DNA from: Lachnospiraceae bacterium
Lineage (GTDB): Bacteria; Bacillota; Clostridia; Lachnospirales; Lachnospiraceae
Length of the DNA stretch: 64,000 bases
NCBI GenBank assembly: GCA_017434885.1
Contig: JAFSGE010000016.1
Span: 1 to 64,000 of the forward strand
Reading direction: 5' to 3'
Below, in pieces: positions 1 through 64,000 of this stretch (positions are counted from its first letter, which is position 1; every line of letters starts with the position of its first letter). The notes beneath the pieces are model-generated. The model did no database searches and was not told where the DNA came from. It was given only the letters and a program-made list of their open reading frames with translations. The position numbers and the translations under genes are program-made.

Positions 1-145
1 TCGTGCGATGGAGCTTTATAAGTAAATCTGAGTTCATTATCATATATTTCTAAAAAATCTACAATAAGTAGGTTTATTAAAGTTACCCTTTTTTAGTTCG
101 AAATTTCTCAAAAATCTTCTTGACAAACATTAGCAAGATTTGTCT

Positions 146-526
146 TTATAACCTATATGGTAACAATTCTCCAATCGTTGTTATTGCCCCATCTTCTAAA
201 AGTACTTCACACAAATAGTTATCATCGTGAATGCTATTAATAAATTCTCTGCAACGACCACATGGTGCACATCCACATCCATTATCATCAACACCTGTTG
301 CAACCATTTTTACAATTTTGGATTCACCTGCGGTTATCATTGCTGCCGCTGCTGCATGTTCTGCACAGAATCCCATTCCTGCAGGAACATCAATACAAAC
401 TCCTGTATATACATTTCCCTTATCTGTCAGAAACGCCGCCGCAACCGTACCTGCTGTCGCGAGTCTTGATAATCGCCTTTCATTTAAAGTATTTTGTGCT
501 ATTTTTTGTAATTCACTAAATTCCAT
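146..526 (-). CDS. Divergent cytidine-deaminase-fold protein (126 aa)
   Basis: Small zinc-dependent nucleoside/base deaminase fold. The two zinc signatures are visible: CAE (in FCAEHAAAAAM) and PCGRC, giving three cysteine ligands and the catalytic Glu as in tetrameric cytidine deaminases and blasticidin-S deaminase. The C-terminal LLPY motif also fits the family. The usual substrate-binding segment before CAE (N-x-E-N in cytidine deaminase) reads VCIDV here, so the substrate may not be cytidine. I start at 526 because GTGGAGGTTAAT lies directly before this ATG; a longer in-frame reading to 589 runs through the promoter palindrome and lacks a ribosome binding site. The length is normal for the family (about 130 aa). 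The gene stands alone, with no nucleoside gene next to it. Cytidine deaminase is the closest guess. Confidence 0.75.
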   Translation of the reverse strand: MEFSELQKIAQNTLNERRLSRLATAGTVAAAFLTDKGNVYTGVCIDVPAGMGFCAEHAAAAAMITAGESKIVKMVATGVDDNGCGCAPCGRCREFINSIHDDNYLCEVLLEDGAITTIGELLPYRL

Positions 527-547
527 ATTAACCTCCACAAATTCCAA

Positions 548-593
548 ATTATAGACCTGAAACATGCCATACAATTGAACTTCGTTCAATTGT
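548..593 (-). promoter_or_regulatory. Promoter with palindrome over the -35 region
   Basis: On the minus strand a perfect TATAAT lies at 548-553, 21 bases upstream of the deaminase-like start codon. No good -35 hexamer sits 16-18 bases further up. Instead there is a perfect dyad, ACAATTGAAC-TTC-GTTCAATTGT (571-593), centred where the -35 should be. A poor -35 beneath a palindrome suggests a regulator-dependent promoter, but the dyad could also be a simple intergenic hairpin with a TTCG-like loop. Confidence 0.45.
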
Positions 594-901
594 CATCGCT
601 CGCAAAAGAGCTCTCTCAATTCTAATTTTTCTAACTGTTCGTCCTATTGGAATTTACCTAATTCTTTGTATCTTCTTACTTCGCAACTTTGTAAGAAGAT
701 ATATCAGATACCCCGTAATATACATTTTCCTATTTCATTATAAAGTTTCCAAACTATTTCCACAACACTATTTTGACGTATGGGCTCCATCCCCAGCCAA
801 AACTCTTCAATACAACTACACTAAAAAATGCCTTACCTTAACTACTTAAAGTCAAGGCAAAGCATTTCCTCGGTGTTCGTTTGCATTCTTATAGAATATA
901 A
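594..901. other. Non-coding stretch with small hairpins
   Basis: No convincing gene on either strand. It holds a GAGCTC/GCTCGC-type short dyad near 598-612, a hairpin at about 670-698 (ATCTTCTTAC pairing with GTAAGAAGAT around a CTTCGCAA-like loop), and a weak one at 826-867 with AAATGC/GCATTT arms. The sequence TTTGCGAG followed by an AATTGAAC block is also found upstream of sbcD near 36600-36635, hinting at a shared intergenic repeat. Confidence 0.4.
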
Positions 902-940
902 AAAGAACGCATTGTCCTGTAAACAGTCCATGCGTTCTTT
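902..940 (-). terminator. Terminator of the prfA operon
   Basis: Inverted repeat AAAGAACGCA / TGCGTTCTTT with a partly paired middle, lying 22 bases past the prfA stop and followed on the minus strand by a T-rich run. It closes the rpmE-prmC-prfA block. Confidence 0.75.
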
Positions 941-961
941 GTTATATTCTGCACTCATAGC

Positions 962-2035
962 TTAGTCGTTCATCTTTGCCAATTTCGCTGCCTGATCCGC
1001 CGAAATACATCCATCGATAATTTCCTGAATATCACCATTCATAATCTTATCCAGTTTATACAATGTCAAACCGATTCTGTGGTCTGTGACACGTCCCTGG
1101 GGGAAGTTATAGGTACGGATTTTTTCGGAACGGTCTCCGGTACCAATCTGGCTTCTTCGAAGTTCTGCTTCCGCATCATGTCTCTGTTGCTGCTCTAAGT
1201 CATACAGCTTTGCCTTTAACAGGGCAAATGCCTTTGCCTTGTTCTGGAGCTGGGACTTTTCGGTCTGGCTGTAAACCACAATACCGGAAGGATAGTGTGT
1301 CAGACGCACCGCAGAGTCGGTTGTATTTACGCACTGACCACCGTTACCTGACGCTCTCATTACGTCGATTCTGATATCCTTATCATCAATCACAATATCG
1401 ATATCGTCGTCTACTTCCGGCATAACCGCAACACTGATGGTAGAGGTATGGATACGTCCGCCGGATTCTGTTTCAGGTACACGCTGCACACGGTGTACAC
1501 CACTTTCATATTTCAGCTTGGAGTAAGCACCCTGGCCGGAAATCATAAAGTTTACTTCCTTCATGCCGCCGATACCGATTTCATCCACGTTCATGGTTTC
1601 TACTTTCCAGCGCTGTCCCTCTGCATAATGCACATAGAGACGATACATCTCTGCCGCAAATAAAGCTGCCTCATCACCGCCGGCACCTGCTCTGATTTCC
1701 ACGATAACGTTTTTGTCATCGTTAGGGTCCTTGGGAAGTAAAAGAATCTTCAGTTCCTGTTCTAATTCTTCAATACGCTTCTTACCGGAGCTAAGTTCCT
1801 CCTTCAGCATTTCCTTCATATCTTCATCGGACTCTGTCTCAAGCATGGCAAGAGAATCTTCCACATCCTGCTTGCACTGCTTATATTCCCTGTAAGCCTC
1901 CACCAAAGGAGTCAAATCACTCTGCTCCTTCATCAGGGCACGAAAACGCTCCTGATTATTGGTTACAGTGGGCTCATTTAACTCATTCATAATCTCTTCA
2001 AAATGAATCAATATATCATCTAATCTGTCAAACAT
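962..2035 (-). CDS. prfA: Peptide chain release factor 1 (RF1)
   Basis: Reads UAA and UAG in the ribosomal A site and triggers peptide release. It has 357 residues, the normal length. The codon-recognition tripeptide region reads [14 protein letters not shown] (PxT with x = Glu), and the catalytic loop NGGQ lies at about residue 230, with Cys rather than the common His after GGQ. The N-terminal coiled-coil domain (residues 1-100) and basic C-terminal region are intact. The ATG at 2035 follows GAGGGAGAACC. It sits 68 bases after prmC, whose product methylates the GGQ glutamine, so the enzyme and its substrate are co-transcribed, as in many Firmicutes. Confidence 0.97.
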
Positions 2036-2103
2036 GGTTCTCCCTCATTTCTGCGCTGTCTTGCGCACTCAAACTTTATTTTAACACCAAATCAGTGTTT
2101 TTA

Positions 2104-2937
2104 TCATCCTTTATAGATTCCGTACACTACTCTGTCAAGTCCTGCAAGGTCTTTGCACACGGTCACTTCCCCATATCCGGCTTCTGTCAAAAAACGCGAA
2201 ACCGCATCTGCCTGTTCGCAGCCGATTTCAAAGAATAACATTCCTCCCGGGTACAAATAGTCTCCGGCATCCGCAACAATCTTTCTGTAAAAATACAGGC
2301 CGTCTTCCTTGCCGTCCAATGCTCCCATGGGGTCGTGTTCCCGCACCTCTTCCATCAGTGTAGGTATCACATCTGTTGGAATATACGGCGGGTTGGAAAC
2401 AATAATATCGTATTTCCCGGTAAGTGCATCAAACAAATCACTCTGCACGAAATCAGCTTCTTTTCCAAGACTCTGCGCATTTTCCTTCGCAACTGCAAGT
2501 GCCTTTTCGGATATGTCACTGCCAATTCCGATACAATCATTGGAATACTGCAAAAGGCTCAGCAAAATACATCCGCTTCCGGTACACATATCCAAAATAC
2601 GCATTCCGTCATGCAGATAACGCATCACTTCTTCCACCAGCGTTTCCGTATCCTGTCTTGGTATCAGTACATCCGGCGTAACCTTAAATTTCAGTCCCAT
2701 AAAGTCCTGATATCCCACAATATGCTGCAAGGGAATGTGCTGTTTTCTGCGCGCAATATATTTTTCATATTTTTCCTGTTGCTGTGAAGATACTTCTGCA
2801 TCTCCGTGTACCAGCATATAATTTCTGTCAGTGCTGCAAACTTCTTCCAAAAGAAGTCTTGCGTCTAAGGAAGCCTCGGCAATTCCGACCTCGACAAGCT
2901 GTCCGCTTCCCCATCTGTACAAATCCTGATATATCAT
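2104..2937 (-). CDS. prmC: Release factor glutamine N5-methyltransferase
   Basis: Methylates the Gln of the GGQ motif in release factors, using S-adenosylmethionine. The 277 residues comprise an N-terminal helical domain, an SAM-binding motif (ILDMCTGSGCILLSL, about residues 114-128) and the substrate-glutamine motif NPPY (SNPPYIP) at about residue 182. The ATG is preceded by GGAGATTGTT. It lies between the DUF1385 gene (43-base gap) and prfA (68-base gap) on the same strand, a pairing conserved in bacteria. The call is firm. Confidence 0.95.
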   Translation of the reverse strand: MIYQDLYRWGSGQLVEVGIAEASLDARLLLEEVCSTDRNYMLVHGDAEVSSQQQEKYEKYIARRKQHIPLQHIVGYQDFMGLKFKVTPDVLIPRQDTETLVEEVMRYLHDGMRILDMCTGSGCILLSLLQYSNDCIGIGSDISEKALAVAKENAQSLGKEADFVQSDLFDALTGKYDIIVSNPPYIPTDVIPTLMEEVREHDPMGALDGKEDGLYFYRKIVADAGDYLYPGGMLFFEIGCEQADAVSRFLTEAGYGEVTVCKDLAGLDRVVYGIYKG

Positions 2938-2980
2938 AACAATCTCCTAACAATACAAGTATTTTCGCGATACCTGTCTG

Positions 2981-3979
2981 CTAAGATTCGCTTTCCGGCT
3001 TTGGTTCATCGTCCATCCATGACTCGTCAATTTCATATCCGAATTCGTCCTTCAAATATGCTTTCCAGTCAAAAATAGCTTCTACGGAAGCAATGGCAAC
3101 TTCCACCATACTTTCATCCGGTTCCTTGGTAGTCAATCTTTGCAGCAACATACCCGGTGCAGAAATCATTTGTACCAGAATATTATTACTTCTTCCTGCC
3201 AGTCTGATAATTTCATAAGAAATACCTGCAATTACCGGAATCAGGGCAATACGGAGCAATACCTTATACACCGGATTATCCACTCTGATAAAAAAGAACA
3301 GTATAATACTTACAAAAATAACAAGAAACATAAAACTGGTTCCGCAACGCTTATGAATTCTGGAACTTCTCATTACGTTGTGAACTGTCAAAGGACGTCC
3401 CTTCTCAATACAGTTAATGCATTTATGCTCTGCACCGTGATACTGATACAATCTGTGAATATCCTTCATCAGACTGATTCCCACCACGTAAATAAGGAAA
3501 ATCACAATTCTGATAGCCCCTTCAATAATGGCAAGCAGTGATGCATTTCTTAAATTCTGCGCAAGCAAAGAAGACAGAAAATAGGGAAGTAAAATAAAAA
3601 GTCCCACTGCAAGTACAACTGAAAATACTGTTACCATGCTCATCATAATTTTCTCGGCTTTTCCGCCGGATATCTTATTCAGTGCCTTGTCAACTGCAGT
3701 TTCCTGTGCTTCCTCATCCTCATAAAAGGATGCAGAATAGTTAATGGTCTTCATGCCGAGTATCATGGAATCTACAAAATTGAAGATACCTCTGATAAAC
3801 GGAATCTCTTTGATTTTTTTGCCGTGAAGTGTGCCTTTGAAAACATCCACTTCCACATCTATTTCACCGTCAGGCTTACGGATGGCAACTGCGTAATCAT
3901 CTTTATTCTTCATCATTACGCCTTCTAATACTGCCTGTCCGCCGATACCTGAATAATGGCTTACTTTTTTCTTTCTCAT
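2981..3979 (-). CDS. DUF1385 membrane protein (YqhQ-like)
   Basis: A 332-residue protein of the DUF1385 family, usually described as a predicted metal-dependent enzyme; its reaction is unknown. The N-terminal signature GGQAVLEGVMMKN and the central HGAEHKCINC motif (about residue 183, His/Glu/Cys-rich, a plausible metal site) are characteristic. About four hydrophobic segments can be seen (near residues 115-140, 145-168, 215-235 and 240-260), and the C-terminus is acidic. The ATG follows GACGAGGTAAGTATC. In Clostridia this gene recurs between rpmE and prmC, as here. The location next to translation genes is suggestive but does not give a function. Confidence 0.85.
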   Translation of the reverse strand: MRKKKVSHYSGIGGQAVLEGVMMKNKDDYAVAIRKPDGEIDVEVDVFKGTLHGKKIKEIPFIRGIFNFVDSMILGMKTINYSASFYEDEEAQETAVDKALNKISGGKAEKIMMSMVTVFSVVLAVGLFILLPYFLSSLLAQNLRNASLLAIIEGAIRIVIFLIYVVGISLMKDIHRLYQYHGAEHKCINCIEKGRPLTVHNVMRSSRIHKRCGTSFMFLVIFVSIILFFFIRVDNPVYKVLLRIALIPVIAGISYEIIRLAGRSNNILVQMISAPGMLLQRLTTKEPDESMVEVAIASVEAIFDWKAYLKDEFGYEIDESWMDDEPKPESES

Positions 3980-4064
3980 GATACTTACCTCGTCTGTAAA
4001 TAAGGAACTTATCTCACTTTTCCCGCCTCATAAATGTTCCATGGGAATTTCCTATGAATTGAAG

Positions 4065-4097
4065 AAAAGGTTGAGATGCAACACCTCAACCTTTTTT
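4065..4097 (-). terminator. Terminator after rpmE
   Basis: Arms GGTTGAG (4069-4075) and CTCAACC (4085-4091) are flanked by A-run and T-run on both sides. On the minus strand the hairpin ends in CTTTTC seven bases past the rpmE stop. It probably limits read-through from rpmE into the DUF1385 gene. Confidence 0.75.
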
Positions 4098-4104
4098 AAC
4101 ATAC

Positions 4105-4311
4105 TTATTTGCTTTCTACACCATACTTTCTGTTGAACTTATCAATACGTCCGTCAGTTCTTGCAGCCTTCTGCTGACCTGTGTAGAATGAATGGCACTT
4201 GGAACAAACTTCAACGTGGATATCCTGCTTGGTTGAACCTGTTACAAATGTGTTACCACAGTTGCATGTTACTGTTGCCTGATAGTAATTAGGATGGATT
4301 CCTTCTTTCAT
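4105..4311 (-). CDS. rpmE: 50S ribosomal protein L31 (zinc-binding form)
   Basis: 68-residue L31 of the C+ (zinc-containing) type. The four cysteines are present as CNCG and CSKC. The core [11 protein letters not shown] and FYTGQQKAA match the family. I start at the ATG at 4311 because AGAGAGGTG lies 6-8 bases upstream and the product then begins MKEGIHP, as usual; an in-frame GTG at 4318-4320 is part of that ribosome binding site. It is transcribed from its own promoter directly after rho and ends at a hairpin terminator. Confidence 0.96.
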
Positions 4312-4402
4312 CTCTTTCACCTCTCTATAAAAACTATGTTACTGTACTTGTTCTCATCCGCTGCACGTTATGTGCTACTATTTCAATTGAAACAGCTTTT
4401 TA

Positions 4403-4431
4403 ATTGTAACATAGCTTATCCGAGTATGCAA
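4403..4431 (-). promoter_or_regulatory. rpmE promoter and leader
   Basis: TTGCAT (4426-4431), a 17-base spacer, then TACAAT (4403-4408) on the minus strand, immediately after the rho stop. The transcript leader of about 85 bases contains small dyads (for example GCAC/GTGC near 4361-4375). Autoregulatory L31 leaders are known in Firmicutes, but I cannot confirm that this is one. Confidence 0.7.
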
Positions 4432-4441
4432 GCACTTTTTC

Positions 4442-5824
4442 CTATATAAATTTCATTTTTTTGACCATAGCTACAAATTCCTGATTTGTTCTTGTTCTTG
4501 CAAACATATCAAGAATCTTATCCACTGCTTCTTCCGGTTTCAAACCGTTGAGCGCTTTACGGATAATATTGATTGCCTCAAGCTCCTCTGTTGTAAGCAG
4601 TAAATCTTCTCTTCTCGTACCGGACTTCGGAATATCAATGGCAGGGAATACTCTCTTTTCGGAAAGCTTACGGTCAAGCACCAGTTCCATGTTACCGGTT
4701 CCCTTGAATTCTTCATATACTACGTCATCCATCTTACTTCCGGTATCTACCAAGGCCGTTGCCAGAATTGTAAGCGAACCGCCTTCTCTCATATTTCTCG
4801 CAGCACCAAAGAATCTCTTAGGCATATGCAGAGCAGCCGGGTCAAGACCACCTGATAAAGTACGTCCACTGGGCGGAACTGTCTGGTTGTAGGCACGGGT
4901 CAGTCTGGTAATACTGTCAATCAAAATCATAACGTCCTTGCCATGCTCTACAAGACGTTTTCCTCTCTCAATAACCATCTCGGAAACTCTCTTGTGATGT
5001 TCGGGAAGTTCATCAAAAGTAGAGTAAATAACTTCTACATTGGGACCTGCTATAGCTTCTCTGATGTCTGTTACTTCTTCCGGCCTTTCATCAATCAAAA
5101 GAATAATCAAATGAACTTCCGGCGCATTGCGTTTTACAGACTTTGCCACGTCCTTGAGCAAAGTTGTCTTACCGGCCTTAGGAGGAGATACAATCATACC
5201 ACGCTGTCCTTTACCTACAGGGCTGATTAAATCCATAACTCTCATGGCAACACTTGCACCGGGCATTTCCAAGTGAAGTCTCTCATTAGGGAAAATCGGT
5301 GTCATATCTTCAAAGTTTCTTCTCTTAGCTGCTTCTTCCGGTGTGTAACCGTTAATGGTCTTTACATAAAGAAGCGCAGCAAACTTTTCTCCCTGTGTCT
5401 TGATTCTGGTATTACCAACCAAAATGTCACCTGTTTTCAGTCCGAAGCGTCTAATCTGGCTGGGCGCCACATAGACATCCTTATCACCGGGAAGGTAATT
5501 TTCGCAACGGATAAAACCGTATCCGTCAGGCATTACTTCCAAAATACCGTCAGCAGTGATTCCGCTGTCAAGTTCTGCGGGATACTTGTCCTCATCTGCT
5601 TTGGTTTCGTCTGCCTTTACTTCTCCTGCTGTCTTTTCAACAGGCTTTGCAGTCGCAACAGACTTAGGCTGTACACTCTTTCCTGCCGCAGTATCCTTTT
5701 CATCCTCTGCAAGCATTAATTCCACCAGTTCAGACTTCTTCATGGTTGATGTGCCTTTCAGTCCTCTGGCTTTTGCAATCGCCTTTAAATCGGCAAGTGC
5801 CAAAGACTCATACTTTTCTCTCAT
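4442..5824 (-). CDS. rho: Transcription termination factor Rho
   Basis: Hexameric RNA-dependent ATPase that terminates untranslated transcripts. The N-terminal Rho_N helical domain (residues 1-43) is followed by a charged Ala/Lys/Glu linker (about 45-85), an OB-fold RNA-binding domain (GYGFIRC, DVYVAPSQIRRF), and the RecA-like motor with Walker A PPKAGKTTLL at about residue 215 and the LIDERPEEVTD segment. The C-terminus KKMKFI is typical. There are 460 residues; the linker is a clostridial type of insertion. The start is supported by GGAGGATTTT. It is the first gene of the rho-rpmE-DUF1385-prmC-prfA block. Confidence 0.97.
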   Translation of the reverse strand: MREKYESLALADLKAIAKARGLKGTSTMKKSELVELMLAEDEKDTAAGKSVQPKSVATAKPVEKTAGEVKADETKADEDKYPAELDSGITADGILEVMPDGYGFIRCENYLPGDKDVYVAPSQIRRFGLKTGDILVGNTRIKTQGEKFAALLYVKTINGYTPEEAAKRRNFEDMTPIFPNERLHLEMPGASVAMRVMDLISPVGKGQRGMIVSPPKAGKTTLLKDVAKSVKRNAPEVHLIILLIDERPEEVTDIREAIAGPNVEVIYSTFDELPEHHKRVSEMVIERGKRLVEHGKDVMILIDSITRLTRAYNQTVPPSGRTLSGGLDPAALHMPKRFFGAARNMREGGSLTILATALVDTGSKMDDVVYEEFKGTGNMELVLDRKLSEKRVFPAIDIPKSGTRREDLLLTTEELEAINIIRKALNGLKPEEAVDKILDMFARTRTNQEFVAMVKKMKFI

Positions 5825-5930
5825 AAAATCCTCCGTTTACTCTATCTCATTTATAGTCACATTGTTACATTATCAATTGTTCTATCTTGGGATTTGGTCA
5901 CGACTTGTCATTTGAAATGTCTATGTGAGC

Positions 5931-5959
5931 ATTATACAACATATTTTCCCAAATAGAAA
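5931..5959 (-). promoter_or_regulatory. rho promoter
   Basis: A perfect TATAAT on the minus strand at 5931-5936. The best-spaced -35 (17 bases) is a weak TTTCTA. The leader of about 105 bases before rho is AT-rich with no strong hairpin. Confidence 0.5.
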
Positions 5960-6005
5960 GTATAAATTTTACATTTATGAAAGCATTTGTAAAAGTATTG
6001 AAAAA

Positions 6006-6043
6006 GCTGTCTGCTTTTCAGGTATTTTCCAAAAGCAGACAGC
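6006..6043 (-). terminator. Terminator of the symporter operon
   Basis: A 13-bp perfect stem, GCTGTCTGCTTTT (6006-6018) with AAAAGCAGACAGC (6031-6043), followed on the minus strand by TTTTTC. It lies 18 bases past the symporter stop codon. Confidence 0.88.
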
Positions 6044-6061
6044 ATTCATATTCTTTTGTTC

Positions 6062-7600
6062 TTATTCACTTAAAGACTGTTTCTGAGGTACTTCAATTCT
6101 CTTATTATAACATGCAAACGTATCCTCTACCAGCTTTTCATCCGACTTTTTGGTAAATAAGCTTACTACAGGAACTATCACAAGTCCTATCAGCATTGCT
6201 GCAGCACCCGCATTGATGGGAGACTGCAATAAGACGGGAAAACTACTGCGGAAAAGCATATTTGCAACCATCAGTCCCGCACCGAAAATAAAGCTTGCAT
6301 AGCAGGCTGTCTTTGTCGTCTTTTTCCAGTAAAGACCGTACAGGAACGGTGCCAGGAAAGCTCCTGCAAGCGCGCCCCATGATACACCCATGAGCTGTGC
6401 AATGAAAGTAACATTGCTTGTATACTGCACAATGGCAAGTACTACCGATATCAGAATAAATACTACAATCAGTGCTCTCATCACCAGTACCTGTTTCTTT
6501 TCACTCATGTTCTTAATCACATGTCCCTTTAACACGTCCAGAGTCAGTGTAGAACTGGACGCCATTACCAGAGAAGATAACGTGGACATAGATGCAGAAA
6601 GTACCAAAATTACTACCAGTCCGATTAATGCCGGTGATAAATCGGACAGCATGGCGGGAATAATTGCATCATACCCTTCTGCTGCGATGTCAACTCTGTC
6701 AGAGTATAATCTTCCGAAACCACCCAGAAAATAGCATCCGCCTGCTACAACACATGCGAAGAAGGTAGAAATAATAGTTCCCTTCTTAATAGCGTTTTCA
6801 CTCTTAATGGCATAAAACTTCTGTACCATCTGGGGAAGTCCCCATGTTCCCAAGGAAGTCAAAATAACCACTCCAAGCAGATTCAGCGGATCAGGACCAA
6901 AGAAAGAGGCAAAGGCACCCGGCTGGGTTGTAACAGTGGCATCCTCTATCATGGCAAGCCCGTTAACAGCTTCCATAAATCCGCCGTTATTTTTCAGTAC
7001 AGCTGCAATTACCACCACAATGCCCACAAGCATTATCAATCCCTGAATAAAATCATTGATTGCTGTTGCCATATATCCGCCGGCAATGACATAAACACCG
7101 GTCAGAATCGCCATAACAATAATACAAACCGTATAATCAATATCAAAGGCCATTCCAAACAGTCTGGAAAGACCGTTGTACAAAGAAGCGGTATAAGGAA
7201 TCAGGAAAATAAATACAATTACGGAAGCACAAATTTTCAGTCCCTGAGAATCAAATCTCTTCCCGAAAAATTCCGGCATGGTTGCACTGTCAAGATGCTG
7301 TGACATAATACGTGTTCTTCTTCCAAGAACCACCCATGCAAGCATGGAGCCGAGAAGCGCATTGCCGATACCAATCCATGTGGAAGCAATTCCGTATTTC
7401 CATCCGAACTGTCCCGCATATCCCACAAAAATAACCGCTGAGAAATACGAGGTTCCGTATGCAAAAGCCGTAAGCCACGGTCCCACACTTCTGCCGCCAA
7501 GCACAAACCCGTTTACATCTGTTGCATTTTTTCTGCAATAGAAACCAATTCCAATCATTACACCGAAAAATACAACCAACATTAAAATTTTGATAATCAT
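6062..7600 (-). CDS. Sodium:solute symporter (SSS family)
   Basis: Polytopic inner-membrane transporter of 512 residues, about 13 hydrophobic helices, resembling PutP/PanF-type Na+ symporters. Family features include GGRSVGPWLTAFAYGTSYFSA near residue 35-55, GGYMATAINDFIQG near 175-190 and the Ser/Thr-rich SASMSTLSSLVMASSSTL helix near 335-355, which supplies sodium ligands in this fold. The start ATG follows GGAAAGGCGTGATAG. It is the second gene of a two-gene unit, 69 bases after an acyl-CoA synthetase-like gene, and ends at a strong terminator. The partner suggests uptake of a carboxylate that is then activated to a CoA or acyl-adenylate derivative; the substrate cannot be named from sequence. 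Confidence 0.88.
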   Translation of the reverse strand: MIIKILMLVVFFGVMIGIGFYCRKNATDVNGFVLGGRSVGPWLTAFAYGTSYFSAVIFVGYAGQFGWKYGIASTWIGIGNALLGSMLAWVVLGRRTRIMSQHLDSATMPEFFGKRFDSQGLKICASVIVFIFLIPYTASLYNGLSRLFGMAFDIDYTVCIIVMAILTGVYVIAGGYMATAINDFIQGLIMLVGIVVVIAAVLKNNGGFMEAVNGLAMIEDATVTTQPGAFASFFGPDPLNLLGVVILTSLGTWGLPQMVQKFYAIKSENAIKKGTIISTFFACVVAGGCYFLGGFGRLYSDRVDIAAEGYDAIIPAMLSDLSPALIGLVVILVLSASMSTLSSLVMASSSTLTLDVLKGHVIKNMSEKKQVLVMRALIVVFILISVVLAIVQYTSNVTFIAQLMGVSWGALAGAFLAPFLYGLYWKKTTKTACYASFIFGAGLMVANMLFRSSFPVLLQSPINAGAAAMLIGLVIVPVVSLFTKKSDEKLVEDTFACYNKRIEVPQKQSLSE

Positions 7601-7669
7601 TTTACTATCACGCCTTTCCGCCGTCTGTATCTGTCAACTGACAGCCTTGATGTCATGTTTTATCCGAAT

Positions 7670-9304
7670 TTAACCCCTGTTCTGCGCTTCAACCAGTCGT
7701 CCGCCGCAATATTTTTCGCGAAGCTTTGGCTTTTCGATTTTGCCGGTAGGATTTCTGGGGATATCCGCAAAAATCACCTTATGAGGACGTTTGTAACGAG
7801 GCAGTTTTTTGCAGAACTCGTTAATCTCTTCCTCGGTACATTCCATATCCGGTTTCAGTTCAATCACGGCAAGGGTGGTTTCACCGAGACGCTTATCGGG
7901 AATACCGATTACTGCCACATCATGAATCTTATTGTTGTTACGAAGGAAATCTTCAATCTGAACAGGGTAAATATTTTCACCGCCACTGATAATAACATCC
8001 TTCTTACGGTCTACCAGGAAGATAAAACCGTCTTCATCTTCCATCGCCATATCTCCCGTAAAGAGCCAGCCATCTCCCATAACTTCGGCAGTTGCTTTCT
8101 CGTCATTATAATAGCAGGTCATAACACCGGGTCCCTTTACGGCAAGTTCGCCTACGTCACCCTTTGCTACTTCTTCTCTCTGCTCATCCACAATCTTAAT
8201 CTGCCATCCAAAACCGGGTTTTCCGATTGCACCTACTTTGTGAATATTTTCTACGCCCAGGTGTACACATCCCGGTCCGATAGACTCACTGAGACCATAG
8301 TTGGTATCATATTGATGGTTGGGGAAGTAATTTTTCCAACTCTTAATCAGACTGGGCGGAACGGGCTGTGCACCGATATGCATCAGTCTCCACTGGGAAA
8401 GTTCATAATCCTCCAGCTTCAATCTTCCGCTCTCAATCGCTTCCAGAATATCCTGTGCCCAAGGCACCAAGAGCCACACAATGGTACACTTTTCTTTGGA
8501 AACCGCGTCAAGTACATATTCCGGTTTGGTTCCTTTCAAAAGTACAGCTTTACTACCGGAAAGCAGGGAACCAAACCAGTGCATCTTCGCACCTGTATGA
8601 TAAAGAGGCGGAATGCAAAGGAACACATCGTCTCTGCCCTGACTGTGATGATTCTGTTCCACTCTGCAGGAGTGAATCAGGCTTTCATGATTATGTAAAA
8701 TTGCCTTGGGGAATCCTGTTGTTCCCGAAGAAAAATAAATTGCCGCATCATCCTGTTCCGTCAACGATACTTTTGGTGCCACACTGGAGCAGTTGCTTGT
8801 CAGTGCATTGTAATCCTCCGCAAAGCTGGGACAATTATCACCCACATAAAAAATCAGTCTGTTTTTGCTGACGGAATCTGCAATTTCTTCCACACGTCCG
8901 ATAAATTCCGGTCCGAATACGAGCACATCCACTTCTGCAAGATTAACACAATATTCAATTTCATCGGATGCATAACGGAAGTTTAAAGGCACTGCCAGCG
9001 CACCTGTCTTCAGGATACCGAAATAAATAGGCAGCCACTCAAGACCGTTCATAAGAAGAATTGCCACCTTATCACCTTTTTTGATACCTCTGGACATCAA
9101 AAGATTGGCAAAACGGTTTGCTTTCTCGTCAAACACTCTCCATGTGATCTCTCTGCGATAATGAGTCATGGGACTGGGTTCCATGAGTTCATATTCCTTC
9201 CATGTCACACGGCGGACTTCCTTTACTTCCGGGTTAATCTCCACCAGACACACTTCATCCCCATAGCTTCTGCTGTTTTGTTCCAATACATCTACAATTG
9301 TCAT
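7670..9304 (-). CDS. AMP-dependent acyl-CoA synthetase/ligase
   Basis: Adenylate-forming enzyme (ANL family) of 544 residues that should activate a carboxylic acid with ATP and pass it to CoA. Motifs in order are the P-loop-like SSGTTGFPKA (near residue 190), YGLSES near 310, TGDM near 400, the hinge DRKKDVIISGGENIYP near 415 and the A10 lysine motif NPTGKIEKP near 520. The ATG at 9304 has AAAGGAAACAGAAAA before it; a longer frame to 9346 has no ribosome binding site. An N-terminal insertion (residues about 25-55) separates it from plain fatty-acyl ligases. It is co-transcribed with the symporter. An aryl or branched acid is as likely as a long-chain fatty acid. Confidence 0.87.
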   Translation of the reverse strand: MTIVDVLEQNSRSYGDEVCLVEINPEVKEVRRVTWKEYELMEPSPMTHYRREITWRVFDEKANRFANLLMSRGIKKGDKVAILLMNGLEWLPIYFGILKTGALAVPLNFRYASDEIEYCVNLAEVDVLVFGPEFIGRVEEIADSVSKNRLIFYVGDNCPSFAEDYNALTSNCSSVAPKVSLTEQDDAAIYFSSGTTGFPKAILHNHESLIHSCRVEQNHHSQGRDDVFLCIPPLYHTGAKMHWFGSLLSGSKAVLLKGTKPEYVLDAVSKEKCTIVWLLVPWAQDILEAIESGRLKLEDYELSQWRLMHIGAQPVPPSLIKSWKNYFPNHQYDTNYGLSESIGPGCVHLGVENIHKVGAIGKPGFGWQIKIVDEQREEVAKGDVGELAVKGPGVMTCYYNDEKATAEVMGDGWLFTGDMAMEDEDGFIFLVDRKKDVIISGGENIYPVQIEDFLRNNNKIHDVAVIGIPDKRLGETTLAVIELKPDMECTEEEINEFCKKLPRYKRPHKVIFADIPRNPTGKIEKPKLREKYCGGRLVEAQNRG

Positions 9305-9383
9305 TTTTCTGTTTCCTTTTCTTTTATCTTCATCGTGCCAAAACACTAATACGGTTTAAAGTTTTAACGCTTTGCTCTACAAA

Positions 9384-9412
9384 AGTATATAAAAAAGAAC
9401 CGCAAATGTCAA
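9384..9412 (-). promoter_or_regulatory. Strong promoter of the synthetase-symporter operon
   Basis: TTGACA (9407-9412), 17 bases, TATACT (9384-9389) on the minus strand. The -35 lies inside the loop of the terminator of the preceding transcription unit. Confidence 0.85.
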
Positions 9413-9421
9413 CGGTTCTTT
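9394..9421 (-). terminator. Terminator after the PurF-like gene
   Basis: Arms AAAGAACCG (9394-9402) and CGGTTCTTT (9413-9421), with a T-rich run on the minus strand after the hairpin. It overlaps the next promoter: its 3' arm and T-run form that promoter's spacer. Confidence 0.8.
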
Positions 9422-9462
9422 CTTATTTATCACCTTTATCATCTTACAGGGAATGTTCCAAG

Positions 9463-10869
9463 TTATTCTTTTCCATCCCAGCAATAAGTACACAATTTAC
9501 TTCTGTCAATTCCCACTGCCGCAATCATATCATCCAGTCTGTGATAACGAAGGGTAGTAAAATTCAGTTTTACGCCGATTCGCTTCACCATTTCCTGATA
9601 TTCCGCAGTCTCAGGGTTGGAGTACGCACTTAAATTAACATTCTTTCCTTCCCCTTCCAGTTCCTTGATGGTTCTTCTGGTAATTAAATCCATTTCGGAA
9701 GTGGACCGTGAAAAATTCAAGTACTTACAAGCATACATGATAGGAGGACATGCCGGTCTGATATGCACTTCCTTGGCACCGCTCTGATACAAAAACTCCG
9801 TAGTTTCACTGAGCTGGGTACCTCTTACAATAGAATCATCAATCAGAAGCAGACTCTTGTCCTGAATCAGGTCATGTACCGGTATCAGTTTCATTTTTGC
9901 AATCATCTTACGCTGACTTTGAATCGTGGGCATAAAAGATCTCGGCCACGTAGGCGTATACTTAATAAACGGTCTGGAAAAAGGAATTCCCGACTCGTTG
10001 GAATAACCGATTGCATGGGCAATACCGGAATCCGGTACCCCTGCTACGATATCAGGCTTTACATCATCTCTCTTTGCAAGCAGACTGCCACAGTTGTAAC
10101 GCATCTGCTCTACGCTGATACCTTCGTAAGAGGAAGAGGGATATCCGTAATATACCCAGAGGAAAGTACAAATTTTCATCTCTTCCCCCGGCTTTGCAAG
10201 TGTTCTGATACCTTCCGGCGTCACAATTACAATTTCTCCGGGTCCCAATTCTCTCTCCGGCAAATATCCCAAATTTAAGTATGCAAAGCTTTCAAAAGCA
10301 ATGCAATAGGCATCTTCTTTTTTGCCCACTGCTACAGGAGTTCTTCCCATTTTATCTCTGGCTGCATAGATTCCCTTATCTGTCAAAAGAAGAATGGTCA
10401 TGGAGCCGTCAATCAACTCCTGGGCAAACTGAATTCCCTCTATCAGATTCTCTTTCTGGTTGATAATGGCAGCCACAAGCTCTGTCGCGTTGATATCACC
10501 GCCGCTCATCTCCAAAAAGTGGGAATGTCCCATACTGAAAATCTTCTTTACAATTTCGTCCGTATTATTTATCTTTCCCACCGTACTGATAGCATAAGTT
10601 CCGTGATGGGAACGAACTAAAAGAGGCTGCGGTTCATAATCGGAAATACAACCTACACCTAAATTACCTGTCATCTCATTGACGTCTTTATCAAATTTAG
10701 TACGAAAAGGTGAATTTTCAATATTATGAATCGCCCTGTCAAATCCTTTTTCTTTACTGTATACAGCCATTCCTGCACGTCTGGTACCTAAATGGGAATG
10801 ATAGTCTGTTCCGAAAAACAAATCAAAAACACAGTCTTTCTTTGATGCTACCGCAAAAAAACCACCCAC
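9463..10869 (-). CDS. PurF-like amidophosphoribosyltransferase lacking the glutaminase Cys
   Basis: 468-residue relative of glutamine-PRPP amidotransferase. The C-terminal phosphoribosyltransferase half looks functional: PDSGIAHAIGY near residue 265 and the PRPP loop LLLIDDSIVRGTQ near 340. The N-terminal class-II glutaminase half is altered. In PurF the nucleophile is Cys directly after Met (MCGI); here the product starts MGGFF. The segment matching the oxyanion-hole Asn-Gly (HNGNLTN in PurF) reads TVGKINN. The GTG start at 10869 is fixed by AAGGAGGAGATTTGCA, and no alternative start supplies a Cys. A cysteine pair near the C-terminus (LCTYC) is kept. It could be ammonia-dependent, regulatory, or act on another amine. 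It lies 42 bases after an amino-acid ABC transporter ATPase, in the same unit. Confidence 0.85.
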   Translation of the reverse strand: MGGFFAVASKKDCVFDLFFGTDYHSHLGTRRAGMAVYSKEKGFDRAIHNIENSPFRTKFDKDVNEMTGNLGVGCISDYEPQPLLVRSHHGTYAISTVGKINNTDEIVKKIFSMGHSHFLEMSGGDINATELVAAIINQKENLIEGIQFAQELIDGSMTILLLTDKGIYAARDKMGRTPVAVGKKEDAYCIAFESFAYLNLGYLPERELGPGEIVIVTPEGIRTLAKPGEEMKICTFLWVYYGYPSSSYEGISVEQMRYNCGSLLAKRDDVKPDIVAGVPDSGIAHAIGYSNESGIPFSRPFIKYTPTWPRSFMPTIQSQRKMIAKMKLIPVHDLIQDKSLLLIDDSIVRGTQLSETTEFLYQSGAKEVHIRPACPPIMYACKYLNFSRSTSEMDLITRRTIKELEGEGKNVNLSAYSNPETAEYQEMVKRIGVKLNFTTLRYHRLDDMIAAVGIDRSKLCTYCWDGKE

Positions 10870-10911
10870 TGCAAATCTCCTCCTTGTCTTCTTGTCCTGA
10901 TTCCTTGTTGT

Positions 10912-11676
10912 CTATGCCTGAAATTTCCCAATGAATTCCCTTACACGTTCATTTGATGAATTAAATATTTCTTCCGGTGTCCCTTCTGCCTGAATCACAC
11001 CCTGCTCCATAAAGATAATCCGGTCGGAAAGCTCCCTTGCAAACTGCATCTCATGGGTAACAATAATCATTGTCATATGTTCTTTTGCCAGTTCCTTAAT
11101 TACCTTTAAGACCTCACCGGTAAGCTCCGGATCAAGTGCAGATGTAGGCTCGTCAAAAAATAAAATTTTCGGTTGAAGCGCCAATGCTCTTGCTATGGAA
11201 ACTCTCTGCTGCTGTCCTCCCGAAAGCTGATAAGGATATGCATCTGCCTTGTCGGAAAGTCCAAGCTGTTCTAAAAGCTTCGTGGCACGTTCTACTGCTT
11301 CTGCCTTTGAAATTTTCTCTACAGTCATGGGTGCATCTATAATGTTTTTCATAACACTGTAGTGGGGAAACAAATTGAAATTCTGAAATACCAGTCCGTA
11401 ATGGCTGTGTATTTCACGCATCTTTGCTTTGGACGCATAAACACATTTTCCGTTTTCTTCCCATGCTGCCTGCTCGCCAAGATAAATCAGTTCCCCTTTA
11501 TCCATCTTTTCAAGCATCGTAGCACAACGGAGCAATGTGGACTTTCCGGAACCGGAAGGACCGATAATGGAAACAACTTCTCCTCTCTTTACCGAAAGAG
11601 AAATATCCTTGATGACCTCTTCGCCGTCAAAGCTTTTACTCATATGATTGATTGTAAGTAATACCCGTTCATCCAT
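10912..11676 (-). CDS. Polar amino-acid ABC transporter, ATP-binding protein
   Basis: 254-residue ATPase of the GlnQ/HisP type that powers amino-acid uptake. Walker [12 protein letters not shown] at about residue 39, the Q-loop [11 protein letters not shown], the signature LSGGQQQR near 147, Walker [13 protein letters not shown] near 170 and the switch His in VTHEM are all present. An insertion between Walker A and the Q-loop ([18 protein letters not shown]) is slightly longer than in E. coli GlnQ. It lies 46 bases after the permease gene and 42 before the PurF-like gene. Confidence 0.93.
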
Positions 11677-11722
11677 CCCGTTACTGCTTCCTTTCCGGAT
11701 TATACTGTCCTGTTTCTTTCTG

Positions 11723-12370
11723 TTATCTGTAATAATTCAGTGCCTTTTCAATTCTTTCCATTGCACTTGCCACAACCAAATTAAATATGTAATAAAATAC
11801 ACCTGCCACCATAAGCGGCATAATGCTTGTCTCCTTCGCGGCAATCTGCTTTGCCAGCGTAAACATTTCTGCATGGGCAAGCACAAATGCAAGTGATGTA
11901 TCTTTTACCAATGTAATTGTTTCATTTGTTACCGGCGGTAAAATTCTTTTAATCACCTGCGGCAAAATAATTTTAAAGAAAGTCTGTCCTTTGCTATACC
12001 CAAGCACCTCTGCCGCCTCATACTGTCCTACGGGCATGGACTCAATACCGGAACGGTATATTTCTGCAAAATACGCTGCATAATTCAATGCAAAGGCAAT
12101 AATGATTGCCGGAAAACGGTAGTTGGGTATTTTCAATCCGAATACATAGAACGGCGCGAAATATACAACAATTAACTGAAGCATTAACGGTGTGCCTCGC
12201 ATAATGGATATATACAGTTTACATAACGTTCTTATCACCGAATTTTTAGCCATCCGTCCAAATGCAATAATAAGGCCAAGCGGTAATGAAAACAATAACG
12301 TCAAAAAGAAAATTTCTGCCGTCACTATCATTCCTTTTCCTAGTTGCATCAGCATTACTGTTATACTCAT
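11723..12370 (-). CDS. Polar amino-acid ABC transporter, permease
   Basis: 215-residue HisM/GlnP-type permease with about five membrane helices and the EAA loop ([21 protein letters not shown], coupling to the ATPase) near residue 125. The N-terminal motif RGTPLMLQL is typical of this family. The ATG at 12370 is preceded by GGAGGATATC; the upstream in-frame extension to 12430 carries a GC-rich hairpin and no ribosome binding site. A single permease gene implies a homodimer. Confidence 0.93.
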
Positions 12371-12438
12371 GATATCCTCCGTCCAGCCGAAATACGGGCA
12401 CGTACTGCGTGCCGTCTTATTCGAACACAAAACAACAA

Positions 12439-12458
12439 GGCAGAAAATATTCTCTGCC
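12439..12458 (-). terminator. Leaky terminator/attenuator after the binding-protein gene
   Basis: GGCAGA/TCTGCC stem with a short AT loop, followed on the minus strand by TTGTTGTTTTGT, 22 bases past the stop of the binding-protein gene. A second small dyad (GGCACG/CGTGCC, 12397-12413) follows before the permease ribosome binding site. Such hairpins often keep binding-protein mRNA in excess over transporter mRNA. Confidence 0.6.
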
Positions 12459-12480
12459 TCGCTATCTGTTTATTCTTTCA

Positions 12481-13275
12481 TTATTTACCAAGACAAACAC
12501 TGTCTGTAAGACCGTACTTTTCGGCAATTTCCATAAATTTGCCGTCATCTGCCATTTCAAGAAGTGTTGTTTCTACCTGATTTTTCAGGTCATCATTTCC
12601 AAGTAAAAATCCAATGCCGTACTGTTCTGTTGCAAGCTTTTCATCAAGCTTCACAAAGGCATCCCCTCTTGACGCAAGCTGATAATCGGCTACACCGATA
12701 TCAATTGCAATTGCATCAATTGCACCTTGCTCCAAATCCATAAATCCTGTATTATAATCTGCATACTGAATTAATTCAGAAAATGTTGCCGCAAGCTCTG
12801 CCGCATCTCCTTCAAGTGCTGCAAGTGCGGAGGAATCCTTCTGCACACCTACCACCTTACCTGCAAGATCTGCCTGTGAAGCGATGCCGGAATCAGCTGC
12901 TACTACAAACACCTGACTGTTATCTACATAAGGTACACTCCATGTATAAGCATCTTCACGTCCGTTAATGGTAAAACCGTTCCAGATACAGTCAATAGCA
13001 CCGGAAGAAAGCTCCATATCCTTAGAGTCCCAGTCAATGGGCTGTTTTACCAGTGTCCATCCGTTACGGTCACACACTTCCTGTGCAAGTTCAAGGTCAA
13101 ATCCGGTATATTCACCGTTTTCATCCATATAACCGTAAGGAGGAAACTCTGCGTCAAATCCTACAGTAAATGTAGTTGCATCTGCCGCAACCTCTTCTGC
13201 TTCCTGACCACCGCAGCCTGCCAAAAGTCCCAGGGTCATTCCTGCTGTTAAAACCAAAGCCAATAATTTTTTCAT
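12481..13275 (-). CDS. Polar amino-acid ABC transporter, substrate-binding lipoprotein
   Basis: 264-residue solute-binding protein (SBP_bac_3 family) tethered outside the membrane. A lipoprotein signal with lipobox LAGC ends at Cys21. The family motif FTVGFDAEFPPYGYMDENGEYTGFD at about residues 36-60 and GAIDCIWNGFTI near 112 match amino-acid binding proteins. The acidic, small-residue-rich mature N-terminus (GGQEAEEVAADA) is typical of lipoprotein linkers in this group. It is the first gene of the operon with permease, ATPase and the PurF-like gene. The exact amino acid is not determined. Confidence 0.93.
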   Translation of the reverse strand: MKKLLALVLTAGMTLGLLAGCGGQEAEEVAADATTFTVGFDAEFPPYGYMDENGEYTGFDLELAQEVCDRNGWTLVKQPIDWDSKDMELSSGAIDCIWNGFTINGREDAYTWSVPYVDNSQVFVVAADSGIASQADLAGKVVGVQKDSSALAALEGDAAELAATFSELIQYADYNTGFMDLEQGAIDAIAIDIGVADYQLASRGDAFVKLDEKLATEQYGIGFLLGNDDLKNQVETTLLEMADDGKFMEIAEKYGLTDSVCLGK

Positions 13276-13320
13276 ACTTCTCCTCTTTCTACGCCATGTT
13301 TTTGTTTTCGTTTGCGTACG

Positions 13321-13354
13321 TTACCATGCTACCATGGTAAAATAAATTCGTCAA
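13321..13354 (-). promoter_or_regulatory. Promoter with palindromic operator for the amino-acid importer operon
   Basis: TTGACG (13349-13354), 17 bases, TAGCAT (13326-13331) on the minus strand. A perfect 20-base dyad TTACCATG-CTAC-CATGGTAA (13321-13340) covers the -10 region, the usual place for a repressor. No regulator gene is next to it, so the protein is unknown. Confidence 0.65.
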
Positions 13355-13379
13355 GCAAAGACCATTTCTCCAATAAATT

Positions 13380-14564
13380 TTAAGAGAAATTCTTTTCGTA
13401 TTCTCCCACAATCGAGAGAATTTCTTTTGCATACTTGGGATATTTTTCTACCAAATCCTTGATTTCAGCCTGTGCCTTTCCCGCAATTACTTCTTTATTG
13501 TAATCCATCCTTCTTCGCAGGGATTGTCTGCGGATAATCAGTCCGTGACGAATTTCCACCATTTCTTTTTTGTCTAAAAGTGCCGGTATCTGATGTAACC
13601 ACACCATAGGATCCTTCACCTGATAGCGGCGCAGTTCATGCAACAAATCTTTTTGGTAACGGTCCAGTTCCTTTTCTGCTTTAAGAAAGCGCTCCCTCTC
13701 TGCCTTTTCTTCCACGTACTGCTGCCAGTTTTTGCTCAGCTCAACGGCACTGGATACGTTATATTTCATGTACAGATAATCCAAAAGATTGGTATTATTC
13801 ACATAACGGATTTTAACGGTATTCTGCAGTCGAATCAGCCTTCCGATTGCGTTTTCCACCTGTGCAAGCTCTGTAACCGAATTATTATGCTTTACAAAAA
13901 TAGCCGTAATTGCAATAGCCCCAAGGGCCGCTGCCGCCAAATATCCCAGTTTGGTATTCATCTCAAATCCGAACTGCATTACCATCAGAATCAGGATACA
14001 TACTACTACCGCCGTGCTACAGACAATGGCCATGGAACGTGTGTCTTCCAATATGCGGTGCAAATCACTTTTACGGTACAAATATGCCTGTTTTTCTCCG
14101 TCAAGTCTTCGCAAATCACGCTTAATAAGCTCCTGATACTCTTCCGCTTTGCTCAGCTTTTCACAGCCTTCCTGCACTTCTTCTTCCATGCGCTCCATCT
14201 GTCTGTACTGTTCTTCATCCATTTTTCTCTTACGGTCGCGGTAGCCGGATTGTTCTTCCTCAAGCACTGCGATTTTCTTTGCACTTTCCCGCAAAATTTC
14301 TTTTTCTTCCTCAGGAAGCGCCTCGATTTCTTCCATATCACGCAGATAAGAAGTCACCATATTGTACTCGAACTGCAAATTTTCCAATTCCTTGGTAGCT
14401 TCCGCAATCTGTTCCAGACATCCTTTGATATAGTCCTCGCGCTGTCCCTTGTCATTAATTTGCAAGTCGTCCCTGTCATAGACGATTTCGTTCCAGTCAT
14501 CCACCTCATAAATAGGATTTTCTCTATTCTTTTTCCATGTCAGAAATTTCTTAATAATTCCCAT
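13380..14564 (-). CDS. Coiled-coil protein with two central membrane helices (DUF5716/5717 cluster)
   Basis: I do not recognise a named family. The 394-residue product has a long charged helical stretch (about residues 45-170, predicted coiled coil), two adjacent hydrophobic helices (about 175-195 and 203-221, hairpin in the membrane) and a second charged helical stretch (about 225-300), leaving both coiled coils on the same side, presumably cytoplasmic. Start is uncertain: the ATG at 14564 has GAGAGG 13 bases upstream; a TTG at 14585 is an alternative. It is the last gene of a four-gene cluster with a TPR protein, a DUF5716-like Hsp70/actin-fold protein and a DUF5717-like protein. A membrane-tethered scaffold is a reasonable guess, no more. 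Confidence 0.7.
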   Translation of the reverse strand: MGIIKKFLTWKKNRENPIYEVDDWNEIVYDRDDLQINDKGQREDYIKGCLEQIAEATKELENLQFEYNMVTSYLRDMEEIEALPEEEKEILRESAKKIAVLEEEQSGYRDRKRKMDEEQYRQMERMEEEVQEGCEKLSKAEEYQELIKRDLRRLDGEKQAYLYRKSDLHRILEDTRSMAIVCSTAVVVCILILMVMQFGFEMNTKLGYLAAAALGAIAITAIFVKHNNSVTELAQVENAIGRLIRLQNTVKIRYVNNTNLLDYLYMKYNVSSAVELSKNWQQYVEEKAERERFLKAEKELDRYQKDLLHELRRYQVKDPMVWLHQIPALLDKKEMVEIRHGLIIRRQSLRRRMDYNKEVIAGKAQAEIKDLVEKYPKYAKEILSIVGEYEKNFS

Positions 14565-14602
14565 CCGTATGCTTAATCCTCTCAAAGTAATCGGCTGTCA
14601 TC

Positions 14603-15457
14603 CTATACGGAAACGCATTCCCTGTAGCCTTCCTTTAAACCGCCTATTATTTTATCCATTTCCTCGTAATAAGAGGCGGCATTGCCCTCTTCTTTGTAAA
14701 TTTTCAGTGCAGAAAGCATTCTGCTCTCTCTGGTAGCCTCAAACTGTCCCCTCGCTGCCTCAAACAGCTTTTCCACTTTCAGGGATAATTCGTAATACTG
14801 CCCGTTATCCGCTATAAAAGAAATGTAAGCCCCTTCACTTAATTGTCTGCGCACTGCTACCAGATATTGAATGCCTGACGTTTCCTGCCCGCTGATATCA
14901 TAGGCACGTTTAAAGTACTTAGCTGCACTTTCAAACTGGAACAGATTGCCGTAAGCAACTCCCATATTGTGATAGATGGTTGCCCTAAGCTCACGCTCTG
15001 CCTCCGGCAGCTCCAAAAGAATTCTGTCATACTCTGAAATTGCCATCTGGTAACGTCCGTTCTTTATCAGGTAATCTCCCTGTAATTTTTGACGGGCATA
15101 TTCGGAGAGTCCTGCACTTCCCGTAAGGGCTTCCCGTATCTGCTCTCTCTCTTTTGCCGAATTGTAATTCACATAATCCAGTATGGTATCCACAAAAATT
15201 CCCGGTTGGATTCCCTTATTAAACAGAGATAATAACTGATGGCTAAGTTCTACCAGACCGCATTCCTTATCCAGCCACCTTGCCAGTTCTTTATCCATAA
15301 TCCCAGCATCAATCATAAACGGATTGGCAGAAAGCAGATAGCATAGTTCTTCCACGCAATACACATTGACGCATATATTTTCAAAGTGGTATGGCTTTTG
15401 CGCATACTTACCGGTACATAATAATACGTTTCCCACTGCCCTCTCCCTTCCTGTCAT
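14603..15457 (-). CDS. TPR-containing protein of the DUF5716/5717 cluster
   Basis: 284-residue soluble protein. The middle part (about residues 120-205) has tetratricopeptide features: GDYLIKNGRYQMAISEYDR and YHNMGVAYGNLFQFESAAKYFKRAY. The N-terminal part is rich in aromatic and Leu residues (YCVEELCYLLSANPF) and the C-terminal part is helical. No signal peptide or membrane segment is seen. It starts only 3 bases after the DUF5716-like stop and is followed by the coiled-coil membrane protein. Role unknown; TPRs suggest it binds a partner from the same cluster. Confidence 0.75.
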   Translation of the reverse strand: MTGRERAVGNVLLCTGKYAQKPYHFENICVNVYCVEELCYLLSANPFMIDAGIMDKELARWLDKECGLVELSHQLLSLFNKGIQPGIFVDTILDYVNYNSAKEREQIREALTGSAGLSEYARQKLQGDYLIKNGRYQMAISEYDRILLELPEAERELRATIYHNMGVAYGNLFQFESAAKYFKRAYDISGQETSGIQYLVAVRRQLSEGAYISFIADNGQYYELSLKVEKLFEAARGQFEATRESRMLSALKIYKEEGNAASYYEEMDKIIGGLKEGYRECVSV

Positions 15458-15460
15458 TTT

Positions 15461-16779
15461 TTATAATTCCGGCAAACCGATGGTTTGCGTCCACCCTTTA
15501 CCGCTGCTTGGGAATAATTCTCCGAAGCCCAAATCCTCTATTGTAATTACTGCCTGATTTACAGCAGTCATTTCCATATGAATCAACAGTCTGGTAGTCC
15601 GCTCCGGTCTCTCCGGAAGTCCATCCAGAATAATCTGTTTATCAACCACCGCACCTCCTGTAAGCGGGGTAATTAAAAGGTCAATCACGTTGCCCTTTTC
15701 CAAAATCACTTCAAAATCGGAGCTGATTTCATACCAGTTACATCCGGCATCCAAAATGGCAAAGTAAGAATCTTCACCTCTTCGGCTTACCTTCATACCG
15801 ATATTGGCTTTTAACTTATCCCTGCCAAGGTATACATGACTTTGTCCTTCCTCACCGGGATGTAAACGCTCTACTGCTCCGTAACAGGCTCCTTTACTGT
15901 ATAAATTATTTCCCTGAAACACTCTGCGGTTTCTGCAAAGCATTCTCAGAGACTCAGATGCCCAATTGTCTTTAAATCCGTCTCCCAGCAAAAACACGGT
16001 AGAAATCATATTTCCCTGTACTTCTTCTTCCACAATTTGCAAAAATCGTCCATCCAGTTGTCGTTTCTGCACTTCTGCCTCTTTCTCATCTTCTGCAAAA
16101 ACTACTCTTTGCAAATCAGGGTATTCTCTGTTTGTAATAAACACCACCTGAGGCGAAGTTCTCTTATTACAGGTAAAACAATAGCTTCTAAGGTGCATAC
16201 TGTAATCAAACACAAGCACATCATTTTTCCACATTTCTTTGGGTTGATATAATACATAATGATAAAAGCTTTCCAAATGACTCTGAAAATAAATGTGCGG
16301 TACTTCAAGCTGCAATCCGGCAGTAATCTTACCGAGGACATCCACCATCCTGGGAGTCAAATCTTCCACCGTAAACATGAATGCATCTACCTGTTTTAAA
16401 GATATATGCATATTCAAAAGTGCAAGGCTTCTTTTCACAAACAATGTAAGCAGTGCCACCGGGTCAAAGCATTCTTCTTCCACAATGACATCCTCCCCCC
16501 GCTCTGCCAAAAACAAAAGGTTCTCTACCAAAATGCCGTCCTCCAAGGCCCCGTGCTTTAATGCCTCCTTGCCGTAAACCACTGGTTTACGCCTCTTCTC
16601 TTACACAGTACGGTGGGAATATTGTATTGTTCGGTTCCTGCCACACTGGAAACGGTCTCGGCCTGCGTTCCGTCAGGTGCGCAATAACTGATTTGCGATA
16701 CCACTTTGCCCAAATCATAGCCAACAATCACTTTTCCGCTATTCTTTTTTGCCGGTTGTTCTTTTTGTCCTGTAAACAT
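15461..16779 (-). pseudogene. DUF5716-like Hsp70/actin-fold protein, disrupted by a one-base frameshift
   Basis: Two overlapping frames together encode one protein of about 439 residues. The first frame starts at 16779 (GAGGCAGAA before the ATG), reads VGYDLGKVVSQISY, an actin/Hsp70-like phosphate-loop motif, and continues to RRGVNQW before running out at 16558. The second picks up as VYGKEALKHGALEDG at 16582 and runs to 15461. Restoring one G in the TGG-TTT stretch at about 16580 (TGGGTTTAC) gives RRGVNQWVYGKEALK without any gap, and the total length of 1319 bases is one short of a multiple of three. From memory the protein resembles the Lachnospiraceae DUF5716 family. This is either a true mutation or a sequencing error in a G run; a GTG at 16582 could still give an N-terminally truncated product. 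Confidence 0.8.
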
Positions 16780-16813
16780 TTCTGCCTCACAAATGTTTTG
16801 CTTTTTGATTCCG

Positions 16814-19800
16814 TCAAATAATACGGAATAATTTCTGCACGATAAACTCCTGTTCAAAATATTCATGCAAAAGCGATTCCATGGTATTGTCATCACGCAA
16901 CGTGCGTCCGATGGCAATATCATTAATCAGATTATATCTGCTCTCTTTTTGTTCCCTGTCCGTATCACTGCGGCTTAAGGTTCCGCTTTGGGTCAGGGAT
17001 TCTCTTCCTGCATTGTTCTCTGTGATATAGTACTGCAGTTTTTCTCCGAAGAAAAGAACAAACTGTTTTACGCAGATGCCGTAGAACATATTGGGCATCT
17101 CTTCCTGAATATACTCACCTTCACTGGAAATATCACGCTCCATAAAATAATGGATTACGGCACTTTGCCCCTCTTCCAGCTTGTACTGTATCATGGTTTT
17201 GTCTGCAAACCGTCTCATAAACGCAATATGCTCCGCATACTCCTTAAAATAGGGGAAGTACATATTCTTTGCCAAGAGCTCCCGCAGAAAAACAATCAGA
17301 TATTTGGAAACCGACTCATCAATCAGTTTCTTATTTTCGGCATAATACTTGGTATATGCAAGCTTGCATACAAGTGGTATTTCCTCTCCCTGCTCGGCAA
17401 CCCGTTGCAAATCCTGCATGATATATTCGTCTGTGACTTTTTCCCCTACAAAATAATCAAAACAGTTTTGGGCAAGAAAAGCCATCTCTACTTCTGTCTT
17501 TCCGCCACCGGATACATAGCACTTAAACACTTCCATCTTTTCGCCTATGTATCCTCCGGTATAGAGTAACTGTACCAGAATACGACTGCTGATTTCATAA
17601 GTATCCGCACCAAAAGAAACGGCTGCTTTCCAGATATTACGCATTTCTTTTAAGGTACCGCGATAATTTTTCAGCAGATAATTCAATATATTTTCATCAT
17701 ATTTTCCCGATTTGAATGCCGTAAACGACAGCTTCGTAAGCCGCTCCTCGCTGTAATCCGGATCAAGGGAAATCACTGCACTGCACAGACGAAGAAGCAT
17801 CTTAGGTTCAATTCCGCCTCCGCCGTGATTCCTAATCCATTCATATGCTTTTTCATACATTCCCCTGATGATAAAAAAGCGGACTGTCTGGGAGTAATCA
17901 GCACGGGAAACCTGCTCCACGGAAAGCTGCGCAAGAAATTCATCAAGTTCCTGTATCATGTCACTGTCATAATAATAATGAATCAGCTTCATACGGATTT
18001 CTTTTTGTAATTCCTCAATCAGGAAATCAGACTCGGCAATTTTGCGCATCCGGGCGGCATTCTCGTGACCGATAACCGCCAGTGCCTTTCCGCGCTCACA
18101 CAGCCAGAGCGTAAACTCAAAATCTTCAGTGATATAGGGTTCCGCCATAGCAGCCAGCTTATCGGGAATCATGATTCTTTCCAAACTGTAATCCTCTTCC
18201 CTGCAATAGCGGTTTCCGAAACTATCTTCCAGGATAATTCTTACATCGCTCCCGTAAATAGGCAGATACATTTCCCTTCCGGGTACAATCAGATATTTCT
18301 CATGCTTCTGCTTTTCATATATCAGAATCACCTTGCGGATATCGTCTCTTTTTACATACAGCCTGTGAATAAACAAGGCTGTGGAAAGACCTTTGGCGAT
18401 TTCTTCCGTCATCATGGCCTGCGTAACTGTATTTCTGTACAAAACTGCCAGCCATTTATTATTTCTTCCCTGCAATGCCTGAGACACCGTAAAACGCTCA
18501 ATCTGCGCACGGTAACTTTCGTACAGTTCCGGGAAATTCTCTCTGTTTTTGTACACATAAGCATATAAAAAGGCATTGTGAATGCTGTCAAGACTGCTGT
18601 CAAAGGCAAAATACATCAACACAATCTTGGGGATTTCCACATTCTCCGTCAGTTCACATGACATCATGTAATATTCATATAAACGGGTAATCCGCAACTT
18701 GCTTTCAATTCCCAGTGCATACCACTTAAAATGCTCTCTTCCCGTCAGATTTCCTTTAATCAGCAGGGTACAGATTACCTGCAGTGTCTCATCACCGGGA
18801 ATGATTTCATAGCATTTCTCTAACAGGGAAAACACACTGTCCGAATAGCCTTTTTGTCTGGCTGCCAGATACACGATCTGTTGGGCGATTACTGTAGTCA
18901 GCAAATCGTTTTTTGCAGCATAGGAAAGCACTTGCAATTCAAATGCCTCCAATCTCATAAGCAGAGTAGGATTCGCCAAAATCAAATGATATGCCTCTAT
19001 GTAAAGCACCGGACTGATACATCCCTGCTTAAACTGTTCCTCCAATGCCATCCATTTCCGGGACGGACTCTTTGTATATTCATCCGACAAATACAGTAAA
19101 AGCCATGCTATCCGCCAGTTATCGGTATTCTGGGCAAATATACGCTCTACCTGTGCCGTGGATTCTTCCACGTACTCTTCCTCTGTGTTAATCAGGGTAG
19201 TCAGGTACAAATAATAGCAATAGCTTGCCGCTTCAAAGTTATCTTCCATCAGAGCATCCACCTGTTTTAACAGCCAGCTTGCCTCGTTATACCGTTCCTG
19301 GGTAATCAGAAGCTGCGCTCTGAATAATTTAATGTTTAAGTCTTTATCATCCGTCTCCGCCAATTTATCCAGTATCTGCTCTGTCTCCTGCATCCACCGG
19401 GCCGCGCTGATTTTTTTGGTTCTGAATCCTTCATAATACTGCATCATTTCCATAATCAGATGCTTTTTGCGCATGCGTCTTCCGGGAATTCTCATTCTCA
19501 CAGGCTGACAGTATGCGTTTATCTTTATGGTCAGGGATGTATACGCATTGTAAAGTCTGATGGTTCCGAAGTTTTTGCCTCCATGCAGTTTTTCCTTTGC
19601 TATGTAAAAAGGCAATCGGTAACAGTTCCCCAAAAAGTCCTCATCTCTGATGACATCTTTTTCGATTACAAGAAACTCACAGTCTGTCTCCACCATCAGC
19701 TTTGAATAACCCCAACCGTTCCGGTTAATTACAATTTTGTATTCTACATTTTCCTTGGGGTCATTGATACGGATATCATCTTCCTCCAAAAGAAATTCCA

Positions 19801-20407
19801 CTTTTTGTTTCTTTTTAATTTCCAAAAGGAATTCTTCTACATTCTGCTGACATACCCTGCCACCGGAAAGCCCCCGGTAAACGGCATAATGCTGCCTGTC
19901 GGCGCCTTTAAAGACCTGAACAAATTCCTTGGAATAAAATAATTTTACTGCCTCTTCCCAGTTGGTTCTTGCCAGATTGGTAAAATGGAATAAATTTCTG
20001 ATATCTCCCAAACTGGAGGTCAGACTTCTCTCCTGTATGGTAACATCAAAAGGAATCACGTATTCCCCTCTGTTGGAAACAATACAAAATTCTCCTTTGA
20101 CATTTTCTCCTTCTTCCATGTCCGTTGCATCAAAGGAATAAACAATCTCTTCTTTGGAGCCGGAAAAATGCTTTGTCAGACATTGCATACGGAGTCTGCT
20201 TGAGGTCACACTGCCTTCCGTCACCAGATTCTCCGGTCCCATAACCGTAAAGCTGCCCTCATATACCTCGCCGGGGTACAACGATAACTCAATCCTCAGA
20301 CATGAAAAATCCAAGGAATGCATATTCTGATTAAATTCTCCTGCCAGGATTTTATCTACTGCGCTGTACACCTTCCGTACTCCTTTGACTTCTTTTGCAT
20401 CCGGCAT
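16814..20407 (-). CDS. DUF5717-like giant helical-repeat protein
   Basis: A 1197-residue protein resembling, from memory, the Lachnospiraceae DUF5717 family. The first 300 residues are beta-rich with Ig-like character (FTVMGPENLVTEG, SNRGEYVIPFDVTIQE, FGTIRLYNAYTSLTIKINAY). From about residue 310 on it is almost entirely helical and solenoid-like, with TPR-like pairs (LFRAQLLITQERYNEASWLLKQ). There is no signal peptide or membrane segment. Start is uncertain: ATG at 20407 is used, but a TTG at 20413 is in frame. It opens the cluster with the DUF5716-like, TPR and coiled-coil genes. Function is unknown; size and repeats suggest a scaffold for the Hsp70/actin-like partner. Confidence 0.78.
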   Translation of the reverse strand: MPDAKEVKGVRKVYSAVDKILAGEFNQNMHSLDFSCLRIELSLYPGEVYEGSFTVMGPENLVTEGSVTSSRLRMQCLTKHFSGSKEEIVYSFDATDMEEGENVKGEFCIVSNRGEYVIPFDVTIQERSLTSSLGDIRNLFHFTNLARTNWEEAVKLFYSKEFVQVFKGADRQHYAVYRGLSGGRVCQQNVEEFLLEIKKKQKVEFLLEEDDIRINDPKENVEYKIVINRNGWGYSKLMVETDCEFLVIEKDVIRDEDFLGNCYRLPFYIAKEKLHGGKNFGTIRLYNAYTSLTIKINAYCQPVRMRIPGRRMRKKHLIMEMMQYYEGFRTKKISAARWMQETEQILDKLAETDDKDLNIKLFRAQLLITQERYNEASWLLKQVDALMEDNFEAASYCYYLYLTTLINTEEEYVEESTAQVERIFAQNTDNWRIAWLLLYLSDEYTKSPSRKWMALEEQFKQGCISPVLYIEAYHLILANPTLLMRLEAFELQVLSYAAKNDLLTTVIAQQIVYLAARQKGYSDSVFSLLEKCYEIIPGDETLQVICTLLIKGNLTGREHFKWYALGIESKLRITRLYEYYMMSCELTENVEIPKIVLMYFAFDSSLDSIHNAFLYAYVYKNRENFPELYESYRAQIERFTVSQALQGRNNKWLAVLYRNTVTQAMMTEEIAKGLSTALFIHRLYVKRDDIRKVILIYEKQKHEKYLIVPGREMYLPIYGSDVRIILEDSFGNRYCREEDYSLERIMIPDKLAAMAEPYITEDFEFTLWLCERGKALAVIGHENAARMRKIAESDFLIEELQKEIRMKLIHYYYDSDMIQELDEFLAQLSVEQVSRADYSQTVRFFIIRGMYEKAYEWIRNHGGGGIEPKMLLRLCSAVISLDPDYSEERLTKLSFTAFKSGKYDENILNYLLKNYRGTLKEMRNIWKAAVSFGADTYEISSRILVQLLYTGGYIGEKMEVFKCYVSGGGKTEVEMAFLAQNCFDYFVGEKVTDEYIMQDLQRVAEQGEEIPLVCKLAYTKYYAENKKLIDESVSKYLIVFLRELLAKNMYFPYFKEYAEHIAFMRRFADKTMIQYKLEEGQSAVIHYFMERDISSEGEYIQEEMPNMFYGICVKQFVLFFGEKLQYYITENNAGRESLTQSGTLSRSDTDREQKESRYNLINDIAIGRTLRDDNTMESLLHEYFEQEFIVQKLFRII

Positions 20408-20432
20408 CAGCAAACGACACCATCACCAGTAT

Positions 20433-20462
20433 AGTATACCATTATCTAAACCTTTTCCGCAA
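20433..20462 (-). promoter_or_regulatory. Promoter of the DUF5717 cluster
   Basis: TTGCGG (20457-20462), 18 bases, TATACT (20433-20438) on the minus strand, with a second overlapping TATACT at 20428-20433. The leader before the start codon is only about 15-20 bases. Confidence 0.55.
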
Positions 20463-20512
20463 CGGACTAAAACAAATTTCATGAAACAAACTGATTATTT
20501 TATGATGTACTT

Positions 20513-21094
20513 TTACGGTTCTGCAATCCGTGACACGCCCACATAAATATTGGAGATACTGTACCATGTGGGATAATCCACCACACCTGTCTTTGGCAGA
20601 TTGAAAATTCCCTGAAATGTTCTTACTGCCTCCTGCGTTCGCGGACCATATACTCCATCTACCGATATCGTGGGAATCGCCGGATAATTTCTGGCAATTC
20701 TGTTTAGCTGCTGCTGCAGCTGCCTTACCTTGTCGCCCGAAGCACCAATGTTCAAATCATACCCGGGCCAGGAAGACGGCACTCCGGAAATACTGTCCGC
20801 ACTGTTAATATACATATCATTTCCGTAATAATATCTGATAATTTCAATAGGTGTATAACCTTCACTTGCCAGATACTGTGACCCCCACTGGCTAAGACCG
20901 TCACAGGTAACACGCTGTCCGTCACAATATGAAGTAAAAATGGGCTGTCTCACTCCCGGTCTTGATAAATAGTTTGCAAAAATGGAATCCACAATACGCC
21001 CCACATTTGCATAAATATTTCGTCCGTATATCCACTTCTGGTCATATGCCGTGGAGGAAGTAATGGTAAAATTGTAGCCCTGATTCCGGTACAC
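20513..21094 (-). pseudogene. SpoIID-like/peptidoglycan-binding protein, C-terminal part (split gene)
   Basis: 193 codons that form the C-terminal part of a larger protein. It opens in mid-domain (YRNQGYNFTITSSTAYDQ), completes a SpoIID/LytB-type domain (SYCDGQRVTCDGLSQWGSQ, then EIIRYYYG) and ends with a PG_binding_1 domain (GDKVRQLQQQLNRIA, VDGVYGPRTQEAVRTFQ). Its missing front half is at 28718-29473, across the inserted element. The nominal GTG at 21092-21094 has no ribosome binding site and lies exactly at the element junction, so on its own it is probably not translated. SpoIID-type domains act on glycan strands during sporulation engulfment. Confidence 0.88.
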
Positions 21095-21123
21095 CGAAAC
21101 CGCTATTAATTTGATGTTATCTC
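21093..21123 (+). repeat. Left end of the element (att half-site arm)
   Basis: Read inward on the plus strand it begins ACCGAAACC and matches the right end in about 20 of 31 positions. The SpoIID-like C-terminal sequence begins immediately outside, with the shared core TAC-CG at the junction. Confidence 0.7.
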
Positions 21124-22764
21124 CGGATGACCCGGATTCACCCTGAATTTTATAGCTATTTGTTCCCCTGTTATCTCTATTCTCTCAACCACTGCCTTTA
21201 TTATCACTCTTTTGGTAGCATTGTCTGCCTTCATAAATACGTCACCCCAGGTAGACAGCTTCACATTTCGTCCCCTCCTTTGTCCATCAGGTCCAAACGG
21301 CTCCGACAATCTCTGCTCTGTTTCTCTGATAAGCTTCTTTTGTTCCTCTTCCACTTTTTCCTGCAGATGAATTGCATCCGCAATTTCTGCCACGCTGAAA
21401 GGATATTCCCCTGTCATGGCTTCCGCTATGTGACTTTGCAGTACATTCTTTCTTTGTCCGATTTTTTCCAGTTCTTTATAAAGCGCCCCGATATCTCTTT
21501 TCAGACTCTCCCGCTTCCTCTCATGATAACCTTTTACTTCACTTTCCATATCTTCTTTTTCCAAAAGCCAATTTAAAACCTTTGCCACATAAAAAAATAC
21601 AACCTTTTCCGTTTCCTCTGCCTGATACCGTTTTTTCCTCCCATGCAAATTAACTTCCATCGCTGTCTCGCAGCAATAGAACGGAACTTTCGACTTTCTC
21701 CTTTCGCCGGTTCTCTTTATGGTCCAGTAACTGTACCTTGTTCCGTTAACCAGTCTTTTCTTGCAGCATCCGCAGTAAATCACATCAAGCAAAGGCAGTA
21801 TACCGTCATTTCTCTTATTTACGGTAATCATTTTCTTATCATCCTCTGTTTTTTTATATTTATCTGCTCTGCCTTTTCTTTTTTCCTGTACTCGGTTCCA
21901 GATATTTTCATTAACAATCTGAATGCCTGCATCCGGCACTGCTGCCATTATCCATTCCCTGCTGTCTAATCTGCGATACTTTCCTCCTTTGCGTTCTCTT
22001 CTTTTGTAAGCAACATATCCTGCATATACGGGATTGGTCAAAATACTTGTAATCATTCCGCTTTTCCATATGCCGCCGGGCGATAACCGTCTGTATGCTT
22101 CATCTCTGTTTAAGGTATTTGCAATTTTCACCGAACCGAATTCCTTATTCAGGGATAGCCGGAAGATATATCTGACCACTTCTGCCTGTTCCTGTACAAT
22201 TACAAGCTTATGCAGTGCCCTCCCATGCTTGCTGATTTCACCTGACAGCTCCAGCCTGTATCCGTAAGGCGCCCTGCCACCCATAAACTTGCCCATTTGC
22301 ACCATTTTCTGTGCGGTGTCCTTTACCCGCATACCGGTATCGGCACTGCTTTTCTGTGCATTTCCGTACCGAAGGGCAAGCATCATCTGCCCCATAATAT
22401 CTTCTGCATCAGGAGAAATACACCCGTCTTTCACGGTATAAATATCCACGCCGAAGCTTTTTAAAGTCATCACATAGCTACCGATTTCCCACATCAGACG
22501 TCCCACACGATCATCCTTATACACCACCAGAATATCATATTCTTTTCGTTCGGCATCCTGTAAAGCCTCCTGCAAAACATCTCTGCTTACAACAGATTTC
22601 TTATATCCGCTGTTACTCCCTTCAAAATATTCTTTATCGTCCAAAATCCAGTCACTTTGGCTTTTTATGTATTCTTTCACAATCTGTCTTTGCACTGATA
22701 AATCTCCGTCTGCCTCAAGCTGCTGGTTTGAACTGACCCTGAGCAACATTCTGACCCGCTTCAT
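21106..22764 (-). CDS. Large serine recombinase
   Basis: 552-residue site-specific integrase of the resolvase/invertase superfamily. The N-terminal catalytic domain carries LLRVSSNQQ (nucleophile Ser at residue 11 or 12) and VVYKDDRVGRL. A Recombinase domain follows (GGRAPYGYRLE near residue 160, SILTNPVYAGYVAYKRRE near 240), then a zinc ribbon (YCGCCKKRL and YCCE, about 325-375) and a helical coiled-coil arm (about 400-480), the layout of phage-type large serine integrases. Start at 22764 is chosen because ATGA overlaps the stop of the preceding small gene and GGAGAGG lies 7 bases upstream; the ATG 18 bases earlier lacks a site. It ends at the element boundary, the usual position next to the attachment site. 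Confidence 0.93.
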   Translation of the reverse strand: MKRVRMLLRVSSNQQLEADGDLSVQRQIVKEYIKSQSDWILDDKEYFEGSNSGYKKSVVSRDVLQEALQDAERKEYDILVVYKDDRVGRLMWEIGSYVMTLKSFGVDIYTVKDGCISPDAEDIMGQMMLALRYGNAQKSSADTGMRVKDTAQKMVQMGKFMGGRAPYGYRLELSGEISKHGRALHKLVIVQEQAEVVRYIFRLSLNKEFGSVKIANTLNRDEAYRRLSPGGIWKSGMITSILTNPVYAGYVAYKRRERKGGKYRRLDSREWIMAAVPDAGIQIVNENIWNRVQEKRKGRADKYKKTEDDKKMITVNKRNDGILPLLDVIYCGCCKKRLVNGTRYSYWTIKRTGERRKSKVPFYCCETAMEVNLHGRKKRYQAEETEKVVFFYVAKVLNWLLEKEDMESEVKGYHERKRESLKRDIGALYKELEKIGQRKNVLQSHIAEAMTGEYPFSVAEIADAIHLQEKVEEEQKKLIRETEQRLSEPFGPDGQRRGRNVKLSTWGDVFMKADNATKRVIIKAVVERIEITGEQIAIKFRVNPGHPEITSN

Positions 22765-22946
22765 ACCTCTTCCTCTCCCCATCTTTGAATATCAGTCTTT
22801 TCCAGTTGCTCCTGCAAAGCACCGATAAGCATATCTTTTATTTCCCATCCTGCAGTATCTTCTTTCCCCGGTTTCTCAGGAAACTCTAACACAATCCTGT
22901 AACCCTCCCGTATTTCTTCTTTTTTGCAATAAGCTGTATTTGGCAT
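22761..22946 (-). CDS. Small acidic protein coupled to the recombinase (61 aa)
   Basis: No recognised family. It is rich in Glu and Lys with a central EIKDMLIGALQEQLEKTD helix. Its start has GGGAGCAGGTA upstream, and its stop overlaps the recombinase start as ATGA, so the two are translationally coupled. Small proteins next to serine integrases often control direction of recombination; this is a candidate directionality factor by position only. It could equally be a small accessory or DNA-binding protein. Confidence 0.65.
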   Translation of the reverse strand: MPNTAYCKKEEIREGYRIVLEFPEKPGKEDTAGWEIKDMLIGALQEQLEKTDIQRWGEEEV

Positions 22947-22987
22947 TACCTGCTCCCGCTTTTTTTATCATCATATCAAAAACAGGC

Positions 22988-23016
22988 TTGTCACATTCAT
23001 CCAAGCAACAAAGAAT
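22988..23016 (+). promoter_or_regulatory. Possible tdk promoter
   Basis: TTGTCA (22988-22993), 17 bases, AAGAAT (23011-23016) on the plus strand, in the 146-base gap between the divergent recombinase operon and tdk. A TTGTAC at 23016-23021 with TAAAGT 18 bases on is an alternative. Confidence 0.35.
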
Positions 23017-23092
23017 TGTACAAACCTGACAGGATATGGTAAAGTATTGTTAACGGCCACGGGGTCGTAAATGATAACAAACGGAGAAAATT

Positions 23093-23659
23093 ATGGCAAA
23101 ATTATATTTTAAATACGGCGTCATGGGCTCCTCCAAATCAGCACAAGCCCTGATTACCAAATTTAATTACGAAGAAATGGGGATGTCTGTATGGCTGATC
23201 AAGCCCAGTGTAGATACCAGAGACGGGGCCGGTACCATCAAAAGCCGCATCGGCATTGTTCAGCAGGCGCAAGTGATTACTCCCGACCAGTGCATTATTG
23301 AAGAATATGAGAAAGCCGGCACTCATAACGTCATTATTGCCGACGAATCCCAATTTTTTACCCCTAAACAGATTGATGAACTCCGCACTTTGGTAGACGA
23401 AAAAAATCTTCCTGTACTTTGCTTCGGACTTCGCACCGATTTCAGCACCCGTTTTTTCCCCGGTTCCATGCGCCTGATGGAACTTGCGGATTCCATTACG
23501 GAAATCAAAATGGTATGTGCCTGCGGCCGGAAAGCTACCGTCAATGCCCGTATTGATGAAAACGGCAATATTATCACTCAGGGCGAACAAGTCTTTCTGG
23601 GCGGCAACGATAAATACATGGCCATGTGCCATAAATGCTGGAAAAACAAACAAAAATAA
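23093..23659 (+). CDS. tdk: Thymidine kinase
   Basis: Phosphorylates thymidine to dTMP in pyrimidine salvage. 188 residues, the normal size for the bacterial type II enzyme. The P-loop reads GVMGSSKSAQAL (residues 9-20), differing from the classical GxMxSGKST but still with Lys-Ser. The catalytic Glu85 lies in DESQFF, and the zinc site uses Cys142, Cys144, Cys179 and Cys182. The ATG follows GGAGAAAATT. It is the only plus-strand gene in the window, lies inside the recombinase element, and converges on the nucleoside importer, a sensible functional partner. Confidence 0.93.
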   Translation: MAKLYFKYGVMGSSKSAQALITKFNYEEMGMSVWLIKPSVDTRDGAGTIKSRIGIVQQAQVITPDQCIIEEYEKAGTHNVIIADESQFFTPKQIDELRTLVDEKNLPVLCFGLRTDFSTRFFPGSMRLMELADSITEIKMVCACGRKATVNARIDENGNIITQGEQVFLGGNDKYMAMCHKCWKNKQK

Positions 23660-23671
23660 AACACCAAAGAC

Positions 23672-23711
23672 AACGGCGGCAATGAGTCATAAAAGACTTC
23701 TTGCCGCCGTT
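23672..23711. terminator. Bidirectional terminator between tdk and the importer
   Basis: Arms AACGGCGGCAA (23672-23682) and TTGCCGCCGTT (23701-23711) with an inner GAGTC/GACT pair. It sits between the convergent tdk and permease stops and is the most stable hairpin in this region. Confidence 0.88.
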
Positions 23712-23731
23712 TGCGTACACTATCAATTTTT

Positions 23732-24673
23732 CTATCTGCTGCCTTTATCGTAAGGAATACCTTCACTCTTCGGTGCTCTTGACTTACCTGACGTAAATGC
23801 CAGTACCACCAAAGAAATAATATAAGGTAACATATTATAAACACCACTGGGTATCTTCAAATTCACCAGGAAATCAAATCCAAAGTACACATTGGAAAGT
23901 GCTCTGAACAAACCGAACAACAACGCTGCAAGTGCAATTCTGGTAGGCTTCCACTGTCCGAAAATCATAACAGCAAGTGCAAGGAAACCAAAACCGGCAA
24001 CTCCGTATTCAAACTTCCACTCACTGACACCTGCGGTAATGTATACAATACCGCCAAGACCGCCAAGCACACCGGAAATCAGCACCCCCGCCCAGCGCAT
24101 CTTATATACGTTAATACCTGCGGAATCCGCCGCCTGTGGATGCTCACCGCAGGCCATTAATCTTAGTCCGAATCTTGTCTTGTAAAGGGTAATATAAGAG
24201 GCAATCAGTGCAATCACCGTAAATACCATAAACCAGTTAAATTCAAAACCACCGATATTTACAATGAAGGCTGCCTTTTCCTCTACATACTGCACAGTAG
24301 ATGACACATCATCCGGGTTTGCTGCAGTATTTAACGCTTTCACAATAACAGTTGCCGCTGCAGTACCAAGCATATTCATAGCCGTTCCCACAATGGTCTG
24401 GTCTGCCTTAAAATGAATTGCCGCAACAGCAAGTAACACGGAATACAGCAAACCTGATAATGTACTTGCAAGCACTACCAGAAGAATAATTGCAACTGCC
24501 GATGTTCCTGACGGCAAATATCTCATCATCAACGCTCCGCCAAGCGCTCCGATAACCATGATACCTTCAAGACCTAAATTAATTACACCGGAATGCTCTG
24601 CAAAACATCCGCCGAGAGCCACCAGAATCAGAATAGAGGCAAATAAAAGTGTATATTGAATCAATAACAACAT
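23732..24673 (-). CDS. Nucleoside-type ABC transporter permease (NupQ-like)
   Basis: 313-residue inner-membrane permease of the branched-chain/nucleoside class, with about 8-9 hydrophobic helices. Typical features are GVINLGLEGIMVIGALGG near residue 29, GLRLMACGEHPQAADSAGINVYKMR near 175 and GGIVYITAG near 220. It overlaps the stop of the other permease by one base (TAATG), so the two are translationally coupled and probably form a heterodimer. It is the last gene of the importer. Confidence 0.9.
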   Translation of the reverse strand: MLLLIQYTLLFASILILVALGGCFAEHSGVINLGLEGIMVIGALGGALMMRYLPSGTSAVAIILLVVLASTLSGLLYSVLLAVAAIHFKADQTIVGTAMNMLGTAAATVIVKALNTAANPDDVSSTVQYVEEKAAFIVNIGGFEFNWFMVFTVIALIASYITLYKTRFGLRLMACGEHPQAADSAGINVYKMRWAGVLISGVLGGLGGIVYITAGVSEWKFEYGVAGFGFLALAVMIFGQWKPTRIALAALLFGLFRALSNVYFGFDFLVNLKIPSGVYNMLPYIISLVVLAFTSGKSRAPKSEGIPYDKGSR

Positions 24674-25821
24674 TATTCTTTACCTCCTTTCTTATTTTCT
24701 GCTGCCGCTTCTTTTCCCATCTCTTTTGCAGCCGCTTTGGCTTCACTCTTTTCAATACGGGAGTTCATGGCATATTTAAAGAAGCCTACAAAGCCGCACA
24801 GATATACGATAATCGCCGAAATCAAATCGGAAATCTGGGAACAATACATGGTCTTGTCCACATAAGCTCCGCCTGCAGTAATATGCTGAATAAAGAACGA
24901 GGAAAAAATCGTTCCGATAGGGTTTAAACCACCGAGGAAGGCTGCTGCAATTCCGTTAAAGCCCATTGCCGGAAGAGACGAATGCGTACACTGCCACTGT
25001 TCATATCCCGTCTGATACAATAAAGAACCGCCAAGTCCCGCAAGTGCACCACCGATTACCAGCGTCAGAATAATATTTCTCTTTTCTGCCATTCCGCTGT
25101 ATTTTGCAGCATTCTTGTTAAAGCCGGTCGCTTTCAGTTCATAACCGAATTTCGTCTTGGCAAGTATCGCCCATATCAGTACTGCCATCAGTACGGATAA
25201 GGGGAGAGCCAGTCCAACATACTGGTTTTTATTAAACAAAGCCCCCAGTCCCAATGTGGGAAGAAGTGCCTGTTCACCGGCTGCGGTAAGCTGATACGTA
25301 TAAGGACTCGCCGCTTCTTTTACATTACTCAGAATCATGTTGGTAGAGTATAAGCCAATCCAGTTTAACATAATACCCGAAATTACTTCATTTACATTAA
25401 AATAAGATTTAAGAATACCTGAAATCGCTCCGAATACAGCTCCTGCCAAAACAGCAAGAAGCATACAGGGAAGCCAGCTCCATTTCCATGCAAGTGCCGC
25501 ATACAGGCAGGCACATGCTCCTACCACGTATTGCCCTGCCGCACCGATATTAAACAAACCTACTTTGTAAGAAAACAATACCGACAGTGCACACATCAGA
25601 AGAGGCGCTGTTTTTACCAACGTATTCCCCAAATATTTCAATTGCATATTCGCACTGTTATAAGTCAAAAAGTTCTTTGCCACACTGATAATCGCTTCCG
25701 CCGCACCGGCAGGATTGATAAACAGTAGTACAATAAATCCGATAATCATACCCAGCACAATACAAATCAAAGAAGTCAGTATGGACTGCACTATGCTGTT
25801 TTTTAAGAAATTCTTTTTCAT
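24673..25821 (-). CDS. Nucleoside-type ABC transporter permease (NupP-like)
   Basis: 382-residue permease, longer than its partner, with about ten hydrophobic helices, the motif GLFNIGAAGQYVVGA near residue 90 and GYELKATGFNKNAAKYSGM near 225. The C-terminal tail (EAKAAAKEMGKEAAAENKKGG) is charged and Ala-rich. Its start overlaps the ATPase stop as ATGA, and it is followed by the second permease with one base of overlap. Confidence 0.9.
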   Translation of the reverse strand: MKKNFLKNSIVQSILTSLICIVLGMIIGFIVLLFINPAGAAEAIISVAKNFLTYNSANMQLKYLGNTLVKTAPLLMCALSVLFSYKVGLFNIGAAGQYVVGACACLYAALAWKWSWLPCMLLAVLAGAVFGAISGILKSYFNVNEVISGIMLNWIGLYSTNMILSNVKEAASPYTYQLTAAGEQALLPTLGLGALFNKNQYVGLALPLSVLMAVLIWAILAKTKFGYELKATGFNKNAAKYSGMAEKRNIILTLVIGGALAGLGGSLLYQTGYEQWQCTHSSLPAMGFNGIAAAFLGGLNPIGTIFSSFFIQHITAGGAYVDKTMYCSQISDLISAIIVYLCGFVGFFKYAMNSRIEKSEAKAAAKEMGKEAAAENKKGGKE

Positions 25822-27356
25822 GCTTCCACCTTATCTTTCTTTGCACCTGCCATGTAAAGGCCAAGTTCTTCCTGAGTTACATTCTTAGGGTCAAATTCCC
25901 CTACAATCTCTCCCTGATGCATAACAAGGATTCGATCCGGTACATCCATTACTTCATCAAGTTCTAAGGAAACCAAAAGAACTGCCTTGCCTGCATCTCT
26001 CTGTGCAACAAGCTGTTTGTGAATATATTCTATAGCGCCTACATCAAGACCTCTGGTAGGCTGAACTGCAATTAACAGCTCAGGATTTTTGTCAATTTCC
26101 CTTGCTATAATCGCCTTCTGCTGATTACCGCCGGACATACTTCTGGCAGTCGTAGCCGCACCTTGTCCCGAACGGACATCATACTGCTCAATCAATCTTT
26201 CGGCATATTTACGGATATTTGCTTTATTCATAATACCAAATTTGCCTGAAAATTCCGGTTCATAGTAACGTTTCAGTATCATGTTATCCTCAAGAGAATA
26301 ATCCAATACCAGTCCGTGCTTATGACGGTCTTCGGGGATATGGCTGATGCCCATATCATTCCGCTTACGGATACTTAAATTTGTAATATCCTGACCAAGC
26401 AGTTCTATCCGGCCTCCTGCAGCCGCTTCCAGTCCGGTAAGTGCATACACAAGCTCTGTCTGTCCGTTTCCGTCAATTCCCGCAACACAGACAATTTCTC
26501 CCTCACGAACTTTGAAAGAAACATTCTTTACCGCATCATTCTTATGCAGATTGGATGCAACCGTAAGATTCTGAACATCCAGTACAACTTTGCCCGGTTT
26601 TGCTTCCTCTTTGTGTACGTGGAAATTCACATTACGCCCTACCATCATGGCAGAGAGCTCCTCCGCACTGGTATCTGCAATATTTACCGTACCGATATAT
26701 TTTCCTTTACGCAAAACACTGCAACGGTCTGCCACAGACATAATCTCACCCAACTTATGGGAAATGAAAAGAATACTCTTTCCTTCTGCCGCAAGATTTT
26801 TCATAATCTGCATCAGTTCCGTAATTTCCTGCGGAGTCAGCACTGCTGTTGGTTCATCAAATATCAAAATTTCATTATCACGATAGAGCATCTTCAAAAT
26901 TTCCGTACGTTGCTGCATACCTACTGTAATGTCTTCTATCAGCGCATCGGGATTTATGTGAAGCCCGTACTTTTCCGAAAGCTCTGTTACTTTCTTTCTT
27001 GCTTCCGCCTTGTTGAGAAAACCGAGTTTATTGGGTTCCACACCCAAAATTATATTATCTAATACAGAGAAACACTCTACCAGTTTAAAATGCTGATGCA
27101 CCATGCCGATTCCCAAATCGTTGGCATCATTGGGATTTTCAATTTTCACGTCTTTTCCGTCTTTTCTGATTTTGCCCTCTTCCGGCTGGTAAAGACCGAA
27201 TAAAACGCTCATCAATGTGGATTTTCCGGCTCCGTTTTCGCCCAGAAGCGCATGAATTTCACCCTTCTTAAGCTGAATGGTAATATTATCGTTTGCAACG
27301 ATGCCCGGAAATCTCTTTGTAATATTTAGCATTTCTATTGCATATGGCTGTTCCAA
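25818..27356 (-). CDS. Nucleoside-type ABC transporter, double ATPase (NupO-like)
   Basis: 512-residue protein with two fused nucleotide-binding domains, as in RbsA and NupO. First domain: Walker A GENGAGKSTL near residue 40 and Walker B ILIFDEPTAVL near 160. Second domain: degenerate P-loop GIDGNGQTELV near 290, the signature MSGGNQQK near 405 and AVQPTRGLD near 430. One competent and one degenerate site is normal for this class. It follows the binding-protein gene after a hairpin terminator, so it may be expressed at a lower level. Confidence 0.92.
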   Translation of the reverse strand: MEQPYAIEMLNITKRFPGIVANDNITIQLKKGEIHALLGENGAGKSTLMSVLFGLYQPEEGKIRKDGKDVKIENPNDANDLGIGMVHQHFKLVECFSVLDNIILGVEPNKLGFLNKAEARKKVTELSEKYGLHINPDALIEDITVGMQQRTEILKMLYRDNEILIFDEPTAVLTPQEITELMQIMKNLAAEGKSILFISHKLGEIMSVADRCSVLRKGKYIGTVNIADTSAEELSAMMVGRNVNFHVHKEEAKPGKVVLDVQNLTVASNLHKNDAVKNVSFKVREGEIVCVAGIDGNGQTELVYALTGLEAAAGGRIELLGQDITNLSIRKRNDMGISHIPEDRHKHGLVLDYSLEDNMILKRYYEPEFSGKFGIMNKANIRKYAERLIEQYDVRSGQGAATTARSMSGGNQQKAIIAREIDKNPELLIAVQPTRGLDVGAIEYIHKQLVAQRDAGKAVLLVSLELDEVMDVPDRILVMHQGEIVGEFDPKNVTQEELGLYMAGAKKDKVEA

Positions 27357-27450
27357 AATATTCCCTCTCTTTCAGCAACATTTCTTCCTATAAAGGAACA
27401 AATTCATTATACTATAGCTTTACCCATTCTTCAAATAAAAACGTATATGC

Positions 27451-27489
27451 AAAAACAGGCAGACAGCCGAAGCTGCCCGCCTGTTTTTT
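27451..27489 (-). terminator. Terminator/attenuator after the BMP lipoprotein gene
   Basis: ACAGGC...GCCTGT outer arms with an inner AGC-CGAA-GCT stem (27455-27484) and T-rich tails on both sides. It lies in the 154-base gap between the lipoprotein gene and the ATPase gene and probably reduces transcription of the rest of the importer. Confidence 0.8.
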
Positions 27490-27510
27490 AGCTATTCATC
27501 AAACCGAAAA

Positions 27511-28686
27511 TTATTTCAGGTTTCCTAACCATTCCACTGTACAGTTAGTTGTTGCAGGTTCTGCGCTGATATCGTTAGATACAGTGATGGTTCCTGCATA
27601 CATATCTGCAACCATCTGCTTGTAGTCATCCTGGCTAAAGCCGTCAGCCCACTGTGTGGATTCCATAGGAATCTGAACATAGTTTGCTTCCGGATTGTCA
27701 CCGGAGATTAAACCGAGAGTTGTAATCTTGCCTGCATAATCAGCCCACTTGTCATTTACAATCACATCTTCAAGTGCATCGTAAGTTGCAGGATAAAGAC
27801 CCTTCATAGCAGAAGTTACTGTCATATTTTCACCGTAAGCACCGTCAATGATAGCTGCCTGGTCAACGTCAACACCGATTACCTTGCCGCCAACCTTCTG
27901 AGCTGCTTCTGCTGCAGATGTATAGATACCGCCGCCACATGCAAATACGATTTCCGTACCTGCTGCACACCATGTATCTACTGCTGCTGTGATATCAGCA
28001 TCTCCGTAGAACTGGTTGCCGTAAGCATACTTCATTTCTGTTGTAATTCCAAGCTCTGCGGACGCAGCGTCTGCTCCCTGTACGAAACCGTAACCGTATC
28101 TCATAACTGCGGGAACTGCCATACCACCAAGGAATCCGAGCTTTGTATAACCAAGCTTAACTGCTGCATATCCTGCCATGTAACCGCAAAGTTCTTCCTG
28201 GAAGATTGCGCAGTATACATTGTCAGAATTGTAGTAATCTGTTACATTCCAGTTATCAGGATTGTAATCGTATGTTTCACCCTTTGCTGCAACACCGGCT
28301 TCCAAAATGTCGCCTGCTGCCACGTCAAGTGCGATAAACTTTACATCAGGATAGTTGCCTGCTGCTTCTACGATTGTTCCTCCGAATGCATATCCGGGCA
28401 TAACAATTACGTTGTAGCCTTCATCAACAGCCTTGTCCACCATAGCTACACGGTCTGCTGTGTTGTCGCCTGCGGGCTTATAGTATGTGAACTCAATACC
28501 CTGAGATTCACAGAATGCCTTACAAGCTTCATAGGTTGTCTGATTGAAGGACTGGTCTGTAATATCACCGTAGTCTGTAATCATAGCAACCTTGTAACCT
28601 GCTTCTCCTTCAGAAGCAGAGCCTCCGCATGCGCAAAGAGAAAGTACCATGCACATAGCGAGAATGAGGGATAATACCTTTTTCAT
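27511..28686 (-). CDS. BMP-family nucleoside-binding lipoprotein
   Basis: 391-residue extracellular binding protein of the BMP/PnrA family, which binds purine or pyrimidine nucleosides. The lipoprotein signal ends in the lipobox LCAC (Cys20). Family features: VAMITDYGDITDQSFNQTTYEA near residue 34, FIALDV near 120, LGFLGGMAVPAV near 183 and the VIGVDVDQA segment near 270. It is the first gene of the importer; promoter and ribosome binding site (AGGAGGAAAAGAA) are clear. Near tdk, thymidine or mixed nucleosides are plausible ligands. Confidence 0.93.
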   Translation of the reverse strand: MKKVLSLILAMCMVLSLCACGGSASEGEAGYKVAMITDYGDITDQSFNQTTYEACKAFCESQGIEFTYYKPAGDNTADRVAMVDKAVDEGYNVIVMPGYAFGGTIVEAAGNYPDVKFIALDVAAGDILEAGVAAKGETYDYNPDNWNVTDYYNSDNVYCAIFQEELCGYMAGYAAVKLGYTKLGFLGGMAVPAVMRYGYGFVQGADAASAELGITTEMKYAYGNQFYGDADITAAVDTWCAAGTEIVFACGGGIYTSAAEAAQKVGGKVIGVDVDQAAIIDGAYGENMTVTSAMKGLYPATYDALEDVIVNDKWADYAGKITTLGLISGDNPEANYVQIPMESTQWADGFSQDDYKQMVADMYAGTITVSNDISAEPATTNCTVEWLGNLK

Positions 28687-28720
28687 TTCTTTTCCTCCTA
28701 TTGGTATAATAATGAAATCA

Positions 28721-28749
28721 ATTATAGCAACTTTTATTTTTCAAATCAA
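28721..28749 (-). promoter_or_regulatory. Importer promoter inside the right element end
   Basis: TTGATT (28744-28749), 17 bases, perfect TATAAT (28721-28726) on the minus strand. It lies wholly inside the element, overlapping the last codons of the truncated SpoIID-like frame, so the cargo brings its own promoter. Confidence 0.8.
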
Positions 28750-28757
28750 GAAGTTTT

Positions 28758-28788
28758 AACCAAACCACGAATTTCAAGTGGTTTCGGT
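28758..28788 (-). repeat. Right end of the element (att half-site arm)
   Basis: Read inward on the minus strand it begins ACCGAAACC, as the left end does on the plus strand. Later matches include CT, AATT and GTT. Facing arms like these are expected for the P and P' arms of a serine-integrase attachment site. Confidence 0.7.
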
Positions 28789-29480
28789 ACCACTCCGTAT
28801 ATACCCTGTTCAGTGTAAATGACATGATGGCAAGGGTATTTGCATAAATGGCATTTTCTTCCCATGTAGCATAAATCTCAGAGGAAACGACATTTTTGAT
28901 ATAATCTCGGTACCTTACATAATAGTTTTGTGCTGACGAATCCTGAGGCGCACCGTCATGAACCACCACAAACTCCGGTATCACTACCCTGCTAAGGACA
29001 ATTTCTCCGCTTTCATCCATAGGTTTAATCTCCTCCTCCGGAATCTTGGGCGGATAATTCCCATAAAGCGTGTGATCCGGTATCACTACAAGTTCCTGCG
29101 TCTGGTTCGTTTCAGCCAAAGGCCTCATTGAAATAGGCTGCAAGGCCGTTACATCCGGTAAAATCTCCGTTCCCGAAACATTCACAGTTTCATATCCCGG
29201 TGCCTCTACCTGAATGTTATACTCTGAATAAGGCATCTGCTCTGTGGGTTCTACGCTGTACTCAATAGGCGGTGCCGGCAACTCAATTGCCTCTGTCTGT
29301 CCGGAAGAATCGGTGATAATCCTTTCAATGGTAACGTCAGGTACTCCTGTATACGATATGGTGACAGTAGCATCCTGTATGGGAATCAAACCAAGTGTCG
29401 ATGTAACATTAATCTGCAATCTGCCAAGCTGTGTGTTATCCGTCTGCATCATGCGCAAACTGTTTTTGGGCATAAAAATA

Positions 29481-29516
29481 CCTCTGCATATAGATTTATT
29501 TTATCATATGCAGAGG
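29481..29516 (-). terminator. htpG terminator that also buries a ribosome binding site
   Basis: Perfect 11-bp stem CCTCTGCATAT (29481-29491) with ATATGCAGAGG (29506-29516), followed on the minus strand by TATTTTTATG. It is 35 bases past the htpG stop. The AGAGG that serves the SpoIID-like start lies in its 3' arm, so read-through mRNA would not be translated. Confidence 0.8.
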
Positions 29517-29528
29517 TTTTACTTTGGT
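29502..29528 (-). promoter_or_regulatory. Possible sigma-K promoter of the split SpoIID-like gene
   Basis: On the minus strand AC (29527-29528), 16 bases, then CATATGATA (29502-29510), matching the mother-cell sigma-K pattern AC-N16-CATAnnnTA. A start a few bases on falls in the hairpin loop, giving a transcript without the 5' arm and with a free ribosome binding site. The motif is short and AT-rich, so a chance match is possible. Confidence 0.4.
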
Positions 29529-29551
29529 TGCTTAATCGGTCATTCCCAATC

Positions 29552-31606
29552 TTATTTAGTAAGAAGCATCATAATATCATTACTTCTTGCCACAAACTTG
29601 CTCATTGACTCAGGATCGAGAGGCGCATGCTGCAGAAGTGCAAGATCATAAAGTTGCTCACAAATCATGCCTACATTTTCGCTCTCGGTATTGTCCATAA
29701 TGTACTGCACCAAAGGATGATTTGCATTGAGAATCAGGGTTTCGCCTTCCTTGCCGAAATCTCCCATATCCATGCCCGGCATAGAATACATCTTCATCAT
29801 ATCCTGCATTCTTCTGCTCTCTTCGGATAAGGTAATCATGGACGAAATCTTCTTATTTTTGAGTTTTTCCACTTTCACTGCAATCTTATCCTTCTTAAGT
29901 ACCTTCTGCATTACCTTGCCGATATTTTCTGCTGCTTCTTCCATTTCCTTTTCTGCCTTCTTGGAAGTCTTTGCCTTGAAAGTATCGGTTAAGTCTGCAT
30001 CAATTCTCTGGAACTTAATGCCTTCATTCTTTGCCTCAAGCTGAGAAACAAAAGGCTGGTCAATATTGTGTGTCAAAATCACCGCATCCATCTTAGCAGC
30101 TTTAAACATATTGATATACTGGCTCTGCTGCTTTTCATCGGTTACGTAGTAAATTACTTTTTCTTTCTTTTCTTCTTCCTCATCTTCGGAAATCACATTG
30201 CCGTCCGCATCTACCACTTCTGCATCAACGGTATCGTTTTCCTGTGCTTCTTCCCCTTCCGTCTCATCAGGGTCTATCTTATTCACTTCCAGACATTCAG
30301 GCAATGTAAGATATTTGCCGTCAAGATTCTTGAACAGAATATAATCTGTCATCTTTTCACAGAACTTATCATCCTTCAGGCAACCGAATTTGATAAACGG
30401 GCTGATGTCATCCCAGTATTTGTCGTATTCTTCCTTTTCAGTCTTACACATGCCTGCCAGCTTGTCTGCCACTTTCTTGGAGATATAATCAGAAATCTTC
30501 TTTACAAAACCGTCATTCTGAAGAGCACTTCTGGATACGTTAAGAGGCAGGTCGGGACAATCGATTACCCCCTTAAGGAGCATCAAAAACTCAGGAATAA
30601 CTTCTTTGATGTTATCTGCGATAAACACCTGATTGTTGTAAAGTTTAATCACTCCTTCAATGGACTCATACTCCATGTTAATCTTGGGGAAATACAAAAT
30701 ACCTTTTAAATTGAACGGATAATCCATATTCAGATGAATCCAGAATAAAGGCTCTTTGTAATCCTGGAATACCTTACGGTAAAATTCCAGATATTCTTCT
30801 CTGCTGCACTCATTGGGATGCTTTGCCCAAAGAGGCATTGTCTCATTCAAGAGCTCAGGACGCTTTACAATCTTGTATTTTAACTCATCCTCTTCCTTCT
30901 CGGGTTTGATTTCTTCCACTACCACGTCCGTATCTAACTTCTCGTCAGCCTTGATGGTCTGGGTATCTGTAGTATTTTCCTTGGAAAGATAAACCTCGGT
31001 AGGCATAAAGGAACAGTATTTCTTAATTACCTCTCTTGCCTTATATTCATTGCAGAACTCAAGAACATCATCATTTAAAAACAGAGTAATGGTTGTACCT
31101 ACTTCCTCCCTTGTTCCGTCACTCATATCAAACTCTGTGCCGCCGTCACATTCCCAATGTACTGCCGTAGCACCATCCTGCCATGAAAGGGTATCGATAT
31201 GCACCTCATCCGCTACCATGAATGCAGAATAGAATCCGAGACCGAAATGACCGATAATCTGGTCTTCATTGGTTTTGTCTTTGTATTTTTCGATAAAATC
31301 GGTTGCACCGGAAAAAGCAATCTGATTAATGTACTCTTCCACTTCGTCTGCTGTCATACCAACACCGTTGTCAATAAATTTCAGTGTCTTTTCTTCTGGG
31401 TTGACAAGCACCTGAATCTTTGCCTTATAGCCTTCCGGAAGACTGTACTCACCCATCATGTCCAGTTTCTTTAACTTGGTAATGGCATCACAACCGTTGG
31501 AGATTAATTCTCTGTAAAAAATGTCATGGTCGGAATACAACCACTTTTTAATAATCGGAAAAATGTTTTCGCTGTTAATTGATAAACTGCCGTGCTTTGC
31601 TGCCAC
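29552..31606 (-). CDS. htpG: Molecular chaperone HtpG (Hsp90)
   Basis: 684-residue cytosolic Hsp90. N-terminal GHKL ATPase motifs are clear: RELISNGCDAI (with Cys instead of the usual Ala after NG), DNGVGMT near residue 79 and IGHFGLGFYSAFMV near 115. The middle domain (KGVIDCPDLPLNVSRSALQ) and C-terminal dimerisation domain are present. An acidic insertion (EGEEAQENDTVDAEVVDADG, then EDEEEEKKE) near 450-490 lengthens it. The start is the GTG at 31606, 8 bases after AAGGAG; the GTG at 31615 overlaps that site. It is regulated by its own promoter with a CIRCE element upstream. Confidence 0.96.
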   Translation of the reverse strand: MAAKHGSLSINSENIFPIIKKWLYSDHDIFYRELISNGCDAITKLKKLDMMGEYSLPEGYKAKIQVLVNPEEKTLKFIDNGVGMTADEVEEYINQIAFSGATDFIEKYKDKTNEDQIIGHFGLGFYSAFMVADEVHIDTLSWQDGATAVHWECDGGTEFDMSDGTREEVGTTITLFLNDDVLEFCNEYKAREVIKKYCSFMPTEVYLSKENTTDTQTIKADEKLDTDVVVEEIKPEKEEDELKYKIVKRPELLNETMPLWAKHPNECSREEYLEFYRKVFQDYKEPLFWIHLNMDYPFNLKGILYFPKINMEYESIEGVIKLYNNQVFIADNIKEVIPEFLMLLKGVIDCPDLPLNVSRSALQNDGFVKKISDYISKKVADKLAGMCKTEKEEYDKYWDDISPFIKFGCLKDDKFCEKMTDYILFKNLDGKYLTLPECLEVNKIDPDETEGEEAQENDTVDAEVVDADGNVISEDEEEEKKEKVIYYVTDEKQQSQYINMFKAAKMDAVILTHNIDQPFVSQLEAKNEGIKFQRIDADLTDTFKAKTSKKAEKEMEEAAENIGKVMQKVLKKDKIAVKVEKLKNKKISSMITLSEESRRMQDMMKMYSMPGMDMGDFGKEGETLILNANHPLVQYIMDNTESENVGMICEQLYDLALLQHAPLDPESMSKFVARSNDIMMLLTK

Positions 31607-31658
31607 GATAATCACTCCTTTTTGTAAAAATCATTTTGAATCAATTTCACTAAAACTA

Positions 31659-31687
31659 AGTGTAATTCTGCACGGGTTAAAAGTCAA
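31659..31687 (-). promoter_or_regulatory. htpG promoter
   Basis: TTGACT (31682-31687), 17 bases, TACACT (31659-31664) on the minus strand, about 50 bases upstream of the start codon. Confidence 0.82.
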
Positions 31688-31694
31688 GACAAAA

Positions 31695-31721
31695 TTAGCA
31701 CTCATTTGTTACGAGTGCTAA
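31695..31721. promoter_or_regulatory. CIRCE element (HrcA operator)
   Basis: Exact consensus TTAGCACTC-N9-GAGTGCTAA. HrcA binds this element to repress heat-shock genes. It lies 7 bases upstream of the htpG -35 rather than downstream of the -10, which is the more common position. Confidence 0.95.
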
Positions 31722-31783
31722 TAATCATTCGAAAATGCCGTAAATACGCGGTTTTTATATTTATTAAATTTTTATAAATCGAA

Positions 31784-32842
31784 TTATTCTCCCATATATT
31801 TATGATAAATTTCAAAGAAATCCGTTGTGGTAATTTCTTCTCCTTCCGGAAATGAAACCTCCTCCCACAAATCATCGTTCAGCTTTTTGGTAAGAGTATC
31901 CGCAAACACCTCATATTCCTGACCGAACACTTCTTCTCTTCGTTTTTCCACAATTTTAATTTTATTGGCATCGGTCTCTTCTCTGTTAAAGGTATTGATA
32001 CATTTTATAATATGATATCCGTAAGATGTTTCAATAATTTCACTGATTTCTCCTGTTTCCAGATTAAATCCGGTCTCCTCAAAGGCACTCTCCATTTCTC
32101 CTTTGCCGAATGAAACGGTCCCTTTTTCCCCCTCGCTGTATTCCAGTACCAGTTGTTCAAAATCACTGCCCTCTTCCTTTGCCATTTTCAGAACTTCTTT
32201 TGCCTCTTGTAATACTTTGGCTTTTCGGTCTTCGGAATAATCAATTTTCTGGCCTGTTCCGTCCATTTCATAGGTTTTGAACAAAATATGCTGTACGGTA
32301 ATGGTTCTGGCCTCATCGTCACTGATTTCAGGGTTAATATCCTTGATAATATCCTTATAAATTTTCTCAGCAAGCGCATACTCTCTGTATAAAGATTCTA
32401 TCCTTTCGCAGGTTACGTTCATTTCCCGTATTTCGGTTTCATTAAGGGTTTCATAGTAAGCCTGTGCCGCCTGTGCCACTTTTCCGTTCTCTTCTTCATC
32501 CAAAGTAATCCCATTTTGCCGGGCTAAGAGATTCATGATTTTTATCTGTGAAATTTGCGCCAATACGGTTTCTTTGATATTTTCTTCCAAGGTCGTTCCG
32601 TTAAAATCCTTTTCCCAGATTTCATCCCCGTATATTGCCTCATACTGATTCCGTGTATTGGTTAAAAGCAGCATAACCTCCGGTAACGTGCAGGAAATAT
32701 CTTCTACCCGGAACACTTCGTCTTTTTCGAATCCCGTGGTAAGTACTACTTTTTCTATTTTTCCCTGATTACCGCAGCCTGCGGTCATAACTGCCATCAT
32801 TAATAACAGTAAAAGCAGGATTTTCTTTTTCATGGCTGTCAT
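31784..32842 (-). CDS. Parvulin-type foldase lipoprotein (PrsA-like)
   Basis: 352-residue peptidyl-prolyl isomerase anchored outside the membrane, helping secreted proteins fold. The lipoprotein signal ends in MTAGC (Cys23). A SurA/PrsA-like helical region (about 40-180) precedes a PpiC domain (TVQHILF near residue 192, FGKGEME, then TSYGYHIIKC near 290). A 20-residue charged insertion follows HILFKTYE. I start at 32842, with AGGAGG 6 bases before. It begins 10 bases after the sbcC stop, so it is co-transcribed with sbcDC, an unexpected pairing. Confidence 0.88.
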   Translation of the reverse strand: MTAMKKKILLLLLLMMAVMTAGCGNQGKIEKVVLTTGFEKDEVFRVEDISCTLPEVMLLLTNTRNQYEAIYGDEIWEKDFNGTTLEENIKETVLAQISQIKIMNLLARQNGITLDEEENGKVAQAAQAYYETLNETEIREMNVTCERIESLYREYALAEKIYKDIIKDINPEISDDEARTITVQHILFKTYEMDGTGQKIDYSEDRKAKVLQEAKEVLKMAKEEGSDFEQLVLEYSEGEKGTVSFGKGEMESAFEETGFNLETGEISEIIETSYGYHIIKCINTFNREETDANKIKIVEKRREEVFGQEYEVFADTLTKKLNDDLWEEVSFPEGEEITTTDFFEIYHKYMGE

Positions 32843-32852
32843 TCTAAGCCTC

Positions 32853-35474
32853 CTAAGATACCATAACTTCAATTCTGCTTCCAACATTGGTTTTGTGGAT
32901 TTTAATTTGGTCACTGATTTTTTCGGAAAGTTCCGGCACATGAGAGATAATTCCGATAAGCCTGTCCCTTTCTACCAATGACTGTAATGTAATACATGCC
33001 TGCTCCAGTGATTCGCTGTCAAGGCTTCCGAATCCCTCATCAATAAACAAAGTCTCTACTCTCACTCCGCCGCTAAGTGCCTGCACCACATCACTCATTC
33101 CAAGCGCAAGGGCAAGGGAAGTTTTAAAACTTTCGCCTCCCGACAATGTTTTTACGGAACGGTATTTACCGGTGTAATAATCAAGCACCTCCATCTCCAG
33201 GTTGTCCTTACTTCTTCCATCGGTTACCATCTCTGCCCTGCGCAGCTCATATCGGCCGCTGCTCATAACCTTAAGTCTGATATTTGCCGCACGCAAAATT
33301 TCCTCAAAATAGGCTGCCAGTACATATTGCTCAAACACCAGCCTAAGTCTGTTATTTCCGCTTGCCGTATCATCCAGTCTCTTTACCACTGCATATTGCT
33401 GCTCCAGCTTTTGCATCTGCTTTTGCTTTTCCTGCAAAGAAACTGTCAAACGATTAATTTCCTGTCTGTAATATTTCTTTTTTTCCAGTTCTTCCCTGAA
33501 AGTATTTCGGATGCTTCTTGCATCCTCCAATTGGTCTTTCAGTTTCTCTATATCTCCGGGCCGCTTTCCTTGTAACTCCTGCTCTAAATGGATGCACATC
33601 TGCTCGTTGGCATGACAGGCTTCCCTATACACCGAAATTTCCGCCGCCACATCTTTTCTGCCTCTTTCAGGTAAAAATGCCTCTTTGTATGCCTCTGTGG
33701 ATGCAAAACCTTTTAAATTACACTGTCTGTCAAACTCAGCCTGTGCCTGTTCTTTTAAAAGAAGCTTCTGTCCGTGTTCCTTTTGCAGTTCCTGTAACAG
33801 TTTTTCTTTCTCCCGGATTCTGACTTCACATTCCTCATATTCCTTCTTCCGGTCAAGAAACTGTTCTTTGGTATATTTCTTTAAATACTCCTGTTCAAAG
33901 GAATCTCTATTTTCTCTTTTTTGTCTTAGTACCTCAGCTTCCTTTTCCGTCTCCACCAGGCGTCCGTATATGAGGCTTTTCCGCTCATTACAGGCTGAAG
34001 TCTTCCCGTGAAGAGACATCCCCTCTTTGCGCAGCACTTCAAATATTTGTTTTTTTTGCTCCACTTCCTGTTTCGTTGCTACTTCCTTTGGAAGCTTTGC
34101 TTTTGCCGGATGCTTTAAGGAACCGCAAACCGGACAGGGTATATTCTCGGCAAGTTCCTGTGCCAACAGTCCTGCCATAGCATGACGATATTGCTTATCA
34201 GCCAGTTCATAAGCTGCTTTTGCCAATTCTTCTTTTTCTTCCGCCTGCAGATATTCTTTTTGTAATTCTGTAAGCTCTCTCTCACAAGCCGTAAACTGCC
34301 CGGCAAGTTCTTCTTTCTGTTTTTCCAGTTTTCTCCAAAGCAGTTCTGCCTCGTATGCCTGCTCCAGCTGCTTTGTCTTTTTTCCGAATTCCTGCTCTTT
34401 TTCCTGCCTCTTTCGTAACTGTGTCAATTCATTTTGTAAGCTCAAAACCTTCTGCTCTGCTTCATCTGCATCCGTTTTGGCATGGGCATTTGCCTGCTCA
34501 TAAGCTTGTACCTCCAGTGCCTGTTGGGCAAGATGAAGTCTCTCTTCCTTTTCCGCAATCCTCTTTGCCTGTTGCTTTAGTTGTTCTTTAAGTAAAAGCT
34601 GTTCCTGCCTTTTTTGATATAATGTGCGGATTTGTTCTTCACGGCTTACTTTTGCAGTCAGTTCTTCAACCTGCATCTCCGCTTCCGCGTTTTGCCTCAC
34701 AAGACCGGCATACTGTACTTTCAGTTCCTCATTTGCTTCACTTAAAAATTGCAGAATCCCGTCATAATAATAATGTCCGTCTCCGGTCAGTTCTTCCCAT
34801 TTACGCTTATGTTCGTCTGTGGGCTGGAAAAATGTAATATCTTCTTCCATCCTGTGCCGAAATTCCATTACATGTTTATAAAGGGCACTGCTTCTGCTAC
34901 GCAATTCCCCTGCCATTCTGTCATACATTTCCGTATCAAATATCTCCCGGAAAATGCGGGACTTTTCACCGGAGTTTGCGGTCAGAAGTTTGGCAAATTC
35001 GCCCTGGGCAATGAGTGACAACTGCTTAAACTGTCTGTAATCAAGGCGAAGAAGTTCCTTAATTTTCCCGGTCACTTCACTGCTCCCTTCTATCTTTTCC
35101 CCGGAAGGAAGCGTCAGATAAGCACGCTCTTTTTCTTTGGTCATATCCTGACCGCCTGTTTTTCTCTTTTTGGGGCGCAGATATTCCGGATTGCGGTAAA
35201 TATGATAAGCTGAGCTTCCATGTGTCATAAAAAGCTCCACATAGGTCGGCATATCTTCCTTTGCAAAGTCACTTCTTACACTGTTTTTTTCCCTGACCGT
35301 TCCGCTCATGGTTCCGTAAAGGGCATAGGTAATGGCATCAAAAATAGTGGTCTTTCCCGCTCCCGTTGCACCGGTAATCAGAAAAAGTCCTCTCTCATCC
35401 AATCTGCTAAAATCAATTTCCTGCTTTTGGGAATAGGGTCCCCATCCGCAAAGAATCAATTTGGTTGGTTTCAT
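32853..35474 (-). CDS. sbcC: Exonuclease SbcC (Rad50-like ATPase subunit)
   Basis: 873-residue SMC-like subunit of the SbcCD nuclease that cuts hairpins and DNA ends. Walker A ITGATGAGKTTIFDAI near residue 35, long coiled coils (about 180-440 and 470-720) with a zinc hook CPVC near residue 443, signature LSGGESFKTSLALALG near 775 and Walker B LFIDEGFGSLD near 820. It is shorter than the 1000-1050-residue E. coli form, mainly in the coiled coils. Its ATG overlaps the sbcD stop (ATGA), so the subunits are translationally coupled. Confidence 0.95.
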   Translation of the reverse strand: MKPTKLILCGWGPYSQKQEIDFSRLDERGLFLITGATGAGKTTIFDAITYALYGTMSGTVREKNSVRSDFAKEDMPTYVELFMTHGSSAYHIYRNPEYLRPKKRKTGGQDMTKEKERAYLTLPSGEKIEGSSEVTGKIKELLRLDYRQFKQLSLIAQGEFAKLLTANSGEKSRIFREIFDTEMYDRMAGELRSRSSALYKHVMEFRHRMEEDITFFQPTDEHKRKWEELTGDGHYYYDGILQFLSEANEELKVQYAGLVRQNAEAEMQVEELTAKVSREEQIRTLYQKRQEQLLLKEQLKQQAKRIAEKEERLHLAQQALEVQAYEQANAHAKTDADEAEQKVLSLQNELTQLRKRQEKEQEFGKKTKQLEQAYEAELLWRKLEKQKEELAGQFTACERELTELQKEYLQAEEKEELAKAAYELADKQYRHAMAGLLAQELAENIPCPVCGSLKHPAKAKLPKEVATKQEVEQKKQIFEVLRKEGMSLHGKTSACNERKSLIYGRLVETEKEAEVLRQKRENRDSFEQEYLKKYTKEQFLDRKKEYEECEVRIREKEKLLQELQKEHGQKLLLKEQAQAEFDRQCNLKGFASTEAYKEAFLPERGRKDVAAEISVYREACHANEQMCIHLEQELQGKRPGDIEKLKDQLEDARSIRNTFREELEKKKYYRQEINRLTVSLQEKQKQMQKLEQQYAVVKRLDDTASGNNRLRLVFEQYVLAAYFEEILRAANIRLKVMSSGRYELRRAEMVTDGRSKDNLEMEVLDYYTGKYRSVKTLSGGESFKTSLALALGMSDVVQALSGGVRVETLFIDEGFGSLDSESLEQACITLQSLVERDRLIGIISHVPELSEKISDQIKIHKTNVGSRIEVMVS

Positions 35475-36589
35475 TGCAGTCCTTTCACAACATCAGTTAT
35501 TATCTTTTTTTCTTCGTCCGACATTTCTTCCTCTCTGACTACTTCATAAAAATCCTCAAAGAGGGATACCGGCTCCTTCTTGCCTATCGTTAAGCTGCCT
35601 GCAGAAACATTTTCCCTTTCCTGCTTTTCATCTCTTACAATCTGCATTACATTGGGATAAATACTTCTCAAAGTACCGATAGGATCTACCAATTCCTCTT
35701 TATCCGTCAATATTGCCTGAATATAGTCTTGCCGTGCGGAACGTTCTAATGCACCCTTCTCCATAATTTCCTGCAAAGTTCCTTTTACCTTACGGAACTC
35801 TCTGTATGGATGCAATGCTATTTTTTCCACGCTGACAAGTCCTTCTTTTCCTATTTCTACAAGACAAACGGATTTGTCTCCATCGCCTTCCCCAAAGGAA
35901 TATTTCAGCGGCGCGCCTGCATAATACATGGGACGCTCAGAAATCTGCTGCGGTTTATGAATATGTCCCAACGCAACATAATCAAAGCCTTCCAGTAAAG
36001 AAGCCTCTACATTATCAAGCCCGCCCACATGTACTGTTGTTTCTCCGTCCGACAATTCAGGTTCTTTTCCACCGTCCGTAACAAAATAATGGGTTAACAG
36101 TATTTTGGGAATATCACTTTGGTTTTTGTCATAAGTTTTCAGTATTTTTTCCACCGCTTCACCGCTGGTACCCGCATCTGCCTGCGCAGGCTTCACAAAA
36201 GGAAGCAATACTACTTCTACCGCTTCCTCCCCTTTTTCCACTACATAAGTAGAAAGCTGTCCGTCATAAAGCGCTCCGATTCCGATTTTCTGCTTTGCAA
36301 GCATCTCTTCCCCAAAGCTTAACCTCTCTGCCGAGTCATGGTTTCCGCTTATCATAAATACCCACATTCCTGCTTTGGTAAGCTCTGTCAGAAATGCATC
36401 CAGCAAAAGAACTGCTTCTCCTGTGGGAATTGCCCTGTCATAAACATCTCCTGCAATGAGGACACCGTCCACCTTATGTCTTACGGCAAGTCTTCTTATT
36501 TGTTCTAAAATAAATCTTTGATCATCTAACATAGAAAAATCATTAACAATCTTTCCGATGTGCAGATCTGCTGTGTGTAAAAATTTCAT
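35471..36589 (-). CDS. sbcD: Exonuclease SbcD (Mre11-like nuclease subunit)
   Basis: 372-residue metallophosphoesterase, catalytic partner of SbcC. The metal-binding motifs appear in order: HTADLHIGK (near residue 5), LIAGDVYD (near 48), SGNHDS (near 82) and YVALGHIHKPQ (near 205). The ATG at 36589 is preceded by GGAGAGGAAATAAT; an in-frame extension to 36649 has no such site. The upstream region holds 59-bp tandem repeats. Confidence 0.95.
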   Translation of the reverse strand: MKFLHTADLHIGKIVNDFSMLDDQRFILEQIRRLAVRHKVDGVLIAGDVYDRAIPTGEAVLLLDAFLTELTKAGMWVFMISGNHDSAERLSFGEEMLAKQKIGIGALYDGQLSTYVVEKGEEAVEVVLLPFVKPAQADAGTSGEAVEKILKTYDKNQSDIPKILLTHYFVTDGGKEPELSDGETTVHVGGLDNVEASLLEGFDYVALGHIHKPQQISERPMYYAGAPLKYSFGEGDGDKSVCLVEIGKEGLVSVEKIALHPYREFRKVKGTLQEIMEKGALERSARQDYIQAILTDKEELVDPIGTLRSIYPNVMQIVRDEKQERENVSAGSLTIGKKEPVSLFEDFYEVVREEEMSDEEKKIITDVVKGLQ

Positions 36590-36636
36590 ATTATTTCCTC
36601 TCCGTTCAATTCTTCGGTATGAGCTCACTCGCAAAC

Positions 36637-36779
36637 ATGTGCTTCGCACATATTATATCATAAACATTGCTTTGCAAGTTTATGATCAATTCCAAATGTG
36701 CTTCGCACATATTATATCATAAACATTGCTTTGCAAGTTTATGATCAATTCCAAATGTGCTTCGCACATATTATATCAT
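36637..36779. repeat. 59-bp tandem repeat, 2.4 copies
   Basis: Two identical 59-bp units (36637-36695, 36696-36754) and 25 bases of a third. Each unit has a small perfect hairpin ATGTGC-TTC-GCACAT and a larger one with CATAAAC/GTTTATG arms around TTGC-TTT-GCAA. It lies between the PHP-gene terminator and sbcD. It has too few copies and no spacers, so it is not CRISPR. Confidence 0.9.
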
Positions 36780-36800
36780 AGCATATCGCAGTTACAAAAA

Positions 36801-36830
36801 AAAGAAGACATTTTCATTAATGTCCTCTTT
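36801..36830 (-). terminator. Terminator after the PHP gene
   Basis: AAAGAAGACATT / AATGTCCTCTTT stem with a TTCATT loop and, on the minus strand, a run of eight T. It lies 9 bases past the PHP-gene stop. Confidence 0.85.
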
Positions 36831-36839
36831 CTTCTTTTC

Positions 36840-37583
36840 TTATATTTTATCTCCATGTCTGTTATACACATTATCACCGTCGGTAAGCAGATAATCTTCC
36901 TGCAAAATAGCTTTACAATAATCATGTATGTCTGTAAGCCTTCTTTTAAAAGCCACTCCACCGTGAAATAAAAATGTACTGTGTATATCTGACCCCGCCG
37001 TCATGGGAAGCCGATGCTTTTTTGCATAAGCAATTGCCTGTATATCCCATTCATGATTATTATGGGAGATACTCAAATGGCTGGAATGCGTCGCGTTCAC
37101 TGTTTCCACTGCATCTACATACTCCGGAAAAAGCCTCACTGCGGGAATATAATCTTCTTTTCGAAAGGGATGTGCCTGCACAATCATGCCGCCTGCTTCA
37201 TGAATCATTTGAAACTGTTTCTCAATGGAAGCATCCTTTATTGCCGGATGGTTTTTCAGCCATTCCTTATCTACTCCGTATATCAGAAATTCAGTTCCCT
37301 GATAATTGGCCTCGTATCCAAAAAAAACATCAAAATCGTTTTTATCTCCCCAGGCTTTTGCATGCTCGTATCCCTTACAAAACCGTTCAATCCATTCTTC
37401 CCAGGAATAGTCACCGTCTATGCAATGGTTTCCGTACCAGTTATGCTCTGTTACAATCATTCCTGCATAACCGGCCGCTTTACATGCCTGTGCCATTTCC
37501 TCCCCGGTATTTCTTGCACACCTGCTGCTTTCGCAGGTGTGCAAATGTGTTTCATAAAGATACGGATATTCTTCCCTTTTCAT
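36840..37583 (-). CDS. PHP-domain metal-dependent hydrolase
   Basis: 247-residue single-domain PHP protein, related to histidinol phosphatases and RNase AM-type hydrolases. Metal ligands are visible as ETHLHTCESS (residues 11-20), TEHNWYGNH (about 46-54), GYEANYQGTE, QAHPFR (about 141-146), NATHSSHLS and AGSDIHS (about 203-209). The Cys-rich stretch CESSRC next to HLH is a small peculiarity. It sits between the surface-protein gene (10-base gap) and a terminator, so the two probably share a transcript. Substrate unknown. Confidence 0.85.
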   Translation of the reverse strand: MKREEYPYLYETHLHTCESSRCARNTGEEMAQACKAAGYAGMIVTEHNWYGNHCIDGDYSWEEWIERFCKGYEHAKAWGDKNDFDVFFGYEANYQGTEFLIYGVDKEWLKNHPAIKDASIEKQFQMIHEAGGMIVQAHPFRKEDYIPAVRLFPEYVDAVETVNATHSSHLSISHNNHEWDIQAIAYAKKHRLPMTAGSDIHSTFLFHGGVAFKRRLTDIHDYCKAILQEDYLLTDGDNVYNRHGDKI

Positions 37584-37593
37584 GATTCCTTCA

Positions 37594-40500
37594 TTACTTC
37601 TTTCTGTTGAATATTAGTAAGGCACCGATTACAATTGCAATACTTCCGAGCACAATCAGTATCATAATACCGGTGGCTTTTACGGGTTCTTCTGCCGGTG
37701 CATCTTTTGCAGCAAGTTCTGCCTTATGCTCTGCTTCCTTCTGCGCCTCCATCTTTATCCGCTCTTCCTGTATCATTTCTACCTTTGTCTCTAAAGTCTG
37801 TTCACTGACAATAATGACATAGTCAGATGCATGTTTAAAGTTAAATGCCGCTTTACCCTCTGCGTTTACAGGCGCTGCACACATAAATTCAAATTCCTTG
37901 GTCTTTTCATTGTAGTAGAAGAGATTTGCATACTCTCCTTCTGCCGCTTCATCAATTGCCACTGTAAGCACTGCATCAAAACCGAATTCTCCTTCATGGG
38001 CAAGCGAAAGTTCTATGTATCTGGTCTCACCGGTTACCAGTTCTTTCAGTTTTTCTTCCGGAATATCACTGTCGCCAAGTATTGCCGCAAAGTCAATATC
38101 TCCGATAGGTTCCGAAGAAATCTTACTTCCGTCAATGGTCCATGTTATACTTTCGGACATATCAAGTACCATCTCCGTTCCCTCTTCACGTATCTTTTGA
38201 ATTGTTTCCGCATAAACCTTGGTGTTTTCTTTCATTTCCATAACGACAGATTTTTGCACACCGGTATTTTGTGTTGCCTCCCCTGTTGTCTCAGTCGAAG
38301 TTGCAGCCTCCTGACTCTGTGAGTTTTCTGTTGTTTGCGTAGTTTCTGTTACATCTTCATTTAGAGTCGCAGGTGTTGCTGTAGGTGTTGCTTCAGGTAT
38401 TGTTTCTTCCTGTACAGGCTGTGGCAGGATCTCAACTAACTGCTCATGTCTTTCCGGTTCCTTTGTGGGCTTTTCCGTTGCCACTTCCGTCACTGTTTCT
38501 GTTACCTTAGGTGTCGCTGTGGGCGCTGTCGTAGGACTTACTGTTGCCTTAGGACTGGCTGTAGGCGCTACCGTAGGACTTGCCGTTGCCTTCGGGCTGG
38601 CTGTAGGCACTGTCGTAGGACTTGCTGTTGCCTTAGGACTGGCTGTAGGCGCCGCCGTAGGACTTGCCGTTGCCTTAGGACTGGCTGTAGGCGCTACCGT
38701 AGGACTTGCCGTTGCCTTAGGGCTGGCTGTAGGCGCTGCCGTAGGACTTGCCGTTGCCTTTGGTGTCGCTGTGGGCGCCGCCGTAGGACTTGCTGTTGCC
38801 TTTGGTGTCGCTGTGGGCGCCGCCGTAGGGCTTGCTGTTGCCTTCGGTGTCGCTGTGGGCGCCGCCGTAGGGCTTGCTGTTGCCTTCGGTGTTGCTGTGG
38901 GCGTTGCCGTAGGGCTTGCTGTTGCCTTCGGTGTTGCTGTGGGCGTTGCCGTAGGGCTTGCTGTTGCCTTCGGTGTTGCTGTGGGCGTTGCCGTAGGGCT
39001 TGCTGTGGCCTTCGGACTCGCTGTAGGCATTGCCGCCGAATCCTCTGTTTCTTTTTTATCTTCTGCCGTACCGGCTGTCGGCGTCGCTGTTGCTGTTGGT
39101 GTCGCTGTTGGTGTTGCCGTCGGTGTCGCCGTGGGTGTTACTGTTGGCGTTGCCGTGGGCGTTGCTGTGGGCGTTGCCGTGGGCGTCGCTGTCGGTGTTG
39201 CCGTGGGTGTCGCTGTTGGAGTCGCCGTGGGCGTCGATGTCGGTGTTGCCGTGGGCGTCGATGTCGGTGTTGCCGTGGGCGTCGATGTCGGTGTTGCCGT
39301 GGGCGTCGGCGTTGCTGTCACGATTGTCCCCGGTATCGGACATGCCTGCTCCGGCATCATATTATATACCGGAATTTTAAACACAAAGGTATTCTCCAAT
39401 GCCCCTGCATTTACATATGCCTGCTTTACCTTTACGGACTCCGTATAAGGTGCCCTGATATTTTGCATATACTGGTGCGTATATAAACTGTGATATCTTC
39501 CGTCTACATTAAATTTTTGAAGATAAATGGTGTCCTGTCCCTTCAAAATATAATTTTCTGCCAAAATACCGGCACCGCCGTACAAAGATTTATATCTGCT
39601 GTTCCATCCTTTATTCTTGGCATAAGTAAGACCGGAAACAATTACTTCTGTATCCGTCTTGCCGGATGCGCTCACATTAAAGTAATTATAATATCCCTCA
39701 TACCCGGAATATGTACCTGAAATCAAAGGTGATGTTCCTTTTCCCTGCTCCTGATAAACACGGCTTCCCAAGTGGAACGGACTTACTCCTAAGGTTGAGC
39801 CGACCTTATAGAATGCCTCTGCGTAAGACATATTTTCACCGGGAACATCGCCGGACATAAAAGTACCGCTAAGAAGCATCTTTACCGCGTCTGTTGTATG
39901 ATAAGATTCGTTAAAGGTCAACTGTTCAAATTGGAAAATTCTCGCTTCTTCCAAAAAGTTTCGCGGGTCCATGTAATAGGCAATGGCCTCTTTTGACGCA
40001 TAATACCATCCCTGTCCGTATTCTTCACCCTTATATGCAGCTCCCATAGACGCGCTGATTAAGCTTCTGTCCTTGGAGTTCTGTGCTTTTACCGCACTAT
40101 CCCAACTAATATATGTATTTTGTCTTACAAATATCCAGTTGGGATGCTTTCTTTTTAATTCAATTAATTTATCCTGATAAGACTCCGGGAACTGCTCTAC
40201 ATCTGCATAGGATATACCGAATGTTGCAACCATAGCTGCCAAGTATGAGCCCAAATACTCCTGCTCCCATTCCATAAACACTTCATTGGAATAAGCAAGA
40301 TATTCCCGCTCTACATAACCGGTTACCGTGCCATTCTCCGAAACATAAGAAACCTGATACCAGATTTTTCTGTTAGCATCAATTTCGACACCAATAATAT
40401 CTACGGTGGTACCTGTTGCCACCTGACACACAGACTCACCCGATGCATCTGCTTCCTTCTTTAATTCATAACTTTCACATAGGTAAATAAGCGCCTGAAC

Positions 40501-40992
40501 ACTTTCTTCTTCCAAAACAGACAATAATGCCTCTTTCGCCTCTCCGATATAAGCCTGCTCCTCCTCTGTCATCTCCATTGGCACAATCACCTGCATACAG
40601 GGAACATCCCAATAGGAATCCAGGCTTTCTGACAGTTCATATACTTCTTCATCCCAGCAGGGCATAAACTCATAAAAATCATAGTTGGTTTCTTCGTAAT
40701 CGTCTGTACTCTCCCATGTAACGGAAATTTCTGCCCTTTCCTCTCCGTCAAGTTCAGCCACTATTGCCTCCGGCATCATCGCAAGCAATTCATCCAAACT
40801 CGCACGTTCATCCAGCACCAGACAATTTTCTTCTATTTCATCAAATCCGGTAATTACATATCTTTCTTCGTCTGTCTCCTGCGTCACTTCGTTGATTGCT
40901 TCCGCATTTTCCGTAGCAAAAACAGACATACTGTTAAAAAACAGAACGCCTGCCATAAGTAAACATATTGCTGTAAAATGTCTCTTTTTCAT
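37594..40992 (-). CDS. Secreted glucosaminidase-like cell-wall protein with Pro/Thr/Ala repeats
   Basis: 1132-residue surface protein. Order: signal peptide (FNSMSVFA, cleavage near residue 26), acidic region, an SH3-like domain ([11 protein letters not shown]...GYVEREYL, about 195-245), a glucosaminidase-like catalytic region ([21 protein letters not shown] near 290, [13 protein letters not shown] near 355, [18 protein letters not shown] near 410), a Thr/Pro/Ala-rich stalk (about 560-835), a Thr/Glu-rich stretch, a beta-rich domain (about 930-1075) and a C-terminal membrane helix (about 1107-1127) ending NRKK. There is no LPXTG, so it is anchored by the helix rather than by sortase. The ATG has AAAGGAAACACAG upstream. 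Confidence 0.87.
38515..39027. repeat. 42-bp coding repeats (12 units) in the surface-protein stalk
   Basis: Twelve consecutive 14-residue units of the type [14 protein letters not shown]. Units near the C-terminal end use Ser before Pro-Lys, the others mostly Thr, showing stepwise duplication. Copy number is likely to vary between strains. Confidence 0.88.
39070..39315. repeat. Short Thr-Pro repeats in the surface-protein stalk
   Basis: Tracts of TPTATP and TPTSTP encoded by 12- to 24-bp periodic DNA, N-terminal to the 42-bp repeats. Such DNA is prone to slippage and to assembly collapse. Confidence 0.8.
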
Positions 40993-41041
40993 CTGTGTTT
41001 CCTTTGTATCTCAACAATTTTTTACATACATTTCCATATTT

Positions 41042-41070
41042 ACTTTACTATAATAACAAATTTATGTCAA
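41042..41070 (-). promoter_or_regulatory. Promoter of the surface-protein gene
   Basis: TTGACA (41065-41070), 17 bases, TAAAGT (41042-41047) on the minus strand, abutting the sigF stop codon. Confidence 0.75.
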
Positions 41071-41799
41071 CTAATTGCCTTTTTCTATTTTTTCTCGCAT
41101 ACCAAGCAATATTCTCTTTTCCAGTCTGCTCACCTGAACCTGACTGATTCCAAGCAATTTTGCCACCTCTGTCTGTGTCTTTTCCTGATAATACCGCAAA
41201 ACAATCAGCTGTTTCTCTTTTTCCGAAAGTCCGGTAAGCAGTTGATGAATTACCAGCTGATTTAGTAGTCTCTCCTGCTCGTTTTTTCCCTCATCTGCCA
41301 ATTGGTCTACCATACAGATTTCACTGCCGTCGTTCTGATATACAGAACGGTAAATCGATTCCACCTGTACATTGGCTTCCATGGATAATATCACTTCTTC
41401 CTCCGTCAATGCCGCCTCTGCTGCCACTTCCTTCAATAACGGTTCTCTTCCGTATTCTTTACTCAATTTTTCTCTTGCATATTTTGCCCGTATTCCGTTT
41501 TCTTTTAACGTTCTTGAAACCTTAATCATTCCGTCGTCTCTGATAAAGCGCTTGATTTCCCCCGTTATTAACGGAACCGCATAGGTTGAAAACTTTACTT
41601 CAAATGCCACATTGAATTTATCTACTGCCTTCATAAGGCCGATAACGCCAATCTGAAACAAATCCTCCATCTCATATCCCCTTCCCGCAAACCGCTTTAC
41701 GATATGATGTACCAGTCCCAGATTCTGCTCAATCAGTACTTCTCTTGCTTCCTTTTCTCCTGCCTGTGCCCGCCTGATTAGTACTGCCGTCTCTGCCAT
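41071..41799 (-). CDS. sigF: Forespore sigma factor SigF (SpoIIAC)
   Basis: 242-residue sigma factor of the SigB/F/G class, the first forespore-specific sigma. Region 2 (DLFQIGVIGLMKAVDKFN near residue 47, FSTYAVPLITGEIKRF near 70), region 3 and region 4 (TQTEVAKLLGISQVQVSRLEKRI near 208) are complete. The ATG at 41799 is preceded by AGGAGTAACCT, 3 bases after the spoIIAB stop. The operon order spoIIAA-spoIIAB-sigF fixes it as SigF rather than SigG. Confidence 0.95.
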   Translation of the reverse strand: MAETAVLIRRAQAGEKEAREVLIEQNLGLVHHIVKRFAGRGYEMEDLFQIGVIGLMKAVDKFNVAFEVKFSTYAVPLITGEIKRFIRDDGMIKVSRTLKENGIRAKYAREKLSKEYGREPLLKEVAAEAALTEEEVILSMEANVQVESIYRSVYQNDGSEICMVDQLADEGKNEQERLLNQLVIHQLLTGLSEKEKQLIVLRYYQEKTQTEVAKLLGISQVQVSRLEKRILLGMREKIEKGN

Positions 41800-41802
41800 A
41801 GG

Positions 41803-42315
41803 TTACTCCTCTTGTCGTATCCATGACATTGTTCCCAGTTTCTTTTTCATCAGTACAGTGGTTCCCACTCCCGGCTGCGAAATGACTTCCAAATCATCCA
41901 TGAATGCTTCCATAAATGCAAAGCCCATGCCGGAACGGTCCATTTCCGGCTTTGTGGTAAAAAGAGGTTCCATAGCTTGTTCAATATTATCGATTCCCCT
42001 TCCTTCATCTGTAATTTCCACAGAAAGTACATCCTCTGAAAGCTTGCAATGCATAACCACCTTTGCCTCTTTCTCCTCCTGTATCAATTCTTCTCTGTCA
42101 TACCCGTGAATAATTGCATTTGTCACCGCCTCAGACACTGCCGTTTTAATATCGGCAATTTCTTCCAACGTAGGATTTAAAGGTGTCACAAAGGCTGCCA
42201 CCGCCACTCTCGCAAAGGATTCGTTTTCTGATACTGCATCAAACTCCACTCTCATTTCATTCTTATTTATTCTTCGTTTTTTTAAGTTTTCCGTCAAACT
42301 TCTTGCCGTCTCCAT
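41803..42315 (-). CDS. spoIIAB: Anti-sigma F factor SpoIIAB
   Basis: GHKL-type kinase that binds SigF and phosphorylates SpoIIAA. Motifs: N-box SEAVTNAIIHGY, G1 DEGRGIDN and the C-terminal lid region DRSGMGFAFMEAFMDD. The start at 42315 has GAGGTTGAA in front and gives 170 residues, about 20 longer at the N-terminus than the usual 146; the extra stretch METARSLTENLKKRR is basic. An internal ATG before RVEFDAVSENE would give the standard length but lacks a good ribosome binding site. It lies 19 bases after spoIIAA. Confidence 0.94.
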   Translation of the reverse strand: METARSLTENLKKRRINKNEMRVEFDAVSENESFARVAVAAFVTPLNPTLEEIADIKTAVSEAVTNAIIHGYDREELIQEEKEAKVVMHCKLSEDVLSVEITDEGRGIDNIEQAMEPLFTTKPEMDRSGMGFAFMEAFMDDLEVISQPGVGTTVLMKKKLGTMSWIRQEE

Positions 42316-42334
42316 TTCAACCTCATTCCTTTCT

Positions 42335-42643
42335 TTATTCCATAATTTCAATCACTTTATGTAAACCGCATATCATTAATGTCCGCTTCACCCTGCTGTC
42401 TGCGTTGATAGCAAATACTTTACCGCCAAAATATGATATTTTTTTGTATCTTCCCAATATAATACCTATACCGGAGCTGTCCATGAATTTAGTATCTTCA
42501 AAATCAAACACTACATTTCCCACTCCCTCCGTCACGATATACTTATCTGCCGTTTTACTGATTTGCTGTGATTTGTGATGGTCTACCTCCTCCGGCATCT
42601 TCACCATCAGATAATTATCAATTACTTTAAAATCCTCTTCCAT
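42335..42643 (-). CDS. spoIIAA: Anti-sigma F factor antagonist SpoIIAA
   Basis: 102-residue STAS-domain protein. When dephosphorylated it displaces SpoIIAB from SigF and so starts forespore gene expression. The phosphorylation motif FMDSSGIGI (phospho-Ser at residue 57) is intact. The start follows AAAGGGGAAGAC. It is the first gene of the spoIIA operon. Confidence 0.95.
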   Translation of the reverse strand: MEEDFKVIDNYLMVKMPEEVDHHKSQQISKTADKYIVTEGVGNVVFDFEDTKFMDSSGIGIILGRYKKISYFGGKVFAINADSRVKRTLMICGLHKVIEIME

Positions 42644-42672
42644 GTCTTCCCCTTTCTTTTTTACATAAAAAC

Positions 42673-42684
42673 GGGCTAACGCCC
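42673..42684 (-). terminator. Short GC hairpin upstream of spoIIAA
   Basis: GGGC-TAAC-GCCC followed on the minus strand by GTTTTTATG, in the leader of spoIIAA. It could be a weak second terminator for the upstream operon. Confidence 0.45.
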
Positions 42685-42724
42685 ACTAAACGACTCCACG
42701 CTTTGCGAGCCGTCTTATCAGACA

Positions 42725-42754
42725 AAAAGAGGACATGATTCCATGTCCTCTTTT
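42725..42754 (-). terminator. Terminator of the efflux-folC-TPR operon
   Basis: Perfect 13-bp stem AAAAGAGGACATG / CATGTCCTCTTTT with T-runs, 12 bases past the zinc-ribbon/TPR gene stop. Confidence 0.88.
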
Positions 42755-42766
42755 GTAGTCTCTGAT

Positions 42767-44182
42767 TTAATTTTCATTATTGATTTCTGCCAGATATGTT
42801 TCGGAATTTCTCGCTTTCTCCGTTCCCGGGAAGTCGTCAATCACCTGTGCGTATATCTCTTTGGCTTTATCATTATTTCCTGTTCTCCGGTAAGAATTGC
42901 CGAGATAGAACAAGGCATCTCCGTTTGCTGAATCATAGCGATATGCTCTCTCTAAATTCGGAATTGCCGCCTCATAGTCATCACTGCGATAGCTTGCATA
43001 TCCCAAATCATAATAGTATGTTGCAAGCTGCGGCGAAATCAATGTCAGGAAAGTTTCTTCAAGAGTACCAAAAGATGCCGTCTTTGTCACATCTTCTCCC
43101 TCTTCCGCCTCAAGTACTTCCATGTATACCGCAATAGCTTCCGTATCTTCCGAGTTAGCAAGATAGGTGCTGACTGCCATCATAAGTCCATCCGTCGCCT
43201 TGAGTGCTCCGTCTGTACCCTGATATGATTCCAGTTCTTCTTTGATATCGGTATTTTCGTCCGTCAGACTCTGTACCTTCTGCTGAAGTTCATCAATGGT
43301 TGCAGTCTTGGCATCTGACTGTTCACTGACTACACGGAGTTCATCATTAATATCCGCCTTTGCATTTTGAATTTGCGCCGGCAATACCAAGAACCATGCT
43401 ATGGCAAGTCCGATAATCAGACCAAGTCCTACATTCAGCAAGGTTGATATTCCCTTTTTCTCATTTACATTTACCGGTTGGATAATGGTTTCGTTTCCGC
43501 TTTGGTAACGGACCACATCATCCGAAAACAGCTTTTTCTTTGGTGTACTCTTAGCTGCTTCCTCCGGCATCAGCATATGTTCTACTTCTTTCAGATATCG
43601 AAGGGTTGTTGTATTATTGGTATCAATCTGACTGCATTTGATTAATTCCTTTTTAGCTTTTTCCCACTCCTCAATATTGATATACAAAAGTGCTAAAAGC
43701 TGATGCGCTTTTACATATTTGGGATTGTAGGACAATACTTTTTTCAGCTGAATAACTGCTAAATCCTGACTGTCCTGATAACAGTAAAGCAACGCCTGAT
43801 TGTACTTCTTAATTGTCTGATTAATGGCATCCAATCTGGACTGATTGGTCTGTATCATGTCAATATAGTCATCTGCGATATTCTTTTTGGGGCGAAGATT
43901 TTTACTGATTACCCACTCACTTAAAGCGGATACTGTTTCACCCATTTCAAAATATACAAGTCCTAAAAGGTTTCTTGCCTCAATATTATTTTTATTAAAT
44001 TTTAAACTCTGCCGTAAGCTGACAATGGCTCCGGACAAATCTCTGACCGATGCCTTATCAAGACCGTCATTGTAATAACGGTTAGACATATATATTATCT
44101 TTTTGTACAGCCCAACATCCGCGCCACAGCCTGTACAAAAATCATGTTCTGACAAACGGCATCCGCAATTATAACAAACCAT
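42767..44182 (-). CDS. Zinc-ribbon, TPR and membrane-helix protein
   Basis: 471 residues in a clear layered layout: an N-terminal zinc ribbon (Cys3, Cys6, Cys16, Cys19), cytoplasmic TPR-like repeats (about 30-200; SLRQSLKFNKNNIEARNLLG and YIKAHQLL-type repeats), a linker, one membrane helix (about 250-270), a coiled coil (about 275-325) and further TPRs outside (YDLGYASYRSDDYEAAIPNL, then DALFYLGNSYRRTGNNDKA, about 385-450). TPRs on both sides of the membrane suggest it links partners across it. The ATG has AGGAGAGCGGC before it. It is the last gene of the operon containing folC. Function unknown. Confidence 0.78.
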   Translation of the reverse strand: MVCYNCGCRLSEHDFCTGCGADVGLYKKIIYMSNRYYNDGLDKASVRDLSGAIVSLRQSLKFNKNNIEARNLLGLVYFEMGETVSALSEWVISKNLRPKKNIADDYIDMIQTNQSRLDAINQTIKKYNQALLYCYQDSQDLAVIQLKKVLSYNPKYVKAHQLLALLYINIEEWEKAKKELIKCSQIDTNNTTTLRYLKEVEHMLMPEEAAKSTPKKKLFSDDVVRYQSGNETIIQPVNVNEKKGISTLLNVGLGLIIGLAIAWFLVLPAQIQNAKADINDELRVVSEQSDAKTATIDELQQKVQSLTDENTDIKEELESYQGTDGALKATDGLMMAVSTYLANSEDTEAIAVYMEVLEAEEGEDVTKTASFGTLEETFLTLISPQLATYYYDLGYASYRSDDYEAAIPNLERAYRYDSANGDALFYLGNSYRRTGNNDKAKEIYAQVIDDFPGTEKARNSETYLAEINNEN

Positions 44183-44191
44183 GCCGCTCTC

Positions 44192-44338
44192 CTATTCTTC
44201 CTCAGGTTTTGCCTTCGCTACCATTTTAATTAAAATATCTGCCATATCTGTCAAATCTTCATTGTATATAGCTTCTTCCGCATCCTCTACTTCAAGGCTG
44301 GGATGAAATTTCTTTAATTCTTCTTCAAAATCAATCAT
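44192..44338 (-). CDS. Conserved-looking 48-residue acidic protein
   Basis: Short frame beginning MIDFEEELKKFHPSLE and ending VAKAKPEEE. Its ATG (44336-44338) overlaps the folC stop in ATGATTGA, its stop lies 9 bases before the next gene, and that gene's ribosome binding site overlaps its end, so it fits snugly in the operon. Very acidic, probably helical. No function is recognised. Confidence 0.65.
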   Translation of the reverse strand: MIDFEEELKKFHPSLEVEDAEEAIYNEDLTDMADILIKMVAKAKPEEE

Positions 44339-45659
44339 CTGATATTCTCCTCATCAGGGTCTTCATCTGCCCTATCAAATACAACGACCCGGCAATATAA
44401 ATAACATCTGCCTTTGCTTTGGCTTTTGCAAGATGATGATATGCTTCTTCTGCATTTTGATGGAAACTGCAATGTATCTTATATTGCCCCCAAATTTCCC
44501 TTAATCTATCTATAGAAACACTTCTGTCCGATTCAAGCGGTGCTACTGCTACCCTTGCAAACACACCGGAATTTACAATCTGCCTAATCATTCCCTCATA
44601 CTGCTTGTCCGCCACAACGCCAAACAATAAAAAACGCTGTCCGGTGCAGCCATCTCTGCAGACTGTCTGCAAAAATGCTTCTATTCCGTCTTCATTATGT
44701 GCACCGTCTAAAAAAACTCCCGGAAGCACCTCTTCCATTCTTCCCGGCCAACAGGCGCATCTTACTCCTTCCCTGATACTCTCAGGTCGGATTCTTTGGT
44801 CTTCTCTTCCCAGGACTTCTGCCGCAGCAATCGCCAATGCAGAGTTTTCTGTCTGGTATAAAGCTGTTGTCATAAGACACAGACCATCATATTTATAATA
44901 ACCACTATGGAAGGAAAAATCAATGGTTTTATTATGGATATTCACATCTAAAATACTGTCTTTTCCGATAATTATCGTCTGACTTTTTGCCGATTTGGCA
45001 TATTCTCCCAAAATTTCTGTCACTTTCGGTCGTTTATCTGCAAATACTACCGGCACTCCCTCTTTTATTATTCCTGCTTTTTCTTTTGCAATCTCTTCAA
45101 TCGTATTTCCCAGATACTGCATATGGTCAAATCCGATTTCCGTAATCACACAAACCGCAGGCTTTTCAAATATATTTGTTGCATCCAGCCTGCCGCCGAG
45201 ACCGGTTTCCAAGATAATATAATCCGGTGCTTTTTCTTTAAAGTACACCATTGCCATCAAAAACAAATATTCAAAAAAGGACGGATGCAAGCGCTTTCTT
45301 TCCTCTTCATCAGCTTCCCTTGTTAATGCTTTCCATACCCGTTTAACTTTGTAAAAAGTATCTGCAAAATCCTCCTCGGAAATCATTTCTTCCCCAAGGC
45401 AAATCCGTTCACGCATGCTTTCCAAATGAGGAGAAGTAAATACTCCCACGCTGCAACCGCTCTTCATCAGAATGGAACGCAAATAAGCACAAACGGACCC
45501 TTTTCCGTTTGTTCCTGCAACATGTATCACTTTACTTTCCGTCTTTTTTCCTGCCAAAACAGAAAGAAAACGTTTCGTATCTTCAAGAGTATGTTTCCCG
45601 GCAAACTTGGGAATGCTGAGTATATATTCTTCTGCCTGCTTAAATGAAACTTTCTGCAT
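44331..45659 (-). CDS. folC: Folylpolyglutamate synthase/dihydrofolate synthase
   Basis: 442-residue Mur-ligase-type enzyme that adds glutamate to folates. P-loop HVAGTNGKGSVCAYL near residue 45, TSPHLESMRERICL near 75, LETGLGGRLDATN near 148 and the FDH segment ITEIGFDHMQYLGNT near 170 match FolC. The C-terminal domain carries FLDGAHNEDG near 315. The start follows GAGGAGAGAATTGT. It lies 16 bases after an efflux ATPase gene and overlaps the 48-residue gene. Confidence 0.94.
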   Translation of the reverse strand: MQKVSFKQAEEYILSIPKFAGKHTLEDTKRFLSVLAGKKTESKVIHVAGTNGKGSVCAYLRSILMKSGCSVGVFTSPHLESMRERICLGEEMISEEDFADTFYKVKRVWKALTREADEEERKRLHPSFFEYLFLMAMVYFKEKAPDYIILETGLGGRLDATNIFEKPAVCVITEIGFDHMQYLGNTIEEIAKEKAGIIKEGVPVVFADKRPKVTEILGEYAKSAKSQTIIIGKDSILDVNIHNKTIDFSFHSGYYKYDGLCLMTTALYQTENSALAIAAAEVLGREDQRIRPESIREGVRCACWPGRMEEVLPGVFLDGAHNEDGIEAFLQTVCRDGCTGQRFLLFGVVADKQYEGMIRQIVNSGVFARVAVAPLESDRSVSIDRLREIWGQYKIHCSFHQNAEEAYHHLAKAKAKADVIYIAGSLYLIGQMKTLMRRISDD

Positions 45660-45675
45660 ACAATTCTCTCCTCAC

Positions 45676-46575
45676 CTATTTCTCCGAAATAATAATCCTT
45701 CCGTTCTCCACTTCTATTTTTACCCTGTTTCCTTCGATTCCTGCCTGTTCCAAAACCGCCTTAGTCAGTTGTACCCTTCCGGCCCTGTCAAGAACCGCAA
45801 ATTCTTCCTGTAAATCTTCCTCTTGCATATCACCAAGAGTTTTCATGCGCTGTGCATATCCCTGCTTCATAATACGCTCACTGCTGATTTTTCCATCACG
45901 TATCATTACCACACGCTCTACCTTTTTCGCCAGGCTGATATCATGGGTCACAATTACAATCGTAACCCCCAATTCCCTATTCAGTTCCCGAAACACATCC
46001 TGAATCATAAGTGAAGTCTTCTGGTCTACCGCTCCGGTAGGCTCATCCGCCAACAAAAGCTTGGGGTTATTGGCAAGCGCTATAGCAATGGCAACTCTCT
46101 GCTGTTCACCACCTGACATCTGCTGAGGCAGACTGTCTTTTCTGTGTGACATTCCCACCATTTCAAGCAGCATCAGTGCCCGTTCTCTTCTTGCCTTTTC
46201 ACTTTTAAGCCCTTTTTCTTTTGATGCAAACTGCATGGGAATTTCCACATTTTGCAAAGCACTTAAGTACGGAAAAAGATTACGGGAATTTTTTTGCCAG
46301 ACAAAGCCTACCGTATTTTGCTTATAATTTACAAGCTGCTTCTCCGTCATGCGGAACAAATCCATTCCGTCTACCAGAAGTTGTCCCGCAGAGGGCTTGA
46401 TGAGTCCGCCAACCATATTAAGAAAGGTAGATTTCCCGCTTCCGCTATTACCGATAACTGCCATCAGCTCTCCCTTTTGAACAGTCATATCCAGTCCCTG
46501 CAATGCCATTACTTCTACGGTATTTGTCTTATAGATTTTTACAAGTCCGTTGCAGACAATCATTGCTTCATCCAC
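45676..46575 (-). CDS. ABC transporter ATPase with C-terminal AbrB-like tail
   Basis: 299-residue LolD/MacB-type ATPase: Walker [15 protein letters not shown] near residue 41, signature MSGGEQQR near 148, Walker [13 protein letters not shown] near 168. After the ATPase core (about residue 225) comes a 70-residue tail with [19 protein letters not shown] and [14 protein letters not shown], which resembles an AbrB/MazE swapped-hairpin fold and may aid dimerisation or regulation. The start is a GTG overlapping the stop of the other ATPase; an ATG four codons on is an alternative. It probably works with the FtsX-like permease and adaptors upstream in the operon. Confidence 0.87.
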
Positions 46576-47278
46576 TTATTTCACCGTCCTCTATTTCAAA
46601 CACTATATCACCAAGTTCCATCAGGCTTGGGTCGTGGGTTGTCATTACTATCGTAACACCTTCCTGTTCCACCAGTTCTTTAAACAGCTTCACAACCAAA
46701 AGTCCGTTATCCGTATCAAGTGCACCTGTAGGTTCATCCGCAAATACTACCTTAGGCTTATGCGCAAGTGCTCTTGCAATGGCAACCCTCTGTTGCTCAC
46801 CGCCGGAAAGTTCCTCCGGCATATGATACATTCTCTTGGAGAGTCCTACTTTTCTTAAGCATTCCTCCACCCGTTCTTTACGCATCGCCTCAAGCGCCTT
46901 TCCCTTTTTCCCATCCTTTCTTTCCGCAAGACGAAGAGAAAACTCCACATTTTCATACACATTCATCACCGGTACAAGTGCTACTGCCTGAAAAATATAT
47001 CCCATATGGTATCTTCTTGCCTCTTCCCGCTGCGCATCACTCATTGCGGTAAGTTCTTTGCCGTCAAAAAACACTTTTCCGTCTGTGGGAACATCCAGTG
47101 CGCTGAGTATATTTAAAAGCGTAGTTTTTCCGGAGCCGGAACGTCCTTTCAATATTGTCAGCTTTCCTTCCGGTATTGCAATATTAATATCTTTCAGAAC
47201 GGTAATGCTGCCGCCTCCCGCAAAAGGAAAACTTCTTACCAGTCCTTTTGTCTCTATCATTGTTTTTCTTTCATTCAT
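46568..47278 (-). CDS. ABC transporter ATPase (MacB/LolD type)
   Basis: 236-residue ATPase of the lipoprotein/antimicrobial-efflux class. Walker A GRSGSGKTTLLNIL near residue 43, signature LSGGEQQR near 148, Walker B VVFADEPTGALD near 168 and TTHDPSL near 210. A Lys-rich insertion (RKDGKKGKALEAMRKER) lies in the helical domain. It begins 18 bases after the permease stop and overlaps the second ATPase by 8 bases. Two different ATPases with one permease suggest an asymmetric pair. Confidence 0.9.
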   Translation of the reverse strand: MNERKTMIETKGLVRSFPFAGGGSITVLKDINIAIPEGKLTILKGRSGSGKTTLLNILSALDVPTDGKVFFDGKELTAMSDAQREEARRYHMGYIFQAVALVPVMNVYENVEFSLRLAERKDGKKGKALEAMRKERVEECLRKVGLSKRMYHMPEELSGGEQQRVAIARALAHKPKVVFADEPTGALDTDNGLLVVKLFKELVEQEGVTIVMTTHDPSLMELGDIVFEIEDGEISG

Positions 47279-47296
47279 TTCCGTTTATCCCTTTGC

Positions 47297-50122
47297 CTAG
47301 TCTTCCCCAAGCTTTAGAGCCTGCGCAATTTTCATACCGGATACCACCTTTGCCAGCACTACAAAGCACACCGCCAACATTACTGTAAGAATACCGGCAA
47401 TTCTGATTATATCCGCACTGCTGCTTATCACCTCCGTGGCAAGGGCATGTCTGCCCGGCAGATAAACTACCATAATCAGCGGTATATAGAGGTAAGATGC
47501 AAGAAAACCCACCCCTGCTCCTGCCACAATGGCTGATACGGATGCAAAAATCTGCTCATGAATCAGCATGAAACGCACTTCACTCATTTTCATTCCCATG
47601 GCTCTGTAAATACCAAGCATTAACTCCCTCTTCCTAATAGTCAGAATCCAATGAATCAGAAATCCTGCCATGCACAGAATCAGTATCACCAGAAAACTGA
47701 TGGTCAGAAGTCCGTTGGTCACCTGTATCGATGCATCATTTTTACTGCGGACAAGTTCATCTGTCACAGAAGTTACCGAAAGCAGCTCAATTCCTGCCTC
47801 ATTCGCCTTGCTACGGATTTCCCGTCCGGTTTCCTGCGTATCGTACCACACTTCATAAGGCGTTGCGCCGAACGTTGTCACTACCTGACTGTAATTTGCC
47901 ACAATCAGATAGCTGTCCCTGTAACTGATGCTTCCGTCGGCCTGCACTTGTTCTTCATAAGGAGAATAGCCCGGCCAAACATCCACAAATCCGCATATCT
48001 TTGCACTTGCCACCGCACGCGTATTTTTCAAGTCATCAAACAATACATATTTAATGGTATCTCCTATCTTTGCCCCGGTTTTTTCTCCGAAATTTGCCGA
48101 TACCAACACACCGTTCGGCACCTGTGAAATGTCATTTAAGTAATGATACCAGTGCCGATTAAGTACCCCGTTTTTCATCCATGCTGTTTTTCCGAATTCC
48201 CTGGTATGGATTGCCATCAGCTGATTATCCTCAAAGGACTGATTCCCATAATATACTCTTACATGATAATCCCTGATTACTTTAGTTGCATTCGCCTGCA
48301 TACTTTCATATCGCACAAAATCAGGTTCTTCATACATCACCTGTGTCTTATTCTTTTTGGCAGCAGGAAGATTATTTGCCCACTGTTCGCTGCTGACAGC
48401 ACCCGCACCGATATTGTATCTGATTCTCTCTTCAAGCCCCGTATTCATGGTACGCGCCGTATTGGCATAAAAAATCCCCATGGCAATCGTCAGAATCAAA
48501 AATACGGAAATAAAATTCTGTTTTTTTCCTGCTTTCATAATCTGCAAAAAGGACACATAAGCAGCCGGTTTAAAACGTCTTTTTCCTATCCGGTAAATCA
48601 GCCTGATAATAAGTTGCAGTATTCGCAAAAAGAACATTCCGCAACCCAAAATGAAGAGAACAGAGCTTAAGAACAACACCGGGTCCATACTCTCCCCTCT
48701 GACAATCTGCAAAGCAATCGTCTCCTTTTGCCTGGACAAATTATAGCGGATGTAGAGCGAAGCTATCACCATTAAAACATCCACATAGTACTTCTGCCAA
48801 AAGGTCTTCTCTTTCCTGTTTTTCTTTTGTTTTACCTCCACAATACTAAGAGTTGTGTACTGTAACACCGGCAAAGTCATAAAAAGAACTGCCGTAAGTA
48901 CAGCCAGCAATACGGAAGTCAACAGTTGTCCGTCAATTACAGGCTGCAGGCTCTCTCTTCCCACAAACTCCATAAAAGCATTGGCACTGCCCAACAACAT
49001 GGCAAACCCATACCCCAAAGGTACTCCCACAACACATCCGGCAGTTGCCAAAATTACAGACTGTGCAAAGTAGCTGCCCACTATCTGTCCGTTGCTGACG
49101 CCTCTGCTCCGCAACATGGCAATTTCTCCCTGCTCCAGTTCCGTGATATGAGAAGAAACCATAAATAGGAATACCATTAAAAGTGCAAGCACGGGAATCT
49201 GCAGTGTCTGCATGATTGCCTTTACCTGCGACCGTGCCGCCTGATACTCAGAAAGTAATTCCAGCAAATCAGAGCTGATGCTCATTTTCACCACAGGCGG
49301 ATTTCCTATCACATTCTCCACTCCTGCTTTAACGGCATCTGTCTGCTTATAACTCATCCCCTCATAATCCAGAAGAACATCACAGCGAAATGTCATGTTG
49401 ATACGTTCCGCTGCTCTGTTTTCCATAATTTCATCAAGCGCAGCTTCCGATACAAACAGAATCTTCTCATAGTCATTTGGATACCGTACCCAGTAACAAT
49501 CATGCACATCGCTTTCTTTAAAAATTCCAGCTACTCTGATGCGCAATACTTCTCCGTTTTTTGTCTCAGTCTTAGGAAAAGTAATCACATCACCCACAGA
49601 CAAATTGGCATACTGAACCATTCTCTCATTTATGATGCATTCATAAATTCCTTCTTCGTCTGCTTCATTTGTAAAGCAGGTTCCCCGAAGCAAGGCAATA
49701 TGGCCTTCTATTCCCTCAAGATAAGCCGGCATAAAAAAGTAATCCTGCTTGGAATCATCACTTTGGTACTGTGGCTTGCCGAGCAGGCTGTCGGAAGCAA
49801 AAAACATAATACTTTCTGCTTTGGCAAGTGAAATTTCATTACCAACTCTGTCTAAAACACTTTTATAAACCGCGTTTCCCTGCTCTGTAACCGTAACAGA
49901 CTTATCCTGATACTCAAACGGGTACTCTGCACTTATCCTTGCAGGGTAGGCATTCTTTTCCCCGATATAATCATCAAACCTGCTCTGCAACAGTTTATTA
50001 AGAGCCGCTCCCTGATACAGGGTATTTCCGGCAACCACACTGATTAACAGTACCATTCCCATTAAGCTACACATATTCAGCCATTTTTTATGTAAAAGCT
50101 TCTGCCATACAAATTTCAGCAT
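47297..50122 (-). CDS. FtsX-like ABC transporter permease (941 aa)
   Basis: Large permease with an N-terminal membrane helix (residues 15-35), a long external MacB-type domain (about 40-305), three helices with the FtsX core (LLMVFLFMVSSHITELEQGEIAMLRSRG near 315-340), a second external region (about 530-780) and three further helices starting near 800 (ITRKRELMLGIYRAMGM-like motif KRELMLGIYRAMGMKMSEV). The duplicated FtsX cores (RSRGVSNGQIVGSY and YRAMGMKMSEVRFM) are typical of single-chain permeases. It lies between the adaptor genes and the ATPase genes, spaced by 10 and 18 bases. Likely efflux of peptides, drugs or envelope lipids. Confidence 0.87.
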   Translation of the reverse strand: MLKFVWQKLLHKKWLNMCSLMGMVLLISVVAGNTLYQGAALNKLLQSRFDDYIGEKNAYPARISAEYPFEYQDKSVTVTEQGNAVYKSVLDRVGNEISLAKAESIMFFASDSLLGKPQYQSDDSKQDYFFMPAYLEGIEGHIALLRGTCFTNEADEEGIYECIINERMVQYANLSVGDVITFPKTETKNGEVLRIRVAGIFKESDVHDCYWVRYPNDYEKILFVSEAALDEIMENRAAERINMTFRCDVLLDYEGMSYKQTDAVKAGVENVIGNPPVVKMSISSDLLELLSEYQAARSQVKAIMQTLQIPVLALLMVFLFMVSSHITELEQGEIAMLRSRGVSNGQIVGSYFAQSVILATAGCVVGVPLGYGFAMLLGSANAFMEFVGRESLQPVIDGQLLTSVLLAVLTAVLFMTLPVLQYTTLSIVEVKQKKNRKEKTFWQKYYVDVLMVIASLYIRYNLSRQKETIALQIVRGESMDPVLFLSSVLFILGCGMFFLRILQLIIRLIYRIGKRRFKPAAYVSFLQIMKAGKKQNFISVFLILTIAMGIFYANTARTMNTGLEERIRYNIGAGAVSSEQWANNLPAAKKNKTQVMYEEPDFVRYESMQANATKVIRDYHVRVYYGNQSFEDNQLMAIHTREFGKTAWMKNGVLNRHWYHYLNDISQVPNGVLVSANFGEKTGAKIGDTIKYVLFDDLKNTRAVASAKICGFVDVWPGYSPYEEQVQADGSISYRDSYLIVANYSQVVTTFGATPYEVWYDTQETGREIRSKANEAGIELLSVTSVTDELVRSKNDASIQVTNGLLTISFLVILILCMAGFLIHWILTIRKRELMLGIYRAMGMKMSEVRFMLIHEQIFASVSAIVAGAGVGFLASYLYIPLIMVVYLPGRHALATEVISSSADIIRIAGILTVMLAVCFVVLAKVVSGMKIAQALKLGED

Positions 50123-50132
50123 ATTCCACTCC

Positions 50133-52268
50133 TTAATTGCCCACTATAAGTTCTTCCCCTTCCGAAAGCCCCCGGGCAATCCATACCTGATTTACATCAT
50201 GGTATCCCACTGTTACATATCTTTTTTCCACAGTATCTTCTTTTTTCACCCAGACATATTTTCTGTCATTTTCACTATAAACGGACTTCGGTGAAACCAC
50301 AATAGCCTCGGGTATCCGCCATGTTGTAACATTTACACCAAATGCTGTAAGTCCTTCCGTGCTGTTTCCCTCTGCTGGTTTTATATACGATACATGCGTC
50401 ATTTGCAAAGAATCCTCTTTCAGAATCCGCTCTCCGTCATAAATCGTTTTTGAAATATCCTGCCCGGAATAAACCACCGTACCTTCAAAGTCCTGTTCCG
50501 ACCGGTAGATATCAATCAACACTTTTCCGTCTGTAGGCAATACTTTATTTTCTGCATAGAGCATAATATAAGCGGAATCCGGATTCACAATTTTACAAAG
50601 GCAAGTGTCCTTCGCCACATGATAGCCTTCCGCTGCCGCTGTTACATCGCTTATTATTCCCGAAACCGATGCCTTCACTTCTATCCTGCCCACTACATCC
50701 CGTCTCCTTTGAAATTGCAGTTTTTCAATTTCATACTGATACTTCTCTGCTTCATAATCCATTTGCAGGTTTAATCTGCGTACTTCCTGTGCCGTCTTTT
50801 TATATTCATAAGTCTCCTGTAGCTTTCCTTTTTCCATTTCTGCTATTTTTTCCAAAAGCTTTTCCAGTTCCTTTTGATGCAGCATTTTTTCATATTCATA
50901 GCTGCGTGTCAATTCTTCCGTGTCCAAATCATAGCCTTGCAGCCTGCTTTCTCCTTCTTCTGTAAAAAGAACAGCTATCACGTCTCCTTCAAGTACCTCT
51001 TGTCCGTTTTTCACCCTCAATTCCTGTAATATCGCATTATCCGGTTTACATAATATGTTTTCCGAGGAAATATACTCCACTTTTACCTGATCATATTTTT
51101 CTGTAATTAAAAATTCTGATTTTTCCAGCTTTTGTATATTCTGTGTATTTGTCGGCATATCACTTAAGGGATAATAAACCATATCCCCCTCCTGCAAGCC
51201 TTCCGTAATCTCCACTGCATTACAGGTATGTACTCCGGTAGTTACCGGTTGTTTTACTTTCTGTCCGTCTTTTATCAAATAAACAAAGTATTCACCATCC
51301 TCGCTGAACAAAGAATCCGGTGCAATGTTAAGCACGTTTGAAGCATTTTTCGATAACAAATATAATTCTCCGGTCTTTCCTGTAAGCTCTGACAGTTCTG
51401 TTCCTTCTACCGGGAAGAAACGTGCCTCCGGTTGCAGTTCCTCTTTATTTGCAAGTTGCTTCTCAGCATCTGTATAAGGTTCATAAACAAGCGGATACTT
51501 AACACCTTCAATTTCAATATATATTTCTGAAGCATTTTTTGCTTTGGAATCTACCACATCGGCAGATACATATGCTGTCGCCCTGTCAGAAATCATTACC
51601 ACAATTTCATCTGTTTCTACCAAAGCAGCAGCATTTCCTGCGGAAAATCTCTTTACATAAGTAACATAACCGCTACTTTCTGCCCGCAGATACTTTTCGT
51701 CCATTTGCTGCTCATGGCGCGCAAGCATATCCTCCTGCTCCTCGATTTCCACCTTGCGAAGTTCTTTTTCATAACGCGCTTCCTTTTGCATAATCTCCAG
51801 TGCTTCTTCCTGTTTTTCCCTTACTTCCTCCGTCAGTTCAAAAGCATTTGCATTATACTGTAATTCAAATAATGTAATATCTATATCATCCATTTCCGTC
51901 TGATAAGCATCTTCTTCTTTCTGCCATGCAAGCTCCCGCTTCATCTGTGCCGTGGTAAACTCCGCTTCCTCGCAGTCCATCTCTGCAAGAATCTGACCTT
52001 CTTCCACATACTCTCCAAGCTGTACTGCAATTTCTTTTACTTTACAGCTTTCAAAAAAGGCATAGCTGTGAGATTCATATTTCACTCTACCGGCATAAAT
52101 TTCCATATCACAGATATCCGAACGCATTACTTCTCTTCCGGAAAGACTCACTTCTACCGGCTCTAACAATTCCGGTATCTCTTCCGGCTGACTGCACCCC
52201 GACAAAAGCATCAATAGCGCCACCACTGCTGCTGATATTCTGTTTCTTTTCTTCTCATTTCTTATCAT
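50133..52268 (-). CDS. Double-length efflux adaptor lipoprotein
   Basis: 711-residue membrane-fusion protein. The lipoprotein signal ends in LLSGC (Cys25). Two adaptor units follow in tandem. First (about 40-385): a biotinyl-lipoyl half (VKEIAVQLGEYVEEGQILAEM), a coiled-coil hairpin (about 110-190), its partner half (SSGYVTYVKRF) and barrel domains. Second (about 395-711): LQELRVKNGQEVLEGDVIAVL, another coiled coil (about 460-540), SVSGIISDVTAAAEGYHV, and a closing barrel ending LSEGEELIVGN. A single adaptor is usually 350-450 residues, so this looks like an internal duplication or fusion. It lies 15 bases after a normal-length adaptor and 10 before the permease. Confidence 0.83.
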   Translation of the reverse strand: MIRNEKKRNRISAAVVALLMLLSGCSQPEEIPELLEPVEVSLSGREVMRSDICDMEIYAGRVKYESHSYAFFESCKVKEIAVQLGEYVEEGQILAEMDCEEAEFTTAQMKRELAWQKEEDAYQTEMDDIDITLFELQYNANAFELTEEVREKQEEALEIMQKEARYEKELRKVEIEEQEDMLARHEQQMDEKYLRAESSGYVTYVKRFSAGNAAALVETDEIVVMISDRATAYVSADVVDSKAKNASEIYIEIEGVKYPLVYEPYTDAEKQLANKEELQPEARFFPVEGTELSELTGKTGELYLLSKNASNVLNIAPDSLFSEDGEYFVYLIKDGQKVKQPVTTGVHTCNAVEITEGLQEGDMVYYPLSDMPTNTQNIQKLEKSEFLITEKYDQVKVEYISSENILCKPDNAILQELRVKNGQEVLEGDVIAVLFTEEGESRLQGYDLDTEELTRSYEYEKMLHQKELEKLLEKIAEMEKGKLQETYEYKKTAQEVRRLNLQMDYEAEKYQYEIEKLQFQRRRDVVGRIEVKASVSGIISDVTAAAEGYHVAKDTCLCKIVNPDSAYIMLYAENKVLPTDGKVLIDIYRSEQDFEGTVVYSGQDISKTIYDGERILKEDSLQMTHVSYIKPAEGNSTEGLTAFGVNVTTWRIPEAIVVSPKSVYSENDRKYVWVKKEDTVEKRYVTVGYHDVNQVWIARGLSEGEELIVGN

Positions 52269-52283
52269 ATAATTTCCCTTTTA

Positions 52284-53330
52284 TTAATAAAGCACTACTT
52301 CTGCTCCCTCTTCTATCCCACTGACAATCTGCACATATTTATCCGTTTGAACCCCTGTCTGTACTTTCACAATATCTGCAAATCCGTCTTCTGCCATCCG
52401 GTAAACGTAAGTCTCTTCCTTCACGGTAACGATTGCTTCTTTGGGCAAATACAGCACATCGCTTACAACTCCACTGCTCCAGGTAATTTCGCCAAACGTA
52501 GTTTCCACCGGTAACATCACAGTTTCTTTCAAACATGCTGTAATACGGGTAGTCCCGCTTTCCGTCGCCACGCTTGTAATCATGGCAGGATAGTTCTCTT
52601 CCTCTACAGCAATAGTAACCTCTTTCCCTGTGGCAAAAGAATTTTCTTTTCCTGTACTTCCTGCATAAATCTTCTCGGCTCCCGCAATCATAATAAAAGC
52701 TTGCTTTTCATCCGACACTGCCTGTCCCGAATAATCTCCCACTTTGGTAACTACCCCACTCATATCCGCATAAATCCTATACTTTGCCAGTTTCTCCTCC
52801 TGCTCTTTCATTGCCGCTTCATTTACTGTTTCATCATTGGCAAGCTCTGTAAGCCGCATGGTATAGCGGCTGATTTCATCTAAATTAATTTCTTCCTTTT
52901 CGGGATCCATGCTTTTTTCTTCTTTTACTTTCTCAAGCTGTTCCTGTGTATGTAATATTTCAAGTTCTATGGACTTTGCCTTCGCTTCAAGTGTAATGAT
53001 GCTTTCCTGTATTTCCCCGCAGGAAAGCTGAGCCAGAAGCTGTCCCTTACTTACCAAATCACCTTCCCTGACCAAAACTTTATCATAACTGACACCGGAA
53101 ACCCCAAAGAAAAGTGCATGCTCTTCTGCCGCCTCCATCTGCACAAACATACGCTCTGTGTGTTCCAAATCTCCTCTTTTCACAAACGCAGTATCCGGCG
53201 CAGTATATTCATATGCAGGGATAGTGATTTGATTTTTCACTTCTTCTTCGCGCTTCATACCGCAGCCTGCCAGGCATGCACATACCAGCACTATATTCAA
53301 TAACAGACATAACTTCAAATTCTTTCTCAC
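52284..53330 (-). CDS. Efflux adaptor lipoprotein (HlyD/MacA-like)
   Basis: 348-residue membrane-fusion protein with lipobox LAGC (Cys23), a lipoyl half (VSYDKVLVREGDLVSKGQLLAQL near 80-100), a coiled-coil hairpin (about 105-185), the partner half (YADMSGVVTKVGDYSGQ near 185-205) and barrel domains up to the final VSGIEEGAEVVLY. The GTG start at 53330 is supported by AGAGG 7 bases upstream. It is the first gene of the efflux operon. In a Gram-positive cell it would reach across the wall-side space to the permease. Confidence 0.85.
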   Translation of the reverse strand: MRKNLKLCLLLNIVLVCACLAGCGMKREEEVKNQITIPAYEYTAPDTAFVKRGDLEHTERMFVQMEAAEEHALFFGVSGVSYDKVLVREGDLVSKGQLLAQLSCGEIQESIITLEAKAKSIELEILHTQEQLEKVKEEKSMDPEKEEINLDEISRYTMRLTELANDETVNEAAMKEQEEKLAKYRIYADMSGVVTKVGDYSGQAVSDEKQAFIMIAGAEKIYAGSTGKENSFATGKEVTIAVEEENYPAMITSVATESGTTRITACLKETVMLPVETTFGEITWSSGVVSDVLYLPKEAIVTVKEETYVYRMAEDGFADIVKVQTGVQTDKYVQIVSGIEEGAEVVLY

Positions 53331-53372
53331 CGCATTACCTCTTCATTTGTTTTCCTGGCTTATCGGACGAAA

Positions 53373-53407
53373 AACAGCCTTTTTAATTCTAACATAAAAA
53401 GGCTGTT
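53373..53407 (-). terminator. valS terminator (bidirectional shape)
   Basis: Arms AACAGCCTTTTT and AAAAAGGCTGTT, lying 28 bases past the valS stop and 43 bases upstream of the efflux operon's first start. No clear separate promoter for the efflux operon is seen, so partial read-through from valS may feed it. Confidence 0.8.
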
Positions 53408-53434
53408 CCTACTACTGATTCTGTCTATATCACA

Positions 53435-56092
53435 TTATTTCTTTAATTGCGCAAGTCTTTCTTTAACCTGCTCCATCATCTGGGTATATTTTTCAAGCTT
53501 TGCTCTCTCTTCAGCTACCTTTGCTTCCGGTGCCTTAGACATAAACTTCTCGTTATTTAACATACCGTTTACACGGGCAAGTTCGCCCATAAGCTTTTTC
53601 TCTTCCTTTTCCAGACGCTCAATTTCCTGACTAAGGTCAACCAACTCTGCGAAAGGAATATAAAGAGTTGCATTTGCAATCACAACAGATACCGCATCCT
53701 CAGCAATACCTGCTTTATCCTTTTGAACAGAAACCTCTGATGCATAAGCAAGGGATGCAAAGAACAACTTACCTTCCGTAAATGCATTAATAATGTCTTC
53801 GTTTTCGCTTACTACATAAACAAAGGCCTTTCTGCTGGGAGCAACATTCATTTCCGTACGGACGTTACGGATGCCTCTTACCGCTTCCTTAATGATTTCA
53901 ATATCCTTTTCTTCCTTGGCAAAGTTCCACTCATCCTTGTACTCAGGCCACTTGGAAATCATAATGGATTCCTCTTCGGACTGCAGCGTACAGAAAATTT
54001 CTTCTGTAATAAAAGGCATATAAGGATGAAGCAGCTTTAATGCATCAATCAACACAGTCTTTAAGGTCCAAAGAGCTGCGTCCTTGCTTGCCTGATTGTC
54101 AGAGTTATAAAGACGGGGTTTTACCATCTCAATATACCAGTCACAGAACTCATCCCAGATAAAGTCATAAACCTTCTGAACCGCAATACCAAGCTCGAAG
54201 CTGTCCATATTGTCGGTCACGTCTTTTGCTAAAGTATTTAACTTGGAAAGAATCCACTTATCTACCGGCTCAAGAGCAGGATTTGTAACATCAAGTCCGC
54301 TTTCCGGCATGTTCATCATAATGAAACGGGACGCGTTCCAAATCTTGTTTGCAAAGTTTCGGCTTGCCTCTACTCTCTCATAGTAGAAACGCATATCATT
54401 CCCCGGTGCATTACCGGTAATGAGTGTCAGACGAAGTGCATCGGCACCATACTGCTCAATGATTTCAAGAGGGTCAATACCGTTTCCTAAGGATTTACTC
54501 ATCTTACGTCCTTGGGAGTCTCTTACCAGGCCGTGGAACAATACAGTCTTGAAGGGCTTTTCTCCCATCTGTTCAAAACCTGAGAAAATCATACGGATTA
54601 CCCAGAAGAAAATAATATCATATCCTGTTACCAGTACGTCTGTAGGATAGAAATACTTAAGGTCTTCTGTCTGCTCCGGCCAACCCAAGGTTGAGAAGGG
54701 CCAAAGCGCTGATGAGAACCAGGTATCCAAAGTATCAGGATCCTGCTCTAAATGAGTACCGCCGCACTTAGGACACTTTTCGGGTGCATCTGCGGAAACA
54801 ATGATTTCCCCACAAGAACAGTAATATGCGGGAATTCTGTGTCCCCACCAGAGCTGTCTACTAATACACCAGTCACGGATATTGTCGGTCCAGTTAAAGT
54901 AGGTCTTTTCCATACGCTTAGGAATCAGCTGGATATCACCACTCTTTACCGCTTCTACCGCAGGCTTAATTAATTCATCCATTTTTACGAACCACTGCTG
55001 CTTAATCATAGGCTCTATGGTAGTCTTACATCTGTCATGGGTACCAACGTTATGACTGTAATCCTCGATACGAACAAGGAGTCCCATTTCATCAAGCTCT
55101 TTTACGATAGCCTTTCTTGCTTCATAACGGTCCATACCGCAGAACTTACCACCATTCTGATTAATAGTAGCATCATCATTCATAATATTAATTTCAGGCA
55201 AATTGTGACGTTTCCCTACTTCAAAGTCGTTAGGGTCATGGGCAGGTGTGATTTTAACAACACCTGTACCGAATTCCATATCAACATAAGAGTCTGCAAC
55301 AACAGGAAGCTCTCTGTTAATGATAGGCAGCATCAGCTTTTTGCCAATCATATCCTTGTATCTGTCATCCTCAGGATTTACCGCTACCGCAGTATCACCA
55401 AGCATGGTTTCCGGTCTGGTAGTTGCAAACTCAATAAAACGTGTAGTGCTTACGCTACCGTCATCTTCAATCATAGGATATTTGATATGCCAGAAATGAC
55501 CTGCCTGCTCCTGATACTCAACCTCCGCATCGGAAATAGAGGTATTACATACAGGGCACCAGTTAATAATACGGCTTCCCTTGTAAATCCAGCCTTTTTC
55601 ATGCATCTTGCAGAACACTTCCGTTACCGCCTTGTTGCAACCTTCATCCATGGTGAAACGCTCTCTGTCCCAATCGCAGGAGGAGCCGAGCTTCTTCAAT
55701 TGACTGATAATACGTCCGCCGTATTCTCTTTTCCAGTCCCATGCTCTCTCAAGAAAACCTTCTCTGCCAAGGTCTTCCTTGCTGATGCCTTCTTCCTTCA
55801 TCTTTTCGATAATCTTAACTTCCGTAGCAATACTTGCATGATCTGTACCGGGCTGCCAAAGGGCATTATATCCCTGCATTCTCTTATAACGGATTAAGAT
55901 ATCCTGCATGGTATTATCAAGGGCATGTCCCATATGAAGCTGTCCCGTAATATTTGGGGGCGGAATCACAATGGTAAACGGTGTTTTGGAATGGTCTACT
56001 TCTGCATGGAAATATTTCTTATCCAGCCATTTCTGATAAAGTCTGTCTTCAAGCCCCTTGGGGTCATAAGTTTTTGCGAGTTCTTTACTCAT
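53435..56092 (-). CDS. valS: Valyl-tRNA synthetase
   Basis: Class I aminoacyl-tRNA synthetase, 885 residues. HIGH motif [14 protein letters not shown] near residue 41-54, editing domain ([13 protein letters not shown] near 222, HDPNDFEVG near 280), KMSKS motif [11 protein letters not shown] near 528 and the C-terminal coiled-coil arm ([16 protein letters not shown] near 825) are all present. The start follows GGAGAGATGAT. Expression is controlled by the T-box leader upstream. Confidence 0.97.
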
Positions 56093-56135
56093 ATCATCTC
56101 TCCTTTTCTTCTTTCCGGAACCAATATCTCAAAAG

Positions 56136-56300
56136 AATTTGTTCAAATCCTATGCGCCAAGCATTCCGCTGAGCCTCTTAAAACTAAAATCATGTTCAGC
56201 AAAGGCTTCCATGATTTTTGAGTCTCATCTCCATAGCGCAAAAGGCTTTTGAACAAGCTTCTTTTGTATTATTGACTCCCGAAAGTAATACAATAAAAGC
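56136..56300 (-). ncRNA. Structured leader segment between T-box terminator and valS
   Basis: About 250 bases separate the T-box terminator from the valS start. Within them lie a long-range stem (GTTCAAA at 56141-56147 with TTTGAAC at 56248-56254, extended by CCT/AGG and GCGC pairs), an enclosed stem AAAATCATG (56186-56194) with CATGATTTT (56210-56218), and a third hairpin with arms at 56261-56271 and 56286-56299. I know no family that it matches; no gene is encoded. Confidence 0.45.
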
Positions 56301-56344
56301 TACTTCATATAACTCCTATAAAAACATGCACTGATAGGTGCAAA

Positions 56345-56632
56345 TAGAAATGCCCTCCACAGACATTTCATCTGTGAAGGGCGTTATATACGCGGTACCA
56401 CCTTCATTTATCACTCAGTGATTTCGGCAAATACTTTGCTTAAAATCCTGTCCGTTAACGGGGACAACTCGTGAACGACTACTGATAATTATTTACCGCA
56501 TTCGTCGTTCCGGCTCCAAAGCTACCTTCCATGCTCCTCCTCCGAAAACCTCACAGCACTGCAAATTGCAGGGTTCACTCTCTGACGGCAGGGACACATG
56601 TACTCCTCTTTTTCAACGCCTTTGTTTTAATT
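56345..56632 (-). ncRNA. T-box riboswitch of valS
   Basis: The leader carries the T-box core GGTGGTACCGCG (minus strand, within 56391-56404), the tRNA-acceptor-binding part of the antiterminator, followed by a terminator stem (GCCCTCCACAGA with TCTGTGAAGGGC, 56352-56382) and a U-rich tail. Stem I features such as AGAGAGTGAACCC near 56573-56585 are visible. A GTA triplet in AAGGTAGC near 56521-56528 is a possible valine specifier, but I did not fold the RNA. Uncharged tRNA-Val should promote read-through. Confidence 0.9.
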
Positions 56633-56638
56633 ATTTTC

Positions 56639-56667
56639 ATCTTAGTAGCATTTAACGTTTTTGTCAA
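56639..56667 (-). promoter_or_regulatory. valS promoter
   Basis: TTGACA (56662-56667), 17 bases, TAAGAT (56639-56644) on the minus strand; the -35 overlaps the stop codon of the upstream kinase gene. Confidence 0.87.
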
Positions 56668-59210
56668 GAAGGATTCTGCAAATACTCCATAGCCGTTTCT
56701 ACTGTTAAATCATAAAGCCTCATCGCCTCGGCATGATTTTCCCTGATAAAATCAAAGTCCTTCTGCTTGCCGGCTTTTTCAAGTTTTGCTGCAAGCGCTG
56801 AAACCGCTTTTCCTCCCACACTTAAGGAAGACGACTTTAAAGCATGAATATACACAATATAATTGGTAAAGTCTTCTTCTGCAAAGCTGTCATCCAACTG
56901 TTTTTTCTTTTTATCCTTGATATTACAAAACATGGTCAGCATTTCCCGGTAAATCTCATCACTTTCCCCACAATATTTCATACCAACGGAAACATTCAGA
57001 TATTCCTGTTCTTCCTCAGCCATGTTCTCCTTCTTTTCTGCCGCTTCTGTTATTTTCTTGTTCCGGGTATCCGATACTACCGCTTTCTTCTGTTCAGTTG
57101 CGTCTTTATCGTCCTTCTTCCGCACTTGAAGTTTTTCCTCAGGAAGATACTTCATCAACAGAATTTCAAGGCTTTTTCCTTCAATAGGTTTACTTATGTA
57201 ATCGTCAAACCCTTCTTTCAGATACATCTCCCGAACACCTGACATGGCATTGGCAGTCAATGCAATTACAGGTGACTTTTTGCACCGGTTGTCTTCCATT
57301 GTTTTTGAGCGTTTCAAAGTCTCAATACCGTCTAACTCCGGCATCATATGGTCAAGCAAAATTACATCATAATGCTCCTCTTGCATCAGGGAAAGACATT
57401 GCATACCACTCTTACAGGTGGTAATTTGCAGCTGAGTCTTTTTCAAAAGACTCTTTACCACGGAAAGATTGATTTCATTATCATCTACCACCAAAATTTT
57501 TGCTTCCGGCGCCGTAAAGCTTTCATGATAAACCACCGCATCATTCCTATCCTTCATATAATTTTTTTCAAAATCTCCGATAGGCGTTGCATCTATCAGC
57601 TTTTGCGGCAGATACACGGTAAAGACCGATCCTTCCCCATAAACACTTTCCACGGTAATCTTTCCGTTCATCCGCCTAATCAGTCTGTCAGTGATGGCAA
57701 GTCCCAAACCGGTACCTTCAATACTGCGGTTCTCTTTGATATTCAACCGTTCAAATCCCTCGAACAACAGCGGAATATCTTCCTGCTTAATACCGATACC
57801 GGTATCTTTTACCTCCATGCGCAAAATAGCTGTTCCGTCCTCCTGTACATTCACATCAGCCTTCAACTGCACACTTCCCTGCTTCGTATATTTCACGGCA
57901 TTACTCAAAATATTAGACAATATCTGCTTTACTTTAACAGCATCTCCATACAGAATCTTCGGCATGTCATCATCTATTGACACATGAAACTGAATTCCTT
58001 TCTTCTGCGCCCTCGCACGTATCATATTTACTGCATCTCGAAGCAAATATGCCACCTCATAATTATCTTCCACTACCTCTAATCTGCCGGACTCAATCCT
58101 TGAGAAATCCAAAATGTCATTAATCAAAGACAACAGCGTCCGACTGGCATATTTGATGTCCAGTGCATATTTACGGATATCCTTCTCTGCACTTTCCCTG
58201 ATAATCATCTCATTCATACCGATAATGGCATTAATCGGCGTACGGATTTCATGAGACATATTGGCAAGGAAATCATTTTTGGCACGGTTTGCCTGCTCCG
58301 CCATTTCTTTGGCTACGCGCAGTTCCTCGCTTTCTCTTGCCTTCTCCTGTATGCCGAACAAATAAATCATCACGATACCAAACAGTAACAGCAAAAGGCC
58401 AAATACCCACAAAATCAATGTAAAAATATTCGAAACGCCTTCCGAAACTACATCCTCCGGCACGATACCCACAATATAAAAATCTGTCTGATCTACTTCT
58501 GACACAAACAAAAAGCTGTCTCCGCAAAAAGCTGCCGCCGCAATGGATGTATCCATCTTTTTATGAATCTCATCAAAAGCTTTCTGTGCTTCTGCATTTT
58601 CAAACAGCTCTCTGTATTCCTCATCCGAGATGGAATAGATTGTTTGTCCGCTCTTAGATGCAATAATAATCTCCGCATCTCCTGCGTAAGCACTCATGGT
58701 TACCTCTGCATCGGACAATTCTTTATCAAATAATTCGTACAACACATATTTAATATTCTCGCCACTATATATCGGCATAGTTAAAAGCATCCCATTTTCT
58801 CTGCTGTAACAGACCGCCTCATTTCCGCGAAAGGAATCCTGTATCCCGGGAAATTCTGCAAAATCAAGCATTTCTCCGTAGAGAACCTTGCCTCCCACTC
58901 CTAAAACACCGTACTTAACTCCTTCTACCGAATCGTCAAAGATATTCCCGATTCGCTCCATTTCCGCCTCATCAAGTTCTCCCCAGTTAATATAATCAAC
59001 AGAATTCTGCATACGTCGGAATTCCATGGTCAGCTTGGCGTTGTATATTCCTGCATAGGACTCTGCCTGTCCTGCCACCTGCTTCTCCATATAGTCTACC
59101 AGCAGTTCCTTCAGTTTAAAATGCATCAAAATGCCTACAAAAGCAACTACCAGTATAAACAAAAATGCACTGATAACAATTCTGCCGTTTTTCCTTAATT
59201 TGTTATTCAT
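56664..59210 (-). CDS. Hybrid sensor histidine kinase with receiver and HPt domains
   Basis: 848 residues. Membrane helix (about 12-31), extracellular sensing domain (about 32-265), second helix (about 268-292), HisKA with MSHEIRTPINAIIG (phospho-His near 319), HATPase (NILSNAVKYT, DTGIGIKQEDIPLLFEGF, EGTGLGLAI), receiver (KILVVDDNEINLSVV; phospho-Asp near 619 in ILLDHMMPELDG) and a C-terminal HPt (YIHALKSSS; His near 788). It can therefore run a full His-Asp-His relay alone, and needs an output regulator. Its start overlaps the BMP-protein stop by 8 bases. It is the last gene of a four-gene signalling operon. Confidence 0.92.
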   Translation of the reverse strand: MNNKLRKNGRIVISAFLFILVVAFVGILMHFKLKELLVDYMEKQVAGQAESYAGIYNAKLTMEFRRMQNSVDYINWGELDEAEMERIGNIFDDSVEGVKYGVLGVGGKVLYGEMLDFAEFPGIQDSFRGNEAVCYSRENGMLLTMPIYSGENIKYVLYELFDKELSDAEVTMSAYAGDAEIIIASKSGQTIYSISDEEYRELFENAEAQKAFDEIHKKMDTSIAAAAFCGDSFLFVSEVDQTDFYIVGIVPEDVVSEGVSNIFTLILWVFGLLLLLFGIVMIYLFGIQEKARESEELRVAKEMAEQANRAKNDFLANMSHEIRTPINAIIGMNEMIIRESAEKDIRKYALDIKYASRTLLSLINDILDFSRIESGRLEVVEDNYEVAYLLRDAVNMIRARAQKKGIQFHVSIDDDMPKILYGDAVKVKQILSNILSNAVKYTKQGSVQLKADVNVQEDGTAILRMEVKDTGIGIKQEDIPLLFEGFERLNIKENRSIEGTGLGLAITDRLIRRMNGKITVESVYGEGSVFTVYLPQKLIDATPIGDFEKNYMKDRNDAVVYHESFTAPEAKILVVDDNEINLSVVKSLLKKTQLQITTCKSGMQCLSLMQEEHYDVILLDHMMPELDGIETLKRSKTMEDNRCKKSPVIALTANAMSGVREMYLKEGFDDYISKPIEGKSLEILLMKYLPEEKLQVRKKDDKDATEQKKAVVSDTRNKKITEAAEKKENMAEEEQEYLNVSVGMKYCGESDEIYREMLTMFCNIKDKKKKQLDDSFAEEDFTNYIVYIHALKSSSLSVGGKAVSALAAKLEKAGKQKDFDFIRENHAEAMRLYDLTVETAMEYLQNPS

Positions 59211-60300
59211 AGAATTCTACACCCTCTACAAACCAGTCAAGCTGTTCCAAAAGTATTTCATCACTGATAATTTCATTTTCACTACAACGTAAATTTCCCT
59301 GTGTATCATAAATCACGCCTGAAAATACATCATCACCGCCAAGCATTCCGGCAACCGCATCGTCAACTGCCTTTCTTGCCTCTGCTGTCACCTCATCGGA
59401 ATAGGAAGACAAACCCACTGCATCTTTCTCAATGCCTATCCAGTAATTTGTGCGGGAATTTCCTTTCCCTTTCATATATTCCTTCACCAGTTCGCTGTAT
59501 ACCGGCTCCAGATTATATACTGCAGATGTCAGATATTTATCAGAAAAACCTTCAAACTGCTTGTGATATCCGATGGAAAACACCTCTTTTGCCTCTGCTT
59601 CCTGTATCACGTAGCTCTGATTCTGATGATAGGTAACTACATCCACACCGGCTCCCTCTATCAGACTTCTTGTCGCCTGCCGTTCTGCCTGTTCATTATC
59701 CCAGCTTCCTGTCCACGTCACTACTACTGTTGCGTCTTTATTTACACTTTTTACCCCCAGTGTAAACGCATTAATTCCCCGGTTAACTTCATTATTGGAC
59801 ATGGCTGCCACATAACCGATTTTATCGCTTTCTGTTTTCATTCCCGCTATAATTCCTGTCAGATATCTTGCCTGATACATCCGTGCAAAGTAAGAAGTCA
59901 TATTTTCAGCATGATATTCCGAAGAATTGGCATAAAAAGTCACATCCGGATACTCGTTCACCAATTCGCTTACTTCCTCCGAATAACCATAGCTGTTAAG
60001 AAAAATCATATTTGCGCCTTCCTCAACCAGCTCTTCAATTGCCGTAACACACTGCCCCGTAAATTCTTCTATGTTTTCTTTGACAAGCAGCTGCGTTCCG
60101 CATTCCTTACACGCATTTAAAATTGCCTGATAATGCGTTCCGTTCCACCCGTTTTCGTCTACACTCCCTGACATAATAAAACCTACTTTAACGGTTTCTT
60201 CTTTTGTTCTGCCGATAAATGCAATGGATAGAATAATACATATAAAAACGGCAATACCAAGCGAAACCAGCACTCTCGCTTTCACATTGCTACTCTTCAT
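59203..60300 (-). CDS. Membrane-anchored BMP-family binding protein, copy 1
   Basis: 365-residue protein of the BMP/PnrA-like periplasmic-binding fold: VKVGFIMSGSVDENGWNGTHYQAI near residue 37, FYANSSEYH near 128, YQARYLTGIIAGM near 145 and NNEVNRGINAFTLGVKSVN near 172. Unlike transporter lipoproteins it has no lipobox; an N-terminal helix (about 10-30) anchors it. No ABC transporter genes are adjacent. It overlaps both neighbours (11 bases with copy 2, 8 with the kinase), so it most likely presents a ligand to the kinase. About half of its residues look shared with copy 2 in the core motifs. Confidence 0.85.
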   Translation of the reverse strand: MKSSNVKARVLVSLGIAVFICIILSIAFIGRTKEETVKVGFIMSGSVDENGWNGTHYQAILNACKECGTQLLVKENIEEFTGQCVTAIEELVEEGANMIFLNSYGYSEEVSELVNEYPDVTFYANSSEYHAENMTSYFARMYQARYLTGIIAGMKTESDKIGYVAAMSNNEVNRGINAFTLGVKSVNKDATVVVTWTGSWDNEQAERQATRSLIEGAGVDVVTYHQNQSYVIQEAEAKEVFSIGYHKQFEGFSDKYLTSAVYNLEPVYSELVKEYMKGKGNSRTNYWIGIEKDAVGLSSYSDEVTAEARKAVDDAVAGMLGGDDVFSGVIYDTQGNLRCSENEIISDEILLEQLDWFVEGVEFYE

Positions 60301-61390
60301 CTGACATTACCCCCTCTACATACCAGTCAAACTCGTTTAACATGGAATCATCTGACATACTTTCACCTTCTGCCACCCTCAGTTTCCCCTTGTTATCAGT
60401 TATGGGGCCGTAAAAAACGTCAAAAAGACCACTCTCAAGTTTTTCTTTTTCTGCTTCTACTACTTCCGCAATTTCCGGTTTCACATTTTGCGTAAAAGGA
60501 GCAAGGGATACCAAACCGGTTTCCACCCCTTCCCAATAATGCTTTCCGTGAAATTTATCCTGCAGACAGGCAAGTATCTGAGGTTCATAGAAGTTCTGCC
60601 ATTCCCACACAGGAGCTGTCAGATATGTATTCGGGTATTGCGCACTGTTGTCAATATTGTAACCGATAGACCATATTCCTTTCTCTTCTGCCATTTCAAG
60701 CGGTTTATTGGAATCGGCATGCATCGCAAGAACATCAATATCATGCTTTGCCAATAATTTATCGACCGCTTCCCCACACATCACATCGTCTGTCCATGAG
60801 CCGGTCCATTCCACGTAAACCGTTGCATCCGGATTTACCTTTTTTACTCCCAAAGTAAATGCATTAATACCACGGTTTACCTCTGAAATCGGAAACGCCG
60901 CAACATACCCGATTTCGTTACTTTCTGTTTGCATTCCCGCCACAATACCGCTTAAATAGCGCATCTGATAAATTCTGCCGAAATAGCTTGCCAGATTATC
61001 TCCCTCTCCCACGCCGGATGCGTGAAAAAAATAAACATCGGGATATTCCTCTGCCATTTGCACAACCCAATCGCCAAAACCGAAGGAATTACAGATAATA
61101 ATCTCACATCCTTCATTGATTAATTCCTGAATATTATCTCTGCACCGGCTATCCTCAGGCACGTTTTCACGATAAAGAATTCTCAGATTCAACTCCTCTG
61201 CACATTTTCCCAAGCCTTCAAAATGTGACTGCCCCCAGTTGTTATCCTTACTTCTTCCGTTTAAAATCAATCCTACCTTAGTCTGCTTATCAGTAATATC
61301 TGCTGTTTTCTCTTTTGCTGTTATGAAAAAAATACCTACAATGATAATCAGTAATATAACCGCTGCGGTAACTACAAATTTTTTCATCAT
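60290..61390 (-). CDS. Membrane-anchored BMP-family binding protein, copy 2
   Basis: 366-residue paralogue of the next gene. N-terminal helix (about 5-24), then TKVGLILNGRSKDNNWGQSHFEG near 38, CNSFGFGDWVVQMAEEYPDVYFFHASG near 105, YQMRYLSGIVAGM near 150 and SEVNRGINAFTLGVKKVN near 178. No lipobox. The start has TAGGAGAAG upstream, 6 bases after the diguanylate cyclase gene. Two diverged copies suggest two ligands or a heterodimeric sensor. Confidence 0.85.
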   Translation of the reverse strand: MMKKFVVTAAVILLIIIVGIFFITAKEKTADITDKQTKVGLILNGRSKDNNWGQSHFEGLGKCAEELNLRILYRENVPEDSRCRDNIQELINEGCEIIICNSFGFGDWVVQMAEEYPDVYFFHASGVGEGDNLASYFGRIYQMRYLSGIVAGMQTESNEIGYVAAFPISEVNRGINAFTLGVKKVNPDATVYVEWTGSWTDDVMCGEAVDKLLAKHDIDVLAMHADSNKPLEMAEEKGIWSIGYNIDNSAQYPNTYLTAPVWEWQNFYEPQILACLQDKFHGKHYWEGVETGLVSLAPFTQNVKPEIAEVVEAEKEKLESGLFDVFYGPITDNKGKLRVAEGESMSDDSMLNEFDWYVEGVMSDEE

Positions 61391-61396
61391 CTTCTC

Positions 61397-62770
61397 CTAC
61401 TTAAGTTCCGGATGCATGGTCTGAATATCATAAGTCAGTTCAATCCCCTTATGTCCGTACAACCCATAAAATCTGGAAACCACTCTTTCCACAACCATGA
61501 TGCCGTTCTCCATATCTGCATCCATCAAAATCAGCATGTACTGACGGCTACTGTAGTCGGTTCCTACGTCTACCGCCCTAAGTGACTCCTTGACAGCCTC
61601 CTGGAGCATCATCATGGCCCGCTCCACTTCTTCCGCCGCCACTTCCTGCTTCTCCATGACATGAAGTGTCAAAAGCACTGTCTGTACCATCTGCTGCTTT
61701 CTGGTAACACATCTGGAGACAAAATCATAGATTTTCTGGAACTCATCATATGCCACCTGAAAAGCACCCTTGCTGGTATCCATTTTACCTTCAATCAAAT
61801 CACGTACATTATTAATATCAACATCCGTGTTATCCACTGTCGAAATAATCTCTTTTTTCTCATCAAAGAAATGATAAGAGCTTTTACCGTTATTTTTAAT
61901 ATGGTACAGTGCTTTATCAGCTCTCTTATATAAGGTGGTAAAATCACTTCCATCTTCCGGTGCACTTGCAATACCGATGGAAACCGATACATTATCCATA
62001 CAGTGAACCGTTCTGAATTGTGTCAAAAATGATTCCGTGATTGCCTTTGCTTTCTCGGCAGCGATATCTTTATCTGTCATATCCGCAAAAAATACAACAA
62101 ACTCATCACCGCCCAGTCTGCCGACAACATCCATTCTTCTTGTATTTTTTTTGATTGCTTCGGCAAATATCTGTAATGCTTTATCCCCGGCAATGTGACC
62201 GAAAGTGTCATTTACCTGCTTAAAATTATCCATATCCATGATAAACAGCATTCCATTGCATCCTTCTGCAAGGAGTTCTGCTATTTTCTTTTCCATATAG
62301 CTTCTGTTAAACAGACCGGTAAGAGCATCAGTAATGGAAATTCTGGTTACATCCTTAATCTGCTTTTCCTTTTGCTCCAATTGCAATTCCAATCGTTGTC
62401 GCAAATCCTTCAATTCCAGCAAACGACCGATACGTCTTTGTACCACAACAGGCACAAAAGGTTTGATAATAAAATCATCCGCTCCGTTCTTAAAACATTC
62501 TGCCTCCGTATCAGGATCGACATTTGCAGTAAGAAACACGATGGAAATCTCTCTCCACTTGGAATTACTCTTTATAATAGCCGCCACATCACGACCGCTC
62601 ATCTCCGGCATTCCTATGTCCAGAAGAACCAAATCCGGTATTTCTTCTTCCAATGCCGCAATAGCCTCCTGTCCCGATGTCACACAGGTAAGCTTATATA
62701 TGTCTGACAAAGCATGCTTCACCAAAACCAGATTCATCATATCATCATCTACTACCAAAATGTGCTTCAT
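61397..62770 (-). CDS. Receiver-GGDEF diguanylate cyclase with degenerate second GGDEF-like domain
   Basis: 457-residue response regulator that should make cyclic di-GMP. Receiver domain 1-118 with Asp51 (LLDIGMPEMSG) as phosphate acceptor and Lys103; a coiled-coil linker (about 120-140); GGDEF domain (about 140-305) with the intact active site GGDEF at 220-224 and an inhibitory site RRMD at 211-214, five residues upstream. The C-terminal 140 residues (QTVLLTLHVMEK..., AVDVGTDYSSRQYMLILMDADM) follow the GGDEF fold pattern but lack the GGDEF residues. Start follows ATAGGAGGAAAT. It is the first gene of the signalling operon and a likely phosphorylation target of the hybrid kinase. Confidence 0.9.
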   Translation of the reverse strand: MKHILVVDDDMMNLVLVKHALSDIYKLTCVTSGQEAIAALEEEIPDLVLLDIGMPEMSGRDVAAIIKSNSKWREISIVFLTANVDPDTEAECFKNGADDFIIKPFVPVVVQRRIGRLLELKDLRQRLELQLEQKEKQIKDVTRISITDALTGLFNRSYMEKKIAELLAEGCNGMLFIMDMDNFKQVNDTFGHIAGDKALQIFAEAIKKNTRRMDVVGRLGGDEFVVFFADMTDKDIAAEKAKAITESFLTQFRTVHCMDNVSVSIGIASAPEDGSDFTTLYKRADKALYHIKNNGKSSYHFFDEKKEIISTVDNTDVDINNVRDLIEGKMDTSKGAFQVAYDEFQKIYDFVSRCVTRKQQMVQTVLLTLHVMEKQEVAAEEVERAMMMLQEAVKESLRAVDVGTDYSSRQYMLILMDADMENGIMVVERVVSRFYGLYGHKGIELTYDIQTMHPELK

Positions 62771-62923
62771 ATTTCCTCCTATTGCATCGAAAACTATTCA
62801 ATATTTTTTACAATTATCCTCATATAGCGAATCGCTCCCGGCATAAATGCAGGGAACGACTCTATGGATTAAGATTAGTTTGGAGATTATTGACGTTTAT
62901 TAAACTTAATATTTGTTATTTTT

Positions 62924-62952
62924 AGAATATATCTATTAACACTTTTTTTCAA
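62924..62952 (-). promoter_or_regulatory. Promoter of the signalling operon
   Basis: TTGAAA (62947-62952), 17 bases, TATTCT (62924-62929) on the minus strand. The leader of about 150 bases contains an imperfect hairpin at about 62823-62868. Confidence 0.6.
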
Positions 62953-62961
62953 TATTTTCTT

Positions 62962-62990
62962 CCTAATTGTCGCTTTTTCTTCCTAATTGT
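62962..62990 (-). promoter_or_regulatory. Candidate LytTR regulator binding site
   Basis: Direct repeat ACAATTAGG (62982-62990 and 62962-62970) with an 11-base spacer, just upstream of the -35. AgrA and ComE, both LytTR proteins, bind 9-base direct repeats of ACAnTT type spaced by 11-12 bases. A LytTR regulator is encoded two genes upstream. Confidence 0.5.
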
Positions 62991-63342
62991 TTGAAAAAAT
63001 TTGATTCACGTTCTCCCACATTTCTAATAAGGAGGCAAATTCTTTCAATATATATGCAACATTACCTGCCTTTGCGGCTTTCTCATGCTCAAAAAACAAA
63101 TCTGCCAGCTCATCTGCTCCCAAATATCGGGAACTGTTTTTTAATCCATGTACCAAAACTTTATACTCATCATCCGGATTCTGATACGTAGCCTGCAATC
63201 TTTCCCGCTTAGGTTCATATTCTTTCAAATAAATATCTATCAGCTGCTCATAAAATTCCATGGAATCGTCTGCAAACCGCATTGCTGCCTTTACATTAAT
63301 CCCCTGTTTTTCCAAGTATTCCAATTTATCTCTTTCTGTCAT
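62983..63342 (-). CDS. HPt-domain phosphotransfer protein
   Basis: 119 residues forming a single histidine-phosphotransfer domain. The phospho-His lies in VLVHGLKNSSRYLGA (near residue 65). The preceding helix, FYEQLIDIYLKEYEPKRERL, is typical of HPt proteins. Its ATG overlaps the stop of the LytTR regulator in TAATG, so the two are coupled. It may pass phosphate between the hybrid kinase and the LytTR or GGDEF regulators. Confidence 0.88.
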   Translation of the reverse strand: MTERDKLEYLEKQGINVKAAMRFADDSMEFYEQLIDIYLKEYEPKRERLQATYQNPDDEYKVLVHGLKNSSRYLGADELADLFFEHEKAAKAGNVAYILKEFASLLEMWENVNQIFSNN

Positions 63343-64000
63343 TACCTTTTCTCCTCATTTTCATGCAAATACTGACCATATAGCTCTTTCATCTGCTTAC
63401 GGATACGTACCGGAATCGGAATTGTCTCATTGTTCTTCATAAGAAACGTTTCTCCATCCATTTCCTGAACATATGCAAAATTGATTATGTAACTGCGTCC
63501 GCAGGTTAAAAAAGACGCTTCATCCGTAAGCTGCTCTTTTAATCCTTCCATTGTAATATTTGCACGGTACACATTGTCCATACAATGAATCAGTACACCA
63601 TGATTATCACTCTCGGCAAAACAAATATCACGAACCTTAAACTTTCTGTTCATCCGCTCAATCCTGACTTCAATCGTTTTACACTCCGTCTGCAACTGAT
63701 CGCTCACCTTACTCATGGCATGTTTAAAATCTTCATAATCAAAGGGTTTATGTAAATATCCATCCGCATGCACCTGAAATGCCTCCATGGCATGCTCCAT
63801 AGATGACGTTGTAAACAATATACTGGTTTTGATTCCTGCTTTTCTCAACTTCTTCGCAGCTTCAATCCCATCAATCTGATTCATATAAATATCAAGAAAA
63901 AGAAGTGTCGGCTTTTCCTTAGCCGCATTGTGAGCCAAAAGCATCTCCTTTGCTGAAAGGAATTCTTCGACCTCAATCATGAGATTTTCTTCTTGTGCAT
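63342..64000 (-). CDS. LytTR-family response regulator (5' end outside the window)
   Basis: Partial gene: the frame stays open to the window edge, and the first residues of the receiver domain are missing. Visible are the receiver with phosphate acceptor Asp in LLFLDIYMNQIDGIEAA, the conserved Thr/Ser and Lys (LFTTSS, HKPFD), and a LytTR DNA-binding domain (KFKVRDICFAESDNHGVLIH, LTCGRSYIINFAYVQEM, IPVRIRKQMKELY). An internal ATG at 63980 would cut into the receiver and is not the true start. It probably regulates the neighbouring operon. Confidence 0.9.
   Translation of the reverse strand, partial: AQEENLMIEVEEFLSAKEMLLAHNAAKEKPTLLFLDIYMNQIDGIEAAKKLRKAGIKTSILFTTSSMEHAMEAFQVHADGYLHKPFDYEDFKHAMSKVSDQLQTECKTIEVRIERMNRKFKVRDICFAESDNHGVLIHCMDNVYRANITMEGLKEQLTDEASFLTCGRSYIINFAYVQEMDGETFLMKNNETIPIPVRIRKQMKELYGQYLHENEEKR

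Follow-up and report, generated by a model that had tools for sequence, protein, structure and literature searches.

We identified a sleC gene, predicted to encode a spore cortex-lytic enzyme, that is split by a 7,698-bp insert in a 64,000-nucleotide stretch of Lachnospiraceae DNA (the window). We consider it likely that this insert is a sleC-intervening element comparable to skin, SPbeta and gin, and that its excision in the mother cell lets spores receive SleC. We favor this reading because the halves join in frame at a GT core, the element arms are inverted, the product is homologous to SleC, the arrangement recurs, dN/dS is low and a sigma-K-type promoter precedes the gene – and also because a small ORF is conserved, DUF5722 genes lie within elements, all 37 genomes of the genus encode SpoIVA, and no other SleC homologue was found beyond the two pieces in the window's genome.

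In the mechanism that we propose, a large serine recombinase would once have integrated DNA at the GT core within the sleC Trp-Tyr codons. Growing cells would carry a split sleC and inherit the insert with the chromosome. In the mother cell of a sporulating pair, the recombinase, probably assisted by a small protein as directionality factor, would excise the insert, rejoining sleC at about the time that its sigma-K promoter fires and allowing SleC to be packed into the spore. The forespore genome would retain the insert.

The sleC pieces and their join

The host-coded part of the 5' piece occupies 28790-29473 on the minus strand, with an open frame that continues to 28718 inside the element, and the 3' piece, which contains a PG_binding_1 domain, occupies 20513-21092 on the same strand. 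Both junctions share a GT core (minus strand; 28789-28790 at the 5' piece and 21091-21092 at the 3' piece), and the core-to-core distance is 7,698 bp. Fusing the halves at this core in silico gives an uninterrupted 420-amino acid frame, the break falling within the Trp-Tyr codons inside the SpoIID domain. These observations bear out the original prediction that a site-specific serine-recombinase insertion splits the gene and that its removal restores the frame. The predicted extent of the insert, 21093-28788, is accurate to within a few bases, but the recombinase, thought to end 5 bases inside one junction, in fact ends 14 bases inside the core, its stop codon finishing at 21106. Reversibility in living cells would be expected from this arrangement.

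The SpoIID and peptidoglycan-binding domains originally assigned to the gene are present, but the homology extends further, to SleC along nearly the whole length: residues 14-418 of the joined product align with the solved SleC (PDB 9h68_A, E = 1e-128). By homology, then, the joined product is a SleC-type spore cortex-lytic enzyme. Upstream lies a sigma-K-type promoter (29502-29528, minus strand), with the -10 element CATATGATA at 29510-29502 and a -35 AC at 29528-29527, separated by a spacer of 16. Of 77 regions upstream of sleC, 45 contain the pattern AC-N15-17-CATANNNTA, against 0.75 expected, and sleC is described as a sigma-K gene in Clostridioides difficile (PMC3789822). SleC homology and the sigma-K-type promoter together mark the interrupted gene as sporulation-related.

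SpoIVA was present in 37 of 37 genomes of the genus. YabG (PF05582), tried as a sigma-K marker, was found in 0 of 37, and SpoIIID was not found in one element carrier, G033; both of these results weigh against excision.

The intervening element and its cargo

The insert encodes a large serine recombinase, a small protein, a thymidine kinase and a nucleoside-type ABC transporter. The recombinase (558 amino acids; 21106-22782, minus strand) contains both a catalytic resolvase domain (PF00239) and a recombinase domain (PF07508), and matches the phrog_95 integrase family with E = 2.9e-71. The zinc-ribbon PF13408 had no Pfam match in the window recombinase; the family alignment shows no variation at cysteines 337, 340 and 371. 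The window recombinase sits on a long branch (0.65, against a median end branch of 0.15), so its constraint may be weaker, an observation that counts against excision. It had 135 matches among phage records, all below 60% identity, with the ten listed at 21-26%. Searching viral contigs with this recombinase alone gave no match, whereas the family alignment retrieved seven loci.

The two attP element arms adjoin the 5' piece (28767-28788, minus strand) and the 3' piece (21093-21114, minus strand, overlapping the end of the recombinase gene). They are inverted and form a dyad in which 16 of 22 positions pair. Across loci, 6 to 18 of 22 positions are paired, and the weakness of some dyads is a further observation against excision.

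A 61-amino acid protein, encoded at 22761-22946 (minus strand) and overlapping the recombinase start, is a candidate recombination directionality factor. In 83 of 93 regions the recombinase is preceded by such a small ORF. The small protein had no match in the families searched, and its profile retrieved only two unrelated matches, at E about 1, from PDB sequences. The predicted fold, modeled with 52 relatives, consists of two strands and a helix (mean pLDDT 73, pTM 0.34).

Upstream of the small ORF and recombinase lies a GAATGTGACAAGC box (22986-22998, minus strand), a pattern chosen after looking. Recombinase-operon promoter regions, which precede the small ORF, were not enriched for plain -10 patterns of sigma-K and sigma-E (CATANNNTA in 9 of 75 regions, 5.6 expected; CATACANT in 2 of 75, 1.0 expected), which weighs against excision. 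Two patterns picked post hoc were more frequent than expected upstream of the operon: GAATA-N14-18-CATA occurred in 16 of 80 regions against 1.7 expected, and GAAT-N1-3-RACAA[GT]C in 13 of 80 against 0.2 expected.

The remaining genes are a thymidine kinase (Tdk; 23093-23659, plus strand) and, on the minus strand, two BPD_transp_2 ABC permeases (23732-24673 and 24673-25821), an ATPase with two ABC domains (25818-27356) and a Bmp/PnrA-type nucleoside-binding lipoprotein (27511-28686). These cargo genes are chromosomal in relatives. All 37 genus genomes keep a close copy of DUF5722, which in seven of them lies within a sleC element or a paralogue element; germ-line loss of such an insert would therefore lose DUF5722.

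Recurrence and alternative readings

An intact homologue of about 420 residues at an unbroken site, which the original prediction proposed seeking, is present in 23 of 36 genus genomes; in 11 of the 36 sleC is broken at the same codon boundary. Among 13 intact loci, nine are flanked by htpG and a 1199-amino acid gene in the same order, two have both genes nearby but rearranged, and two reach a contig edge after htpG. A scan with the recombinase as sole query yielded 80 kept loci, in 69 of which the recombinase 3' end lies no more than 200 bp from a sleC half broken at the core, with no exception to the strand relation between recombinase and sleC. Since the boundary is shared by 11 of 36 genus genomes and most of the 80 recombinase loci, the break is not a chance event. 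The main sleC element of one genome, G025, has no recombinase in cis, an observation against excision, and some genomes carry sleC in three pieces. Cultured strains, among them Hespellia stercorisuis DSM 15480, Eubacterium sp. 14-2 and Lachnospiraceae bacterium A2, also have records that yielded sleC solely as pieces.

An unlikely but not negligible alternative is that the insert is an ordinary mobile element or degraded prophage using a conserved stretch of sleC as attB, with sleC dead and germination performed by SleB/CwlJ-type enzymes. All 37 genus genomes encode such hydrolases (PF07486), which may make SleC dispensable – a point that also counts against excision. The recombinase family includes a member on a phage contig, L197, and recombinase and host-gene distances are weakly correlated (Mantel r 0.15 and 0.27; n = 60 each), suggesting that elements move or swap. 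These low correlations leave a simple vertical history unsupported, though close pairs retain the same element. Against a dead sleC stand dN/dS values of 0.009-0.045 for the pieces, at dS 0.65-0.88, in pairs with both members split and sharing the insert; an intact pair gave similar values. Judged by these ratios, both sleC halves are under purifying selection while split. The element arms remain paired and the window element encodes no phage genes, both points against this alternative.

It is considerably less probable that the element is a reversible switch in growing cells, excised from a fraction of the vegetative population to give mixed germination types. Excision by serine recombinases can be leaky: yin is reported as excised at every time point in its host (PMC10747680). 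Genome G003 has two contigs that stop at the core, a pattern that mixed states could produce. A circle excised during growth would, however, take its cargo away, yet DUF5722 is kept in all 37 genus genomes, and the G003 contig ends may have another cause because no element recombinase of this family was found in that assembly.

We give almost no weight to the pieces being separate genes whose products cooperate as a split enzyme: both are conserved and some in-frame start codon (ATG, GTG or TTG) lies no more than 30 codons upstream of 51 of 72 3' pieces, but the break falls inside the SpoIID domain, a stop directly follows the Trp codon in 31 of 65 examined 5' halves, an in-frame ATG lies within 30 codons upstream in only 21 of 72 3' halves, at varying distances, and the first listed start of two loci (L033 and L035) is well within the 3' piece – counts that also speak against the independently conserved genes that the original prediction had named as its refutation.

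Mother-cell excision remains our preferred reading. A broader version is tentative and, in our judgment, somewhat short of an even chance: that throughout Lachnospiraceae DNA splicing in the mother cell assembles sleC, as a programmed gene, from several pieces, that as many as two independent inserts must both exit before SleC reaches the spore, and that these inserts, once phages, have become chromosomal lockers for normal genes. Lockers holding normal chromosomal genes would make germ-line excision costly and thereby fix the system.

Transmission of gut commensals from host to host depends on sporulation and germination. If excision of DNA does restore sleC, many Lachnospiraceae assemblies would wrongly look unable to make SleC, and annotation would label the gene broken. 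A mechanism known from a few Bacillus and Clostridium genes would extend to a large commensal group, with a large natural collection of trios (recombinase, att site and candidate directionality factor) that share one target.

Relation to known intervening elements

Among the matches listed from openly licensed PMC literature (titles and abstract openings), no report described an element intervening in sleC or a SpoIID gene, and the same held for spoIIID. The target gene, the breadth, the candidate directionality-factor family, the ordinary chromosomal cargo and the three-piece sleC genomes are apparently new.

Like the sleC element, skin is described as a serine-recombinase insert in a mother-cell sporulation gene, sigK, in B. 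subtilis and C. difficile; in C. difficile (skinCd), CD1231 and the small directionality factor CD1234 are reported to excise it in the mother cell (PMC5025042). Unlike skin, the sleC element does not target a sigma factor, the window element lacks phage genes, and its small protein resembles no family searched. The SPbeta prophage in B. subtilis spsM is reportedly excised in the mother cell by SprA and the 58-amino acid SprB (PMC4191935). SprA (YokA) is the closest PDB sequence match of our recombinase family (E = 7e-15), but the recombinases are only distant relatives, and SPbeta is a full prophage whereas the sleC insert measures 7.7 kb and carries ordinary metabolic genes. Phage-related genes, a feature of skin and SPbeta but not gin, are non-defining.

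The yin element of C. botulinum, as described, is likewise a serine-recombinase insert in a sporulation gene and has a putative 72-amino acid directionality factor (PMC10747680), but it is prophage-like and targets yabG, a family (PF05582) found in none of the 37 genus genomes, rather than sleC. The gin element in B. cereus gerE, with the GirC recombinase and 42-amino acid GirX (PMC5595907), resembles the sleC element in splitting a mother-cell gene without phage genes. By the published description gin spans 28.6 kb with three recombinases, whereas the sleC element has one recombinase and carries genes that are chromosomal in relatives.

The split sleC gene of the window

On the minus strand of the window we observed, in order, an open frame that we take to be htpG (29552-31615), the front of a split gene (28718-29473), an ABC transporter operon (27511-28686, 25818-27356, 24673-25821 and 23732-24673), a 61-amino acid ORF (22761-22946), a 558-amino acid large serine recombinase (21106-22782), the back of the split gene (20513-21094) and a 1199-amino acid gene (16814-20413). 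A thymidine kinase gene (tdk; 23093-23659) lies on the plus strand. The original prediction held that the two halves join in frame, and fusing them at GAG TG[GT] indeed gave a stop-free frame of 420 residues. The core GT shared by both junctions lies at 28790-28789 and 21092-21091, which sets the element at 7,698 bp. Its recombinase gene stops 14 bp in from the core, rather than the 5 bases inside the junction first proposed. Against PDB chains the joined protein matched 9h68_A (‘Spore cortex-lytic enzyme pre-pro-form’; E = 1e-128, residues 14-418), identifying the split gene as sleC, and a search of the window’s genome found no SleC besides the two pieces. The split gene is confirmed, and the sequence supports its interpretation as a site-specific serine-recombinase insertion whose removal would restore the frame.

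Intact and broken sites within and beyond the genus

A search of relatives for an intact homologue had been suggested, and 23 of 36 genus genomes (the window’s own included) encode full-length sleC. Eleven are broken at the same codon boundary: both pieces share a contig in G000, G001, G007, G014, G024, G025 and G033 and lie on two contigs in G018; the 3′ piece accompanies a recombinase in G022 and G012, the latter also having, elsewhere, a 5′ piece ending at about residue 171; and in G003 the core marks the end of two contigs, and a search of the assembly found no element recombinase of the window family, making this break unsure. The break lies elsewhere in two genomes, near residue 303 in G021 and near 160-172 in G029. 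Among 13 intact genus loci read, htpG and the 1199-amino acid gene flank sleC in conserved order in nine and are close but rearranged in two; the contig ends after htpG in two. In G002, G025 and G030, a paralogue of sleC has its break at the equivalent position.

An alignment of 11 recombinases, without any sleC sequence, was used to scan named genomes, and the best 80 of 132 relatives were taken. Each of the 11 seeds derives from sleC or its paralogue, which biases the scan to that clade. In 69 of these best 80 loci, no more than 200 bp separate the 3′ end of the recombinase gene from the core of a piece of sleC or its paralogue. Of the 69, 40 have the recombinase next to the 3′ piece and on its strand, and 29 next to the 5′ piece and on the other strand, with no strand exceptions. 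The distance is greater in 10, and at L176, on a short contig, no piece was found. Both pieces lie on one strand of the locus in 37 of the 80. Inserts span 2.0-15.5 kb over the full set of 48 two-piece loci, which includes a viral contig and enters one record twice (L041 and L165). The recombinase tree shows 10 switches of side, with starred branches for at least 8 of these switches. Most record titles name Lachnospiraceae genera; some carry the label Eubacterium, Ruminococcus, Clostridium, Bacillus or Bacteroidales. In 12 named records searched for SleC, we found pieces alone in seven (G061, G062, G064, G065, G066, G069 and G070; G064 additionally has weak matches within a longer protein), intact SleC at 63% identity in G063, and a longer paralogue at 41-44% identity in G067, G068, G071 and G072.

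The 3′ piece is interrupted again near residue 290-302 in nine of the best 80 loci (L130, L135, L144, L148, L153, L157, L159, L174 and L178), a break inspected closely in three genomes; combined with the first break, it leaves sleC in three pieces in some genomes. In Eubacterium plexicaudatum ASF492 (G071, one 6.35-Mb contig), pieces lie at 5978878, 5982204 and 6048462, the last two 66 kb apart. The second break, near residue 290-303, was read in L210 and L211 (ASF492), L214 and L215, L212 and L213, L038 and L042. A further break near residue 160-172 (L061 and L062 of G029, L049 of G012, L060 of G030) adjoins a different, 462-amino acid serine recombinase (L062, L049) or phage-like genes.

The 17.6-kb stretch read of a 145,752-bp IMG/VR phage contig (L197) carries tail genes and a recombinase of the window-element family, just downstream of which an inverted repeat around GT resembles an unoccupied attP. 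The small inserts may derive from temperate phages integrating in sleC; an origin of this type has been put forward for SPbeta relatives (PMC4191935).

Attachment sites, selection and sporulation context

The core GT is present in 67/67 attL and 76/76 attR rows, its position being set by codon alignment and its invariance partly forced by the codons TGG TAY. Element arms form inverted repeats in which a mean of 12.8 of 22 positions pair (range 6-18, 48 loci; 16 in the window), compared with 5.7 for shuffled arms and 5.1 for host arms. The arm distal to the recombinase gene does not encode the recombinase yet is kept, which speaks for retained recombination.

Two pairs of split genomes share their element. 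For G024-G033, dN/dS is 0.021 in the 5′ piece and 0.009 in the 3′ piece (dS 0.88 and 0.79); for G007-G018 it is 0.045 and 0.024 (dS 0.65 and 0.76). Corresponding parts of the intact pair G017-G011 give 0.042 and 0.017, htpG 0.02-0.03 and the recombinases 0.13-0.14; a dead gene is expected to drift toward 1. From the shared insert, we infer that the split is older than each pair’s divergence. Other pairs are nearly saturated at synonymous sites and little informative.

In C. difficile, sleC is among the sigma-K genes (PMC3789822). A sigma-K-type promoter pattern, AC-N15-17-CATANNNTA, precedes sleC in 23/24 genus regions, which homology makes non-independent (0.13 expected from first-order resampled sequence), and in 22/53 others (0.60 expected). 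For each of these 77 regions an ATG and 100 bp or more of upstream sequence were readable; genus locus L049 is counted among the others. In the window, the promoter match lies over part of an inverted repeat, which may be the terminator of htpG.

SpoIVA was found in 37/37 genus genomes, SpoIIID in 33 (not in G012, G016, G033 or G035) and YabG in none. SleB/CwlJ-type hydrolases occur in all 37, which weakens the case for SleC being essential. The mother-cell gene spoIIID is itself split in two in G013 and G034 (L201, 2608-2727 and 6808-6951; L202, 10779-10907 and 1791-1934), each with a serine recombinase of another family (552 and 511 amino acids) ending at the 3′ piece; partial matches suggest similar splits in G032, G060, G004 and G026.

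Cargo, the small protein and known elements

A close relative of DUF5722 is encoded in 37/37 genus genomes (as pieces in G035). It lies within the sleC insert in G001, G007, G014, G018 and G025, within the paralogue’s element in G002 and G030, and next to sleC in G023 and G011 (both intact) and G021. The window’s tdk and transporter cluster also sits inside two other sleC elements (G024 and G033), with recombinases only 33-36% identical to the window’s, and at another location, without a recombinase, in G026. The same cargo occurring with divergent recombinases, or outside elements, shows that inserts have swapped recombinases and acquired ordinary genes. Loss of the circle would cost a growing lineage its cargo genes and the mother cell, which dies anyway, nothing.

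One sleC insert (L191) carries DUF5722 and two recombinases, one per clade (2751-4385 and 10001-11629); such inserts could be a source of recombinase swapping. Between the window (23093-28686) and L102 of G026, cargo dS is 0.50-1.27, compared with 2.1 to saturated for sleC and htpG, hinting at interspecies transfer or codon bias. The main sleC element of G025 (L035, L036; assembly listed with 8% contamination) lacks its own recombinase; the closest in that genome belongs to a 2-kb element interrupting the sleC paralogue and might act on the main element in trans.

An HMM built from 33 small ORFs chosen by a motif was applied to 93 regions, among which a few records appear twice. It identified a member upstream of the recombinase, always on its strand, in 83; 50 hits are non-seeds, and 10 regions lack a member. 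The family had no match in NCBIfam or PHROGs, nor did two members searched in Pfam. The window’s protein is predicted, with modest confidence, to form two strands and a helix.

Among the titles and abstract openings listed from openly licensed literature, we found no report of sleC as a target, of such breadth, of the small-protein family, of chromosomal genes as cargo or of double inserts; excision in sporulating cells is putative. In place and size, the small protein, a candidate directionality factor, resembles CD1234, SprB and GirX, and the window element is, judged by its sequence, of the known kind represented by skin, SPbeta/spsM, gin/gerE and yin/yabG.
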